Shown piece after piece: positions 1 through 64,000 of a stretch of DNA of 64,000 bases. The stretch covers positions 310,001 to 374,000 of the forward strand of contig JAALGZ010000017.1 of NCBI GenBank assembly GCA_015227615.1, given 5' to 3'. The translations under genes and the position numbers were made by a program. Every line of letters begins with the position of its first letter. The stretch's first letter is position 1. This stretch comes from Labyrinthula sp. Ha. Taxonomy: Eukaryota > Sar > Bigyra > Labyrinthulida > Labyrinthulaceae. The notes below the pieces were generated by a model that saw only the letters and a list, made by a program, of their open reading frames with translations, was not told the DNA's origin and did not search any database.

Positions 1-1909
1 TTATAGAAGCTTCATAATAAAATTTCTTTAACACATAACTAGTAATAACTATTTATTGACTAGCGGTTCCTTTAGCCCCATAATAACGAATGCAAAATAA
101 CCTCTCTTGTTCGCTCAGGCCCTCCATGTATTTATCTATGATTTCAAAGCTAGCTGAATTTCCATTTATTGTGTGTATTTAGGTGGGAATTTCTCAAAGG
201 GCAAGATAACCAGATCGCGTTGATCCGTGAAAACCTAAATCTGGTAGCCAAATATTTTTGATCTGAATAATTTGGATGAGTTTATGATACACAGACTCTC
301 TTTCTTTAACATTAAATATCTTAACTGAGATGCATTTAGAGTTTTCTATTTTATCCCGTTACTTCAATTTCTTTAGATTCCGTTTCTTCGTATCAAATAC
401 CACCTAGAGAAATTTTCAAAGCGGCAGTGATCAGAGTGAAACTTTTAGTGAAGTACAGGTGAAATAAACACGACAATTCTCTAAGCCCTTTATTGAACCA
501 TTCAAAATATAATGGCTGCTTTTCTGACCATATTTTTCAGGTGGCTCGGTTATATATTTTTTTCTGATTTGGTTCTACATATTTCTGATTAGGTTACTAA
601 AATTTCAAACAAAAAGTCTTTTCCAATTATAAAGACCTAGAAAACCCTTTAAAACAATTAGTTTAAGAGGACCAGAAGCACCATCATTTATATTTTTTTC
701 TTTTTAATTGACTAGTCGTTACAGTTTGCCCTTATTTCTACAGATTTAACAATTTCTTTGTAAATTTCTAGCCTAGTTACTTTCAATGTTGCTATATCAC
801 TTGTTTACCTCTCAAAAATTTATTTAAGATTTCTACATGTTCCTCTTCTGAGTTACATTTTTTATAGACTAATACATCATCACAATATATAATACATGTC
901 TTCACGTATTCATACAGTAATAACTCAATTAACGTACCCTGTAGCCAGGGATTAGATTTGATTTATTGATAATTTATCTACAAAAGCTTTTTTCCACACT
1001 ATTCTTATTGGTTTTCAGAAGCAAATAGGACCCATGAGGAGCCCTGTACATTGTAATTGTATTCTCCTAAAAATCTCAGAATTCAGTAACTTTCTCGAGT
1101 CTATCTTTATGGGAATTTGAGAGAAATGTGTAGTTGATCTGTTAACGACTATCATATCATTATCAATTAACAAAATAGAGTTAGCAGGAAAAGTATTATG
1201 CAGAATTAAGACATAACTAATCTCACCAAAAAAAGTAAATATTAAACAACAATAAAGGAGCAAAGCTAACAGCAAGCAAATTGTTATCAATAATATGACT
1301 CAATAAGAGTCAAGGACTTAGAGCTCTATTCCAAGGTAATAGCATTATATAAAAGAACGAAAGAATCTATTCTGGCCTCATTCTTTTGTCTTAGTTAAGT
1401 TATAAGCTTCAGATTAACTCCTGGGCTACTGAAGATAGTCTGAAACACATCAGTTCATAAGCCTAACGTTCTTGTTAATATCCTTGACTTGCTTTCGAGC
1501 GTTTGACTCTTCAATAGTCTTTCCCAAGAAGCAAAAATTTTCTACGATTGAGGCCTACACGAGAAGCCCTTTGGACTTGAGCGATGAGAGATGAGGGAAG
1601 AAGGAAGAGCAAGAAGAGAAAGGTGGAAGAGTCCCATTTAAGTTTCATTTCCTCTACTAATAAAGTGATGACGTGGCAGCTTGAGAATTATTAGAGAAGA
1701 AAGATATATAAAGATGTTTATACAAAGAGAGAGTGGGAAATAAATAAGATTTTATTGCTTAGTGAGAGAAAGTAACATAAACAGAACCTATATATTTGGG
1801 ATTTAGTTGGATAAAAGAGAAGTAAAACACTGTACTAAGAAATCCGATCACTCGTAGTTTCTCAGGAAAGTCTTTCTGTGCTCCTTTAGTACAAACACTT
1901 ATACATCGA
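1..1909. other. AT-rich stretch without a recognised gene
   Basis: All frames are broken by frequent stops. The longest open stretch (91 codons, minus, 1015-1290) is hydrophobic at its start and matches nothing I know. A TGACGTGGC motif, typical of bZIP sites, lies at 1669-1677, but no gene start is assigned to it. Confidence 0.5.
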
Positions 1910-2953
1910 CTAGGTACAAGTTCGAATCTGAACATTTTCATTGATGCCATATTGTTCCTTAAAACTTTCCTCTTCTTCACAAGTTAGATTTACAGGAGAT
2001 TCCTCAGTCTTCACGTATTCTAAATTTGTAAAGCCAGAAAAGTCAATCCCTTCCAAATCTTCAATTGCAGTATTTGATATATCCAAACTCCTTAAATCAA
2101 TATCCATAATACTTTTTGGTAATTTTTTTAGGTTTTCACAGTAATCAAAATAAAGAAATGTACTTTCACCAAAAAAGTCTAAAAAAACCTCTTCGTGTAT
2201 AAAAGTTAATTCCATATTTGCAAAAAAATCTATTGTTGTCAAGGCAGAAGTAAACTTAAAAACATTGGAGGTTAAAAACTGCTTTGGTAAATATGTTATT
2301 GAGTTTTGCCAAAAGTAAATTCCACCAAAAGACTTATTGAAAATAATATTAATTTTTTCGTCAATAAGTATATTACGAAATATCTCTAAAGTATCATCAT
2401 CAAAAATTGCATTAAATACCAAAATTTCTTTCGAGGAGCTTGATATAAATGTCAACAATTTGATTTTAGGAATAAAGTTTGGAATATAACTAAAATACAG
2501 GTTTTCAACTGGAAAATAATTTGGATATTGTGCAATTACTGTCTTGTATAAATTAAAACTGCTTATTTTAACATCCTGTTCATGAAAAATATTAACTTGT
2601 GAATCATCCAAACGTAAATTAGAACTTTCAGAAAGCATTTTGCTAAATGTATTTTCAGCTATTACTCCAATAAAAACTCTACGGAAAGTAATATCAAGTT
2701 GAAAAGAAGGTAGTTCAATTAGATCAAAAGATTCCTTTGAAAGACAGTTTAATTCAGTATCTACAATTTCAAGACGCGCATACTTAATAACTTCATCAAA
2801 AACAGTATATGTAGCATTTTCTGCAATAATAGTTTTAGAAATTTCTATGTCTTCAGAAGTACATCCAGTATCTATTTCTTCTTCATTCTTACTATTTTCA
2901 GTTATATGTTCTGATTTCTGTAAAAATAGTATAAGAGAAGCAGAAAAAAACAT
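1910..2953 (-). CDS. secreted or anchored leucine-rich orphan protein
   Basis: I do not recognise the family. The first in-frame ATG (2953) gives 347 residues; seven more codons are open upstream only from a TTG. The product starts with a hydrophobic segment (MFFSASLILFLQ) that could be a signal peptide or anchor, then an acidic linker, then about 300 residues of irregular leucine-rich segments. The clearest is near the C-terminus (LKKLPKSIMDIDLRSLDISN followed by NLEYV), which resembles an LRR unit and its cap. Several N-x-S/T sites fit an extracellular location. A pyrimidine-rich stretch ending in TTTTTACAG lies inside the hydrophobic N-terminal codons, so the true 5' end may come from an upstream exon spliced to AAATCAGAA in the same frame. 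Secreted LRR-like protein is the best description; the function is unknown. Confidence 0.6.
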   Translation of the reverse strand: MFFSASLILFLQKSEHITENSKNEEEIDTGCTSEDIEISKTIIAENATYTVFDEVIKYARLEIVDTELNCLSKESFDLIELPSFQLDITFRRVFIGVIAENTFSKMLSESSNLRLDDSQVNIFHEQDVKISSFNLYKTVIAQYPNYFPVENLYFSYIPNFIPKIKLLTFISSSSKEILVFNAIFDDDTLEIFRNILIDEKINIIFNKSFGGIYFWQNSITYLPKQFLTSNVFKFTSALTTIDFFANMELTFIHEEVFLDFFGESTFLYFDYCENLKKLPKSIMDIDLRSLDISNTAIEDLEGIDFSGFTNLEYVKTEESPVNLTCEEEESFKEQYGINENVQIRTCT

Positions 2954-3292
2954 AAATGAAAAAAAACTCCACAAAGAACAGTTCCTTTTGCTTTTCTGGT
3001 ATTTCTTGAGAAATGAGCTTCTACTTCATCAACCCTACGTATTACGTGATCAACAGTCTCAGTTTGGTGAACGCTCTATAAATAACTTTACTATATAATA
3101 ACCTGTACTTATTCTTCTCTTTTCTTTTCCTCTCTTATACGTTGTAACATTCCTTTTATCACAAGTTGATCCACTAGAAGTTAAACAAAGACATGTAAAC
3201 TACTTTGGGTTATTTCATCAAATCTAGAGTTTGTACTTTCGATTATTCCTCCTCTTCCATATACGTTTTTTCCTTTTGCTGCAAACTATTCA
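2902..3292 (-). CDS. possible small multi-exon gene with C-terminal hydrophobic tail
   Basis: Low-confidence exon model. From ATG at about 3292 a frame begins MNSLQQKEK. A possible 41-nt GT-AG intron joins it to FDEITQ, and a possible 30-nt GT-AG intron to MDQLVIKGMLQRIREEKKREE, where a TAA follows. A separate open exon (3075 to 2902) reads SVHQTETVDHVIRRVDEVEA and then a hydrophobic tail (VFFHLCFFLLLLYYF) with a six-residue end. Joined, these would resemble a small tail-anchored coiled-coil protein, broadly SNARE-like, but the TAA between the exons is not removed by any GT-AG intron I can place. It could be a pseudogene, a sequence error, or the unresolved 5' part of the neighbouring leucine-rich gene, whose first 52 nt it overlaps. 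Confidence 0.25.
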
Positions 3293-3329
3293 TCTTTTGT
3301 TGTTTATGATTTGTTCTGTTGTTTATTTT

Positions 3330-6300
3330 TGATGTTAAATGAGGACCGATGCAAACTATTCGGGTTTTTCGTCTACTTTGTTGGCTTTCCTAGTCAGGTC
3401 GGCGTGACCACACTCGCACTAATATAAATTTATCTGTCTGAAATAAGTAAAGCGCCAAAATAATAGATATCTTGAAGCTGGAATGTATTTTTCTTTCTTT
3501 TTCTTGTTAACAATTATAACAGTGAGGTACTTCTTATCTAACTTACTGCTATTATTTTATACTTAAAGTAGTTTATTATTATCACTATGGTCTATATTTA
3601 TATTATTATATATTTGTATTGTTTATTATTATAGTGTCTAGTATAGGTAGTTAGTAGAAAGTCAATATGGCAATACTGTAGTTTTCAGATAACACATAAA
3701 ATATACAAAATATACAGATTCGCTGTAGTACAGAGTTGTTATCGGCTGTACAATAACTAATACATCCCAGAAAAAGTAACACAACAAAACATAATTTTTA
3801 TAGACCATATTTTGCGGTCTACACCTTAGAAAACCTTATCGGTAAGAAATAAGCTATTTTAGGTACCCCCCGCGTATATTTAGGGTATACTGAAGTAACA
3901 ATAATAGAAAGCTATCTTTCTAAGCAGATTTTCTTTAGTTATATCAAGTTATATTATTATATTCAAGAATATTTACCTTTTATTTAAGTTTCTCACTTAT
4001 ATTTTTACAACTTTGCCTAGGTTATCCCAACACTTGCTCAATTTTTGATATAGTGAGGTTAAACAATTAACACTTAACGGTTCATACTTCAAAAAGTTGG
4101 TACTTGATTCAAAATCCTAACTAAACCAATAAATGACGTGGCATGATATATTTTATATAACGAAATATCATCACAGAACATAAATAAAACTTAAATAATA
4201 AAATACTTGGCTACTCTACAAAACATCCAAAAGTCTTTCATTCTATTCAGTTAATACAAAACTTGAAAAAAAGTATTATTCTTTATTACTCATCCTTTCT
4301 GGAAAAAAGTGTTCCATACTAATTGGTTCATTCATCCAAAAAAAAATCATTAGGCAATTATAGTATATCATTTTAGGAGAAGTTTCACTGTGTTAGGTCT
4401 GTATTAATATCTTAAGTAAATTGCACTCAAGAATAAGCTAGATCTGTAGAAAAAAGCATTAGGAGATTATATTCAAGCTACTTCACAAAGGCCTCTATTA
4501 CTCACTACGATGATTTTTTTGCGAACCTTCATTATGTTCTCACGCAGCTGGCTGAACACCAAATAAAGTAGCAAAACATTTTTTCAGCTACACTGACTTG
4601 TCTTGGCTAAAGGTTTGTAATTTAACGTAATAGCTATGGTAAAGCTTACACACTCGTGGTACAGCCTTAACTTCACATACTAAATTTAATGGTTGTATCT
4701 TTCTTCTTTATGGCTTTACATTAAGACTTGGATTGTTAGAATACACTGGTAAGTAGAGTCCCCTAAATATTTACAGCTACTTTCTTGAGGTCTATGTTGC
4801 TTATGATGGGATATACATAATTAACCCAATAGTAACAAAGATAGAAAGGACAATTGCTTCGTGTAACTCTCGATTCACGCTAGGAAGATGGTAAGAGAAA
4901 GCTGTGTGCTTATCAGCATCTCATGAAACTCAATATACCAAATTAAAAGCCAGCGAAATAATGAATAGTTGCTCTAGCAGAAGAAAAAAGTATTCAGCTC
5001 TACTGAAATATAGTAGAAATAAGCTAAGGAACCGACAGAACTTCTACGAAATGCAGTAAAACTTTAACTGCAAGGAATATCGAATCTGTTGGGATGCACA
5101 TTTTGGATAATGACAGAACCTATGCTGCTGTGGATTTAAACGCGAAAATAGTTTTTGAGTTTTCGCTTTTATTATAGCAACTGCAAAACATTTCTTCAAT
5201 AGTATTAATTTAATGTCGTGTCAATGCAAAAACCGAAAAACAAAGAGGTTATATTGCAAGTGAGAAACCTTGGTCTTGGCTTGGTGATTTCCTACAAAAA
5301 TCAAGTTTTACCTGGTTTATCTTAGGTTTTTGATTAAGGTAGTCACTGCAAGTAGATTCAAACATACAGCAATATGGATGTCAAGATTTATTAGCATCAG
5401 TTCAGGGTGTTTACTTTCAGCATGGCTCTTTTGTATACCCCAACTATTCCTGTTAAGGCGATGCTTCATAAAAGTAAACATGATTGTGAAAACAAACAAT
5501 AATTTTCACTTAGGAAAAACTTCAATGCTCCTCCATTTTTCCTAATGTTTCTAGAATAGCTTAACTTATCTCTACAACTTATAACCTAAGGCAAAAAGCA
5601 ATGAGCATGAGTAAGAATTTAAGGAACTGTAATTTATTGGATGGCCGGAATAGTTTTAACTTACAGAAACCTAAAAAGGGTGCTAAATTTTTGCTTTTGA
5701 CTTAATGTTTGACATCTTCCAGTCATTTTGTGATGGTATCCAAGAGTGAGTTCTTTGTTTTTCATTTACTCGCATAGATTAGCAGTTCAAAACAACAAAA
5801 TAGAGTTTATTTAAACAATTATTGGGTATTTTCTTCCTATAACAAATCTATGTTTAGATGCGACCTAGTTTCAGTCGGGCAAAGGTGTCAGTTGCTTTTT
5901 AATATGCTTTGTAAATATACTTGCATTTTACCGTTAACTTAACTAGTTATTAACACAATTACTAATAGATGACATGGAATTATATAAGCGAAATACAAAT
6001 GCCGCATAAAGAGATATTCCCCAAAAGGTGTTCTTCCGTAACAGAGTCTAATACCTGTACAAACTCGTTCTATACCTCTGAATACTTGAACTCCCATAAA
6101 ATGTTACTGAGCTGGCTCAAACTTTATATTTCCCAACTTTACAAGTATATCATATCTTTTAGGCACGTAGTCAGGACCTGTAAGCAAATAGAAACTAAAG
6201 TATTTTCTGTATGAATTCTCAAGATGTATATCGGTACCGGGAACTCCAGTCGAGACAAATTTCCCGACCATTAGTATACTGCCCGCTTAATTCCCCATTA

Positions 6301-6675
6301 CTCGATTCCCGATTGTAGTCCTTGTTCAGCACTTAAGAAGCCGGTATATTATTGTTGACTAGTATAATATAAATTAAGTACAATTATCTAATAATAATAT
6401 TCTATTAATTATTGTAACGGTAATAAAGTATTTATATGATTATTACAAAGAAATAATTCCAATATTCCATATATATATTATATTTACCTGCATCATTAAC
6501 TATATATGATTCGTTTTATGATCGTATAACTTATACATTACACCAATCAAATTACGTGTTTATTTTTTACTTTCTCTTTTTCCCCAATACAAATATTAAT
6601 GCGTAAAATCTAATTTTAACATCATCATTCATCCGTTTAAAAAAATAAAGCATCAATTGGAGAAAAAATTGAAAA
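3330..6675. other. intergenic, AT-rich
   Basis: I see no gene in these 3.3 kb. A TGACGTGGC motif sits at 4134-4142, 10 bp downstream of a CCAAT. A slightly GC-richer patch at about 6170-6350 has no open frame. A CCAAT at about 6543-6547 lies roughly 130 bp upstream of the G-alpha-like start and may belong to its promoter. Confidence 0.5.
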
Positions 6676-7656
6676 ATGGGTGCAAATCTTTCTCAGAATA
6701 GATTGTCAAGGAAACAAGTTGGGAGTGTTTTGGGAATATCTGGTTCATCAAAAGTTGTTCTCCTGGGAGATACCGGAGTTGGAAAAACGGTTTTCTACAA
6801 GCAAGCTGTCCATTCGGCACATCTAAGTGGTTTTCTAAAAAAACACAGCTGCGAGTGTAGCAATCTTCGAGCCCACATTCGCCGTGTTCAGAAACATCTT
6901 CTCGACCTTTTACACGAGGCAATCTCACAGCTAGATAACGAGGGAGAAAACAATTCTCTAATATCTGTATTATTAACTGATATTGGATTATCCTTGAAAA
7001 AGTTCAAATCAATGAAAACTAATGGATATATTTCTTTCGGATTTTTGGATAATTTGTTTTTTTTCATGGAAAGAACAAATCTTGAGATAGATGAATATTT
7101 TAAGTCACGTCTTGAATCTATTTTCTCAGATGAGTATGAGCCATCATTTGAAGATATTGTGCGACAATTACCAAGAACTTCTGGAGCGTTCAAAAGCAAG
7201 TTTTATATTCCACATAGTTTGCTTAAAATGGATTCAAGTAAGATATCAGGAGATTCATGGGAGTTGGAAGTTGTTGATATAGGTGGATCAAAACCTGACA
7301 AAAGAAAATGGAAAATAGTTTTACAGGATTGTAAGACAATTTTGTACGTCTTTTCATTTACTCATTTTATCAATCATAACTTTGAAAATGTTCCAGCGTT
7401 AGATGCTTTTGTTACATTCTTGGCTTCTTTAGATGAGAATATTAATGTGTTTATATTGATAAATATGGATAATAATGTTAATGGAGTTTTGAATGTGAAC
7501 GAAGAAAAAATAGGTGTTGTTAAAGATGTTATTGAATCAAACTTGTCTTCAAAACTTGCCGAAGAAGTGCACTTTATTTCAGCAGATTTCAGTAACTTTA
7601 ATGACTGCAGAAGTGCTTTCAAAGAAATCCTGCTTGGGATTGATATGGAGACTTAA
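6676..7656 (+). CDS. divergent heterotrimeric G protein alpha-subunit-like protein
   Basis: The protein has 326 residues; G-alpha subunits usually have 350-400. The N-terminus MGANLS fits an N-myristoylation signal (Gly2, Ser6), as in many G-alphas. The P-loop GDTGVGKT is at 31-38. About 130 residues follow before switch I (PRTSG, 166-170), the spacing expected for the G-alpha helical-domain insertion and too long for a Ras/Rab protein. Switch II is DIGGSKPDKRKW (201-212), matching the family DVGGQRxERxKW. The NKxD box is reduced to NMDN (263-266). The TCAT-like segment (ISADFSNFNDC) is weak and the C-terminal helix is short. The position of the catalytic switch-I Arg appears to be Leu165, and the catalytic Gln of DVGGQ is Ser205, so GTP hydrolysis should be poor or absent. 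No intron is needed. I see the motifs; membrane signalling is inferred from the family. Confidence 0.78.
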   Translation: MGANLSQNRLSRKQVGSVLGISGSSKVVLLGDTGVGKTVFYKQAVHSAHLSGFLKKHSCECSNLRAHIRRVQKHLLDLLHEAISQLDNEGENNSLISVLLTDIGLSLKKFKSMKTNGYISFGFLDNLFFFMERTNLEIDEYFKSRLESIFSDEYEPSFEDIVRQLPRTSGAFKSKFYIPHSLLKMDSSKISGDSWELEVVDIGGSKPDKRKWKIVLQDCKTILYVFSFTHFINHNFENVPALDAFVTFLASLDENINVFILINMDNNVNGVLNVNEEKIGVVKDVIESNLSSKLAEEVHFISADFSNFNDCRSAFKEILLGIDMET

Positions 7657-8050
7657 GAATCCAGTTGTGTTTAGATTTTGTTTTTAGTAATGTGCGTTTA
7701 TAGGGTTTAGTTTGTTCTGATACGTTATCTTTCGTTTATGGTTTTATAACCTCTTTCCTTAAATAGTTAGTAAAAGTTTGTGCTTTTTCCTAAGTGATAA
7801 GTAAGAAAGTATTTCAAGTTGTAACATAATATCTTCTTTCTCTTATATCCACCCTCATTTCAACTTCCAAGTGAGAAGTCCTCATATTCCTATCCACAGT
7901 AATTCACCCTTGAGCACAACACACTTTCATCTGCGGTCCAAATATTGTTGATGTTTGGCTAAATCCGCCACTTATCCCCAGTTCATAAATTAACCAGACC
8001 TAACCGTTAATAAAAATTAAACCGAATCGCAAAAGAAATCTTGAAGAAAA
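7657..8050. other. intergenic spacer between two plus-strand genes
   Basis: About 390 bp holding the 3' region of the G-alpha-like gene and the promoter of the B12D gene. It has no open frame and no clear motif beyond T-rich tracts. Confidence 0.6.
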
Positions 8051-8428
8051 ATGTCCGGAAGTGCTCCTCGTTATTTGAAGTCTGATGGTGGTCAATCCCT
8101 AGCTAAGAACTTCACAGGATTTGAGGGGACTGTGCTACAACGCTGGAGAAGAAATTTAAAACCTGAGGTGTACCCTTTGCTTGGAATCATGGGCGGAGCG
8201 TTCGCGTTGATCGGGTACAGGAGGTTGGTTAATTTATTTCATAGGTGGGTTTCAACGAGACACTTGGCTAGCTCCCCTAATGTCCAGATTAACAAGTACA
8301 AAAGAAAACAGACGTTGAGATACAATGCTGCTGAGGGAGAAAGATGGGTGAAACACCACGAGAGCATGAGACAACTTGTTCCCAAATACTCCATCAAGAA
8401 CAGAATCTCCAAAGAAGGTCAAAATTAA
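8051..8428 (+). CDS. B12D / NADH-ubiquinone reductase MLRQ-family protein
   Basis: The protein has 125 residues. The block LKPEVYPLLGIMGGAFALIGYR (split by a hydrophobic helix) matches the B12D signature, a charged residue plus PEVYPL followed by a glycine-rich single membrane helix (about residues 37-57). The C-terminal half (VQINKYKR..., then NAAEGERWVKHHESMRQLVP) resembles the B12D/NDUFA4 tail, where an N-K-x-R segment precedes YAEG. Family members are small inner-mitochondrial-membrane proteins tied to respiratory complexes. The N-terminal 36 residues are an extension compared with plant B12D. ATG at 8051 follows an A-rich leader. The gene converges on NOL12, 167 bp away. Assignment to a particular complex is not possible from sequence alone. 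Confidence 0.7.
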   Translation: MSGSAPRYLKSDGGQSLAKNFTGFEGTVLQRWRRNLKPEVYPLLGIMGGAFALIGYRRLVNLFHRWVSTRHLASSPNVQINKYKRKQTLRYNAAEGERWVKHHESMRQLVPKYSIKNRISKEGQN

Positions 8429-8595
8429 CTGTTGAGATGTATGACTATTTCAGACAAACATTTGTAGAAGTAGTTTTTCTTAAACGGCTAATTTAAATGA
8501 ACTGTACAGCTTCAGGGGGGTTAAAATTTATTTCATGTGGAAGAATCATGAATTTAATTCACAAACTTTCTGAGACAAATGTAGAATTTAAAGAG

Positions 8596-9175
8596 CTATT
8601 TCTTCCTTTTGGTTCTGCGTTGACGTCTAGCTTTTTTCTTATCTCGTTTGGCTTGAAACTTGCGCAGCATCTTCTCGGCTTTGCCAGGAGCAAGCTTAAT
8701 TCGTTTTTGACGTGCAGGTTTAGCGGGTTTTGATTCTTCTTCATCTTCAGAAGAGATATTTTCAAGCTTTGAAGTTGTTATGGTTACCTTTGAGGATCCA
8801 AATTGTTCCTTTGAGAAAATATTATCTGTTACTTCTGTTGTTGTCCTCACAGAAAGTTCTTCTCCATTTCTTTTGGGAAGAGCTTTTAAAATTTCTTCAT
8901 TTCCATTTTGAGAAGGTTTTGTTATTGTTGAAAAGTTTTTATAGTACTAAATAAATAGAACGAAGAAGTGTACGCTGTCTAGCTCTCCTTTTCTATCAGA
9001 TTTAGCTTGTTGCTTCAGTTGTGTCAAAGCTGCTTGTCTTCGCTGTTTCTTTCTTTTATGAAACCCTAAATTTATAAAGAAATACTCTATATTTACCTAG
9101 TAGATACTCCTTTCTATCGTTCTTGTCAAATGTGATAATAAGCTTCGTTTTTCTCTGGTTTCGTTTTTTGCCCAT
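8596..9175 (-). CDS. NOL12: NOL12/RRP17-family ribosome biogenesis protein, 3 exons
   Basis: Exons are 9097-9175, 8974-9065 and 8596-8946; the two GT-AG introns are 31 nt (9066-9096) and 27 nt (8947-8973). The spliced product has 173 residues. It starts MGKKRNQRKTKLIITFD and continues RKEYLLGFHKRKKQRRQAAL, the hallmark Nol12 block (FD, then REYLTGFHKRK followed by a basic helix). The first intron interrupts the Gly codon of LLGF, so the family match proves the splice. VTITTSKL matches the family VTVTTI segment. An acidic stretch (SSEDEEES) and a very basic C-terminus follow. Nol12/Rrp17 proteins are nucleolar RNA-binding or exonuclease-like factors in pre-rRNA processing. The second intron is less certain than the first, but it keeps the frame open and restores the helical segment. 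Confidence 0.85.
8947..8973 (-). other. 27-nt spliceosomal intron in NOL12
   Basis: GTACAC donor, TTTAG acceptor, phase 0. Without removal the frame meets a stop (the TAG of the acceptor). Removal joins GELDS to YYKNFSTITK in frame with the basic C-terminal exon. Confidence 0.7.
9066..9096 (-). other. 31-nt spliceosomal intron in NOL12
   Basis: GTAAAT donor, TTTAG acceptor, phase 1. Removal joins the conserved LLG to FHKRK. Without removal the conserved block is interrupted. Confidence 0.85.
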
Positions 9176-12100
9176 TTATAAAGCTTGGTTTTAGGGTAAT
9201 GCAATATCGAGAACACTAATAATATCGACCTAGAATCAACATTGCCTTGACTTTCACCTGTGCAAGGAGTTCCCGTAAACACTAGAATATATACAATAAT
9301 AGTAATATACCTTGTTTAAAATAATTTTAGTTGACTTTTTATAGAAGTTTCTTGAAAAACTTTGAAACATAGAAAAGAAAATCAGACATCAACTCAAAGT
9401 ATTACAACGAGATGAAGTTATCTATGTAAGATCCGGTCATAACTTCGAATTGAATCATAATTGGTTAAAAGTAATTCTCAGAAAGAATAACACGTCTCAA
9501 ATATAATTCAATTCTAGGAATGTTTCTGTTCGAGCATTAATGCTGTCTTTAATAGTTATGAAAGCTAAATACGGATGAGAGTTCATGAAAAGGAGTTTAA
9601 CATTTAAAATTTACTCCCGGGGAAGAGGGACTAAGAAAACTAACGGTATAACTACAAGATCTAAATGACTTTATACTGCCTTCTAGTGTATTTTTTTCCT
9701 TTTGGAAGCAGGTTATCTCATAACTATAATCTAGTACCTCTTCATTGGGCAAATGTTTCTCAGGTAGACTTCAAAAATCCGCTTCACACCCTCAGATGAT
9801 CTCATAGTAAATTAAACCCAAAGGCTGCTAAATTATTTAAATTAAATTGAGCTGGTACTTAATGTTGAGCTGAATAATTTAATCACTGAATCAAAATTCT
9901 GGATATAATCTTTTTGCATATTGTTCGAATTGGAAACTAACATTCTGGCATTTATATATGTTATCCCGTTAAAATTCCTCCTGAAATGAGCCAAAGTTGG
10001 TTCTTTATAAACCTCGAACATTGAAAGGATTGCTCAAATATCTTTGCAAATTAATCAAGTTTGTTTGAAGCAATATTGAAACTTGCTGGTTTATGGTACT
10101 AATATTGTGCCGATGTGTGCAGTATTCAAGAAAGTATGAATATTGAAAGATTGCAACATAACTACTAGGTACTAGCCAAATAAAGCACCTTATTTCTCAA
10201 TAACCATCCATAATCAATTTAGCGCTTTCTAAAGCAATGAATTAATACACCCAAAATGCATCATTAAAAAAATTACTTATACGTTATATCGCGAATGATC
10301 TGAATTGGAGTCTAGTACAAAATATATGCAGTTATATGCTATTCTATTTAGAAATGATTGAGTACATAGTAAGGATTACCTAAAATGGGAGGGTGTTATT
10401 TCACCGTAAAAAGGTAAACGTGAAACCTTCCATTTGGTATAATTTGTCATGACCATACCACAGTAAAAACTATGGATAAACCGTAGGCTCATTTATTTAC
10501 GATTGGCTTCAACAACTTTTTGAAAAAAATTCAATGGTTACTTACCTTGCATAGTACATGATTCATTTACTTCATAGTAGAATTAATAAAGAAGTGTTTT
10601 GGAGAAAAGTAATTTGTGTCTAATAATGTCCTTGCTAGCTTTTATGTTAAGTTAAAACACCAACTGTTATAGAAATCTGGGTTGTTAAACTTAGAAGATG
10701 ACATTGTAACTATTTTACTGATACTGCTTACTTATTTTTTTATTAAGCATCTACTGGAAAAAATTTGGGTTTGAGATTGATCAGGTCCAAAACAAAACCT
10801 CATGACTTTGAACTGTGGTTTCTACATGAAAATAAGAAAATGCACTCAGCAAAAGCAAGACACAGCCCCAATAAGATACATACAAAAGAAAGCTTTAGCT
10901 TTACTTGCTATCGCACCGACAGTATATTAATGTTAGGTAGATGAAAAGACAGGGACATCAGAGGTTCTAAACTTTGATGAATGAAGGGGCCGGATGCTAC
11001 TTAGGCAGAGTATATCTGAAAAACAAACAGACTTCTATTTATTATAATCCAACATGCTAAAAATATACTCTGTAAGAAGAAGGGTCTGATGATTTGGGTG
11101 ACATTAAGCAATATGTTATTTGCATAGTTCAATACAGCATGGTCTTTCTATTGAAATAACCATACTTGTGTAAAAGTCTGCAATAGTCTCAACCATTAGA
11201 TGAAGCTAATTTAGGATAGTACATAAAACCAAGAAATCGTTACATGAGCCAGGCTTTAACTATTAGGCACTTCAATAATTAAATATTTCTATACTTTTAG
11301 TAGGAACAGAAAATGATAAGCACGAAAACTAAGCCCATTTTTTAAGCTGGTAGTCATTATTTAGCCAGAATATGAAATATGCTTAATTAATCTTGTGTAA
11401 TCATGAGAACAGCCTGGTGTAACTGGTGAATTAGTCTAACAGCTCCGATCATCTATCCATATAAACCAATATGTATAATAAATAAGAACTTACTCAATAA
11501 AATTAAGGCAACAGAAATTAATCGTCAACATTTTTGTACGAAATATAATTGCACCAAGATAAAATATTATAGTAAAACAAAGGGTTATTGTAGTCTAAGG
11601 AATTGGAAACTACTGAATGTAAATTTTATTGTAAGAATGAGTGCTGACACTTCATTCGTCCATACACATCGCAGAAATAAATACATAGTCGAGCATGTCA
11701 CAAAGAATACCCCTTTTCATTTAACTTAGTGTTCTTTTTTTTTCTTAACTAATTGTCCACCATCAACTAACCCCTCATAAAAATATTATAGAATAGTTTA
11801 CAAACTGCTTTCTACCCGTGAAAAAAGGTTAATACAAATCTCTACAATATAACAATAGTATATATTTATTAGAAACATACGTTGTGCGAACATAATAGTT
11901 GAAAGCTAGATCCGAAGCATCCGATTTAGGTCAACATATTGTGATATCTTTCACGGTAACCCTAGATATACTTTTACAGAAAAATTAGTAAAATTCTATT
12001 TGAGATTCTTTATGCCAAAATGAACAAGTAACAGGTTGAAATATACCATGTAGATGCTAAAAACATAAGAAAACCCGGTACTTAAGGCAATATAATCTTT

Positions 12101-13948
12101 CACGATAGCCTTCCAACTGCGCTACTATTATTCACTCTTTTTACATCTTCACAACTATAAGTTCTTAAGTTTGACCACAACTTCAATTAAGTTTATTCCT
12201 TATTCGTAGTTTCCCCTGAGTTTTTTTAGTTAACGAGTAGTTAGACCACCTTTTCTCCGATTTTACGTAACATGTGCTGCTGTCTTAAGTTGTTACATTC
12301 ACAGTTATTTGCATATAATCTCATATTTATTTTCTATTCTATATTGATAAATTTTGGTAACATAAACTGTTCTAGAATATTGTGAAAAGGTAAGAATAAA
12401 ATTTAGCGCAGATATACTTATAGTCATTCTTTGATTCAGAATTTAAACATCACATGCGCAGAATAGAATTACGAACTGTCTTTAAGTATCACCACAAAAC
12501 CTTTGCCCAAAGTCATATCAGAATATATATATCTAGGCAACCTTTTGAACAAACTTGAGGCCAAGTACATTCTTTATTCTAGTAGATGACAGAAAATTTC
12601 ATCAAGATCCACCTCTTTGTACAAGTTGTAGCCATTTTTTATTAAATTTTTAGCCCTTAAATACTCCTACATATCAAACCATAAGATGTGGTTGAGTTCT
12701 GGATCAAATCCAAGGTGATACGAAGGCAGTCCAATTGGGAGTTAGGTAATAAAAACGGGAGCAGAAATTTGTAATAACTACGAATGGCAGCTTCATAAAA
12801 TACAGTTGTTTCCTGTAATGTGAGAATCCCAGAAGCAGCTGAAACATATTTTAGAACTGTTCAGGGAAGTAATTTACTAAAGTTAATTAATAATTCATTT
12901 AATTATATATTTAAATCAAACAGTATAGAAGCAGTAGTACCAGAAATACTTTCCAATCCGTGTAAACTTTCTCAGAAGATTCTTGAGGAGAGTTTAACAT
13001 ATGTCTACTTAGTTATAAAATAATATTAACATTATAGAAAATACATTTTCACTCTCCTAGTTTCAAGTAGGTGTTCCTATGCCCGGAAGTGTGAAGAGAA
13101 CAAAAGTAATATAGGAATTGCAATATATCATGATGACTTTGTCATAGTTACTGTTGCTACTTGACCTTTGAGATGTCCGTTAATGCTTAAGCTTAACACA
13201 CATGAGACTTTGTTTCACGAATTCAAGTTACTGCCACGGGAGATAAAGATATTTCTAAGAAAAATATAAAGGGAATGCATATATGGGTTACTTGACTGTG
13301 GATGCCTTGGTGGGTATAATGACGTAGTGGTGTTGCATCTTTGCTGTTAATGAATATTATAATAGACGAAATTAACTTCTGGGTGTTGGGTTTCAGAGTT
13401 CATTTTACACAAAATAGGTATTTTGCCCTTACGATACAGGGGAAGATATAGCGGTATTATTTGGGGAATAGAATCTTAACAATTACTATAGCTATTGCAT
13501 GTTAGCCTGGCTATTAGACCCGATAAAACCCATATTGATATATGTTCTCGCAGTTGATATTCGAGCCAACAGAAAAAACTATTTTTTGTTTTTCTGTTGC
13601 TGATATGCACATCTCAGGCTCATACTGTTCTTTAATGTTGTGTTAGCTTTCTATGTATCCAAATAAATAATGGTATTTCTTTAATATGGTCACATATATT
13701 GTTCTGTCGTATACCAGGTGCTTCAACTATTTATACCGAGCACATCCAATAACACATCATTGAATTAACCGTTTCACACTACTGAAAATAAGTAAAAAAA
13801 AGAAAACCACTTGATTATTTAAAACCTTATTTGTTACTTATTCTTTTTTTCTTCAGCTTTCCAGAGAACCTTCTTTGAAAGTTACTTTTTACAGTTTCAC
13901 CCAAATTTGGAATTTCAATTTAGAATCTTACTAAAAAAAAAAAAAGGG
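9176..13948. other. intergenic desert, AT-rich
   Basis: About 4.8 kb of AT-rich sequence with stops in every frame. The few open stretches of 60-70 codons look random in composition. I recognise no gene, RNA or repeat. Confidence 0.5.
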
Positions 13949-14206
13949 TTAATTTCCTATAACTCCTTTAAAATAAAATTTTCCTGTACTACTCGATCCT
14001 TTGCTATACCCACGCAACTGCATCAGAAAACCCAACGAAGTAATAGAATCCCCACGATCACAGTCATTTCCCATTAAGTTAGCATCACTTAATAAATATG
14101 CTGAGCAAACCTTACAAAGAACAAAGGTCATATCATTAGCAAACCATACTTTTTGACTTTTTGAAAAAACGCAACTTGATGATTGGAGAGGAAAATTAGC
14201 TTAGGT
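13949..14206 (-). pseudogene. possible Yippee/Mis18-like zinc-domain fragment
   Basis: An open frame on minus reads VLCKVCSAYLLSDANL, then a GDS-rich segment, then a glycine/serine segment, ending at TAA (13949). The C-x-x-C-x-A-x-L-x-x-x-x-x-L pattern fits the first zinc knuckle of the Yippee/Mis18 superfamily. The second C-x-x-C is not found in the same frame. About 45 nt further on is another coding-like piece (IPNLGETVKSNFQRRFSGKL, then a basic end), but a TAA directly before it blocks a simple splice. A decayed gene or an unresolved multi-exon gene are both possible. The family call is tentative. Confidence 0.28.
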
Positions 14207-14209
14207 AAG

Positions 14210-15285
14210 GAATTGTAGACTTCCATTCACTGCTACAAAAGTAAAAAAAAAAGGATATATTTATCCTGTATACGTATATTTGATGTTAGCATAATTTATA
14301 ACAGTATACTAAGTGGAAGTATTGATGTTCCCTTGTTTATCTCTTGATTTAGATGAGCAATGCTTTCATTGAGGATTAGGTTTATTTTACAGCGTAGGAG
14401 GATCTGGTCTTAGTTTGAAATAACCTACTTCTGCAATATTGTATTTCTAGTTCCAGTCTGTGTCTGATTCAGGTTACAGATTTCAGAATCATATTACGTA
14501 TGTAAGAATAATGAAGAAAACACATGCTATCCACCTAATCTCATACCTAGGACAAAGTTATGTGTCTATCTCAAAACCTGATACTCTTTAATTTCTTTTC
14601 AGTGAAGTTTCAGATTCTTGCTTTGGAATAAAAATATTTTCTATCATACTTAGAAAACGTTATCTTTTCAACGTGTTTTTTTATAAATAAATAATTTTTT
14701 TAATCTAGTTTATACAAACAATGCTATCCGCTTAATTAACTATAACAATGAGAGGACTATTCTAAAGGTGGGCTCTCTAAGACACTAGGACTAGATATAT
14801 CTCTGCACATAGTTTACAAAACGTCCACAAAAGTTATGCAAACAAAATTGCTCTAATCATAACCTTAATATTTTACATGTCTCAGTTGTATCTATTCATG
14901 CGTCTTTTATTTTAACTATGTCATTGTCTTCAACCAAAAAGGTTATATAAAATTAGAAATCTTGGTTAAAGGCTTTCTAATTGGGACTGACTACCAAAAT
15001 TAAAACTTTAAAACTTAGTAAAGAAAATAAATGCTGGTTTTTCTGAAAAATAAGCACTATCTGAATAGAAGGGCGATTTCATTAAAAAAAAACTCCACTG
15101 TTCCTATTCGAACGACAAAATAACTTTAATTTTTTCCGCATATGTAATAAGCATTAAACTTAGAATTATTTATTCTTAGCCTAGTAGTATTTACTTGGAA
15201 TCAATTCCATAAGCATATTTGAATATCATCTACCACTGGAAGAAGTTACAAAGGCAAGAAAGAACACTACATTTAAGAGAACAAG
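14210..15285. other. intergenic, AT-rich
   Basis: I see no gene in this 1.1-kb stretch. It contains the 3' flank of BUD23. Confidence 0.5.
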
Positions 15286-16239
15286 CTAAAACCGACCAGA
15301 ACGCTTTCTCCCAGTATACTTTGAATCTCGTTTAACTTCTTTACCTTGTTTAACTCTTCTTGCTTTCTTTCTTTGGATCCATTCTTTCTTCCCTTCCTTT
15401 TGCGAACCCTTTCGATCTCTTTTCTTATTTTTTCCATACCAATTTCTTTCCTCGTTTCCATCATTTCCAACAACCTCAATCTCATTTCTTCGAGCTTTCA
15501 ACATTTCTTTTCGTTCTCTTTTTCTTTCTACTTCAGCTTGTCCAGCAAATAAACAAAGATAATATTTTTTTGCTTTTGCACTTTCAGGGTAATCCACCAC
15601 TACACCTCCAGTAAATCCACAACTTAAAGCAGCTGTTGAAATTAACTCCATTTGATCCGGTGACTCAGGATAAAGTTGAAGAACAGCTCTAGATCCTGTT
15701 TTTAAGCATTTATAAAGCGAAGAAAAAAAACTTTCAAGACGTTTTTTTGCATTGTGTTCTTTTACATTTTCATAACATAACCATTGAACTGCTGATATTG
15801 ATATCGCACCATCAAATTGTGACCTTTTATATGGTAAACCATGTCCAAAATCAAATTGAAGAAAATCTGCTGTTGATGTGTTTTCAGATTCTGTAATTTT
15901 GTTTTCTGCAGCGATTTGCAACATATGTGCAGAAATATCACTACCAATAAAAAAGTGACCATGTTGCGAAAGAATTTCACCTGACATTCCAGTTCCACAT
16001 CCTAGATCAAGAAGAAGCTTTGGACCATCACTTGAAAGGTTTAATAGTTCTAAAGCACGTTCTGATATCTGTGATTGTATTTGTAACATTCGAGAACTTC
16101 TTGCATATCTACAGGAATAAAAATAGATGAATGAGTTTATCAATGAAATAAATCAGAAGAAAATAAGGGAAATATACTTTTGACTTTCCTTCTTGTTGTA
16201 AAAATCCTGTGCGGACCCGGTATGCTCTGGTCTTGACAT
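15286..16239 (-). CDS. BUD23: 18S rRNA (guanine-N7) methyltransferase, 2 exons
   Basis: Exons are 16178-16239 and 15286-16108, separated by a 69-nt GT-AG intron (16109-16177); the spliced product has 294 residues. The N-terminus MSRPEHTGSAQDFYNKKESQ, joined across the intron to KYARSSRM, matches the Bud23/WBSCR22 RPEH...FY...A.KY...SRM block exactly, which fixes both the start and the splice. The SAM-binding motif LLLDLGCGTG is at about 52-61, an acidic motif II region (GSDIS) follows, and SISAVQWLC is the family-typical motif. The lysine-rich C-terminus ending SKYTGRKRSGRF is the Bud23 tail. Bud23 with Trm112 makes m7G in 18S rRNA and is needed for 40S export. It is divergent from RPS15A with a 203-bp shared promoter, which suits joint expression with ribosome genes. 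Confidence 0.95.
16109..16177 (-). other. 69-nt spliceosomal intron in BUD23
   Basis: GTATAT donor, CTGTAG acceptor, phase 2. It is T-rich before the acceptor. Removal restores the conserved KYARSSRM. Confidence 0.92.
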
Positions 16240-16442
16240 AACTTGTTTTTATAGATTTTGTTCCACAAACTTTTCTTGTTCAATAAGCGATTTCATTGGA
16301 CTGCTTAACCAATCACACAGGATCTTAACACTGTGATTTGATTGGCTTCTGTCAATTACCCAAAATCCCGCACTTTTGATTGGATAGAGCAAATTGAAAA
16401 CCACCAAAAAGGAAAAACAATAAAAAAGATCAACCAACTAAA
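16240..16442. promoter_or_regulatory. divergent BUD23/RPS15A promoter with four CCAAT boxes
   Basis: The 203 bp between the two start codons contain CCAAT at 16309-16313 and its complement ATTGG at 16295-16299, 16341-16345 and 16379-16383. CCAAT pentamers are bound by NF-Y in many eukaryotes. The density is high for the region; the factor is inferred. Confidence 0.55.
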
Positions 16443-16835
16443 ATGGTTCGTATGTCAGTTTTAGCAGATGCATTGAAAACAATTTCAAATGCTGAAAAAA
16501 GAGGTAAAAGACAGGTGCTAATTCGTCCAGCTTCAAAGGTTATCATCAAGTTCCTTCAAGTTATGCAAGCAAACGGATACATTGGAGATTTTGAATACGT
16601 TGATGATCACAGAAGTGGAAAAATTGTAGTTGAATTAATTGGAAGAATTAACAAATGTGGAGTTATTTCACCTCGTTTTGACGTTAGAGTTGGTGAAATG
16701 GAAAAATGGGTAGGTAACTTATTGCCATCCAGACAGTTTGGACACATTGTCTTTACCACTTCATACGGAATCATGGACCAAAATGAAGCAAGAAAAAAAC
16801 ACACTGGAGGAAAAGTTTTAGGCTTCTTCTATTAG
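16443..16835 (+). CDS. RPS15A: 40S ribosomal protein S15A (uS8)
   Basis: The protein has 130 residues, exactly the usual eukaryotic length, and no intron. It begins [20 protein letters not shown], has the conserved [23 protein letters not shown] and GKIVVEL segments, and ends with the family signature [26 protein letters not shown]. uS8 binds the central domain of 18S rRNA in the small subunit. It is divergent from BUD23, and AMMECR1 follows 165 bp downstream on the same strand. There is no doubt about identity. Confidence 0.98.
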
Positions 16836-16896
16836 AACTAATACTTAACAACAGCCTTTCCTATTTCCTATTATTTTTCTCTCAGTCTCCATTTAA

Positions 16897-16964
16897 TGAT
16901 GTCTTTAGTGAGACCGTGGGCTTAATGATGTCATTAGTTGCATTTTATAACATTAGTGACGTCA
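16897..16964. promoter_or_regulatory. three CRE-like sites upstream of AMMECR1
   Basis: TGATGTCT (16897), TGATGTCA (16926) and the perfect palindrome TGACGTCA (16957) are spaced 29 and 31 bp apart, each followed by an A/T-AG-T-like end. They lie 37-104 bp before the AMMECR1 start. TGACGTCA is the ATF/CREB bZIP consensus. The trio looks like a repeated module; regulation is inferred. Confidence 0.5.
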
Positions 16965-17000
16965 TAAGTGAAAATCCTTGTAGAAGCAGAAAAGATAAAT

Positions 17001-17573
17001 ATGACAGAGAATCTTGTAGCATCAAAAGAACACTGCGTATACTGTTTCGGAGTATTGGATGCTCTTCTTGAAAAAAATTCAACTCCTAACCCCCCTTTTC
17101 CAAGTTCAACGGAGTGCGCTGTTTTCATAACCTTTTCAAGATCCCCGAACGACTCTCTTCGAGGGTGCATTGGAACATTTTCCCCTGATTCTCTATGGAA
17201 ACAACTTGCAAAATACACTAGATATGCTGCTTTTAATGACTCAAGATTCAGACCTATTGTAAAAGCTGAACTTGAAGATCTTTCAGTAGGAGTTAGTTTA
17301 CTATTTAATTTCCAAGAGAAAGAAAAAGGGGATCTAGAGAGTTGGGAACTTGAAAAGCATGGGATTATCTTAGAGTATGAAGGAAACACTGGAACTTATC
17401 TTCCTGAAGTAGCTACTCAAACAGGTTGGTCTAAAGAGGAAATGGTTCACAGTTGTCTTAAGGATAAAGTTGGGATCTCTGTGAATAAAGATATTTTGAA
17501 GAATGTTACGATGACTACATATGAGACTTCAAAAACAAAATTAACATACAAAGAATACTTGAAGAAGGAATAA
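17001..17573 (+). CDS. AMMECR1: AMMECR1-domain protein
   Basis: The protein has 190 residues from ATG 17001; codons upstream are open only from a GTG and are not needed. It starts close to the family domain edge (EHCVYCFGVLDALL). The family-defining LRGCIGTF motif is at 53-60, followed by YTRYAAFNDSRFRP and the internal VGVSLL strand. The second conserved region TYLPEVATQTGWSKEE is near residue 135, with the VTMTTYET strand near the C-terminus. No intron is needed. AMMECR1 is conserved from archaea to humans and its biochemical role is poorly known; the conserved LRGCIGT motif suggests a catalytic or ligand site. It converges with the phosphagen kinase, 52 bp between the stops. Confidence 0.95.
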   Translation: MTENLVASKEHCVYCFGVLDALLEKNSTPNPPFPSSTECAVFITFSRSPNDSLRGCIGTFSPDSLWKQLAKYTRYAAFNDSRFRPIVKAELEDLSVGVSLLFNFQEKEKGDLESWELEKHGIILEYEGNTGTYLPEVATQTGWSKEEMVHSCLKDKVGISVNKDILKNVTMTTYETSKTKLTYKEYLKKE

Positions 17574-17625
17574 TAAGCGAGGGATTAATCGATATTCACA
17601 ATTAACTTGAATATGGAGTGTGTAT

Positions 17626-18870
17626 TTACTCTTTTGCTTCTTCTTCAGCAGGTTTTTCCTCCTCTGGTTTAGATTCTTCTGCTTTCTCAGCAGGTGCTTC
17701 TTCAGCAGGTTCATCACCAGCTGCTTTTTCTTCTTTCATTAACAAACCGATCCCCTTAAACAAATTAGCAATAATCTCACTCTCCTTGATAAACAATCTT
17801 GCACTTGGACTGATATCTACAGTTCCATCTTCTCCAATTGGTGTATGCTCTCCACCAATGCCTCTGACACTCAATCCAAGAGGTTTTGCAACTTCTTTTG
17901 CCTTTGTATCTGTTCCATCTTTAGTTAAATTTGGTAACTTAACGTGGACTGAGGCTCTCATACCAGTTCCAAGATTAGATGGGCAAGAAGTAACATAACC
18001 ATATTTATCACTTGTAGCGAATTCGATACCATCAATGCTTTCAATAGTATCCAAAACAACCTTTAGTCGCTCAAAAACTTCATTCAACTTAGTTCCTTTT
18101 TTCATACACATGATTCTAAGTTGATCTTCTTCTCCAAACCAAACGATAACTTGCTTATCTTCAGATACAAAACAACCTCTTCCATATGGCCAATCAGATG
18201 CAATACCTGCTGATTTCAAGTAAGGGTCATCATCCATATTCTTGAACATAATGTGATCCTTTACAAGCTCGTCATACTTTGCTTCGTCGATCAAGTTAGG
18301 GTTCTTGTTTTCGTCACCTTCTCCAAACTCAGGAGTAAGAGAATAAACAGCTCCATTTTCAAAACCTGGTTTCTTCATGAGTTCATCAAAAGCCTTTAAC
18401 ATAGTTTGTTCAAACTTGATTCTTTCCATCTTGTCCATTTTACCAGGCAAGTTAAAGCTCTTTAAATTTCTTCCCACTCTGACTCTCATGGAAACTTCAT
18501 CAAGACCAAGATTGGATACGTCTAGAACACCGTTGTCACCAACATCAGAGATATCCCAACTGGTTTCATGTTTTGCATCCTTCGCTGCTTTGTGGTAATC
18601 CCTAATAAGCGGATCTAGAAACTTGCCGAATGTCTCGTAGTCATCTGGTGTCATAGCATAAGCACCAAGACTGCTAGTTGGGTTATCCACACCAGATGCA
18701 GCAATTTGCATCAGAGTACCCTTCTGCTCATCAGAGTAGGAGTTGAAGAGTTTCTTTGACAAATGTTTCGCCGTAAGATTATCTGGGTTAGATTTCTTCG
18801 CCGCAGCTAGATCTGTTAGAAATTTTTTCTGTTCTGGTGACACTGGAGTTTTTGATTTACTGTTACCCAT
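17626..18870 (-). CDS. arginine-kinase-like phosphagen kinase
   Basis: The protein has 414 residues. ATG 18870 is chosen: the frame is open further upstream but only from TTG, and this start gives MGNSKS, an N-myristoylation signal (Gly2, Ser6). The guanidino-specificity loop VDNPTSSLGAYA (61-72) has the short arginine-kinase form, with Tyr71 matching the substrate-contact Tyr. RVRVGRN (129-135) binds nucleotide phosphates. GEED (246-249) and GEHT (340-343) supply the catalytic acids, and CPSNLGTG (296-303) has the reactive Cys. The core ends near 381; an acidic Glu/Pro/Ala/Lys tail of about 33 residues is unusual. These enzymes reversibly transfer phosphate from ATP to a guanidino compound. 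Arginine is the likely substrate, but taurocyamine cannot be excluded. Myristoylation suggests membrane or flagellar location (inference). Confidence 0.93.
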   Translation of the reverse strand: MGNSKSKTPVSPEQKKFLTDLAAAKKSNPDNLTAKHLSKKLFNSYSDEQKGTLMQIAASGVDNPTSSLGAYAMTPDDYETFGKFLDPLIRDYHKAAKDAKHETSWDISDVGDNGVLDVSNLGLDEVSMRVRVGRNLKSFNLPGKMDKMERIKFEQTMLKAFDELMKKPGFENGAVYSLTPEFGEGDENKNPNLIDEAKYDELVKDHIMFKNMDDDPYLKSAGIASDWPYGRGCFVSEDKQVIVWFGEEDQLRIMCMKKGTKLNEVFERLKVVLDTIESIDGIEFATSDKYGYVTSCPSNLGTGMRASVHVKLPNLTKDGTDTKAKEVAKPLGLSVRGIGGEHTPIGEDGTVDISPSARLFIKESEIIANLFKGIGLLMKEEKAAGDEPAEEAPAEKAEESKPEEEKPAEEEAKE

Positions 18871-19013
18871 CGTTAAAACTGTTATTACGTATGTGAGGAG
18901 AAGTAGGTACAAGGAGATTTGAAGATCTTTCAACTTTAGTTTAATTTTGATTTTTGATATTTTAAACGGATCAGGAGATGAAGATATGAAGTCGGTTTGG
19001 ATAATAGGATATT

Positions 19014-19097
19014 ATTGGCTGTATACTATAGTTTAAAGAATATGATTGGTGGGTGAATTTATAGGAGATATTATCAATGTGAATTTTTTTTTATTGG
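19014..19097. promoter_or_regulatory. CCAAT cluster upstream of the phosphagen kinase
   Basis: ATTGG (complement of CCAAT) occurs at 19014-19018, 19045-19049 and 19093-19097, about 145-225 bp upstream of the start codon. The arrangement is similar to the BUD23/RPS15A promoter. Confidence 0.4.
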
Positions 19098-22000
19098 TGT
19101 GTAATCTAAAAAGCATGATTTCCAACGAATTTACCTATATAGGTATAAAATTATGATATCAACATAATATTAACGTTAGGTAATAGATAAACTTATTTTC
19201 TACTATAATTATTTGTAATACTCTTGAAATTTAGAAACTTTATCTGTATTGTTATGTTGTTACTATTTTTTAGCATAATGGTACGTGCAAGATTAAGAGT
19301 TATGCAGTTATATTCAAATGGTTCGCAATTCGCATCTAAATGACAAAAAAAAAAGAAAAGAAAAATAGAATTGAATACAAATTTTGTTCTCAGTTTAAGC
19401 TCCTCTTACATTTTTCAATTATCTATAAGGGGTTCCCTATTACTCGAGAAATTTGAGCAATTTGTTGCAGTTACTAGTCACTCGCGCTTAGTGTTTAGTA
19501 CTGTTGGGTGCTTAGGACACAAGTTTGATTAATTAAGACATTTTCTTGAAAAAGAAAGAGTTGCTACAGCACAATGACCTAGAGTTTGCACTGTTTCTAG
19601 TGTTTTATTCTAGTATTAGACATCCATAGTTTGAATGCTGTCTCTAATAAAGTTGGTAATTTGTTTCGCTTTCTTTTTGGTTAAAATACCTCTTGCCAGT
19701 CGTAACTGATAAAGACAAACAACACCTAGCTTCCACAAAGTTAAAAACAAATAATGAACCTAAGGCACAGCAACCTTTATAGGATGCCCATCCAGTAAAT
19801 CAAAACCTACAGCTGGATTGCATCGCTAGACTCCCCGGCTCTTACTGAGGGTTCTAACTGTAAAGGTGAACACTTCATAGATATTGGGATAGGAGTTCAA
19901 CTTATCCAAAAAAATCTCACTATCAAATCATAATTTGTTGGAGAGCATTAAACTTTATATGAATTTTATTTGAATACTTTCTTTAGGTGGAGTATGAACT
20001 AGAACGGAAGCCAAAATCAACGAATAAAAACAAGACTGAACGAGCAAAATATATAAAGTATTGTCACAACACGCAACAACTTGAGTAAAAATTTTAATAA
20101 TTATCAAAAAATATTGAGGCAAAAGCTGAAGGATAGTGAAGCCAAGTAGGAATCTAAAGCATGTTCTTGGACGAAGAAATGAAAGAGATTCCATGGAGAA
20201 CAAACCTCTCCGAAGCTACCTGAGAAAATGCGGAGTATTCAACGATGTTTTTAAGAAAACGGCGGACATAGGGTAAATTTAATCGGATCTTAAGGCATGT
20301 TTAGTACATTTAAGAAGAAAAGCACGGCTATCAAGCAAATTATAAATCAAACACATCATCATGTGAAAGTTGCGCCAATATTTCTTATCCGACTAGGGTC
20401 TTCATTTGGAAGCAGTGTGATCAGTTGGCTTAAGAGAAAAACGAAAAATACATAAAACGAGAAAAAGCAAAACATTTTCTCAGGAGGCATTGAAATGGAA
20501 ATATGGTGTCTAAAAAGTTTCACGGAATGGGCATAAAGTGTGAGTTTTAATCCGAGGCGAAAATTTTTCTAGTTATTACACTCTGGTAACCACTCTTCCA
20601 TACTTTGTACCAAATTATCTGTTTCAATAACTCAGTGCAAGATGATTGCTACTTATGATTCCGTCTAATGTGCTAAGAGAAATAAAAATTTTCTTAAAAT
20701 CTTCATCACGCCTTCTGGTTAAACCATATCGAGGACACCTCTGCCAGCTCAACAAAAGAGGATCAGTACTTCTGTCTAAGAAATGTAGATCTCTTCAAGA
20801 AAACCCTAAGACTCGAAAGAGGATATATATATTTTGAGTTTTCTTAGAAATCTTTAATTACAATAAGTTAATTATGTTTCTCAGCGGGATTGGGTCTAAT
20901 AAATTGATATTTTTATATTAATATTCATAGCTGTATACATGTTAATGGTTGATTATTAGCAATATTTTATAATGAATACAACTTTGGACTAGATTGACCA
21001 GGACCACACAAACATATTAATTTTGAACTAGCATTATATCAAAAAGAAAGCTTTTAAGACATTGTATGTGGCTCAAGTGGAGCATATTCTCGGATTGCCT
21101 TTGTCTTACTAAACCATTTAAATGAGTTTTCTTTCGGTGCAAGAACATATTATTTTATTTCCTTCATTTTGACAAGGCGTATGTGGCACTATTTTGTATT
21201 GATAGACTACTGATAACCCAAATAAAATAATAATTTATAAAAAATTCATATCTCATACTTCATGTTCCCTACAATAAACTAAATAATTCTCAGGTATCTG
21301 GAGACAAGCTTTATCAAAGCTGATGCGCAGTCTCGGAATACCTCCCTAATGTGGAAATACTTTGGAGAAAAATCTACACACAAACGGAGCAACATGTAAC
21401 TAGAGAACAGAAGCAACAGGAAGGGGTTCAAGAACAGTGGCATATCATTGTATTTAACAGTAAGATCATATAAAACATTTTCAAGGTATATTGCTAGATT
21501 GTCCAGACCTATTTCGATATCCAAATGGAGAAAAACATAATAACTCTCAAAGCTGAAGAAAGAATAGTGTCCTAAAGAGTAACATAAGAATTCAAACAAC
21601 CGAGTTTAAATACTAACAGCACGCATATTACTAATGTAATAAAGATTACAGACTTAGAGGAAGTTAGCTAATGAAAGTAGCCCTAAGAGAATAACGGAAC
21701 ATTGTAGCTATTAGTCAACCGGCAAGCTCTGGAAGCAGTACATAAAAAATATATATTACACTAATTAGAGTAGAATTTTAACTGTATGTATTCGCGAATA
21801 CAAAGTTATTACAGATCTTTCAAGATTGTTTTAAATCCTGAATCACTTACAGAGATTTGTGCAAAGCAAATCTTAGTAAAAACCGCTATAAGATCTGCTG
21901 AATATCTCGTATGACTGCTCTTGTAATAACTGGAAACTTGTGCAATCACATATTATAAACAAGATTTCAACGTTTCTGAATCGAAAAAGAAAAGAAAGTA

Positions 22001-24574
22001 TTTCACTAAAGGAAAAATATAATAGTTACATACCCTTTTCCTTACTCTACAAGGAAAGCAGTATCAAGCTAACATAGACCATACTACAAGAAAATTTTTG
22101 CAAAGTCTAATCATTCATTCTTGCATAGATCGTTAGCGCTATTTTATTCCATTGTATACTTAGCTTTATTAGAATAAGGAAATAAGATATTAATAAAGAC
22201 TGTTAATATCTTCAGACACAATTGCAATCATTATACTAGTCCATAGGGAACGAAAATTCTGCTAGCCCAATATGTACCACTGTCCATGTACATTTCAGTT
22301 CTGGAACTATACTCAATTGTTCCTCAAGAGTGAATTAAAATAGTTTGAATCCTTTATGTTTCCTCTAGACTTCAACAAACATATTAATCTTCTTTTCATA
22401 CATGTTTAGTATCTCTTTGAGATTACTTGGCTTCTAAGAATCAGTACTTCAGCTGTGACAACATGTTGTCATTCTAGCGACACAACTTTTTTGATAACGT
22501 TAAAATATGTTTTCGCTTAATAGTGTAATTACCCAAGCAATCATAGATTTTCTATAATGGCTATAATTCTATGTAATTATTTTCAAGAGGTAACCTGAAG
22601 CTAATGTTCACCTTCAGCAAACAAATCAACGGTACTTTAATATATATATTTTGCAGGAATTTATGAGTTTATTTACTGAAATCAGTAATATATTGCATCA
22701 GATATTTTGAAAATAAATCTTTTTAGGTATTTATAACGTATATCCATGAGGATATTTAATATAAATGATGTAGTACACATTTCATACACCGTTTAGATGT
22801 GTTGCTTCTTAAATAAAGAACCATAAAATTCGTTTCTATATATTTACCAAGAGGTTTTTAGTCCAAAGGTTTTAAATGAATATATAATATAGGGAGAAAA
22901 TAATAAGTTCCTTCTTTTTTTATATTGGTCCATTCAATGTGCTGGCTTCGTTGACTAAGGTATATTATTAATTCATATATACTTAAGAAATTAACATAAT
23001 TTTGTCTCATACAAAGAACAGTCATGCTAATTCAAATCCAGTTCACACGGAGTTAAGCGCGTGTACTAGTGCTTATGTCAATAATAGAATCACTTAAAGG
23101 AAACCTCCCTATTTATGCTTGCATAAACCCTTGGAGTTGGTATGATTACAGATATAGACAGCATAATAAGTTTTTCTACTGTTATCTTGCATTTTAATAA
23201 ACTACGAACTTAATTCCAAGTAAGAATAGCCTATTACCAATGTTTATTTGGTTCTAATTGAATATCTAAGCCAAATTTGTACTTTAATATTTACTTGAGT
23301 AAACCCTTGCTGGTGCTTTTCAGGAATATCATCTGTGATTAGTTACTGGCCCAGTTTATCTTTTTCGACCTGAGAGCTGGTCACTTATTAGTTTTGACCT
23401 CGTTTCTCCTATTTAGTATTGCCATTAATGAATTGTCAAACAAATTGCTTAGGTAGGTTCCCATTATGTGATCATGGGTACTTGAGCTATATATCTAGCG
23501 TATATATGCTAACTTTCATACGAATATCATGTTCTCTCAAACTCTAAATACATGCTAAATATCTAGCTGACAGGGATTGGTATATCAACTACAATAAACC
23601 ATAGCTATACGTGTTGGTACAAATTGCGGTGGAAATTTAATTTCGCATGCTGATAGGAAAGATAGAAGGGAATATACAGCTTACCGCATTTGAGAGCTTG
23701 GTCTTGCTCAACGCAATAAAAAAACAATATTTTAGTTTAAGCTTTGAAAGTGTATTAATTTAAAACACATTACAAGTTTTCCTTAGGGGTAGTATTTGTA
23801 GCAATAACTTGATCCTTTATCATTTTGGGCACCCATGGAGAGAAAATAGTTTTTCAGGAACCATTTCTTTTTGATTTGTATGAAAAAAAAGCGACTTTTG
23901 AGAACCTTATATGAAGCCAATCTATACTAACTGAAAATTGCTTTTACGATAACAAAATCTAAATATTGTAATATACAGAGAAAAACGTATCAAATTGTCA
24001 TCACAAAAATAATTTTATTGCGAGATGCGAACTATGAGAATGTATTGTATTCTGAAAAGAAAGAATAGAAGCATTAAGTTTCATCTGAACATTTCTGACT
24101 CTATCTAGGAATGAACAACTGGTTGTATAATTTGTTTTTCATTACTCATTCAAAAATACCTAGCTTCATTGTTATTTTGTGTTAGAAAAAGTATTGTGTG
24201 TTTTGTTCAACTTAAAGGTTAGTTGTAAAGAGAACTACTTGTCATTTCACTAGCTAACTCTGGCAACAGCATTCATAATACTCTTAACTAATAAACAAAT
24301 AATATTCCTAATTTGATGTCAAAGATTAATTATTTTTTTGGAAAAGGAAATGAAAATTGAAATTTTTGTTTATTTATTACTCTAAGACTATTTCCCTACG
24401 TTAAATATAAAAAAAAAATGACATTTCTATTAAGAACATATTTGTTCCATCGCTAAAAACCAACAAGAATTTGTTACTAAATTATTTACCATCCCGAAGA
24501 GTGCAAAATTGGGAAGAATACTCTACAAAAATTTTAGACTACATATACAAAGAAAAACATAGTTTTTACATTTG
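19098..24574. other. intergenic desert, AT-rich
   Basis: About 5.5 kb without a recognisable gene. The longest open frame (minus, 21279-21599) is hydrophobic and shows no family motif. No tandem repeat or RNA gene was recognised. Confidence 0.5.
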
Positions 24575-25701
24575 TTAAAAAAATAAAACAGAAAAAGCTG
24601 GAAAAATACATCCTAAAAATAAATAAATATAAGAATATTACCAATATGAAAATGTATGAGATATTGAAAAGTAACTTGACTTGCAGGAAAAGTAATAAAC
24701 AAAATATAAGTTACAAAACCAAATCCAGACCAAGCACAAATAATATTTCTACTAAACTGAATTCTAGAAAAAAACTCATGAATTTTATATTGTGTTTCAC
24801 TTGAAGAATGAGATTTAACTGAAGGTGAAATATAGCTTGTAACTACCTTATTTTCTGTATTTTGTATATTTTTTAACATTTTTAAATCTTTGAGCATTGC
24901 GGAAAATAAAATAAAAGATAAGAAAAACATATAAAAATAAAAAATAGCACCTGTTATATTAAGAAATAATTCTACAGTTTGTAAAGATCGAAGTGATTCA
25001 AACTCAATATCTTCTTCATCTCTTAAGAATTCTATTACAAAAGGTGCAACAAAATAAAGTGAAGAAAATATGAAAATATCATAAAATGCAGCAAATTTTT
25101 TTTGATATTGAAAAAATAATTCTAAATCTATACCAAAAGCTGTTACTCTTAAACTATACATTTGTCTTGCTTTCACAATTTGCCAACTCGCGTGTTTATA
25201 AAAATAAAAATATATTGTTGAATTTTTACAAATTTTAAAACAAGAAAATAAAATTGAAGTTGAAAGTGTAAATGGATAATTTGCTTGTTTTCCAAGTGAT
25301 ATTTTTAATATTGCATATATCATGAAAATAAGAAAACCAAGAGTTCTAAAAATATGAACTATTCTGAATCTTTGTCTTTTTTTTTGTAATATTGAAACTA
25401 AAAAAGAAATAAATGTAACAAAAAGACAAAGTGAAAAAAGACCTGTCATTAAGGGTTCATATCTTGTACAAGGTGCTGATTGTAGTAAACTATTTTTATA
25501 CGCATCAACTGAAACAAAATCTTCTATCTCGGTTAAATTATAAAAAACTTCAGAACCACCTGATCCATAATCAACTAGTGACATAAAATCAAGAGAATTT
25601 TCCCAATATTTATCACAAATACAAATATTATCAATACATTGTCCATGTGCTCCACATAAATCTTCAACTGGTTTTGTTTTTCCTAAGAGAGTTAAACACA
25701 T
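24575..25701 (-). CDS. EGF-like, seven-segment membrane protein, 2 exons
   Basis: Exons are 24642-25701 and 24575-24612, joined over a 29-nt GT-AG intron (24613-24641); 365 residues. Without splicing the frame runs into intron sequence; splicing gives HFHIGCIFPAFSVLFF and completes a hydrophobic segment. The N-terminal part has an EGF-like knuckle (CGAHGQCIDNICIC, about 16-29), then seven hydrophobic segments starting near residues 84, 118, 145, 210, 243, 325 and 345. Between the fifth and sixth lies a Ser/Lys-rich polar loop, probably cytosolic. No signal peptide is visible, so an upstream exon may be missing. The shape resembles adhesion-type seven-pass receptors, but no receptor family motif is present. 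Function unknown. Confidence 0.62.
24613..24641 (-). other. 29-nt spliceosomal intron
   Basis: GTAATA donor, TTTTTAG acceptor, phase 1. It lies in the 3' part of the EGF-like membrane protein gene and is of the same size class as the NOL12 introns. Confidence 0.65.
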
Positions 25702-26357
25702 TTTTATTTAGTTTTCGTACAAAAAAAAAGTGACGAACTTCACTCCCAGTTCAGATGATATCTCGACAGTACTTATAAATAATACATATTCTATAAATAG
25801 TAAATATGAATAGTTCTCCTCATGTTTTCGTTAATTTCGTATTGCTTTACCAGACCAAGAGTGTTCACTGCTCTCTTTATACTGTATAATTAGTTTCCCA
25901 ACGCCCAATTATGCCCAAAATACTAATCAGATTTAGCCGTTAACCGCCGTATATTCTCCAGCTTTCAGTAATGCGGTATTGAAAATACCCATAATAGTTA
26001 TTGACTAGAAAGAAAGAAGAATCATTGTAAAATAAAGAGATATTTATTCGTTTTTGCAAGTATTACGTTCTTTATACAGATAGATATGTTCTTGTTGAAC
26101 AAATATAAGAAGTAAACCAGGATAACCACCTTTTTGGCAAGTTCTAAGAAAAATGGGATATAATCTGTAAATCATTTTAGAGGCACAAATATTGCTTCTT
26201 GACCGGTCTACAGAGCTAGCAAACCTCCTCTTAGTCAGATATCTGTATATTTTCACAACAAATCTTGTTGGTGCCCTATTAAAGAGACATTTTGACTTAT
26301 ACAACTTCTGTTGCTTTCTTAACAAACTTCTATAATTATCTTTGCTAAAGAAATTCA

Positions 26358-26516
26358 CATCTATCTATACGAATAGATGGCTAGCCTAGTTTCCCATATG
26401 AAACCGCTTATCTGACAGCAGGACCGTTTCTATTTGGGAAAACTAGGGCACGAGGAATAGTATTCTTATTATGACAGGCGAAAGTTGCGAAGGCTCGTAT
26501 CCCTTCGCAGCACTTG
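26358..26516. other. three consecutive hairpins, possible structured RNA
   Basis: Hairpin 1: CATCTAT (26358-26364) with ATAGATG (26373-26379), perfect 7 bp, 8-nt loop. Hairpin 2: about 20 bp, CCTAGTTTCCCATATGAAAC (26385-26404) with its near-complement at 26426-26447, 21-nt loop. Hairpin 3: AAGTTGCGAAGG (26482-26493) with CCTTCGCA plus ACTT (26502-26516), two-base bulge, 8-nt loop. The block is GC-richer than its surroundings. It matches no snRNA, SRP, RNase P or tRNA that I recognise. It may be a non-coding RNA or the leader of the decayed element that follows. Confidence 0.4.
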
Positions 26517-26519
26517 GTT

Positions 26520-28790
26520 ATTATACCTAAAACCCACACTTTCACTTTAAAACCCAAGGAGCAAAGGAAAATGTCTCAGTTTCCTTGTGCCACTACCCGG
26601 ATATACCAGCCTAAAGGACAAAGAAGTAAAATAAAAGCACACCAACTTGTTAGAAGAAGTAATCTAGATATTAGTTTTGCAGCAATTTCAAAATAGAGCA
26701 ATTGTGCTTCATCAAAGTGGACTAGCGAGGACAGCAAAGAGAATACTTTGAGAAAGACAGCGATGTGTATTATAAAGCTGAAGAAACCGAGCGTTGGAAT
26801 AGCGGAATTTTTGAAAACAACTAGTAAAACACGCAACATGAAAGGGTTTTTATACGACTTAGTTGAGGTAAGATGGACAATTATACCATTGGCAGCGCTT
26901 TATGTGCTACCAAAAATCCTCGAGCTAAGAAAATAGGCTCTGTGAAAGCAGATAGACTATTACATACCAATTCTGTTGCTTCAAAGCAATTATCCGCGAG
27001 TCATTGCTGTTAGCATCATAAGACAGTATATATGTTGGTTGGCTACTCAAAGTGAAGCCAACAGAGTTCTCAATTCTAGATGTCTACAAAAAACCTGCTA
27101 CAATTTTAGCCCACACGCTCACAGTAAGACTGAACCGAGCTCAAGACATTTACCCAGTTCTCCTAAATCGCCATTTGATGCTCTATTATTAATGCGAACT
27201 AAGTCCTAATAGTATCAAGATTATACCTGAAGAACCTGAGTGTGAGATAAAGAAAACAGTATTAGAAATAACTAAGAAACAGGAAACTGCATAAGAACCT
27301 GCTCCAACAGTTTGCATTTTAGTAGAATCGAGCTCAAAACAGCAAGTACCACTTTATTCCGAGGTAGCTAAGAAGATAACGAAAATTAAGCTTGAAACAT
27401 AATATAACGAAACGCTTCCATAGGTCAACAAATGAAGCAATGGATATCTAAAAAAAGGGGACTTTCAGCGAGATGATCCTTTGGGGTATACAGAGAAGGG
27501 CAAATTTCCCTTCTCTAAATCTACGACTTATAAATTTAATTTTAATCAAAATGTTAAAACTTGAGTGTTGAATGCAAAGTTCTAGCATATGTTCAGGTCT
27601 TAGTCAATATTTTCGTTTCAACAAATAGGCATCAACAGCAAAAGAAAAATCGGAGATTGGACAAATACCGAAAACCGCATATTTATTGTTAAACGAACCT
27701 TTGAATGAAGCATTGGCGATCGTACGAGTAGAAAACTGAGTCTCCAGATTTGCAGACAAGCTGTTTCTAGATGGCTTACTGAGAGGCGAAGCAGGACAGC
27801 AATATATATATTGGGAACGTGATATTTACCTAATGAGCAATACGTTAAGGTTTATAATTACATACGCTGACAGAAGTTAATCCATATAAAATAATGTTTT
27901 AGGATGTTACAAATAGGAGCACAAGTCTAACCAACATACCAATGAAAGGGTCCATTGAGTAATGAAGGTTCTTCCAGTAGTATTTATCCATCTAACTTGG
28001 TGAATTTAGACAAGAAATAATGCTTCATATCCAGACAAAGACATCAATATTAAATTATTTTAACTCAGTATTTCATAATCAATTGTTTAAGCTGACAAAA
28101 TTTTCTTACCGAAACCATGAAGTGTTGCAACATACAAATTGTATGTAGTCACTTTTGTTGTCAGTATCGCCTCAGTATAAATAAGTTTCTTACTGAGGGC
28201 AAAGTACCATCATAATTGCAGATCAATAGCAGCTCCTGTGCTACGTATATGCACTAAAACCAAAAAAGTTTTAATAACTGCTATCCAAGTTTAACTCAAA
28301 ATAATTCGAAAAGTGTAACCTCAAAAGTCCTCAGGAGCTTAACAGTGTTAATTTTGTTGCATGATCTACAGAGAATCCATCAAAGATTTGTTCGTTTATT
28401 AAAAGTGAGTTAGTTGGCATAAGGTACTAGTACCCATCACATTCTTTGTCTTAGTACATATACAACCATAACTATAGGATTAATATTCAAGAATAATAAT
28501 ATATTTTTATTGATTTGTGTTTTATGATTCAAGTGTCTTCCGGTAATTTTATTCGTTCTTGTTTCCTTATGATACATGGCATTCTGTTTTAATCCCCTAC
28601 AGGGTCCTCACTTGCGACTAGATTCAATCTTCAAACTCAATTGGTGATACATCTTCAATACTTGCCTGTTGAAGTTTTTTGGTTAACTAACACAAAAAAA
28701 CTTACCAAAAGCGGTTAAAATATCAAAAATGTGTTGAGTTTGAGATTCTATGAAGGAAAATATAGTGAATCGGAACCATATCTAAGGTGG
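26520..28790. other. decayed sequence, possibly retroelement-derived
   Basis: Several open stretches of 60-80 codons on plus are separated by stops and frame changes. Their less AT-rich composition suggests former coding sequence. I recognise no motif in them; their position upstream of a possible reverse-transcriptase remnant suggests a gag-like origin. Confidence 0.3.
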
Positions 28791-28794
28791 GATT

Positions 28795-30246
28795 GTGGAT
28801 CAAGCTATAGGTTATTTTGTAGCATTTTTTAATGAAGGTCACCGTGTGACTCTTCACGGTAGTTCAAACGATCGCTCAGAGAATATGGACATACCATATA
28901 AGTGGACTACGCATTTTCATAACGGAGCTTTTTCTGCTGGGATGAGCGCTTTATGCCATCCTGCAGGATTTTTTGCAAGTATAAGCAATTCATATAAGTT
29001 GTGCTATATATGCTTTCAGATGAGTCACTGTTTTAATGCTGATTATGGTATAAATTGTTATCTTCATTATTCGGGGCTGTCTTGGTTTTTGCAATGTTGT
29101 TTCTGAAAACCTGATATCTAGTTGGCAGTGAACCTTCCCCAGCATGTGCAGAGCCTTTGTTGATGGAGACGATCTGTCATTTAAATTTGACTGTATCTTT
29201 GCTAATCCACCTCGCAGGCTTGAATCTTGTCTTTGTTCTGGACATTATTATCTGATATTCTAAAGATTTTATAAATCTTTCATGATTTTGCTTTACAAAG
29301 CGTTATTTGTTTTTTCTTTTGTTTATTGAGAGTTTGTAAGTGTTGTAATGGATCAGTGTTGCTAATCCTCATGTTGTTTAAATAACACCAGTTGCAAAAC
29401 TTTTGGTTAATTCACTGGATTATTGCATTTAAATTAAAGTTCTTGAAGAATCTAATACATTCTTAAGTTAAATACAAAAATTTTAACATTCTCCAAGCAA
29501 TTTCCCCTATGGGCCCATTTATATTTCTTGGGAAAAGGCGAACTCTTCGGTATGCTTTTACATCTTCAAACCACTTGCTCCAGCTATATAGTTCAGGTAA
29601 AATAACAAATTCTTGGATTTTTTCTTATACCTTTCCTGGTATTGCTGGATGGCAATCTATATTGATATAAGCTCAGTCTACATTTCTAGAATCTAGACTT
29701 GTGAAATGTACTGAAATTAGATAGGAAGATACACTTTTAGGCAATATATGTCAAAGAGCTTGTGGTTTTCTAGTTCCAATTATATTTGTAAACAATAAAA
29801 TGGTTGTGCATGAGAATGACCTGTCAATCTAGGTAAGCATTGCTGTCATTTTTTCAATACCTCTAGGTGGGTTCTCGACTAAAGAAAATATCAATAATTT
29901 TAAATATCTTTTGTATTTGAAGTTTTTTCATAATAATTCTCAAGGTATTAGTAAACATTGTTTTCAAGATTATATAGATGTATTTATGGTTCAGTGGGAA
30001 GATTACCCGATCAGGTTGTACAGTCACTATTGGCTGATGAATTACTTTTTATATTTCATCTTCAGAAAAGGAGTTGAAAATATATCTGAAAAAATTTCAG
30101 TGAGGTTGCAATTTGTAAATCATTACAGATCATTTCTATTCTTTTATTATTCAAAACTAGCTGCCCAGCTGATTGGTACACCCATCTTTCTATGTATCCC
30201 ATATGTTTTCGTTTCGATCGCCTGTTTCTATATAATGCTTGTCTGA
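28795..30246 (+). pseudogene. possible Ty3/gypsy-like reverse transcriptase remnant
   Basis: The open frame at 29911-30246 contains YIDVFMVQW, comparable to the Y-x-D-D box with one Asp lost, and 50 residues later LQFVNHYRSFLFFYYSKLAA, which closely fits the Ty3/gypsy thumb/connection signature (LGLxNYYRRFIxNFSxIAxPL). The distance between them is shorter than usual, so a deletion is likely. The frame at 28795-29106 precedes it and may be another piece. No LTRs, integrase or RNase H motif were found. Relic status is clear if the call is right; the family is moderately supported. Confidence 0.35.
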
Positions 30247-33200
30247 ATATCTTAAAATCTCATAAATGATCTCTAGTATTCCATAATTACTTACTTTCGG
30301 TTTGAGAGTGGTCTATATGTCGAAACTATACTCGCAAAACCTGTAGGTTAATGAGAATATCATACATCTGCCTCGCATAATGATTTGTTATAGAACTTAA
30401 TACCAGGGTTTGAAGAACGTATTTATTTCTATATATTAGAAAGCGCGAAAACCGCCCTCTACTAATTAAAGCTTAGCTCTACATATTTCAAGATACAGAG
30501 TCTTAATGAACTTTCAATATGCTAAAATTTGAATCAGAAAGAATAAATTATATAAGCTTATGCCAACTCTTTGCATATTAAATAAAGGCTTAGCAAAACT
30601 TAAATAGGTTCATAAGATTTATTATATTTCCTGGTTTGTATATCTATAAATTTATATTATTGCAATTTTACTAAGACATATCCTATAAATCTCTGCCACT
30701 TTAAAATCACATTATTCATTTTCTATAGTTATATTTACTTTTTACAGTATTTATTATTCCGATGATACGAATACATAAAACTGATATAAAATAATATATA
30801 TATATAGGCTTTCAAAGTTAAAATAACATAAAAAAATACTTTCTAATATTTTGGGACAAACTTTACTTGAGATATAACATCTAATAACATATAAACTTAT
30901 TTTCTGGTAAAGCTCTTGGATTTTGAAAAGTTAGAAAGAAATTTTCAAAATATATATCTGATATCTTTTGATTTTTCTAGGGTAATTATGTATTCAAATG
31001 TTTATGAATATTTTGGAAACCAAATACTAAAGAGACCGACTGCTGATATTTCGTATGAAAAAAATGCAGATATTAGTTGCAACACCCCTGTGAAGTATAC
31101 AATGAAGATTTCAGGTTCAAATTAGGACTCAAGCTAATAAATTTTCTTTTCTATTTTCCTTATGATCTGGTTCTTATGACTGTATTGACTATTCCTCAAC
31201 AATGTAATATAATATTCGTGGATTCTACATCATGCACTATATTCTAATAATAAGTATCAAAAATTTAATACAGTCAATCTGAATATCTCAAGTGTAGGAA
31301 ACCGTTTAATTAAGACGATAAAAGCATAAAAACCACGATTACTAGAAATAACGCATATAGTATTTGTTAGTTTTTGTCACGAAATCTTCCTCAGATATGA
31401 TATTATCACCCAAAATATGTTTTACATTAAAAAAAGCTTTCCAACCATGTGCTTAATCAAAGTGTCCAATAAGGATGAGTACTTTAAACCCTAAAAAAGG
31501 CTAATTTTAAGGGTTCTTTTCACTAAGTTTGCAGATCTCTAAAAAAAACATGCATTCAAACGTAATATCAAGAAGAACAACTCTATAGATGATCTGATTC
31601 CTCTCAAACCCTAGAAATTACCCATGTACAACTTCTCAAACCATTTCTCAGGATTTATCTTTTCTGGTTAACTGTAACTCATCTAAACTTCATTCATAAA
31701 AGTCAAATGTTAAATATCTGCACATCTAAAAATACGAAGTTACTCAGTTTTTCTATAGTTCTCTAAGTTTTTATACGAGATAGCCCTAGTAATAAAAAGA
31801 AACATCGTAATATATAATTATACTTTTAAAGTTTTTTATATTTTTCAAAGAAATGCTGATACTGAGGTATAATACTGTTTCCTTAGCTTTATTTCATGTA
31901 AGTCCTCAAGAGATATATGTCTCTAGCTTAAATATATATCTCCAGTAAAAATAAAAAATCAGGTTCGGTCAAGAAAAATGAGTGTTCAAGAACTGAGGTA
32001 TTTTTATAAGCTTATTAATAATACATCCCATTTCTAAGACCTCACAAACTTAGAAAAAGGTTAACCTTAAATCCCAAGCGTTCATGAACGGGTAATGCCA
32101 AATAACGAAACATCATCAACAACAGTATACAGCCCGGGAAACGGGTAATTGACGGTTTTTCTATTTCTATTAGAAACCCCAAGAGTTCCCCTATTTACCA
32201 TAGTGATTGTTAGTTAGTTTAACATATCTGGGGCTGCAAAACCAGCTATAGCGTAATGAGAGTTGAATTTCTGCTCTTGTAAGTACGATTTGCCTAAAAT
32301 ATAACGTTGCTTAATAGTTGGTTCCAGTAAATGGAAGTAGAAACAGACAAGATTTAAAGTTTCTATTATACTTTATCATAAATTTTCCTTTCACATTGAT
32401 AAAACTCTAAAGAGACAAATTTCTTTTTATAAAAGTTTTGTTAAACTAAAACAACTTATATTAGAGTGCCTATCACTACTGAAAAATGGTGTGAATTCTA
32501 TTTTTGTAAGCATATGTTCAATTTTTTGACACTTTATTTTATACCTAAAGGGAAAATTGATACCCCTAACGGATATTATATTTCCGTGTTTGATCTAAAA
32601 TATATATTTTAGTATCATAATGAAGATGACGTGATTTTTTTTCTAAATAAGGCTATATTCTGAATCACCAGAGAATACTTGAACTTCTTATATTCAATAT
32701 CACTGGCGAAATTTATCTTTTTAACTGTAGTTTTTAATTTAAAAAACTGTAAGACGCCCTGAATGATTTCACTCTTATTATCAGTGCGAAATTAAGTTGG
32801 CATAATCAAGGAAGAAAGAATAAACCTATTAAAAAAATGAAAATTGAGACATATATCTCAAGAAAGGTGTACAAAGTGGATATTCTAAGCATAGAATATA
32901 CATAAATCAAAGCAAAACAATTAAAAGGTTAGAAAAAATGACGAAAATATATAATGAACGAAAGTAAGAGATCAAGTGACATTGTCTCGAGAATAGACTA
33001 AAAGAAATTTGAACCAATGTATATAAATAGTGATTTGCAAGTCATGAAAATACCATTAAACTCAAGAAATAGAAAATTAATTTGCTATATTTAATACGAA
33101 AAGTTACTTTGGTGACTATGGACACATGAAAATTTATAAAATTAGTAGAAATAATTTTGCTAGAAAGGACGTATTCAATACACAAACTTTGCCTGCCAAT

Positions 33201-33846
33201 GTTAGAATTAGTTTATCTTAACTTCTAGGCCGAGCTTTTACGAAATTGTATTATTTTATTGAATATGTAGAAAATATGTTTTCAGACAAGAAAACTGATT
33301 CCTGTGTAACAAATATGTTTTCAAGAGGAAAGAATATCTTCATTGCTTATCACTAGCGATTAATGTCAATTAAATCAGAGAATGGGAATTTACTAAACTT
33401 TTGCAAATATAGCAATTGTGGTCATGACGAATCTCTTCGGAGCATCCTTTTACAATGAAGAATTTAACCTCACGTCTAAAATAGTGCTTTCAATTCTTTC
33501 ATAGTTCAGGTATAAGTTATTCTTGAATCCGTGTAACGAACAAAGATATCAAGAGTCAAAATGTCATGTTAACTATTATCTTTTGCTATTACTTCACTAC
33601 ATAGAAGCAATCATCAAATTTATTGTTATGCATCTGTCATCATCGTAAGAATATCAAGAGTCGGTTGATTATTGGTCCATATTAATTCATTTTATTTGAG
33701 TAAAAGAACATAGAGGAGTACCAAGAAGACAACATAAGGTTGTAAGCAATATTTTCTAACTTATTATAGTTGCTGAGACATAAAATTTTCCGAGTTTGTT
33801 TTTCCGGAATTTTATACAAGCATATATATATGTGTGTGTTATGTAA
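30247..33846. other. intergenic desert, AT-rich
   Basis: About 3.6 kb with no gene recognised. It ends with a short TA/TG microsatellite (about 33822-33840) beside the MULE end. Confidence 0.5.
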
Positions 33847-34140
33847 GGATCGTTTTTTTTTGACTCCGGAGTTATTGACTCCACTTTTCTGATTGGCCGA
33901 AAATGGAAATTACCCAAAACCAAAACTCAAAATAAATGTAATCGAACCAACAAATTGGGAAACTATATCAAAATTGTGAAAGAACGATGGTCGGGAACAA
34001 GAAAAGATGAAATGAGAATGAAACCTCGATCATGTTGAACTGTCTCTGCTTTTGCATGTATTCAAAAAAAAATATATTATTTTTTAGGTTATTCAAACAT
34101 TTTCCAGCTGGATTATTATATATGTAAAAGATAAAGCAAA

Positions 34141-34300
34141 AAGCTCAAGAAGTTGCACTGAAGCTTAATTTATATTTCAAAAAGAAAAAGAAAGCTCAAG
34201 ACGTTCAACTGAAGTTTAATTTATATTTTAAAAACAAGAAGAAAGCTCAAGACGCTCAACTGAAGTTTAATTTAAATTTTTATATGAAATGAAAAAGAAA
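34141..34300. repeat. 51-bp tandem repeat inside the MULE end
   Basis: Three units start at 34141, 34192 and 34243; the core is AAGCTCAAGACGTTCAACTG. The 51-bp period equals 17 codons, and one plus-strand frame stays open across all units (KAQDVQLKFNLYFK per unit). The same array occurs inverted in the right copy near 43250-43400. Confidence 0.7.
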
Positions 34301-34754
34301 GCTGAACTCGTTTTATACATTTGAAAATTTAATTTATACATGAAAATTAAAAAAAAAAGGATTTTAAAGACATTAACAAAAAGAACAGTTAATTTTATAT
34401 ATAAAAAAAAAGGATTTAATTCAACATGAACAAAATCAAAACTGAAGAAAAGGTAAATCATTTTAAAATATTTACTTAATTAAATTTTAATTTGAAAAGA
34501 GATGGGGTTTAGGCTGAGTGTTTAAAAAAAATATTTTAATTTTAGAAAGGTTGGTCAATAATTCAGAAATAAAGTTCAAGTCAAGAGTTCAAGGAAAATA
34601 TGATTTGATTACTTTTTAACTTTTTTGACCCCAAGTTAAGACGTGCTTTATGTTTTTCAACATCACCCTTTTATGTTCTTTTTCTCTTGGCTCGTTATTT
34701 CATGTTCAAATTTGATTCCATGTTTACTGGTTTTTCTTGACTTAGATCTGTTAC

Positions 34755-36854
34755 TTACTCAAGTTTTGGCTCATAGAAAACCCTATCCGTATTATTACGA
34801 AGTGACTTGCGCATCATTCTCATGGCAGCAAAAGTATTACGGCAACCTTCGTTTATCTGAGATGCTTCGGTGTCCAGCAACTTAGTTTCAGCAAACATTT
34901 TTGAATATTTACTTGAAGGTTTGACTGGTGTTTTGAAGTTTTGCAGATACGGAACTTGAACTCTAAACTCCATCGTCATCGGTTTTATTGCTGGAAGCCT
35001 GCGCAGTGTTGTCAATGCTCTCTTGTGCAAAGGATGATTATGGTACTTCTACCTAGATAACAAATATTTTGGATCAAAAAAATCTAGACCAAGTTGGACA
35101 CATATCCATGGAAAATATCTACATGGAAAATACATATTGGCCCACACTGAACATGTGCACGATGAAAATGTTGACCCGTTCTTCTCAATTAGTTCTACGA
35201 TGAAATTTCTTTCCTGTTTCTCATCTTTTACCTCAAATTCAACCTCAGATTAATACATTCGGATATAGGTACAACACATCTCCCTACTCTCATTTTCCTG
35301 AATATTCTTAATCTCAGATGAAAGTTTAGCATCAGATGATATTAATGATCTCAGCTTCTGGATAGTGCCGTTGACATATTTCTGAATAAACCCACCAAGA
35401 TAATTCACAACCTCATCCAACATCCATTTCAGTTGAGATTTTCTCAAAGTGCCCCTACTTTTGAAACTACTATGCACAGATTCAACTCTTTGTTTAGTTT
35501 TATTGTTGAAAGTTAAGCTTTTTTATGTGAAAGTCCAACAAATGGAGTTTTTTCTTCTTTAATTAATTTTTAAGAAATCTTGTTGAGATGGGTTTTGGTA
35601 ACGTTTGAGCAGGGTTTCAATAAAAGGTACAAGTGCAGATGGTGGAATTAATGTTTTGCACAAGATTTTTTTATATTTTCCCTGAAATGTGATGAATCTT
35701 CGTCAGACAAAGACTTGCAACACGAAGATAAACTGGGAAGCAAATGCTTCAGAGATTGAATGTGAGTAGAGTGAAGCTCCCTAGCAGCTTTTGCAAGTGA
35801 CCTAGATCCATCACTCATGAGCACTCTGGCACCTGTAAGGCCAATAAATCTCAAACCTTTTACCTCGTCTAAGCTGTTCTCTGTTTCCATGAAGCTACAT
35901 CCAAAGAAAATGGACCTGAAGAAACAATCAACACCCACTGGCATCATCGCTAACATTTTATACCCAGAGATGTCGTGGGTCGTATCTATCTGGATACAGT
36001 CGCTGTAGATGGATGCCAGTTGTTTCTGTTCCGCTTTCTGAAGTGTTAATCCAACAAAGCTGTGTCTTGTCATGAGCAGATATATTGAAGTAGAGTTCGA
36101 ATTTTCTACCTCTGGCTTGACAACGATAACCACATTGGACCAATACCTCCATATTACTCTCTCCTTTATCTTCTCTGCTGACCCTTGCCTTCAACATCTC
36201 ACGTTAGATCTAACTTTTGTCCTAGAAAATTCCTGCAATAGTCCTATGAAGATCTAATTCTGCTGCATCAATTGAAGTTTCAGCTCTACATAATGTATGT
36301 AAAGTTTCCAGTTCAGCTTCTGTTAAGCTATTTAAGTACTCCTTCAATGTTGAGAACTTTCTAAAGTCAAGTCCAATGTATTCCTACTTGATTTCTTGAA
36401 AGAAATAAGCGTTCTTCTTTATGTCAAACTAAAGATTAACTTCAAAAGTGCAATTCTTCGAGCTAGTGCAAACAAATTTACATCTTCGTAACTTAGCTAA
36501 TTGAATTTTAAGCTTTTCCTCTGATTCTGACTTGGTGAAGTTGTGTGATGGCTTATTTCTAGTTTGAAAGCGTCCTGCAACGTAGTTTTTAAATATTTCA
36601 AACATTTCTTCGGCAGAGCTAGAAGTCTTTAAGGCCCAGCTTCCATCTAAGTTCATTTTTTTCTGTTTTCGTTTATGTTTTTTGTGTTTTTTTTTCGTAT
36701 CCTTTCGGTTCAAATTGTTATTTTTGTGCCCTTCAAATTCCCAGACGAATTCCAATCCCGTCCCTTGAAAAATTTCGCCGAGTATGAAAATTTTTGTTTC
36801 TGCGCACTCAAAATCCAGGCAAAGTATAATATTATTTTTTGAAAATCTGACCAA
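34755..36854 (-). pseudogene. MULE transposase with SWIM finger, broken (left copy)
   Basis: Read on minus, the N-terminal part (36854-36429) has a basic stretch and a C-x-x-x-C-like region (CKFVCTSSKNC) that may be a FAR1/FLYWCH-type DNA-binding finger. The MULE catalytic domain follows (36133-35648): IDTTHDISGYKMLAMMPVGVD holds the first catalytic Asp and VLMSDGSRSLAKAARELH the second. Then come RVESVHSSFKSRG, the usual post-catalytic segment, and a SWIM finger SCTCSVWANMYFPCRYF (C-x-C ... C, with the usual final His replaced by Tyr). Three TAG codons lie between the first two parts. Further breaks occur at A-rich runs, with TAA codons before LKKKK and before SEVEFEV. The copy cannot make an intact transposase. 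Confidence 0.8.
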
Positions 36855-36896
36855 TCAGAATTGAGTATTGTGTTTGATGCTGTCGTGTAAAAATCC

Positions 36897-37439
36897 TTTC
36901 CTGAGAAAATGAAAACAAATCCAATCAAAGACAAAGAAGAAATCCATGAAATTTTATCAATGAATATATTGAATAATACGTTTTGATAATATAAAAACTA
37001 AATACCAATCATGTTATCAATGAACCTCTATTCTTCTATCATTCATACGCACAAGTAGTCAGACACTAAGCAGTCGAGTGTACGACTCTCTCCATACTGA
37101 CTGTTTACACTTTACATAGTTATAATACAATATTACATTACTGCACAATTGGTGCAACTTTACATAATACATTTTTACTAATACATAAGCACCGGAAACA
37201 ACAGATCGTAAAACCTCAATATCTCAACAACTACCGGGAGTTAAAAGACGTTACTTATATCATTTTAAAGCTCTCTTAAATCTCTTTCAGTTAATTTAAT
37301 TTAATATACGTATCCTCATACACATATAGACGATACGGACAATTACTTGTCTAACTCAAGTCATTGAAGTCGACAGAGTTTAGAAGTTTCTCCACAACAA
37401 ATCTTTCTTCTATTCGAGAGAGTTGTTTATGTAATTTAT
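36897..37439. other. spacer between MULE and membrane protein gene
   Basis: AT-rich, no gene seen. Confidence 0.5.
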
Positions 37440-37770
37440 TTAGATAAAGTTTTTCTCTACAACTAAGTATTTTTTATTTAGTTTTATGAACCAACTCAAT
37501 TCTAGTGGGTTAATTTTATTCATTGTATCAATTGTATTTGCATGAGTATCGATGATTTTGTTATGTTCTCGAAGTGATAAGAAAACCAGGGCAAAAAAGA
37601 AAAGGAATATTTTTTTATGCAATATTTGCACATTTTGTTTCAGAGAAGGAATATCCACTATATTTATTCTTCCCAAATATAATTTCCAGAATATGTTCAA
37701 ACAAAAGCTTCTTCAGCAGGTCAAACTTTTCAAATATACTTTCTATAAGAAGTTAAAAGTTAGTTCTTAG
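37440..37770 (-). other. possible 3' exon(s) of the membrane protein gene
   Basis: Two minus-strand frames stay open past the stop of the gene at 37771. One (to about 37636) reads SIFEKFDLLKKLLFEHILEI and could be joined by a 54-nt GT-AG intron. The other ends at 37440 and has one hydrophobic segment (IFLFFFALVFLSL). A strong GTAAGG donor and a branch-like CTAAC before TTATAG occur at the junction. No single model is decisive. Confidence 0.25.
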
Positions 37771-38910
37771 CTACCTTACATAGTAATATCCTCTACTCTT
37801 GAATAAACCAAACTGAACATATTTATTATACCATTCTGAATAATAATGCTTTTCTAAAGCAAAAGAGTGGAAACATAAGAATAAGATTAGTAAGTTTATT
37901 CCAGCCCAAATGAAAAATCCACGAAGACCGCTCTCAGAGTTTTTTATTTCGTTTCCAATATCCAGTGATATCTCAACATTACTTATATTGTAAGTATTTA
38001 TATGTTCAATAAGGGCTCTAAGTTTTTGGAGAGCATATATCGCGAAAGGTAGCATCATGAAAGGTGCGGATAAACCACCATTCACTTCAAAGAAAGCTAA
38101 TATATCAATAGGGACATCGTCACCTTCATAAGGGTAGTTATAATTTTTAGCCTTGCTGTAGTTATACATTTTAACGAACCCAACCGTACTAAAGACGGAT
38201 AATATCCAGAGTCCAAAAAGTAGCAGACATAAATATGAATATTTAATGCCACCAAGATTAAGTATGTTTGCCACCTCGTCAACTTGCTGAAGTATAGAAG
38301 AAGATTCTGTTCCTTCACAAACATCTTCAATAAGTTTTAAGTTCTTGGAATAGTTCAAAGGTATATTTTTTTCTATTTCTGACTGTATGAAGAAAGTTGA
38401 GTTAAGTGTAGAAAATGTATGAAGTAAAATACAATCTATCGAAGTTTGGTTTTCTAAGCAAGCACTTGAACTTAATAACTCTTCGCTTTGTATTGATGCA
38501 AAGGGTATTATTTCTACTACAGGGGAAACTTCTTGTAATATTGTTGAATAATATGAGTCCAAACGTAATTTCATAGTTTCCAAATATTCTTTACAGTTTG
38601 TAAATTCAGTATTTATAATATTTTCTCTTTCAGCACGTCTTAAATTAGTTCTAAAGCTTTCTCTCTCATAAAGTAGGGTAAAGTTTATAAATTTAGTTGA
38701 AGCAGGGTGAATAAAGTGTTCTATTAATAAAGGTTCTTCATATGTTGGACATTCCGTGTAAGGAAGAAACTTAGTTTTCTTGTAAGCAAATTCTATGTCA
38801 AAACATAGCTCTGGTATATCTCTAGTTTGAGTTAAACCAGATATTCTAATAATATTTCCTTCTAGGGACAACAGCGTGAGCCAAGTAAATGTAAGAGTCC
38901 AAAGTATCAT
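37771..38910 (-). CDS. orphan multipass membrane protein with signal peptide
   Basis: The protein has 379 residues from ATG 38910. MILWTLTFTWLTLLSLEG is a signal peptide. About 200 residues of extracellular domain follow, with several cysteines and N-x-S/T sites (NFT, NQT, NST, NYS), a Glu/Arg-rich helical region and a hydrophobic middle. Three strong membrane segments follow, at about 225-245 (YLCLLLFGLWILSVFSTV), 278-297 (GLSAPFMMLPFAIYAL) and 330-350 (GFFIWAGINLLILFLCF), and a short C-terminus. I do not recognise the family. The gene lies between two inverted MULE copies and its frame appears intact, so it is not an obvious part of them. The C-terminus may continue in another exon downstream. 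Confidence 0.65.
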   Translation of the reverse strand: MILWTLTFTWLTLLSLEGNIIRISGLTQTRDIPELCFDIEFAYKKTKFLPYTECPTYEEPLLIEHFIHPASTKFINFTLLYERESFRTNLRRAERENIINTEFTNCKEYLETMKLRLDSYYSTILQEVSPVVEIIPFASIQSEELLSSSACLENQTSIDCILLHTFSTLNSTFFIQSEIEKNIPLNYSKNLKLIEDVCEGTESSSILQQVDEVANILNLGGIKYSYLCLLLFGLWILSVFSTVGFVKMYNYSKAKNYNYPYEGDDVPIDILAFFEVNGGLSAPFMMLPFAIYALQKLRALIEHINTYNISNVEISLDIGNEIKNSESGLRGFFIWAGINLLILFLCFHSFALEKHYYSEWYNKYVQFGLFKSRGYYYVR

Positions 38911-41320
38911 TATTATGCCTTTGACTTATTGTTTGCTAGATAAAATATTTAATTTTATTCTGTGATATTTTCTGAATTCGTTTTATTTACAAAATAATTT
39001 ATATTTACTCCCAATGAATAAGAATTCGAGACTAATTGCAATATATCTTTCCAATACTATTCAACCAATACTTGTTCTTGTTCTTGAAAATACTTAAACA
39101 CTATTTGTTACTTTAGTTTTCTGTTTTCATTTCTCTATTCTAAGGCTTTATTCTTAAACTTCGAAACTTTAGTTATATTATATTAAATCTATTATTTCTT
39201 TCAAACTTCTAAAAACAAGATTATATTATTTTTTTCAAAAATTTCTTTATAATTTTTTATGATTATTTATACAAAGTTAATTTATTTCGAGACTAAAGTA
39301 TAATATAATTCAAATTCTTTTTCAATACCAATACTTCTTTTATATATATTATCGAGATTATAACTGATTTGATTCATACTTCAAGTCTGTAGATTCTATT
39401 TTGGGAACCATATCGAATATGTTCATTATAGACAAGTATGTAAATAAAAAGAAAACCTAATATATATAATATTTAAAAATCTTGATTGGATGAATGTAGA
39501 CTATATTTAATATAGAAAATAATTTCAATCATAGAATACTAAATATATATATATATATATAGAACTAAGTTTTAGGAATAATATTAACTATCTATTCAGA
39601 AGACATGTTTTCAAGTGACAAATGACAAAGTTATATATCTTTATTCAGACCTTGTTCACACTGACATATATTTGTTAAGTTGATTTATTTCATTCCAAAG
39701 AAAACATAAGTGCTGTCTTATACAATTAGCTCTAGACATCTGCTCGTTCATGGCTAAAAAAACTCAATTATAAAGCGAGAGATAAACTGCCTAGAGGCCC
39801 TAGCTATTGAAACCAACAAGACAACTTTACTTGTGCAAACTTTACTTTTTTATTAAATTGCAAGGATTAATTGAACTTATTGTATACTTTCCAAACCGGG
39901 ACAGAGTCCATTCCATCTTTGAATTCACGAAAGATTAAGACCATAAAAATCTCTTTCCCTGACCTACATAAAGAGAAGTGTAGTAGCTATAACTCTATTT
40001 ATAACAGAGGTATCTGCAGACATCAAACAATCGGAAATGATAGATTCCATTCCTAATATAAAGAAGTATGTACTATTTGATTTAGAAGGTTGATAGCAGT
40101 ATTACGTTCTACCATCACATAACCCAAGTATTTAGTATACATCACGAGGGTTTTAAATGTTTTTTCGAAGACGTTGCAAGGTAGTTCTATATGCTAAACT
40201 TTAAAAAAACTATGACTATTCCACAAGAAAATGATGTTGAGAATATTTTTTTTGTTGAAACTCATTGCAAATAAAATTCTTGAATCCACTAATGATGATG
40301 CACTAGGTGACTAGTTGGAGCAGGCGAAAATTTATAGAACTTAATTAGAATTACAATTGTATTTGCTATGTAAAAAAAAGGCAATGAATATGAATTTTTC
40401 GAACACCTATTGAGGGCAATAGAAGATGGGATAATAATTCACTTAATGTTTCCACATAAGTAAAGAGAGGCTCAGCAACTTTACCAAAAACCCAAGGAAT
40501 ATTAGTATCGAAGAAGTGACACATGGTAGGAAAATATAAATTGTGAGAAACTCTACAGTGCCTATAAAGGTAAAGATTGGAAAGAATACTGGTGAATATC
40601 ACCGCTTAAACTAATTGATCCCCTTGATTTCATGAGACGACGGTAGATTAGCTTTAGAACAAGTAATCCTTTTAAAGATTAAAAAATATTTTGCGTACAA
40701 GTTGCTACTGCAAAAACAATTTCATCTCGCAATGAAGAGAAATTTGTTAAAAGGAGTAGTAAAAATATAGGAAGTGAAATCTGACAACATTGCTCGTTTG
40801 AAACGAGGTAATTTACTCAATGCGGAATTGGTAATAGATTGAATATCAGTAATAGGAGCTGCGTAATTACTATCTTAAAGCATTAGTGTTTTAGAGCTTA
40901 AATGTTATAGTAGATTCGATATGACTAATTGTTATTCTATACATAGCTTTGAGGATTTCTTGTAAGCATAAATGCATATATGGCGCATGTTTTGTTCTTA
41001 ATTCTTAAGAACAAAATTTGATAAATAAACGTCGATAAAACTGAAAATTCAAAGAAAATTTATCATATGTGCAGCTAGGGCCTAAGGTAGAGATAGGGGT
41101 ACTATCCCGCTATAACGTATCGATAAGGATTTGATGTATGACGTTATTATACTCTTAGATAGAGTAATTTGATTGGTAGATAGTTTTTATCATCACTATA
41201 TTGGATTAGGCCATAGTGAAGAATTCAGCTAATTCTACTTAACAACGAAAACAACAAAATAATGAATATGCACTAGGCAAACCCGTCAGAAAACTTTTGG
41301 AGGAGATTCAAACATTAAAG
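38911..41320. other. intergenic, AT-rich
   Basis: I see no gene. A (TA)n microsatellite lies near 39546-39562. A CCAAT at about 39064, 155 bp upstream of the membrane protein start, may be promoter. Confidence 0.5.
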
Positions 41321-42835
41321 GCTACAGCAGAATTAGCTCCTCATATGACTTTTGCAGGAATTTTCTAGGACAAAACTTAGAACTATCCTAAGATGTTGAA
41401 GGAAACGGCCAACAGAGAAGATAAATGACATAGTAATATATGGGTATTGGTCCAATGTGGTCATCGTTGTCAAGCCAGAGGTGGAAAATTCGAACTCTGA
41501 TTCAGTAGATTTGCTCATGACAAGACACAGCTTTGTTGGATTAACATTTCAGCAACCGGAACAGAAACAACTGGCATCCATCTACAGCGAGTGCATCCAG
41601 ATAGATACGACCCACGACATCTCTGGGTATAAAATGTTAGCGATGATGCCAGTGGGTGTCGATTGCTTCTTCAGGTTCATTTTCTTTGGATGTAGCTTCA
41701 TGGAAACAGAGAACAGCTTAGACGAGGTAAAAGGTTTGATATTTATTGGCCTTGCAGGTGCCAAGGTGCTCATGATTGATGGATTTAATTCACTTGCAAA
41801 AACTGCTAGGGAGCTTCACTCTACTCACATTCAATCTCTGAAGCATTTGCTTCCCAGTTTATCTTCGTGTTGCAAGTCTTTGTCTGACGAAGATTCATCA
41901 CATTTCAGGGAAAATATAAAAAAATCTTGTGCAAAACATTAATTCCACCATCTGCACTTGTACCTTTTATTGAAACCCTGCTCAAACGTTACCAAAGCCC
42001 ATCTCAACAAGATTTCTTAAAAATTAATTAAAGAAGAAAAAACTCCATTTGTTGGACTTTCACATAAAAAAGCTTAACTTTCAACAATAAAACTAAACAA
42101 AGAGTTGAATCTGTGCATAGTAGTTTCAAAAGTAGGGGCACTTTGAGAAAATCTCAACTGAAATGGATGTTGGATGAGGTTGTGAATTATCTTGGTGGGT
42201 TTATTCAGAAATATGTCAACGGCACTATCCAGAAGCTGAGATCATTAATATCATCTGATGCTAAACTTTCATCTGAGATTAAGAATATTCAGGAAAATGA
42301 GAGTAGGGAGATGTGTTGTACCTATATCCGAATGTATTAATCTGAGGTTGAATTTGAGGTAAAAGATGAGAAACAGGAAAGAAATTTCATCGTAGAACTA
42401 ATTGAGAAGAACGGGTCAAAGTTTTCATCGTGCACATGTTCAGTGTGGACAAATATGCATTTTCCATGAAGATATTTTCCAAGGATATGTGTCCAACTTG
42501 GTCTAGATTTATTTGATCCAAAATATTTGTTGTCTAGGTAGAAGTACCATAATCATCCTTTGCACAAGAGAGCATTGACAACACTGCGCAGGCTTCCAGC
42601 AATAAAACCGATGAGAACAGAGTTTAGAGTGTAAGTTCCAGATCTTCAAAACTTCAAAGCATCAGTCAAACCTTCAAGTAAATATTCTATAATAGTGGCT
42701 GAAGCTATGTTGCTGGGCACCGAAGCATCTCAGACAAACGAAGGTTGGCGTAAAACTTTTGCAGCCATGAGAATGATGCGCAAGTCACTTCGTAATAATA
42801 CGGATAGGGTTTTCTATGAGCCAAAACTTGAGTAA
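41321..42835 (+). pseudogene. MULE transposase, broken (right copy)
   Basis: It carries the same domains as the left copy from the catalytic region onward: IDTTHDISGYKMLAMMPVGVD, a second Asp in VLMIDGFNSLAKTAREL, RVESVHSSFKSRG and a SWIM-like segment, ending PKLE then TAA at 42835. The same breaks as in the left copy occur: after KKSCAKH, before LKKKK, and after TYIRMY. Both catalytic Asp codons are kept although the frame is lost. Confidence 0.78.
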
Positions 42836-43249
42836 GTAAAAGACCTAAGTCAAGAAACAACAGTAAACATGGAATCAAATTTGAACATGAAATCACGAGC
42901 CAAGAGAAAAGAATATAAAAGGCTGGGGTTAAAAAGAATCAATCGCGTCTGAATTTAGGATGAAAACAATTAAAAAGTAATCAACTCATACTTTGCTTGA
43001 ACTCTTGACTTGAACTTTATCCATATATATTCTTTTTCCAAATACCCAACCCAACCCCATCCCTTTTCAAAGTAAAATTTAATTAAGCAAACATTTTAAA
43101 AATAATATACCTTTTCTTCAGTTTTGATTTTGTTCATGTTGAATTAAATCCTTTTTTTTTATATATAAAATTAACTGTTCTTTTTGTTAATGTCTTTAAA
43201 ATCCTTTTTTTTAATTTTCATGTATAAATTAAATTTTCAAATGTATAAA

Positions 43250-43420
43250 ACGAGTTCAGCTTTCTTTTTCATTTCATATAAAAATTTAAATTAAACTTCA
43301 GTTGAGCGTCTTGAGCTTTCTTCTTGTTTTTAAAATATAAATTAAACTTCAGTTGAACGTCTTGAGCTTTCTTTTTCTTTTTGAAATATAAATTAAACTG
43401 AACTCCGACGTTTTGTGATT
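43250..43420. repeat. 51-bp tandem repeat, inverted copy
   Basis: Inverted counterpart of the array at 34141-34300. Two complete units are almost identical to it; a third, toward 43400, is diverged. Confidence 0.6.
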
Positions 43421-43756
43421 TTTTTTCAAATATGAATTAAATTTAAATCGAAATTTTTTTAGCTTTCTTCTTTTCTTCTGTAAGAACATCCAATTTAAAA
43501 ATGTTTAGGTAACCCAAAAAATAATATAATTTTGGTTTTTTTACATGAAATAGTGAACATACATTAAATTGATCAAGTTTTCATTGTCATTTCATCTATT
43601 CTTGTTGCCGATCATCGTTCTTTCAAAATCTTAGTACAGTTTTCCATTTTGTTGGTTCGATTGCGCTTATTTTGTTTCTTTTTGGTGGAAATGTTATATT
43701 CCGCCAATGAAAAAAGTGCAATCAATAAGTCCGGAATTATTTAAACCTAACCATCC

Positions 43757-44610
43757 GTTATTGAGATATATGGAGTTAGGGTAATATCATATTGTTAAAT
43801 GTTGATATTGATGAATCGTGATGACGTGGATTGATGTAATGTTCACATACGCAGTAAGGCCAGCAGATTGGAAACAAACCTAAATAGAAAAAGCGGCGAC
43901 TGAATAATATTAGGGAGGGGAGGGGTTAGGCGATTAAATGCTAAAGAAATAATATATTTAATATCAAGAATAACGAAGAAAAAGACTTTTTAGAGAAAGC
44001 AATTAAGCAAGAATAGGTTTATATTCAGATAATATTTTGTCCTATCGTTATGTTAGCAATTTTTTAGATATTCAGAAATTTGGAGCAAAAGCTAAGAGAG
44101 ACTTAAGAATCTATAAAAGGTGTTGAAAAATAAAGTCTTTTGATTTCAACCAGTTTAGTTACTCTGTTATTCTTAGGAAAGCTGAAAGAGGATTTGCTGA
44201 CATTTCCTAGGGTTGGAACTTTGTCTTATTGCAAAAAATAGTTTGGAATGTATATAGTTTCATCTGGGTTTATATAACAGAAACTTAATTCTCCCGAAGA
44301 AAATTTCATTCAGTTTTGGGTAGAAAATAAGTTTGTTGCTCTGCCATAATTTGTTAATAAATCAAGAGTATATTTTGGCAAGCTATCATAGCCAGACATA
44401 CTTGAACAAGAAATAGTACCTGTCAAGAGATTTAGAGTAGACTTTGCAATGTTTTAGATATCCTAGCATATGTTGAAAAAAAGATATTTTTGGTTGTACT
44501 TATGGAAACTACAAGAATATATTCTATGTCTTGATGTATGAACCCCTGATAACTAAGGGAGAGTTTAAGTTAACAGAACTTAGAACAATAGCAACAAACT
44601 TCTTGAAGAA
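43757..44610. other. spacer between MULE and the giant gene
   Basis: AT-rich with no recognised gene. It contains TGACGTGG at 43822-43829 and the 3' region of the giant gene. The giant gene may have further small 3' exons here, but none could be supported. Confidence 0.45.
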
Positions 44611-47600
44611 TTACAATACATATGTTCGCAACAACGTTCCATCACAGTAATTACCAGCATAAGCACAAAATTGCCCTGGACCCTGACTGTTTACAGCACT
44701 CATCCGCACATAATATGCACGACCTGCTGTTAGACTGGTAATTGTGTGAGAATATGAGTCACTATAATCTGCTGAAACATCAAACTGGCCCCTGTGGGGT
44801 AAATTATTATTCGAAAGAAAATCTTGCTGTGTATCCCATTCAACCCGATAAACAGTAACAGGGGTTCCGCCATCCGCTTCGCCGAAATAAAAATGGTTTT
44901 GGCCCATCATGGGCCCACATAGCTCATCTGCGATTGTTGAGTTGGCGCCGCCCCCATAGCAACTTATCCCGTGGTCAGGTATTCGTGGGCCATTCCAATT
45001 TACACTTATTGCACCAGGTTCAGCGGAAATATGGATATTACTTGGCTTGCCAGCTAGCTGATAATGCGGGGCTCGCTTCAATGGGAAACTATTTGCAAAA
45101 GGACCATAACCTACCGAGTTCTTGCAACCCACCCGTGTATAATAATCAACATCCTCCATCAGATTTGTAATAGTGTATGCGAGATCGACAAATACAGACA
45201 ACTCCACATAACCTCGATGTGGTAGATCATACAAGGAGTTAAAAGTTGAAACCCTATCCCATTCTACAGTGCAATACGAGATTTGGTCTCCACCATTAAA
45301 ACTTGGAGGTTTAAAGCTCACAGTAAGCATTGTATCGGAACTCACAACTAGAGAAACTGATACAGGGGCGGATGGTGTTTGCATAGGCTTTTCTCTGGAT
45401 GGGGTAGAAATTTCGGTTGGTCCATAACCTTTTGCATTAAATGCAGAAACCCTTACATAATAGAATTGGCCAGTTACTAAATTCGAAATTGTTACTGTAT
45501 AGGGAGACCCGCCATCAAGATACAGTAAGTCCAAGAAAGAATAGTTTTCCGTGTTAAACAAAGATGAGGTATCATATTCGACACGATACTTTGTAATAAT
45601 TTCACCACCGTCATCTCCATTAGAAAAAAAGACTCTTAGAGTCGTGCCACTCAGAACTTCAAGCTTTACATCGGTTGGTGCATCAGGCGCTTTGGCTGGG
45701 CGAATGGATCCTTGCACATACTGACCAAATGAGTAACCTACACTGTTGTAGGAGAATACACGGAAGAAATAACTTCTACCTTGCTCCAATCCCTCAATTA
45801 GTTGGTTTTCTGTGCATGAGTTGTATTCACTAGCAGCACTAATTTGTTGTATCAATACAAGAGCAAAGTTTTCACCTGATCCGGCGTCTGTCACTAAACT
45901 ATTAGATTCAACTTCAATTTCAAGGTTATGGAGAATATCGTTAAAAGTTATACGCCAAATATGTTCTCCTGGTTCCTGACCGTCTTCACGCGACACCAAT
46001 ACTCCTCCTGATAATCCCAGTTGGGCCAAAAGAAAGTTGACATGACTCTCTATTGACCCTCTCGTATTAGGTTCTGTACACAAGACGTTATTGAAACAGA
46101 AAACATTGTCATAGTTATAGTGTTCTTCCTGAAATAGTGCACTTGCATTGAATGCTATGGAATGTGCAGTCAATGCACTTGAGGCCCCCAACAAGAATTT
46201 TAGTGCAAAAGAGCCCCCAATAATTTTGGTAGCAGGAGTTTGTACTCTAGTCTCAAGAGAAACAGTGTACAACACTGGAAAATTTGGGCATCTTATTTCA
46301 AGTGAACCAGCAAAGCCTGCCGAAGCCACCGATCCAAAACCAGCAGAGGTATCATATTGAATCAAGTATTTAACAACTGGACTTCCGCCGTCACTATCAG
46401 GTGCCTCATAGTAAACGAAGATTGACGTTGCATCATCAGCTTTGTTGAATGCTATCACATTCTTTGGAGGCCCAGGTGCTTGAAGAGCCGGTGCCAGGGA
46501 ATTAGGCATGCTAGACTGAAACGGACCTATTCCCTTGGAACTGATGGCTTCTACTTTAAATAAGTAATCTTCGCCCGTGCTAAGATTAGTAAAAATGTAA
46601 GAGTTGTATTCTGTATCTGCGGATAATACTTGAAATTGGAAGGAATGTGGTGTTTCCCCTGGTTGGCATTGAGGGCATATCAATCTTGAAGAAACAGAAC
46701 TGGGAGGTTGAGCATCTGAATCAGTAAGTTTCATATCTCCATCATAAACAAAACTAGTTGCACCACAGCCCTCATTTTCACCCAAACAATAAAGATCGGT
46801 AGTGTCTACTTCAATAGGTTCCAAGTCAAGATTCGGAAGCAATGGATAGTAGGCGAAGGTTATCAACCAAGAATACTTTCCGTAAATATCGGTCACATTA
46901 GTTTCGATTACCTCAATTGTTCCTGTTGTGGTTAATGATTCAAACGCATCTTTAAGCTCACTGGCAGAAGCGTTATGGGAAATTCGAGGGGACCATTCAG
47001 AAGATTGGAAACGAACTCGGAAAAACCCTTCAATGAACCCTTCTTGGGTGGTAAGAATTTCTAAACGTTGGACCTCAAATGCGCCTCCAGTTCTTACCCC
47101 AGCTTGATGAAGTTGCGTATAAGCTGAGATGTCTCCCGTGCTAACTAAACTGGAGCTGTGTATTTGCAACATGGGCAATCGCCCAGGATTAAGCATTTTG
47201 TCGACAAATGTCACAAGCCACTTGTATCCTCTGTTGGATAAATTATATCTTTCAACAATGCAGTGACCAATGGAGTTCCAACTATTAATTGCCATCAGCG
47301 CAAAACGAAAGTCTGCAGCAGAAACATCAGCGGCCAATTGAATGGAAGAATGGCCATTAAAAAGAAGAAAAAAAGTTCCAGTGATTGGTTCGACCACAGT
47401 TGTTGAGATTGTCACACTCTGAATCTCATAGATTGGGGCCGCTTGATAACTAAAAACTGCATAATATTGTACCTTACTACCACCATCAGAAACAGGTGGT
47501 TCCCATTCTACAGTTATTTCAGTTATGGGTTGAGACTGTTCACTTGGACTGTGCACTTTGACTTTATGGGGAACACCTGGATAGTTTAGCGTAAAGCTAG

Positions 47601-50600
47601 GGTATTTGGTTGCGAGAAAAGGTCCATATCCATCAGTGGACCCATGGGCTATGACACCGTTGTAAGCTGACACCCGAACAAAGTATCGGATACCCGGAAT
47701 CACCGGCTCGCACAATTGCCCGACATATGTATGTATGACAGACCAGGCACCGATGTCATATATATATATCTCAGGAACTGCAGTCAATTTTTTTAGCCGT
47801 GTAGAGTTTATTAGCTCCACCGTGGAACAAAGTGGCCAGCCCCCTGGTCTAGAGTCAAAGTTTTCATTGACGTCCCACTCAATGCGATACTGGAGTAATT
47901 CAGATCCCCCATCACGAGCTGGTGCCTGTATAAGTAGGCGCAGTTTTTTCCCTGAAAGGGGAACAACCTCAACATTAAAGGGTGCTGTTGGTGGTTGTGA
48001 CCTTGTGAGCAGCGATCCAGGAAAAGGAATGCACCATCTAGTATTGTAACCATAATATGGAGCTCTTTGTCTTGGGTTAGTAACTTGTGGGCGAACATCA
48101 TTGAAAGCTGCAATTCGAACAAAATAACGTGTAGAGGTGTTAAGTCCGGTAATAAATGTAAAGAACGGAGGAACTCCAGAAAGTTTCGACTGAACTACTT
48201 CCTGATAACCCAGAGGCTGATTACTACCGGGTCCAGATGAAAACATGTCAGAAAGATCATATTCTAGCTTGTAATGAGAAATTGGGGAACCGCCACTATC
48301 TGATGGTGGCTCAAATTGAATCAGCAAAGAAGAGCTAGAAGAAACAGACATCTCACAATTTTCAGGAGCGCTGGGTATACTCTTGGGGATGCTGGAGAGT
48401 GTCTTTGAAGGCTCTGGCAATGAGAACCCCAAATCGTTTGAAGAGAGCACACGGACGAAATGTCTCAAACCTGCAGATAGATCTGATAGATAGACACACC
48501 CAAAGCATCCTACATAATTATCCATGTCTTTTTCATCAAGGCGAAAAGACTGGCCTCTTAGTATCTCAACTTTTGTGCTATTAGGGTACAACATGCTGGA
48601 CACTACCTCGAGAGATTGAATATTAGATTTAACCCCAAGAAATTTAATTCGCCATTCAAACCCAAAATATCGCAAGAAAACTTGATATTCCCCACTTGCG
48701 CCTTGAAAAGATTTTATTGTTGTAACACTTTCAAGAGAAGCCAAATAAATTTTGTTGTTGGAAACGGTAAAAAGGTGCACAAGATAATTTTCTCGCCCTA
48801 GAATAATTTCCTGACCAGGTGTTAAACTCAAATTATGTTCCCCTGGAAGAGTGATAAAACTCTGCCCTTTAATACAAACTGCAGTTACTCCAGTAGACAA
48901 GACTGTAGGATGTTTCTCCACAGACACAGTTTCTAGAGCAGAAAGAGATTCCAGGCGCGTTTTCATCGAGATGGCAGAAATGTCGGCATCAGCATGGAAG
49001 GATTCCATTGCGAACCCAACTGTGAAGTGCCCAGAATAGAGCATCCCTTGGCTTAAGACCCTTAGAGACACTTGCAGCGCATCTCCAGTGTAATTATGTT
49101 GCAGCAGCCGCAAATCAGGAATATCTCCTCGAACTGAAGCACCTGTGAAGGTGACTAAGAAGCGGAAACCGTGCCCTGAGAGCAAAGAAAACCTTTCTTC
49201 ATGTACTATTATAGCTTGTACTCCGATGTTAGGAAGCAACTCAAGTTGTGTTTTCAATGTTTGCGAGTCAAAGGGCTGGAACATTGGCGTAATCTCTGTT
49301 CTGTTTGCAAACATACAAGAGTCGCAACTATGAGAATCAAACTCCAGTTGAATATAGCCTTGTGCGGTTTGTGGTGATACGGAAACAATGGAGTTCTTGC
49401 AAGTTGATTCGCCACACAAAAATTGTTTTTCACATTGGCTCATAGCAAGCTCGTCTTCCACTTTTAAAGGAAACACTGGTATACCAGGTTTGAATTTCAA
49501 ATTGAAGTTAATTGAGTCACCGCCTTCAATACGACTCACATTATCTATAGAAGAATTTCCTTTCAAGTTAATCATTATCATACTTATGGAGTCCTTAATT
49601 TCCTCGGCAGTTGAGTTAAAATGAAGGCACTTTGAAGCACGATTTCCATATGATAAAATGAACTCCCCTTGAGAAATATTCTCAGTCAAATCCACTGTTA
49701 GGAGTTGGTATGTAGAGAGTGAGCTGATATAAAGCTCTACTATTTCTGGCTCACCATAAGATGAGGTTCTAATCACCTGCTCATTAAGAAAATCTGAAGC
49801 TTGCAGGTCCAAGGCACCATATGAATCGCTTTCAAAGTCCTCGTCTAAGTCATACTCTATGCGGAATGTCTGGAGGTTATAGTTTTCAACACCACTTACA
49901 TCAAACGACAGGACAAGTGATGTTGATGAGCCCATGTGAGCTCTAGCAGAACGAAACACCTTAATCGCTGCACCCTGACCAGATAACAAAGAATTAAAAA
50001 TCTTTATAAGAGGTATTTCTGTATTGGTCGGCATGTACTCAAAGGTGACAGCCCATTGCGAAACTAGACCCATACTGTCAACATATTTTGTGACACTTAC
50101 GCCATGTACAGTAGGCAATTCATTCAGTAAATTCTGAAGTTCTAGAGCTGTTACGTTGTATGCACAACTTTGTGCAACATGACCTTCAAATTCAAGTCTA
50201 AATTTACCAGAAACTTGGTTTCCCTTACTAACTTCTGCCACCTTCATAAGCGCATTTGGTCCCCTGAGCGAGGAGGAGAACGTGATCATAGGGATATCAC
50301 CAGCAGGTGCTAAGAAAGTTAAGAACCAAGTATACTGCCCAGCCCCTTGGGCTGTTCTAGAAACTGTGATGACGTAATCATCGTTCATCCTTGATAGCTC
50401 CTCCTCTAACTCAAGAGCTGAAACATCTGACATTAATGTGTTTGTTGTATGTCCCCCAACTTGGAGCGAGAAATTTCCAGAGACCTCACTCCCATTTATT
50501 ATTGTTTGCGTAGTGCAGGTATCTGTGGCAAATAAAGCTCTACACGTCATAGGAGAAAGGTTACCAACAAAACCTTGCAAAGCTAGTGAAAGAACAATTA

Positions 50601-53600
50601 TTAGTGAAGAATCAATTTCTTGCAGACTTTTCCGAACAAATATATCTTCCATCAATGGCAACCTCTGTATCTTCATCTCCAATTCTTGAACAGTTTCATT
50701 TCCATGTATCAACAAATCTTCTTGTGTTGATGGCCGTAAATCAAAGCAAGGCTCAGAAGATGAGCTCATGTTCCTGCAGAACGGAAGGACAGAATCATTA
50801 TGCATGACCAATGGCAGGGACTGGGGACAAAGGATGATCCTATATCTTTTTATTGCCACATGAGATGCAGTAAAGACTAGTACGTCACAACCTACTTCAA
50901 CAATCGCTAGAATTGCTTTCTTAAGGTCACTATTGGAGTAGTTTTCTATGAATCGGATACATGAAGACTTTCGGTTACCCAGTGATATAACAACACACTT
51001 CGGTGGATACTCATTTCCGTTGTTCCTTATCTCCAAGAAATATTGAGTGGAAGAGAGCCAAACCCAACCATTTCCATCGGAATAATAAAACCCTAAGTCA
51101 AAAGAATGTTCGGACGTATTACGGCCTAAGAAGAGGTTAATCTGCTGCACCTCATGAAAGATTTCCACGGAGGTATATACTACTTGAACCTCTGGTACAT
51201 ACTTACCTCCAACAACAATGGTCTGAATTTCAAAACTGGGTAGTGCGGCACCCAGGTGAACCAATGATGGTTGGCTTGGCACGGTACGTGGTCTGTCCTT
51301 CACAACACCAGCTGAGTACTGACCAATATAAGTATTTGAAGCAAACGCAACTTGAAAAAAATATGTCTTATCTTGGCTTAGTCCATCAACAACGGCAGAG
51401 GTGGGAAGGTAACCATTCACAACGGTGTGAATTCTGAAAGAGGCATTTTCACCTTGAAGAAAAGTTGTTCCTGCAGAAAATCCTTTATTTGGCCCGATAA
51501 AGGACTGGTATTTAGTTTTCCAAGCGTGCCCTGAAACTTTACATATTTTGTTCTTAAGTCTGTCGCCGCCTCTATGTATGAGCCGCTCACTTCCTCCCCC
51601 GGTAACTTCCCCGTCGCTACGTAATACCTTAGCTAGAAGCAGAATGTTCGCATTGCCTTGTTGAATTTCTGTTACTTCGACCGCTGCATCAAGAGATACA
51701 CTTAGAACAACCAGTTCAAGCAAAGGCATATCTCCTTCAACTTGAGTTGCATCGAACGTAATCGTCCAAAATCTTGTTGTAGTGGTCTGCACGTATTGAA
51801 CAGAAACACCATATAGCCCAATATTTGGAAATGACCATAGAGCCTGCTCAAGTGTAACCCTTGGATTGAGATCCTTAGACAAACTTACTTGGCCGGAAGC
51901 AACAGTTTGTGTAACGCAGTGTGAACAACTAGAAGTATCAAATCGGATCTTAAGTTCTCCTTCCATAACCGATAAAAATTTTGAGTCATTACTAAAAGAA
52001 CAACCTCTATCATTACCGTTGCTTGAGAGCTTCATCCAGGCCTTGGAAGGCTGACGCAGCACTATTATCCACTCATATCCTCCGTGCAATGCCTGTGAGT
52101 ATACATTAGAGACGTTTAAGCTGGGGAAGGAGGTGCTGACTTCATCATAAACAGTCTGGTTGCTTGCATTCCATTCAAGGCAGGGAGTCATTGCCCCATT
52201 TAAGAGTAAGGAATATTCGGATGACTGAGCAGCAAAGAAAGCCTGCTTTTTTCCAGTATTCATTATAGTAACTTGCTGTATTTCAGGAAGTACTAGCTGA
52301 GAATCACCAAGGTCTTGATCATCCTCGATGTTTTCGGCAAAAGATGCATTGGATGGTATTAAGTCAGTACATGGTGACCCTATTTTTAACTTTAGACTAG
52401 AATTATTTGTCAATAAAGGCGCCTTATACCTTACAATAAGTGAGATACCTGAATCTGGATAGTCATAATATATTGGGCTCTTTGTCACCACCAGAAAGCT
52501 AAAATTGAATGCTTCTGTTATAGATTGTTTCATGCTTAATTCTGAGGCATTCATTTCAATGCATCTTGTAAGAGCAGAGGCAAACTCAAACTTGAAACCT
52601 ACAGAATCAATTGTTTCACCACGCACGGCAGCAGACAGAACAAATCGTTGACGGCGAAGAGAACTCCCAAAGACTGTAAAGTGCGGTGGTATTATATAGG
52701 CAGCAACAGAATGTTGAGTATCCCCAGTGAAAGGGACTTGAACTCCATCTCGTCGAAGCCCAAATTCCTTGTAACTATTTCCTTCTGAAAGGATTGAAAT
52801 AGTTACCTTAACAGAAGAATCACAACGCTGTTGAAGAGTTGCGTCGCAACCAAGAAACAGGTCGTCTACCTTAAGTGGCGCTATTATGCTCTGATATTCA
52901 TTCCCAATAAAATGAATTGTATAATTCGTTGTCAACCTCTCATTGACTGCATAAATCTGAAAGCTTCCCGGAGTCAAAATATCTTGGAGATAAATTTCCA
53001 ATTGAGATTGGGTCACATTTGTGTATATGCAATCAGTTCTCTTGAGTTGATACAAGAGACGAAAACCACAGTTGATAATCGAGTCATTAGATCTGAACAC
53101 CGTTATAGTGTGGACAGCTACCCCTGTATCTACTTCATATACTTGTCCCTGGATACGCACAAGATCACCTGTTTTAATGTATGGGCGCAAATTATATCTC
53201 GAAAGAACTATTGAACTCCCACTAGTTACAATAAGATCACTTGATGGAATTAACTCATCTCCAGTCGCTTCAAGTTGGGAGTTAATGCATTCAGTGTTAC
53301 TACATGCAAGCCGAAACACATCGCCAGGAGCTAGCAACTTGCGAATGGAAACGCTAGAAACCAAATATGAATTTCCATGCCTTAAGTCAACGGTTCCCGG
53401 AAGGCAATGCTGAAGGGACAAGAAGCGTGAAACTCGAACATTCCCTGCCTCTTTCATTTCATTTACTTGATGTTCAAGTGCAGTAGACGTAACATCATAA
53501 CTTAAGAAGTCTGTTTTTGTTTGTGCGAACTCCAATGCAAAAGAACCTCCGAGAGGTTCTGTACCGTCCTTGAACGTGGATACTGATACTTTGACCTCAT

Positions 53601-56600
53601 TTCCCTGTAAGAATGAATTCTGAACAAACAGCGGTGAGAGGTTACCTGACCCAGGAGGCCACGTTGATCCCGCAAACATACCTGGACTTCTCAGAAATGT
53701 AATGGCCCATAAGAAGCCACCTCGTTGTATTCCGCTAGTGACATTTTCATTTCCCCAACCAGCCAATTTTGGGCTAGGATAATGTGTGCGAGAAACTACC
53801 ACGTACAAATTTCTACGTAGAGAAGAAAGTTTAGATTGGAAACTCCAAGCACTTTCATTGAACCAAAGTCGTTTATGCTCTACTTCTTGCTCAGAAAGCG
53901 CTAGGTCAAAATATCCAGAAAGACCCGCTGTTCCTTTTGAGGCCTCAAACACAACAAGACTTTTAGTTTCATTCTGCCCAGTTTCCGTTAGCAAGGAATC
54001 ATTTCCCAATAATAAGGCCATGTCCCCACTTCCTGATGGATATTGGTTGGGATTATCTGAGAAAGTAATGTGCCACGTCCTGGCTCCATAAACTCCAATA
54101 TTATTAGACACAACTTTTACATGTCTTATATCAGATAATTTTTCCAGAGCATCTCTCATATTTGCTGATGACGAGTTCCAACTAAGTAGATCAGTCGATT
54201 CGCTTTCAAATAGTAGTGTAAAATGACCTCTGAGGATATTCCCCTTTGATACTTCCTCGACCACCACTGAAGTGTTCTCACCAGTTAATCGGTTGTACTC
54301 TGATGAAAACAACGGAACATCACCTGGACTCAAACATTGACCATTATCAGAGCAGACGTCAGCAAGAAATGTAATGAACCACCGATAACTTCCACTGCTA
54401 CCTGATACTGTAGAAAACTCATCAACATCGCTTCTTGAAACCCTGATATCTCCAATGTTTGGCATTGATTCAAGAACTTCCTCCACCGATTCCCCTTTTC
54501 TGTTTGTACTTGCAGCAAAGGCAGCAGAATGGGGAGCGTTGTGCTTTAAAAACAGACTGGTCGACAGTAATTTTTCCTTCATGAAGTCTGACATGGTTGA
54601 ATCTAATTTTAACCTAAAACTTCCTGAGAGCGGGATAGTGCCTTTTCTTCTCTCTTGCACGTCGCAAGCGGCTAAACCAATTTCTGTATTCGTTGTAAAA
54701 AGAGTTTCGCTAGTTCTACAACTAAATAATGAAACATCTCCAACGTTTATTCCCCAACTCTTGGAGAAACCAGATGGCCAACATTCGTTTCCATGATCAA
54801 TTCCGTCATGGGTTTCAGCGTTGATGAACTTAATTTCCCAGCAGAAACTGTTCACCTGAGCCGATTTCGTTGCATTTTGATATCTTTGCACAACTACATT
54901 ACCTATGTGCGGATGAGCTTCTAACATAGATTCAACTTCCTCAACACTTGACTGAAATGACAATGGAGCTGTGTGTATTCCTTCTAGATCAAGTGTAAAG
55001 CTTCCATATAGCTCGTTACCTTCAGTTATTGTTAGAAAACTGACATATGAGCCTGTTCCAGTCAAGTAGTTGCATTCGCCAAATTCATTCGTAGAAAAGT
55101 GTACGTGGCATATGGTGTCACCAGAGCAAACTATAGGTGTACAAATTTCGGCTTCGAGAGCCATTTCTACCTGTCTTGGTTGCCCTTTGTCATCAAGGAA
55201 CCTAATATTGAAACTGTACCCAAATCCAGAAGATAAGTCTCCAAGGCCTTCCCTTTCTATGAAGACATTAGCCAGCTCAAGTTCATCCATTAGTAAAGAC
55301 TCGAGAAAACTAGCTGAAGAATGCCAGGGAATGCATGTGCTAGTAGCTGAACCATTCCAAGACAACCTGTAGGAACCAGATATCACTTCATTATCAGCTT
55401 CTAATATAAGAAGTTGTTGATGAGCACAGGTGAAAGGGGTATAGAGTTGTTGAACATTTCCTCCAACCATTTGTCCAGTAAATGTAATATAAAAAGTTAC
55501 CCCAAGGCTCTGGTCTTTTTCAGAAATTGTCACCGAGACATTGTCAATATCTGGAATGGTCTCAAGTTCATTTTTCAGCTCGGTAGCGGAGATGTTATGG
55601 AGTAAGAACTTGGTTTCATTTTGTATGACTGATGACTTTGCCCTAAACCCCAACTTGAATACTCCACCTACTTCATTGCCTTTGACTACTTCGGAAACAT
55701 TTACAAAGGTGCTCCCTTGAGAAACTAAACGTTGTGAATTAATTGGTCGGGAATTAGGTACATCGCCCCCAAGGGTAAGAAATTGAATAGTCCATTGGTA
55801 CCCACCACTCCAGCTCTGAAAATCTCCATCTGGTAAGAAACGGTCCCTAGTAACATGAAGATCTCCAATTCCGGGAAGCAGTTCAAACCTATCTTTGACC
55901 TCAATGGCGGAGCTGTTATGAGCCAAGGAAACATTTGTTTCGTTCCACGAAACAACAAAACTTCCTGATATAAAACTTCCTTCTTGCAGTGTAGAGACAG
56001 TACACCTCTGTCCGTTCCCACTAGACACCCCATATATCTCATTGTTAAGAGACAAATTTTGCTGAATATTGCACTTTAGTTCCGGCACATTACCATCATT
56101 TCCCCTAAATGTAATGTCCCAACTAGAACCTCCTACTCCATCGTCTAAACTTGACTTTACAATTTCTACCGGTGCAAATATTGAGGACAGGAACTCGAGC
56201 TTCTCTTTCACAGAGGTGCCACTAATGCCGCTCCCAGGTGCCTGCACTTCAAGTGAACCAGTAACTTCAACACTTCCCAAAGTTGGAACGGAAGAAAGTG
56301 AATCGTCAATAGAAAGCTCAAATGTCCCAATTGGATCGAGCTCATTACCATCGACACAGTGTTTTTTTTCCATTTGAGTTGAACACGGATAGGTTGAAAC
56401 GCTTGGGTTGTCACCTTCAAGCCCAGCGTAGCTAACATGTAGAGCTTTTTTTGCTATGTTTCCTGCAACATCAAGACTCGTAAAGTTCAATACCCATAGC
56501 ACACCCTCGCCTTCTGCACCTTGATGAAAATACTCCGAGACTGCAACACCATTGTTAACATTGCTAAGTAAGTTAATTTCACTGGAAAGTGTATTGGGTA

Positions 56601-59600
56601 CAAATGGATTGAAGAGTGGTGTGCTTAAGTTGGCTTTAATCGCGCAAAGGTTACATAGAGTTGTATCGAAGGAAAGGGCAATTAACCCTTGTCGGTTTTC
56701 ACTCTCGATTACACGGTTGGGTGATCCACAGTCACCATTTTCAAGACAAGTAAATAATCCACAACTCTGAACGTCAACACCAAAGGTTAATGTTTCAGGT
56801 GATAAAGTCCCGGCAAAGTATATTCGATATTTGGTTGTCGAGAGGGTTGCTGAGACCTGTTGAACCTCCACATCTGCTCCTGATAAAGATTCCAACATCT
56901 CTTCTAATGAAGCCCCAGTCGGATTATCTAAATCTCGAACGGGTAACTCATCCCACGAAAAACAACGGGTCGGTCCATAGCTTCCATACATTAAGCTAGC
57001 ACCCGGTCTAACGCCATCCTGCTTCTTTGAAAGAGAAAATACAGCAGCATCACCTCGTGTGCTACTAGATATCAAGCCAAAAAAGCTAGCGTTATCTAAG
57101 GATATTTCCAAAGAAGGAATGCTCCCTCGAACTGAAGGTCCTGCGAAAGTAATAAGCCAAGAACCACCCTCAACGGTGTTTCCAGGAAAAAAGGATACAG
57201 TAATATCACCTGATAGCACATTTGGTAATTCATTTAGAGCATTCTGTAAATTAAGGCGGGTTAACTCACCAGATATATGAGTGTAACCAACTTCTTTATA
57301 GTAACACAGTATACAGTTACTGGAATTAAACCTCAGGTATAGTGGACTAGAAACAAGATTTGCAGCATCTATTGCAGCTTCTTGGGAATAGCATTGCAAG
57401 TTCTCTGAACCACACCTAAACTCATTACACCCAGTTATTGTGTGGTCTAGAGTGATTTGCAACATTGGTCTCTCCAGCATACCAACCTGAAAGAACAATT
57501 GGTACAGAATTTCGCGATTGACATCAATCATGCTTTTGGTGACAAGGACTGGGTCAGTCGATAACCTGTTAATTTCATTCGAGAGTTCAACTGCGGTTGC
57601 ATTCCACCCAACACAACCAGAGGTAGTACCATTATACGTTAGTCTATATCCACCGTAATTACCTTCTGTAACTGCAACGACTGCTGTTCCTGTACTGTTA
57701 ACCAGGCTATCCTCTATCTGAAGTAGAGGTACGTTGCCATAGTATGGACTAAATGTTATACGCCAGGATATACTATCACTAGATAGCACATAACTGTCAT
57801 CAACTTCAACCCCATAAGCTGAGAACTGGCTAAAGGAAGAGAGGTTAGAGTTCTTTACACCATTTGACGTTATATCAATATGGCCTGTTGACTGTACCCC
57901 AAAATAACTGAGGAAAGAAGTTGAGGAATCCAGCGAAGATGAGTTGAAAAAAAGCCTGAAAGTTCCACCTATATCAAGCGGAAAAACTCCGTATAAGTAA
58001 ATAACTTGTACTTCCGATTGCATTTTGAGCTCAGAAGCCGTCCTCAGAGTTAAGTTTTGAGTCGCCATAGGATCCTCAATCTTGAGCTCTTGAACCTCAT
58101 CCTCTACATCTATAGATGAATTACCAATAAAAGTTAGATATTGAGTTTTTCTGGGTTCAGTAATTTCAAGTGCCTGAATCTCAGTTTCTCTAGTAGCTGT
58201 CAGGGTGACTCTTTGGACTTCATCTATGTGCTCAGTAGAAGTAGTAATGGTCTGAACCTCATCAATGTCCAAGGCAGATACAACTACTTGCTGAACTTCA
58301 TCAATGTCTTGCGTGTCAGTACAAACCTCTTGAATTTCACCCAAGACGGTGTTCCCTTGTGTGGTTATGCTTTGAACTTCATCGCGACCTACAACAGAAG
58401 TAGCAACGGTTTGTTCTTCGTTCTTTACAGCAACAGTCACCAAAATCTGTTGAACTTCGGGTGAAGCTGTAGAAAAACTGCTTATGAAATCGACACCTTT
58501 TACGATATTGAGGACTGAAGTTCCGAGAGCTATTGGCTCTAGATGACAGCTGAATATATTCGTAACGTAACACACACTATCGTCTGCAAGAGAAACGTGA
58601 AGATCACTACCAGTTGTTCGAACAACTCGAAAGAAAAGTAATAAATGATTCTCCATTTGCTCTATTCTTTCCAACTCGACAGAGGCCGTAAGAGATTGAA
58701 GTGTTGAAGAAAAAACGTTGTTTGTTTGCTCCGGTGATGCACTGCAGTTCACGTCTGGAGTCTCATATCTACCTAGGAATAGACGATAAGAGCAATTTGA
58801 GCTCACTGTTGTACTATTATGTTGCACAATTGAAAGTTTGTACACTGAGTCAAAGATATTAGTTAGGTCCCAGGCAATATAAACACTAGAAAATGTTTCT
58901 CCACCATCATACACAGGTAAGTTCCAGGATAACCGAATGGATTTTTTCGATAAAGGGAAAGAAGACAGATTCCTAGGCATCGACGGGGGTACAACCTGTG
59001 GGATGACAAAAGAAGGATCCGCATAAGCAGCAGCACCCCATCCTAGCTCATTGAAAGCAGATACTCGAAAGTAGAATTCACGTTGAGAAAAGTAGTCATC
59101 TTCTTTGCCTGAGAATACATCCCTACTTCCAATGACATAATTTCTTGTTTTCGCGCTAACAAACACACCCTTAGGTGGAGGGGGTAAGTCAAAGTCATCA
59201 TCCCACTCTACCAGATACTGTAGTATATCTCTTCCGCCATCACCCCCAAACTCTAATCCTTCCACTGTTGGGGGTTGCCATGATATCTCAACCTGTGCGT
59301 TCGATCTTACAAGCAGGGCCACATTCTCAACAGGACCAGGAGGGCTAGGCCGAGGCTGCACTGGTGAAGGGAACACCATAAGAAACGGACTGAAACCGAA
59401 GGAATTATGTGCACGTATTCTAAAGTAGTAAGGTTCCTCTGTTCTAACTACAAGATTATAATAAAAAGGTCCCAACTCGGAATCGGGATAAAAGCTATGT
59501 TGATAACCTGAAAAAAGGATATTTGCAAAAGATTCTTCAGTATCCCATTCAATGATGTACATATCTATGGGAGCACCAAAAACATTTTGCGGTTCGGCCC

Positions 59601-62600
59601 ATACAATTTTAATCAAGTTAGGTGCAAGTATAACCAGGTAACCGTCAGCAGGAGCTTCAGGGATGGATCCCACTAAGACTGGCCCATTTCCGTAAGTCGC
59701 TTTGCTCATTCCTAGAGGACCAAGTAAACATGACTCAATGAAGTATTTCTGACCTGTTACTAGACCCGAGATATCTACAATTTTAGCTGATTCCAACTCT
59801 CCAACAACGATACTAGCATGCCTCGAAGGTTCCGTTGGTGATTGAAGAAGAATCACACTTAACTTAGGTTTATTACCAGTTAGGAATGTCGAATGCGGAT
59901 ACAATAACGGAAACTCATCAACACATCCCATAAATGTAATATACCAATTATATCCATTAGCGTTGCTGGTGCGTGTTACAGAAACTTCGGAGATTGATGG
60001 CAGTACCTCTAATGTCATCCTCAAAGTATCTGCAGTTGAATTATGCGGTATTGGGGCACTTTTCAAGTACTCGTCTAGGCTATAATCAAAATATCCCAAC
60101 ATAAAAAATCCATTGATAGGAGTTTCTCCCTCAACTAGAGTTATAACAGAGATAGCTGCATTCAAACCAATCCATATAGGACCTTTCTTAGGAACTAGTT
60201 GCTCCACGTTTCCTAGATAGCCGTTGGCAAAAGTAATATCCCAAGAGAAGCCTGAAGTAAACTTAAAAACAGGGGCAGAATCTCCCAACGGCATAACTTC
60301 ACATGTTGTTGCGATGCTGCTATCATTAAAGAGGGCTAACGGAAGGTATGAAGCATTCAGTCTGTTGCTTTCATCTCCATAAACAAAAATTGCGAATGCC
60401 TGACCTAAAAAACTGATGCGATCTCCTTCGCCTAGTTGAGCAAAACAATTATTGGAACAAATTAATGCCTCTAAACTATGTGCGATAGTAGCAAAGCCTA
60501 GTATAGGTGTAGTTGATGCATGTCTGGTCACCTCTACACGACCGAGACTTGATAATAGTTGCAGCTCGGTTGCCATTTCCTCAGGTCCAACATTTGTGGG
60601 CATAAGTGAAGTTTCTTCACCCTTAAACGAGAGAGAGAAAAACCCTTGAATTGGACTATCGCAAATTGTACTAACCCTTTGCACTTCCAACCTACCTCTA
60701 CCAGAAACAGAGGTTGTAACTACCTGTATCAAGGGTTGGACTGCCTTAGGGTACACCTTTACAATAGCTTTTCCAGAAAATGCAGGTGGTGTGTGAATAG
60801 TCGCCTCTATTGAAGTAGAATTCTTTGCACTTCCATGAATCACTAGTGGTGCCGGCGTGACAGATGTCGCACTAAAATAAAAAAACGCTGTAGGCGGGGT
60901 CAGACCATATTTGGAAATGGAATGAACCCTTACTTTGTAGGCAGTGTCGGCATCAAGGTTCTCTATCCATACTATTTCCTTGTTTGTTCCACGAACGATT
61001 TCGGATACATCATACTTCAGATTAACTCCGCTCAGAGAAATGTTAACTACCCTCAAGGTTGCTATGTTCCCAGCTCCTAAAATACTGTCTCCGTAACCCA
61101 GGTGGGAAAACTCAATATGGAAGCAGATTGTAGACAATAGTTCAGTCCTCCGTTCTATCTTTGTAAGGTGCAGGGTTGATATGGTAGACAGTAGTTGCAG
61201 AGCGGCCTTAACAGCTTCGGAGGAAGAGTTTACATTAATTGGTTCGGTTGTTTCTCCTTCAAACTCTATTGAAAAGTAACCAGTAATATTTGAAATGGAA
61301 TGAAAGCTTAGCGCTTGCTTCTCATACGTGATTTCGCCTGGCCATATATCTGTCACACCTTTCTGAACTTCCTCAACAACTATTTCAGCATCACTCCCCA
61401 CCAGAAGCACAGTCTTGGCTCGAAGCGAACCCACATCCCCTCTGGCTCTCTTAAATGTTACGGTCCAGCTATATCCATTTCCAGCTCTTTCGCGATCAAC
61501 TTCTAAATAATCTAGAAAAAACCTTGAATCCGGGAAAAGGGTTTCGAGTTCACTTCTCATACCAAGTGAGGTCACATTATAAGGCATAAGGTTTGTCTCT
61601 AACCCCCCAAAACCTATACTAAATACTCCTCGCACAGCATCATCGGAAGTTTGTAAGGAAATTTTCTGTACTTCCTCTATCTCAATTTTTCTTGTAAATG
61701 AGTGTTCTACTCCAGTCACAGTTAGGCACTCTATTAAATATCCAATGACGGTGCCCAAGAGCGAACTAGGTTTTTCAAACTCAATCGAAACTTTATTAGC
61801 CATAGAGTATCTACCGATAAGCAGTCTTTGCGGAGCTAAAGCCGTTACATTTCTTTCAGGGAATATGAACTTTTGTTGCGAAAGTAACAAACTACCAAAG
61901 AGCATGGAACTCGTAAGAAGCCTCACTGTATATTCTTTCTTAGGCAAGAAAGCATAGCTCAAATCTTTGTAATCTAATGAAGCACCTTCCTCATGAATTA
62001 TCTTTGAAAAAGTTTTAAAGCTTCCTTCTTTAACAGTTGTCGTGGAACAGTTTACCGCAGAACCCTGACCAACCAAGAAAACTCCATCTCCGTAAGATTG
62101 TACGTATTTTTCAAAGAAGGTGAAGTCAAAGATATTTCTAAGAAAGTCTGTATACTGCTTTGAATGATATTCTACCTGGACTTCCTTATTGGGAACGACC
62201 TCTGCTAACCATATTCTCAGCTTGGATAAATCGTTCAAAGCAAGACAACTCGAACTGGTATTTAAAAACCCTAGTTTGAATCGAACAATTCCGCTTACCC
62301 CATGAGCTGTTTCCATAACTAACCTTTGAGTAATAGGGCTGGTTCCAACAGTGAAAACACTCTTCTTATTTGGGTATCGCCTTAGAGAAACTACAGCGCC
62401 TAAACCAGAAAAAGAAGTTAATGGGTAAATGAAGGGCTCTGGTTTTATTTGGCTTAACCTCCACCTCGACAGAACAAAATATATTTCATGTCCATTTGCC
62501 TTGTACTCGAAGATATTGCCACTGAAATACTCTTCCATAGGTTCAGTCAATGTAATCGTTTTCTTTGTGCAACCCTCTGAAGCAACAGTAAAACTTCTAC

Positions 62601-64000
62601 CGTTTAGGAAAAACTCATTGCTGAAATAAAAAAAATTGCACATGTAGCTGTCGCAAAGCATCTCCAAATTACCGGGGTAAATTTCACAACGTATGTTCTC
62701 CACAATACGTGCACTCCTCTTCCAACTAATGGCATTCGCAACAGTTACGAATGATTCTAGTCTCTGTTCCAACTCTTCAGTCGTTATGTTATGGTTAAAG
62801 GTCAACACCTCATCCGTTTTCAAATCTCTCAGAGACAAACTACCAGTTACAGGTCCGTATTTTGCATATGTGCGAAGTACAAAGAAATTTACATCTGTCT
62901 CAAAACTCTCCAGGTATTGACTGTTTTTATCAATAACATGAAAGTCACCCTCAATGTTATTAAAGGAACTAAGAAGTAATGCCTGTACACAGTAACCTGA
63001 AGTGTAGTTACGATTAATGCGTTCAACACCAAACTCTTCGGCAGTCAGGTCCAGCAATTCCGTAAATTTAAGCTTCAAGTAATGTAACTGCTCCAATAAG
63101 CGCACTGATATTTTCCTATCTTTATACCGTATGAGAAATTTATCCTTAAGATTCAAACAATCAACTTTGGATTGAAAAAGCAACAACTTCTTGTTCAGTT
63201 GGTATTTTGTACATACCCCAGAGAACTTACTATCAACAAACGAAGAGCAAGTTTGGAATGAAGAATATGGAACAATAAACCTTGAATCTAATGAGGAACT
63301 CCAGCCACTGGAACTTACCAGCGATATTGCCGTGTAATTCTTGTTTGAGCATGTCAAATCAGCCTTTTCTATTGCAACAAATGTTTCGTTCTTGTCATAG
63401 GTGTTGAATGATAAATTTAACTGATAAAAAGAAGCATTAGGGTGGAAGGCAGTTATACTAACCACTGAATGATGTATTGAATCAAATAAATCCTGAGCCT
63501 CTAGAGTAGTCGCTCCAATGCTAAGTGACGGTAGCTTCTGCAGCGCAAGAGAAAACTTGACTTTGCCTTGAATGCTATTTTCTGCAGGACAGAAAAAAGT
63601 AAATACCTTATAAGGGAAAGGTGTATGCCTTGGGAGCACCTCTAGCACTCCTTTCTCCAACAGTTGCGATATTTTAGATGAAATAATAATTTTCTTAGTA
63701 TCCGCGTCATTCCGCTCAACTTCAAACTTAATATCTTCTCCTAACGACATCTTCATACAAGAGGGGTTGCGCCCGTTTGGCCACAACACTGAAAGAGAGT
63801 CACTTGAATTCTGGGCAATAATCTTGCTAAGACCTAGGTCAGTTCGTGAGCGTGTTCGAAGACACAGAAAATTCTTGAAGGATTCAACAGGGGGTTTATT
63901 AATGTCTATTTGGTAGACATCGGTAAACGATTCATAAGATATTAACTTGGATGAATTTCCAGGATAAACATGAAATAAAGGAAATTGAATGCCTGCAGCC
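44611..64000 (-). CDS. giant FN3/beta-module adhesion-like protein, N-terminus beyond window
   Basis: The frame is open without interruption from 44611 to the right edge: 19.39 kb, at least 6,460 residues, no intron. The start is not in the window. Two module kinds alternate. (1) Fibronectin type III domains, mainly at 44.64-48.5 kb and 58.85-59.68 kb, with the typical GGxxIxxYxVEWD and YYVRVSAxNxxGxGP blocks. (2) More than 30 beta-rich modules of about 90-110 residues: G-x-F-x-L-x-F-x-G, then ALExLPxIGxVxVxR, then W-x-I-T-F, then G-D-x-P-x-L and an EV-x-x-G end. Many start after an 'EVQ' motif. Several FN3 domains are split by inserted modules. Numerous N-x-S/T sites and paired cysteines indicate an extracellular protein. 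No membrane segment is visible. Such proteins are known to me from stramenopile genomes as uncharacterised; adhesion, prey contact or matrix function is inference. Confidence 0.9.
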   Translation of the reverse strand, partial: AAGIQFPLFHVYPGNSSKLISYESFTDVYQIDINKPPVESFKNFLCLRTRSRTDLGLSKIIAQNSSDSLSVLWPNGRNPSCMKMSLGEDIKFEVERNDADTKKIIISSKISQLLEKGVLEVLPRHTPFPYKVFTFFCPAENSIQGKVKFSLALQKLPSLSIGATTLEAQDLFDSIHHSVVSITAFHPNASFYQLNLSFNTYDKNETFVAIEKADLTCSNKNYTAISLVSSSGWSSSLDSRFIVPYSSFQTCSSFVDSKFSGVCTKYQLNKKLLLFQSKVDCLNLKDKFLIRYKDRKISVRLLEQLHYLKLKFTELLDLTAEEFGVERINRNYTSGYCVQALLLSSFNNIEGDFHVIDKNSQYLESFETDVNFFVLRTYAKYGPVTGSLSLRDLKTDEVLTFNHNITTEELEQRLESFVTVANAISWKRSARIVENIRCEIYPGNLEMLCDSYMCNFFYFSNEFFLNGRSFTVASEGCTKKTITLTEPMEEYFSGNIFEYKANGHEIYFVLSRWRLSQIKPEPFIYPLTSFSGLGAVVSLRRYPNKKSVFTVGTSPITQRLVMETAHGVSGIVRFKLGFLNTSSSCLALNDLSKLRIWLAEVVPNKEVQVEYHSKQYTDFLRNIFDFTFFEKYVQSYGDGVFLVGQGSAVNCSTTTVKEGSFKTFSKIIHEEGASLDYKDLSYAFLPKKEYTVRLLTSSMLFGSLLLSQQKFIFPERNVTALAPQRLLIGRYSMANKVSIEFEKPSSLLGTVIGYLIECLTVTGVEHSFTRKIEIEEVQKISLQTSDDAVRGVFSIGFGGLETNLMPYNVTSLGMRSELETLFPDSRFFLDYLEVDRERAGNGYSWTVTFKRARGDVGSLRAKTVLLVGSDAEIVVEEVQKGVTDIWPGEITYEKQALSFHSISNITGYFSIEFEGETTEPINVNSSSEAVKAALQLLSTISTLHLTKIERRTELLSTICFHIEFSHLGYGDSILGAGNIATLRVVNISLSGVNLKYDVSEIVRGTNKEIVWIENLDADTAYKVRVHSISKYGLTPPTAFFYFSATSVTPAPLVIHGSAKNSTSIEATIHTPPAFSGKAIVKVYPKAVQPLIQVVTTSVSGRGRLEVQRVSTICDSPIQGFFSLSFKGEETSLMPTNVGPEEMATELQLLSSLGRVEVTRHASTTPILGFATIAHSLEALICSNNCFAQLGEGDRISFLGQAFAIFVYGDESNRLNASYLPLALFNDSSIATTCEVMPLGDSAPVFKFTSGFSWDITFANGYLGNVEQLVPKKGPIWIGLNAAISVITLVEGETPINGFFMLGYFDYSLDEYLKSAPIPHNSTADTLRMTLEVLPSISEVSVTRTSNANGYNWYITFMGCVDEFPLLYPHSTFLTGNKPKLSVILLQSPTEPSRHASIVVGELESAKIVDISGLVTGQKYFIESCLLGPLGMSKATYGNGPVLVGSIPEAPADGYLVILAPNLIKIVWAEPQNVFGAPIDMYIIEWDTEESFANILFSGYQHSFYPDSELGPFYYNLVVRTEEPYYFRIRAHNSFGFSPFLMVFPSPVQPRPSPPGPVENVALLVRSNAQVEISWQPPTVEGLEFGGDGGRDILQYLVEWDDDFDLPPPPKGVFVSAKTRNYVIGSRDVFSGKEDDYFSQREFYFRVSAFNELGWGAAAYADPSFVIPQVVPPSMPRNLSSFPLSKKSIRLSWNLPVYDGGETFSSVYIAWDLTNIFDSVYKLSIVQHNSTTVSSNCSYRLFLGRYETPDVNCSASPEQTNNVFSSTLQSLTASVELERIEQMENHLLLFFRVVRTTGSDLHVSLADDSVCYVTNIFSCHLEPIALGTSVLNIVKGVDFISSFSTASPEVQQILVTVAVKNEEQTVATSVVGRDEVQSITTQGNTVLGEIQEVCTDTQDIDEVQQVVVSALDIDEVQTITTSTEHIDEVQRVTLTATRETEIQALEITEPRKTQYLTFIGNSSIDVEDEVQELKIEDPMATQNLTLRTASELKMQSEVQVIYLYGVFPLDIGGTFRLFFNSSSLDSSTSFLSYFGVQSTGHIDITSNGVKNSNLSSFSQFSAYGVEVDDSYVLSSDSISWRITFSPYYGNVPLLQIEDSLVNSTGTAVVAVTEGNYGGYRLTYNGTTSGCVGWNATAVELSNEINRLSTDPVLVTKSMIDVNREILYQLFFQVGMLERPMLQITLDHTITGCNEFRCGSENLQCYSQEAAIDAANLVSSPLYLRFNSSNCILCYYKEVGYTHISGELTRLNLQNALNELPNVLSGDITVSFFPGNTVEGGSWLITFAGPSVRGSIPSLEISLDNASFFGLISSSTRGDAAVFSLSKKQDGVRPGASLMYGSYGPTRCFSWDELPVRDLDNPTGASLEEMLESLSGADVEVQQVSATLSTTKYRIYFAGTLSPETLTFGVDVQSCGLFTCLENGDCGSPNRVIESENRQGLIALSFDTTLCNLCAIKANLSTPLFNPFVPNTLSSEINLLSNVNNGVAVSEYFHQGAEGEGVLWVLNFTSLDVAGNIAKKALHVSYAGLEGDNPSVSTYPCSTQMEKKHCVDGNELDPIGTFELSIDDSLSSVPTLGSVEVTGSLEVQAPGSGISGTSVKEKLEFLSSIFAPVEIVKSSLDDGVGGSSWDITFRGNDGNVPELKCNIQQNLSLNNEIYGVSSGNGQRCTVSTLQEGSFISGSFVVSWNETNVSLAHNSSAIEVKDRFELLPGIGDLHVTRDRFLPDGDFQSWSGGYQWTIQFLTLGGDVPNSRPINSQRLVSQGSTFVNVSEVVKGNEVGGVFKLGFRAKSSVIQNETKFLLHNISATELKNELETIPDIDNVSVTISEKDQSLGVTFYITFTGQMVGGNVQQLYTPFTCAHQQLLILEADNEVISGSYRLSWNGSATSTCIPWHSSASFLESLLMDELELANVFIEREGLGDLSSGFGYSFNIRFLDDKGQPRQVEMALEAEICTPIVCSGDTICHVHFSTNEFGECNYLTGTGSYVSFLTITEGNELYGSFTLDLEGIHTAPLSFQSSVEEVESMLEAHPHIGNVVVQRYQNATKSAQVNSFCWEIKFINAETHDGIDHGNECWPSGFSKSWGINVGDVSLFSCRTSETLFTTNTEIGLAACDVQERRKGTIPLSGSFRLKLDSTMSDFMKEKLLSTSLFLKHNAPHSAAFAASTNRKGESVEEVLESMPNIGDIRVSRSDVDEFSTVSGSSGSYRWFITFLADVCSDNGQCLSPGDVPLFSSEYNRLTGENTSVVVEEVSKGNILRGHFTLLFESESTDLLSWNSSSANMRDALEKLSDIRHVKVVSNNIGVYGARTWHITFSDNPNQYPSGSGDMALLLGNDSLLTETGQNETKSLVVFEASKGTAGLSGYFDLALSEQEVEHKRLWFNESAWSFQSKLSSLRRNLYVVVSRTHYPSPKLAGWGNENVTSGIQRGGFLWAITFLRSPGMFAGSTWPPGSGNLSPLFVQNSFLQGNEVKVSVSTFKDGTEPLGGSFALEFAQTKTDFLSYDVTSTALEHQVNEMKEAGNVRVSRFLSLQHCLPGTVDLRHGNSYLVSSVSIRKLLAPGDVFRLACSNTECINSQLEATGDELIPSSDLIVTSGSSIVLSRYNLRPYIKTGDLVRIQGQVYEVDTGVAVHTITVFRSNDSIINCGFRLLYQLKRTDCIYTNVTQSQLEIYLQDILTPGSFQIYAVNERLTTNYTIHFIGNEYQSIIAPLKVDDLFLGCDATLQQRCDSSVKVTISILSEGNSYKEFGLRRDGVQVPFTGDTQHSVAAYIIPPHFTVFGSSLRRQRFVLSAAVRGETIDSVGFKFEFASALTRCIEMNASELSMKQSITEAFNFSFLVVTKSPIYYDYPDSGISLIVRYKAPLLTNNSSLKLKIGSPCTDLIPSNASFAENIEDDQDLGDSQLVLPEIQQVTIMNTGKKQAFFAAQSSEYSLLLNGAMTPCLEWNASNQTVYDEVSTSFPSLNVSNVYSQALHGGYEWIIVLRQPSKAWMKLSSNGNDRGCSFSNDSKFLSVMEGELKIRFDTSSCSHCVTQTVASGQVSLSKDLNPRVTLEQALWSFPNIGLYGVSVQYVQTTTTRFWTITFDATQVEGDMPLLELVVLSVSLDAAVEVTEIQQGNANILLLAKVLRSDGEVTGGGSERLIHRGGDRLKNKICKVSGHAWKTKYQSFIGPNKGFSAGTTFLQGENASFRIHTVVNGYLPTSAVVDGLSQDKTYFFQVAFASNTYIGQYSAGVVKDRPRTVPSQPSLVHLGAALPSFEIQTIVVGGKYVPEVQVVYTSVEIFHEVQQINLFLGRNTSEHSFDLGFYYSDGNGWVWLSSTQYFLEIRNNGNEYPPKCVVISLGNRKSSCIRFIENYSNSDLKKAILAIVEVGCDVLVFTASHVAIKRYRIILCPQSLPLVMHNDSVLPFCRNMSSSSEPCFDLRPSTQEDLLIHGNETVQELEMKIQRLPLMEDIFVRKSLQEIDSSLIIVLSLALQGFVGNLSPMTCRALFATDTCTTQTIINGSEVSGNFSLQVGGHTTNTLMSDVSALELEEELSRMNDDYVITVSRTAQGAGQYTWFLTFLAPAGDIPMITFSSSLRGPNALMKVAEVSKGNQVSGKFRLEFEGHVAQSCAYNVTALELQNLLNELPTVHGVSVTKYVDSMGLVSQWAVTFEYMPTNTEIPLIKIFNSLLSGQGAAIKVFRSARAHMGSSTSLVLSFDVSGVENYNLQTFRIEYDLDEDFESDSYGALDLQASDFLNEQVIRTSSYGEPEIVELYISSLSTYQLLTVDLTENISQGEFILSYGNRASKCLHFNSTAEEIKDSISMIMINLKGNSSIDNVSRIEGGDSINFNLKFKPGIPVFPLKVEDELAMSQCEKQFLCGESTCKNSIVSVSPQTAQGYIQLEFDSHSCDSCMFANRTEITPMFQPFDSQTLKTQLELLPNIGVQAIIVHEERFSLLSGHGFRFLVTFTGASVRGDIPDLRLLQHNYTGDALQVSLRVLSQGMLYSGHFTVGFAMESFHADADISAISMKTRLESLSALETVSVEKHPTVLSTGVTAVCIKGQSFITLPGEHNLSLTPGQEIILGRENYLVHLFTVSNNKIYLASLESVTTIKSFQGASGEYQVFLRYFGFEWRIKFLGVKSNIQSLEVVSSMLYPNSTKVEILRGQSFRLDEKDMDNYVGCFGCVYLSDLSAGLRHFVRVLSSNDLGFSLPEPSKTLSSIPKSIPSAPENCEMSVSSSSSLLIQFEPPSDSGGSPISHYKLEYDLSDMFSSGPGSNQPLGYQEVVQSKLSGVPPFFTFITGLNTSTRYFVRIAAFNDVRPQVTNPRQRAPYYGYNTRWCIPFPGSLLTRSQPPTAPFNVEVVPLSGKKLRLLIQAPARDGGSELLQYRIEWDVNENFDSRPGGWPLCSTVELINSTRLKKLTAVPEIYIYDIGAWSVIHTYVGQLCEPVIPGIRYFVRVSAYNGVIAHGSTDGYGPFLATKYPSFTLNYPGVPHKVKVHSPSEQSQPITEITVEWEPPVSDGGSKVQYYAVFSYQAAPIYEIQSVTISTTVVEPITGTFFLLFNGHSSIQLAADVSAADFRFALMAINSWNSIGHCIVERYNLSNRGYKWLVTFVDKMLNPGRLPMLQIHSSSLVSTGDISAYTQLHQAGVRTGGAFEVQRLEILTTQEGFIEGFFRVRFQSSEWSPRISHNASASELKDAFESLTTTGTIEVIETNVTDIYGKYSWLITFAYYPLLPNLDLEPIEVDTTDLYCLGENEGCGATSFVYDGDMKLTDSDAQPPSSVSSRLICPQCQPGETPHSFQFQVLSADTEYNSYIFTNLSTGEDYLFKVEAISSKGIGPFQSSMPNSLAPALQAPGPPKNVIAFNKADDATSIFVYYEAPDSDGGSPVVKYLIQYDTSAGFGSVASAGFAGSLEIRCPNFPVLYTVSLETRVQTPATKIIGGSFALKFLLGASSALTAHSIAFNASALFQEEHYNYDNVFCFNNVLCTEPNTRGSIESHVNFLLAQLGLSGGVLVSREDGQEPGEHIWRITFNDILHNLEIEVESNSLVTDAGSGENFALVLIQQISAASEYNSCTENQLIEGLEQGRSYFFRVFSYNSVGYSFGQYVQGSIRPAKAPDAPTDVKLEVLSGTTLRVFFSNGDDGGEIITKYRVEYDTSSLFNTENYSFLDLLYLDGGSPYTVTISNLVTGQFYYVRVSAFNAKGYGPTEISTPSREKPMQTPSAPVSVSLVVSSDTMLTVSFKPPSFNGGDQISYCTVEWDRVSTFNSLYDLPHRGYVELSVFVDLAYTITNLMEDVDYYTRVGCKNSVGYGPFANSFPLKRAPHYQLAGKPSNIHISAEPGAISVNWNGPRIPDHGISCYGGGANSTIADELCGPMMGQNHFYFGEADGGTPVTVYRVEWDTQQDFLSNNNLPHRGQFDVSADYSDSYSHTITSLTAGRAYYVRMSAVNSQGPGQFCAYAGNYCDGTLLRTYVL
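44640..48510 (-). repeat. C-terminal fibronectin type III cluster
   Basis: At least seven FN3 units precede the stop, recognisable by proline-rich starts (PSAPVSVSL, APDAPTDVK, PPTAPFNVEV), the Y/W-x-V/I-E-Y/W-D strand and the RVSAxN strand. Two are interrupted by beta-module insertions (about 45.81-46.31 kb and 46.61-47.43 kb). Confidence 0.85.
57995..58470 (-). repeat. EVQ tandem motif array
   Basis: Nine short units with E-V/I-Q at their centre follow each other (SPEVQQI, RDEVQSI, GEIQEV, DEVQQV, DEVQTI, DEVQRV, TEIQAL, DEVQEL, SEVQVI) without a complete beta-module between them. Elsewhere in the protein a single EVQ strand normally leads one module. Confidence 0.8.
58850..59680 (-). repeat. 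internal fibronectin type III cluster
   Basis: Two complete FN3 domains (IEWDTEESF and VEWDDDFDL units) are followed by the first half of a third (MPRNLSSFPL to AWDLTNIF). The second half of the third domain (YFFQVAFASNTYIGQ) appears only near 51.3-51.4 kb. Confidence 0.75.

Follow-up and report, generated by a model that had tools for sequence, protein, structure and literature searches.

Fibronectin type III domains probably split by nested EVQ modules in a giant protein of Labyrinthula sp. Ha

In a giant modular protein of Labyrinthula sp. Ha, fibronectin type III (FN3) domains are very probably (probability of about 0.85) split and nested by guest EVQ modules, with nesting that reaches three levels. 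The window analyzed here, a stretch of 64,000 nucleotides, contains the 3′ portion of a single open frame on the minus strand (44611..63999, running past the window to coordinate 92226), which ends in FN3 domains, an intact one lying at 45406..45693; all features described below lie on this strand. Read from genomic DNA, the whole frame comprises 15,871 codons without a stop, and the window covers the ~6,460 C-terminal residues of its product. The frame start is hydrophobic and signal-peptide-like, and the frame carries 237 N-glycosylation sequons against 136 expected; the giant protein is probably secreted. Its C-terminal end is common to the homologues P0042, P0001, P0005, and P0043. Recent duplication was considered and rejected; 16 short DNA repeat families (24–48 bases, copies 60–79% alike) were found.

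Complementary FN3 halves in the window

An initial annotation of this stretch had proposed FN3 domains split into separated halves, and all ten of these halves share the one minus-strand frame. Half pieces were hand-picked, cut out, and scanned singly, without control pieces, against Pfam fn3 (PF00041, 84 positions). Matches were obtained in 7 of the 12 pieces scanned, weak throughout (E 0.00005 to 0.024, failing Pfam's cut-off), and both halves were recognized at complementary fn3 positions in three of the five pairs, which agrees with the proposed separation. The halves also gave complementary partial matches to our own full-length FN3 model (96 columns); the training set of our FN3 models comprised 42 full-length rows, taken from the frame and from 17 homologues, with the misaligned rows P0028_888 and P0014_870 excluded.

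The last split before the C-terminal end has its opening half (strands A–C) at 46351..46482 (Pfam fn3 2–39; own model columns 1–53 of 96), one EVQ module at 45916..46269 (31.6 bits), and the partner closing half at 45730..45810 (Pfam fn3 49–75; own model 67–93), the Pfam-scanned pieces being 46.48–46.32 kb and 45.84–45.69 kb. Another opening half, at 47443..47583 (Pfam fn3 14–34; own model 2–43), is followed by two EVQ modules (46756..47427; 64.4 and 57.0 bits) and its closing partner at 46516..46617 (Pfam fn3 48–77, E 4.8e-5; own model 63–95; scanned pieces 47.59–47.44 kb and 46.64–46.52 kb). We predicted the structure of 47.58–45.68 kb (45676..47583, 636 residues; mean pLDDT 75.8, pTM 0.56); five single FN3s of solved structure align to it across the insert of the last split (model ~365..633; 97–103 residues, 1.5–2.3 Å), and tandem FN3s align over model 1..632 (4bqb_D: 193 residues, 6.7 Å). 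In this predicted model the two halves pair and form one FN3 fold. The second model, of 60.88–59.65 kb, had a mean pLDDT of 56.5 (innermost guest below 50), and its FN3 alignment across the insert was weaker.

The pair 61.84/60.87 kb consists of a divergent opening half (61681..61839), two EVQ modules (61003..61674; 59.1 and 57.9 bits), and a closing half (60895..60996; 14.3 bits with our own profile), of which the closing half alone matches Pfam fn3 (45–79). In the pair 60.85/59.69 kb, a divergent opening half (60721..60879) and a divergent closing half (59737..59772; 1.7 bits, own profile) enclose two EVQ modules found with the EVQ profile, the first one interrupted (59851..60696); neither half matched Pfam fn3 when the pieces were scanned singly. 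Both opening halves were missed by Pfam and by our own profiles in the frame sequence. Since Pfam finds the closing half alone or neither half, the case for these two pairs depends on homologues. Both pairs have clear halves in P0070, and P0014 has clear halves for 60.85/59.69 and the closing half of 61.84/60.87, with the opening half at 60721..60879 aligning with the clear openings of P0014 and P0070.

The longest split, put at about 2,480 residues by the initial annotation, measures 2,493 residues between halves with our own profiles. Its opening half lies at 58783..58992 (own model 2–70, 28.7 bits; Pfam fn3 2–46 in the piece 59.01–58.74 kb) and its closing half at 51334..51465 (Pfam fn3 42–81 in the piece 51.48–51.28 kb, 16.8 bits; own profiles 3.4–4.8 bits); the Pfam positions overlap by 5, and these weak matches are consistent with a split of this length. 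The interior (51667..58380) holds, by the EVQ profile, a short EVQ strand-repeat array and then 17 EVQ modules of at least 5 bits. P0014 and P0070 show a similar opening followed by EVQ-type strands; a homologue search found none for the closing half at 51.3 kb. Because this closing half is weak and lacks a homologue, and because three stretches (63, 68, and 80 residues) toward the end of the insert lie outside assigned modules, it is still conceivable that further halves are hidden within it. Another FN3 begins with a likely strand A at 51250..51282 (2.2 bits, model columns 1–11, a weak match), directly followed by EVQ strand repeats; its strands B–C lie at 49849..49950 (6.6 bits, columns 9–41) with EVQ modules on either side, and its closing half at 48421..48492 (15.2 bits). 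Neither of the latter two matched Pfam fn3; the counterpart of strands B–C in P0044 scored 27.2 bits from column 13.

Across the frame, our half-profiles in their first form gave 22 opening and 20 closing matches of at least 3 bits, with zero matches of at least 0 bits across ten local shuffles. The iterated profiles gave 22 opening and 23 closing matches of at least 1 bit, the best of 20 shuffles being 1.6 bits for opening and −1.0 bits for closing halves. The half-to-half gap in 21 proteins is bimodal, with 21–58 residues in 49 intact domains vs 143–2,493 residues in 38 split ones; one row with a gap of 911 residues probably combines halves from different FN3s, the intervening halves having been missed.

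EVQ runs and nesting in homologues

We examined 22 of the homologues listed (11 of 41, 8 of 28, and 3 of 3), with titin-like matches left out; half-profile counts cover 20 of them, excluding P0032, which nearly duplicates P0030, and P0058, in which no EVQ was seen. Among EVQ runs flanked on both sides in these 20 proteins, which are not independent and also served in profile training, 32 of 35 follow an opening half and precede a closing half, vs a mean of 9.9 and a maximum of 22 in 10,000 trials of half-label shuffling. The exceptions are one run each between complete FN3s in P0051 and P0054, and a run between two openings in P0069; P0044 has an EVQ run at the protein end, then an opening without strand A. 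The 14 runs of the frame comprise six opening-closing, five closing-closing, and three opening-opening cases, and no closing-opening case, the last in keeping with the complementary halves. Apart from a few exceptions, opening and closing halves alternate; two successive openings, which break this order, occur in the frame and in P0005, P0042, P0043, P0051, and P0069.

Both C-terminal splits are present in P0042, P0001, P0005, and P0043, while P0044 stops within the second and P0004 before it; this split architecture is kept in relatives at 29–44% identity. The nested domain-in-domain rule put forward earlier is thus supported by the homologue runs and by the FN3s aligning across the insert in the predicted model. 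The accompanying claim that EVQ modules always enter at the same loop holds for most runs and fails as a universal, given P0051, P0054, P0069, P0044, and the likely A–B loop case in the window.

Judged from profile matches, some EVQ modules harbor another guest, at about profile column 60, which makes three nesting levels. An 87-residue guest lies at 60259..60519 within the first EVQ module of 59851..60696, where EVQ matches end at column 59 and resume at 64 (2.4 bits), and a guest occupies the same place in P0014 and P0070. Within another module, a 73-residue guest lies at 48682..48900 (EVQ matches stop at column 62 and restart at 60). The initial annotation had recognized the FN3s cut by EVQ modules and missed these guests.

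If the halves were degenerate or truncated FN3s and the EVQ modules ordinary linear neighbors, as in a string of beads, the strong divergence of some halves and the two homologue runs between complete FN3s would be accommodated. However, the halves match complementary model positions, FN3s align across the insert in the predicted model, the insert at one site keeps to 275–297 residues in seven proteins, and the homologues hold 32 opening-EVQ-closing runs vs these 2 closing-EVQ-opening ones, leaving such a linear arrangement very improbable. Retained introns or assembly errors, in an unspliced reading of the gene, are a barely credible source of the inserts: the frame is known from genomic DNA alone, but it runs its full length without a stop, other sequences carry the inserts as conserved protein modules at the same sites, and in P0069 they lie between halves. 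As P0069 comes from a transcript collection (source MMETSP), its inserts are not introns.

The EVQ module and phage tail proteins

The EVQ module is about 100 residues in size, and Pfam and NCBIfam returned nothing convincing for it (single-module matches, E 0.016 or worse). The EVQ profile matched three stretches of the tail-tip cage protein gp23 of mycobacteriophage Bxb1 (9d93) with E 3.6e-24, hhalign gave 94.6% (E 6.8e-8), and by the same-fold comparison EVQ shares the fold of the gp23 tail-tip domain. With our own EVQ profile, gp23 residues 278–324, 331–391, 395–471, 515–559, and 562–595 corresponded, in this order, to the first, first, a longer, the last, and the last part of the profile; the last two matches scored 6.0 and −0.7 bits, vs a maximum of 5.1 bits among 200 shuffled versions of gp23. 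On this order of parts, EVQ-like modules in gp23 may be nested in each other. According to its record, gp23 resembles D29 gp27 over residues 9–265 and 614–685, so the block between them may itself be an insert.

A tblastn search of a phage collection with two EVQ modules gave no match at E 0.01, and the phage relation therefore depends on profile and fold evidence and not on the comparison of single sequences. In PHROGs, 3 of 14 EVQ modules matched phrog_2839 (tail sheath; best 2.3e-5) and 2 of 14 matched phrog_10909 (major tail protein; best 0.023). A link to mastigonemes was rejected (EVQ profile vs 9ufe chains, E 0.059 and 0.59, not significant), as were filamin-type Ig domains as EVQ hosts, seen by eye outside the window at frame residues ~2190–2720 and 3085–3300, where Pfam gave no filamin match.

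Possible architecture and meaning

In the architecture that best fits these results, and that very probably holds, the FN3 domains form the through-chain of the protein. In many of them strands A–C come first; strand C is followed by 1–17 EVQ modules (19 with two weak ones) that depart from the chain, which afterwards comes back and finishes the same FN3. The EVQ arrays would project sideways as branches and, judging from the phage tail domain, may present a binding surface; they would be spared pulling force while the host FN3 is folded, so that each FN3 would work like a clasp that keeps length hidden. The protein might then serve outside the cell, as a branched scaffold or adhesin that stores hidden length. 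This clasp-and-branch function falls short of even odds, and so does a reading in which the FN3s are split and the arrays fold back along the FN3 chain, giving a compact rod or wall without branches or hidden length. The present data are compatible with arrays in any orientation, the Bxb1 relative is named a tail tip cage, and PMC13252515 describes the Bxb1 baseplate as barrel-shaped, all of which would suit a compact form; nothing decisive speaks against it, the pTM of the model being only 0.56. A broader reading of the split FN3s, in which the EVQ/Bxb1-tail domain is a guest cassette of tailed phages and eukaryotes that enters loops of other domains and of itself, with FN3s as force-bearing clasps and arrays of up to 17–19 modules as side branches and hidden length, is speculative and rather unlikely.

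In the FnIII-2 domain of the insulin receptor and IGF1R, the insert site is the C–C′ loop and the insert domain is about 120 residues long. The IGF1R leg 6vwh_A aligns to the 47.58–45.68 kb model over 97 residues (rmsd 1.5 Å). FnIII-2 is likewise an FN3 with an insert domain (PMC2577065), there a single insert, thought to be disordered, and the host protein is a receptor kinase. The frame, in contrast, has many interrupted FN3s, whose inserts are arrays of folded modules reaching 2,493 residues. The likeness is confined to the interrupted FN3, and the frame is not a member of that family: scanned against Pfam in five pieces (E 1), it yielded neither a tyrosine kinase nor L domains. Bxb1 gp23, unlike the frame protein, is a phage structural protein whose EVQ-like modules are not seen within FN3. 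Titin and other FN3/Ig giants are likewise very long FN3-rich chains. Titin, however, is cytosolic and its FN3s are continuous beads, whereas the frame protein has discontinuous FN3s, a start resembling a signal peptide, and numerous glycosylation sites.

The recursive A1-B-A2 pattern seen here is shared with a survey of nested insertions, which extends to six levels in cyanobacterial RNA polymerase SI3 (PMC13114784); the word "Fibronectin" is absent from its main text. A literature search with few subscription journals within reach found no account of this family or of FN3s split this way, and the terms fibronectin, PA14, filamin, and giant are all absent from PMC12221091. String-of-beads annotation of FN3 proteins overlooks such split domains and hides an architecture that is kept in relatives. 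In the survey, the inserted domain is smaller than its host in 77.0% of events (median 115 vs 199 residues; PMC13114784), and this usual size relation is contradicted here by whole inserts that are ~1.5 to 26 times the length of the host FN3 (96 model columns), although single EVQ modules are about host size. The shared, perhaps self-nesting EVQ module ties the giant protein to phage tail tips, and EVQ/FN3 offers a concrete system in which to test the folding and force-bearing of discontinuous domains.

Discontinuous FN3 hosts

Half-profiles for the opening (strands A–C) and closing (remaining) parts of FN3 were trained on intact FN3s and run on the giant minus-strand frame and on local shuffles; their iterated versions were applied to the frame plus 20 homologues. 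In the iterated search, opening and closing halves alternate with some exceptions, namely consecutive openings in the frame and in homologues P0005, P0042, P0043, P0051 and P0069. Among homologue runs of EVQ modules (inserted beta-modules of ~100 residues) with both flanks assigned, 32 were opening-closing, 2 closing-opening and 1 opening-opening, and a further 17 adjoined a protein end; shuffling half labels in the homologues gave a mean of 9.9 opening-closing runs (maximum 22; 10,000 trials). The frame itself contains 6 opening-closing, 5 closing-closing, 3 opening-opening and 0 closing-opening runs, the mixed flanks presumably reflecting one half missed by the profiles. Between halves we counted 21–58 residues in 49 intact FN3s and 143–2,493 in 38 split ones, with none intermediate, although these figures, like the run counts, represent sequences rather than independent events, since the homologues are partly orthologous to each other and were used in profile training. 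By these computations, the FN3 hosts are discontinuous, and conserved so.

The initial annotation had proposed five FN3 pairs split by EVQ modules. The Pfam fn3 profile, independent of our half-profiles, matched both halves at complementary positions in three of the five, but not in the remaining two: for 61.84/60.87 kb the closing half was matched and the opening half was not, with clear halves in P0070, and for 60.85/59.69 kb neither was matched, with clear halves in P0070 and P0014. In the most widely separated pair (58.9 and 51.3 kb), the halves matched fn3 positions 2–46 and 42–81, respectively. Its insert contains no other half of at least 1 bit by our own profiles. It holds 17 EVQ modules of at least 5 bits, 2 weaker ones, an array of strand repeats and probably a guest insert; three stretches (63, 68 and 80 residues) and some of its first 270 residues lie outside assigned modules. 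This long split is likely real rather than proven, because its closing half is weak and the homologue search found no counterpart of that half.

Arrays of short EVQxI strand repeats, spaced mostly by 13 residues, merge into an EVQ module at its first strand; they lie at 58.38–57.98 kb, frame residues 78–118 and frame residues 13666–13692 (about 51.2 kb); P0015 and P0022 have similar arrays by eye.

A probably twice-cut host and guests within modules

One window FN3 is likely cut at two places, with strand A at 51.28 kb, strands B–C at 49.95–49.85 kb and the closing half at 48.5 kb. Homologue P0044 aligned here over 915 residues (E 4e-78), and its B–C likewise directly follows an EVQ module. 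The sequence reading stops short of certainty because strand A by itself scores 2 bits and neither B–C nor the closing half was recognised by Pfam. The claim that EVQ modules always enter at the same loop consequently needs qualifying, with a likely second entry in the window between strands A and B.

Two EVQ modules in the window are themselves interrupted, breaking off at profile columns 59–62 and resuming at 60–64 around 73–87 foreign residues, which adds a third level of nesting; counterparts of one, in P0014 and P0070, break in a similar way around 73 and 79 residues. Small guests with a GDxIxLxG-like pattern lie in EVQ modules at 53.42–53.11 (by eye only), 48.90–48.68 and 60.52–60.26 kb. 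A PDB sequence search with a stretch including the 48.9 kb guest returned no match.

The giant frame and its homologues

The open frame, in a probably eukaryotic genome of 50.8 Mb, stops at 44611, extends past the window and was traced to 15,871 codons. The stretch following the stop looks AT-rich with no continuation visible by eye, and the C-terminal ends of P0042, P0001, P0005 and P0043 roughly coincide with that of the frame. Both C-terminal splits are present in these four (P0042 at 44% identity). P0044 stops within the second split, and P0004 stops short of it; the first site carries 275–297 inserted residues in 7 proteins, the window's included. P0069 bears the source tag of MMETSP, a transcript collection, which argues against introns.

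The frame start is hydrophobic and signal-peptide-like, supplying seven of the top eight hydrophobic 19-residue windows (the other is internal, at residue 13772), and N-glycosylation sequons number 237 versus a mean of 136 (maximum 157; 50 shuffles). The giant protein is probably secreted. Pfam found FN3 in all five scanned pieces of the frame, and PA14 and GEX2-type Ig domains outside the window (residues about 2190–5240); interruption of some of these Ig domains by EVQ modules, suspected by eye, lacked Pfam support. A second open frame with an EVQ match (L022:3851-9103, contig C121; 1,750 codons) has two modules and no FN3 by eye.

Phage parallel and possible function

In the Bxb1 tail-tip protein gp23, hits to the first part of the EVQ profile precede those to its last part, a possible sign of nesting in this protein as well, but the last-part hits score near shuffled-control level. 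The EVQ-like block of gp23 (residues 266–613) sits between parts annotated as D29 gp27-like, and gp19, a putative major tail subunit, gave an 11.4-bit partial EVQ hit.

Domain insertion is common (PMC13114784), and an insulin receptor FN3 carries an insert domain (PMC2577065). Searches of openly licensed papers turned up no case in which FN3s are split one after another by folded arrays exceeding host length. Bxb1 and Douge baseplate accessory proteins contact cell-surface glycans, according to PMC13252515; purely by analogy, EVQ modules may do so as well. Their arrays may stand as branches, and the inserts may be shielded from force.
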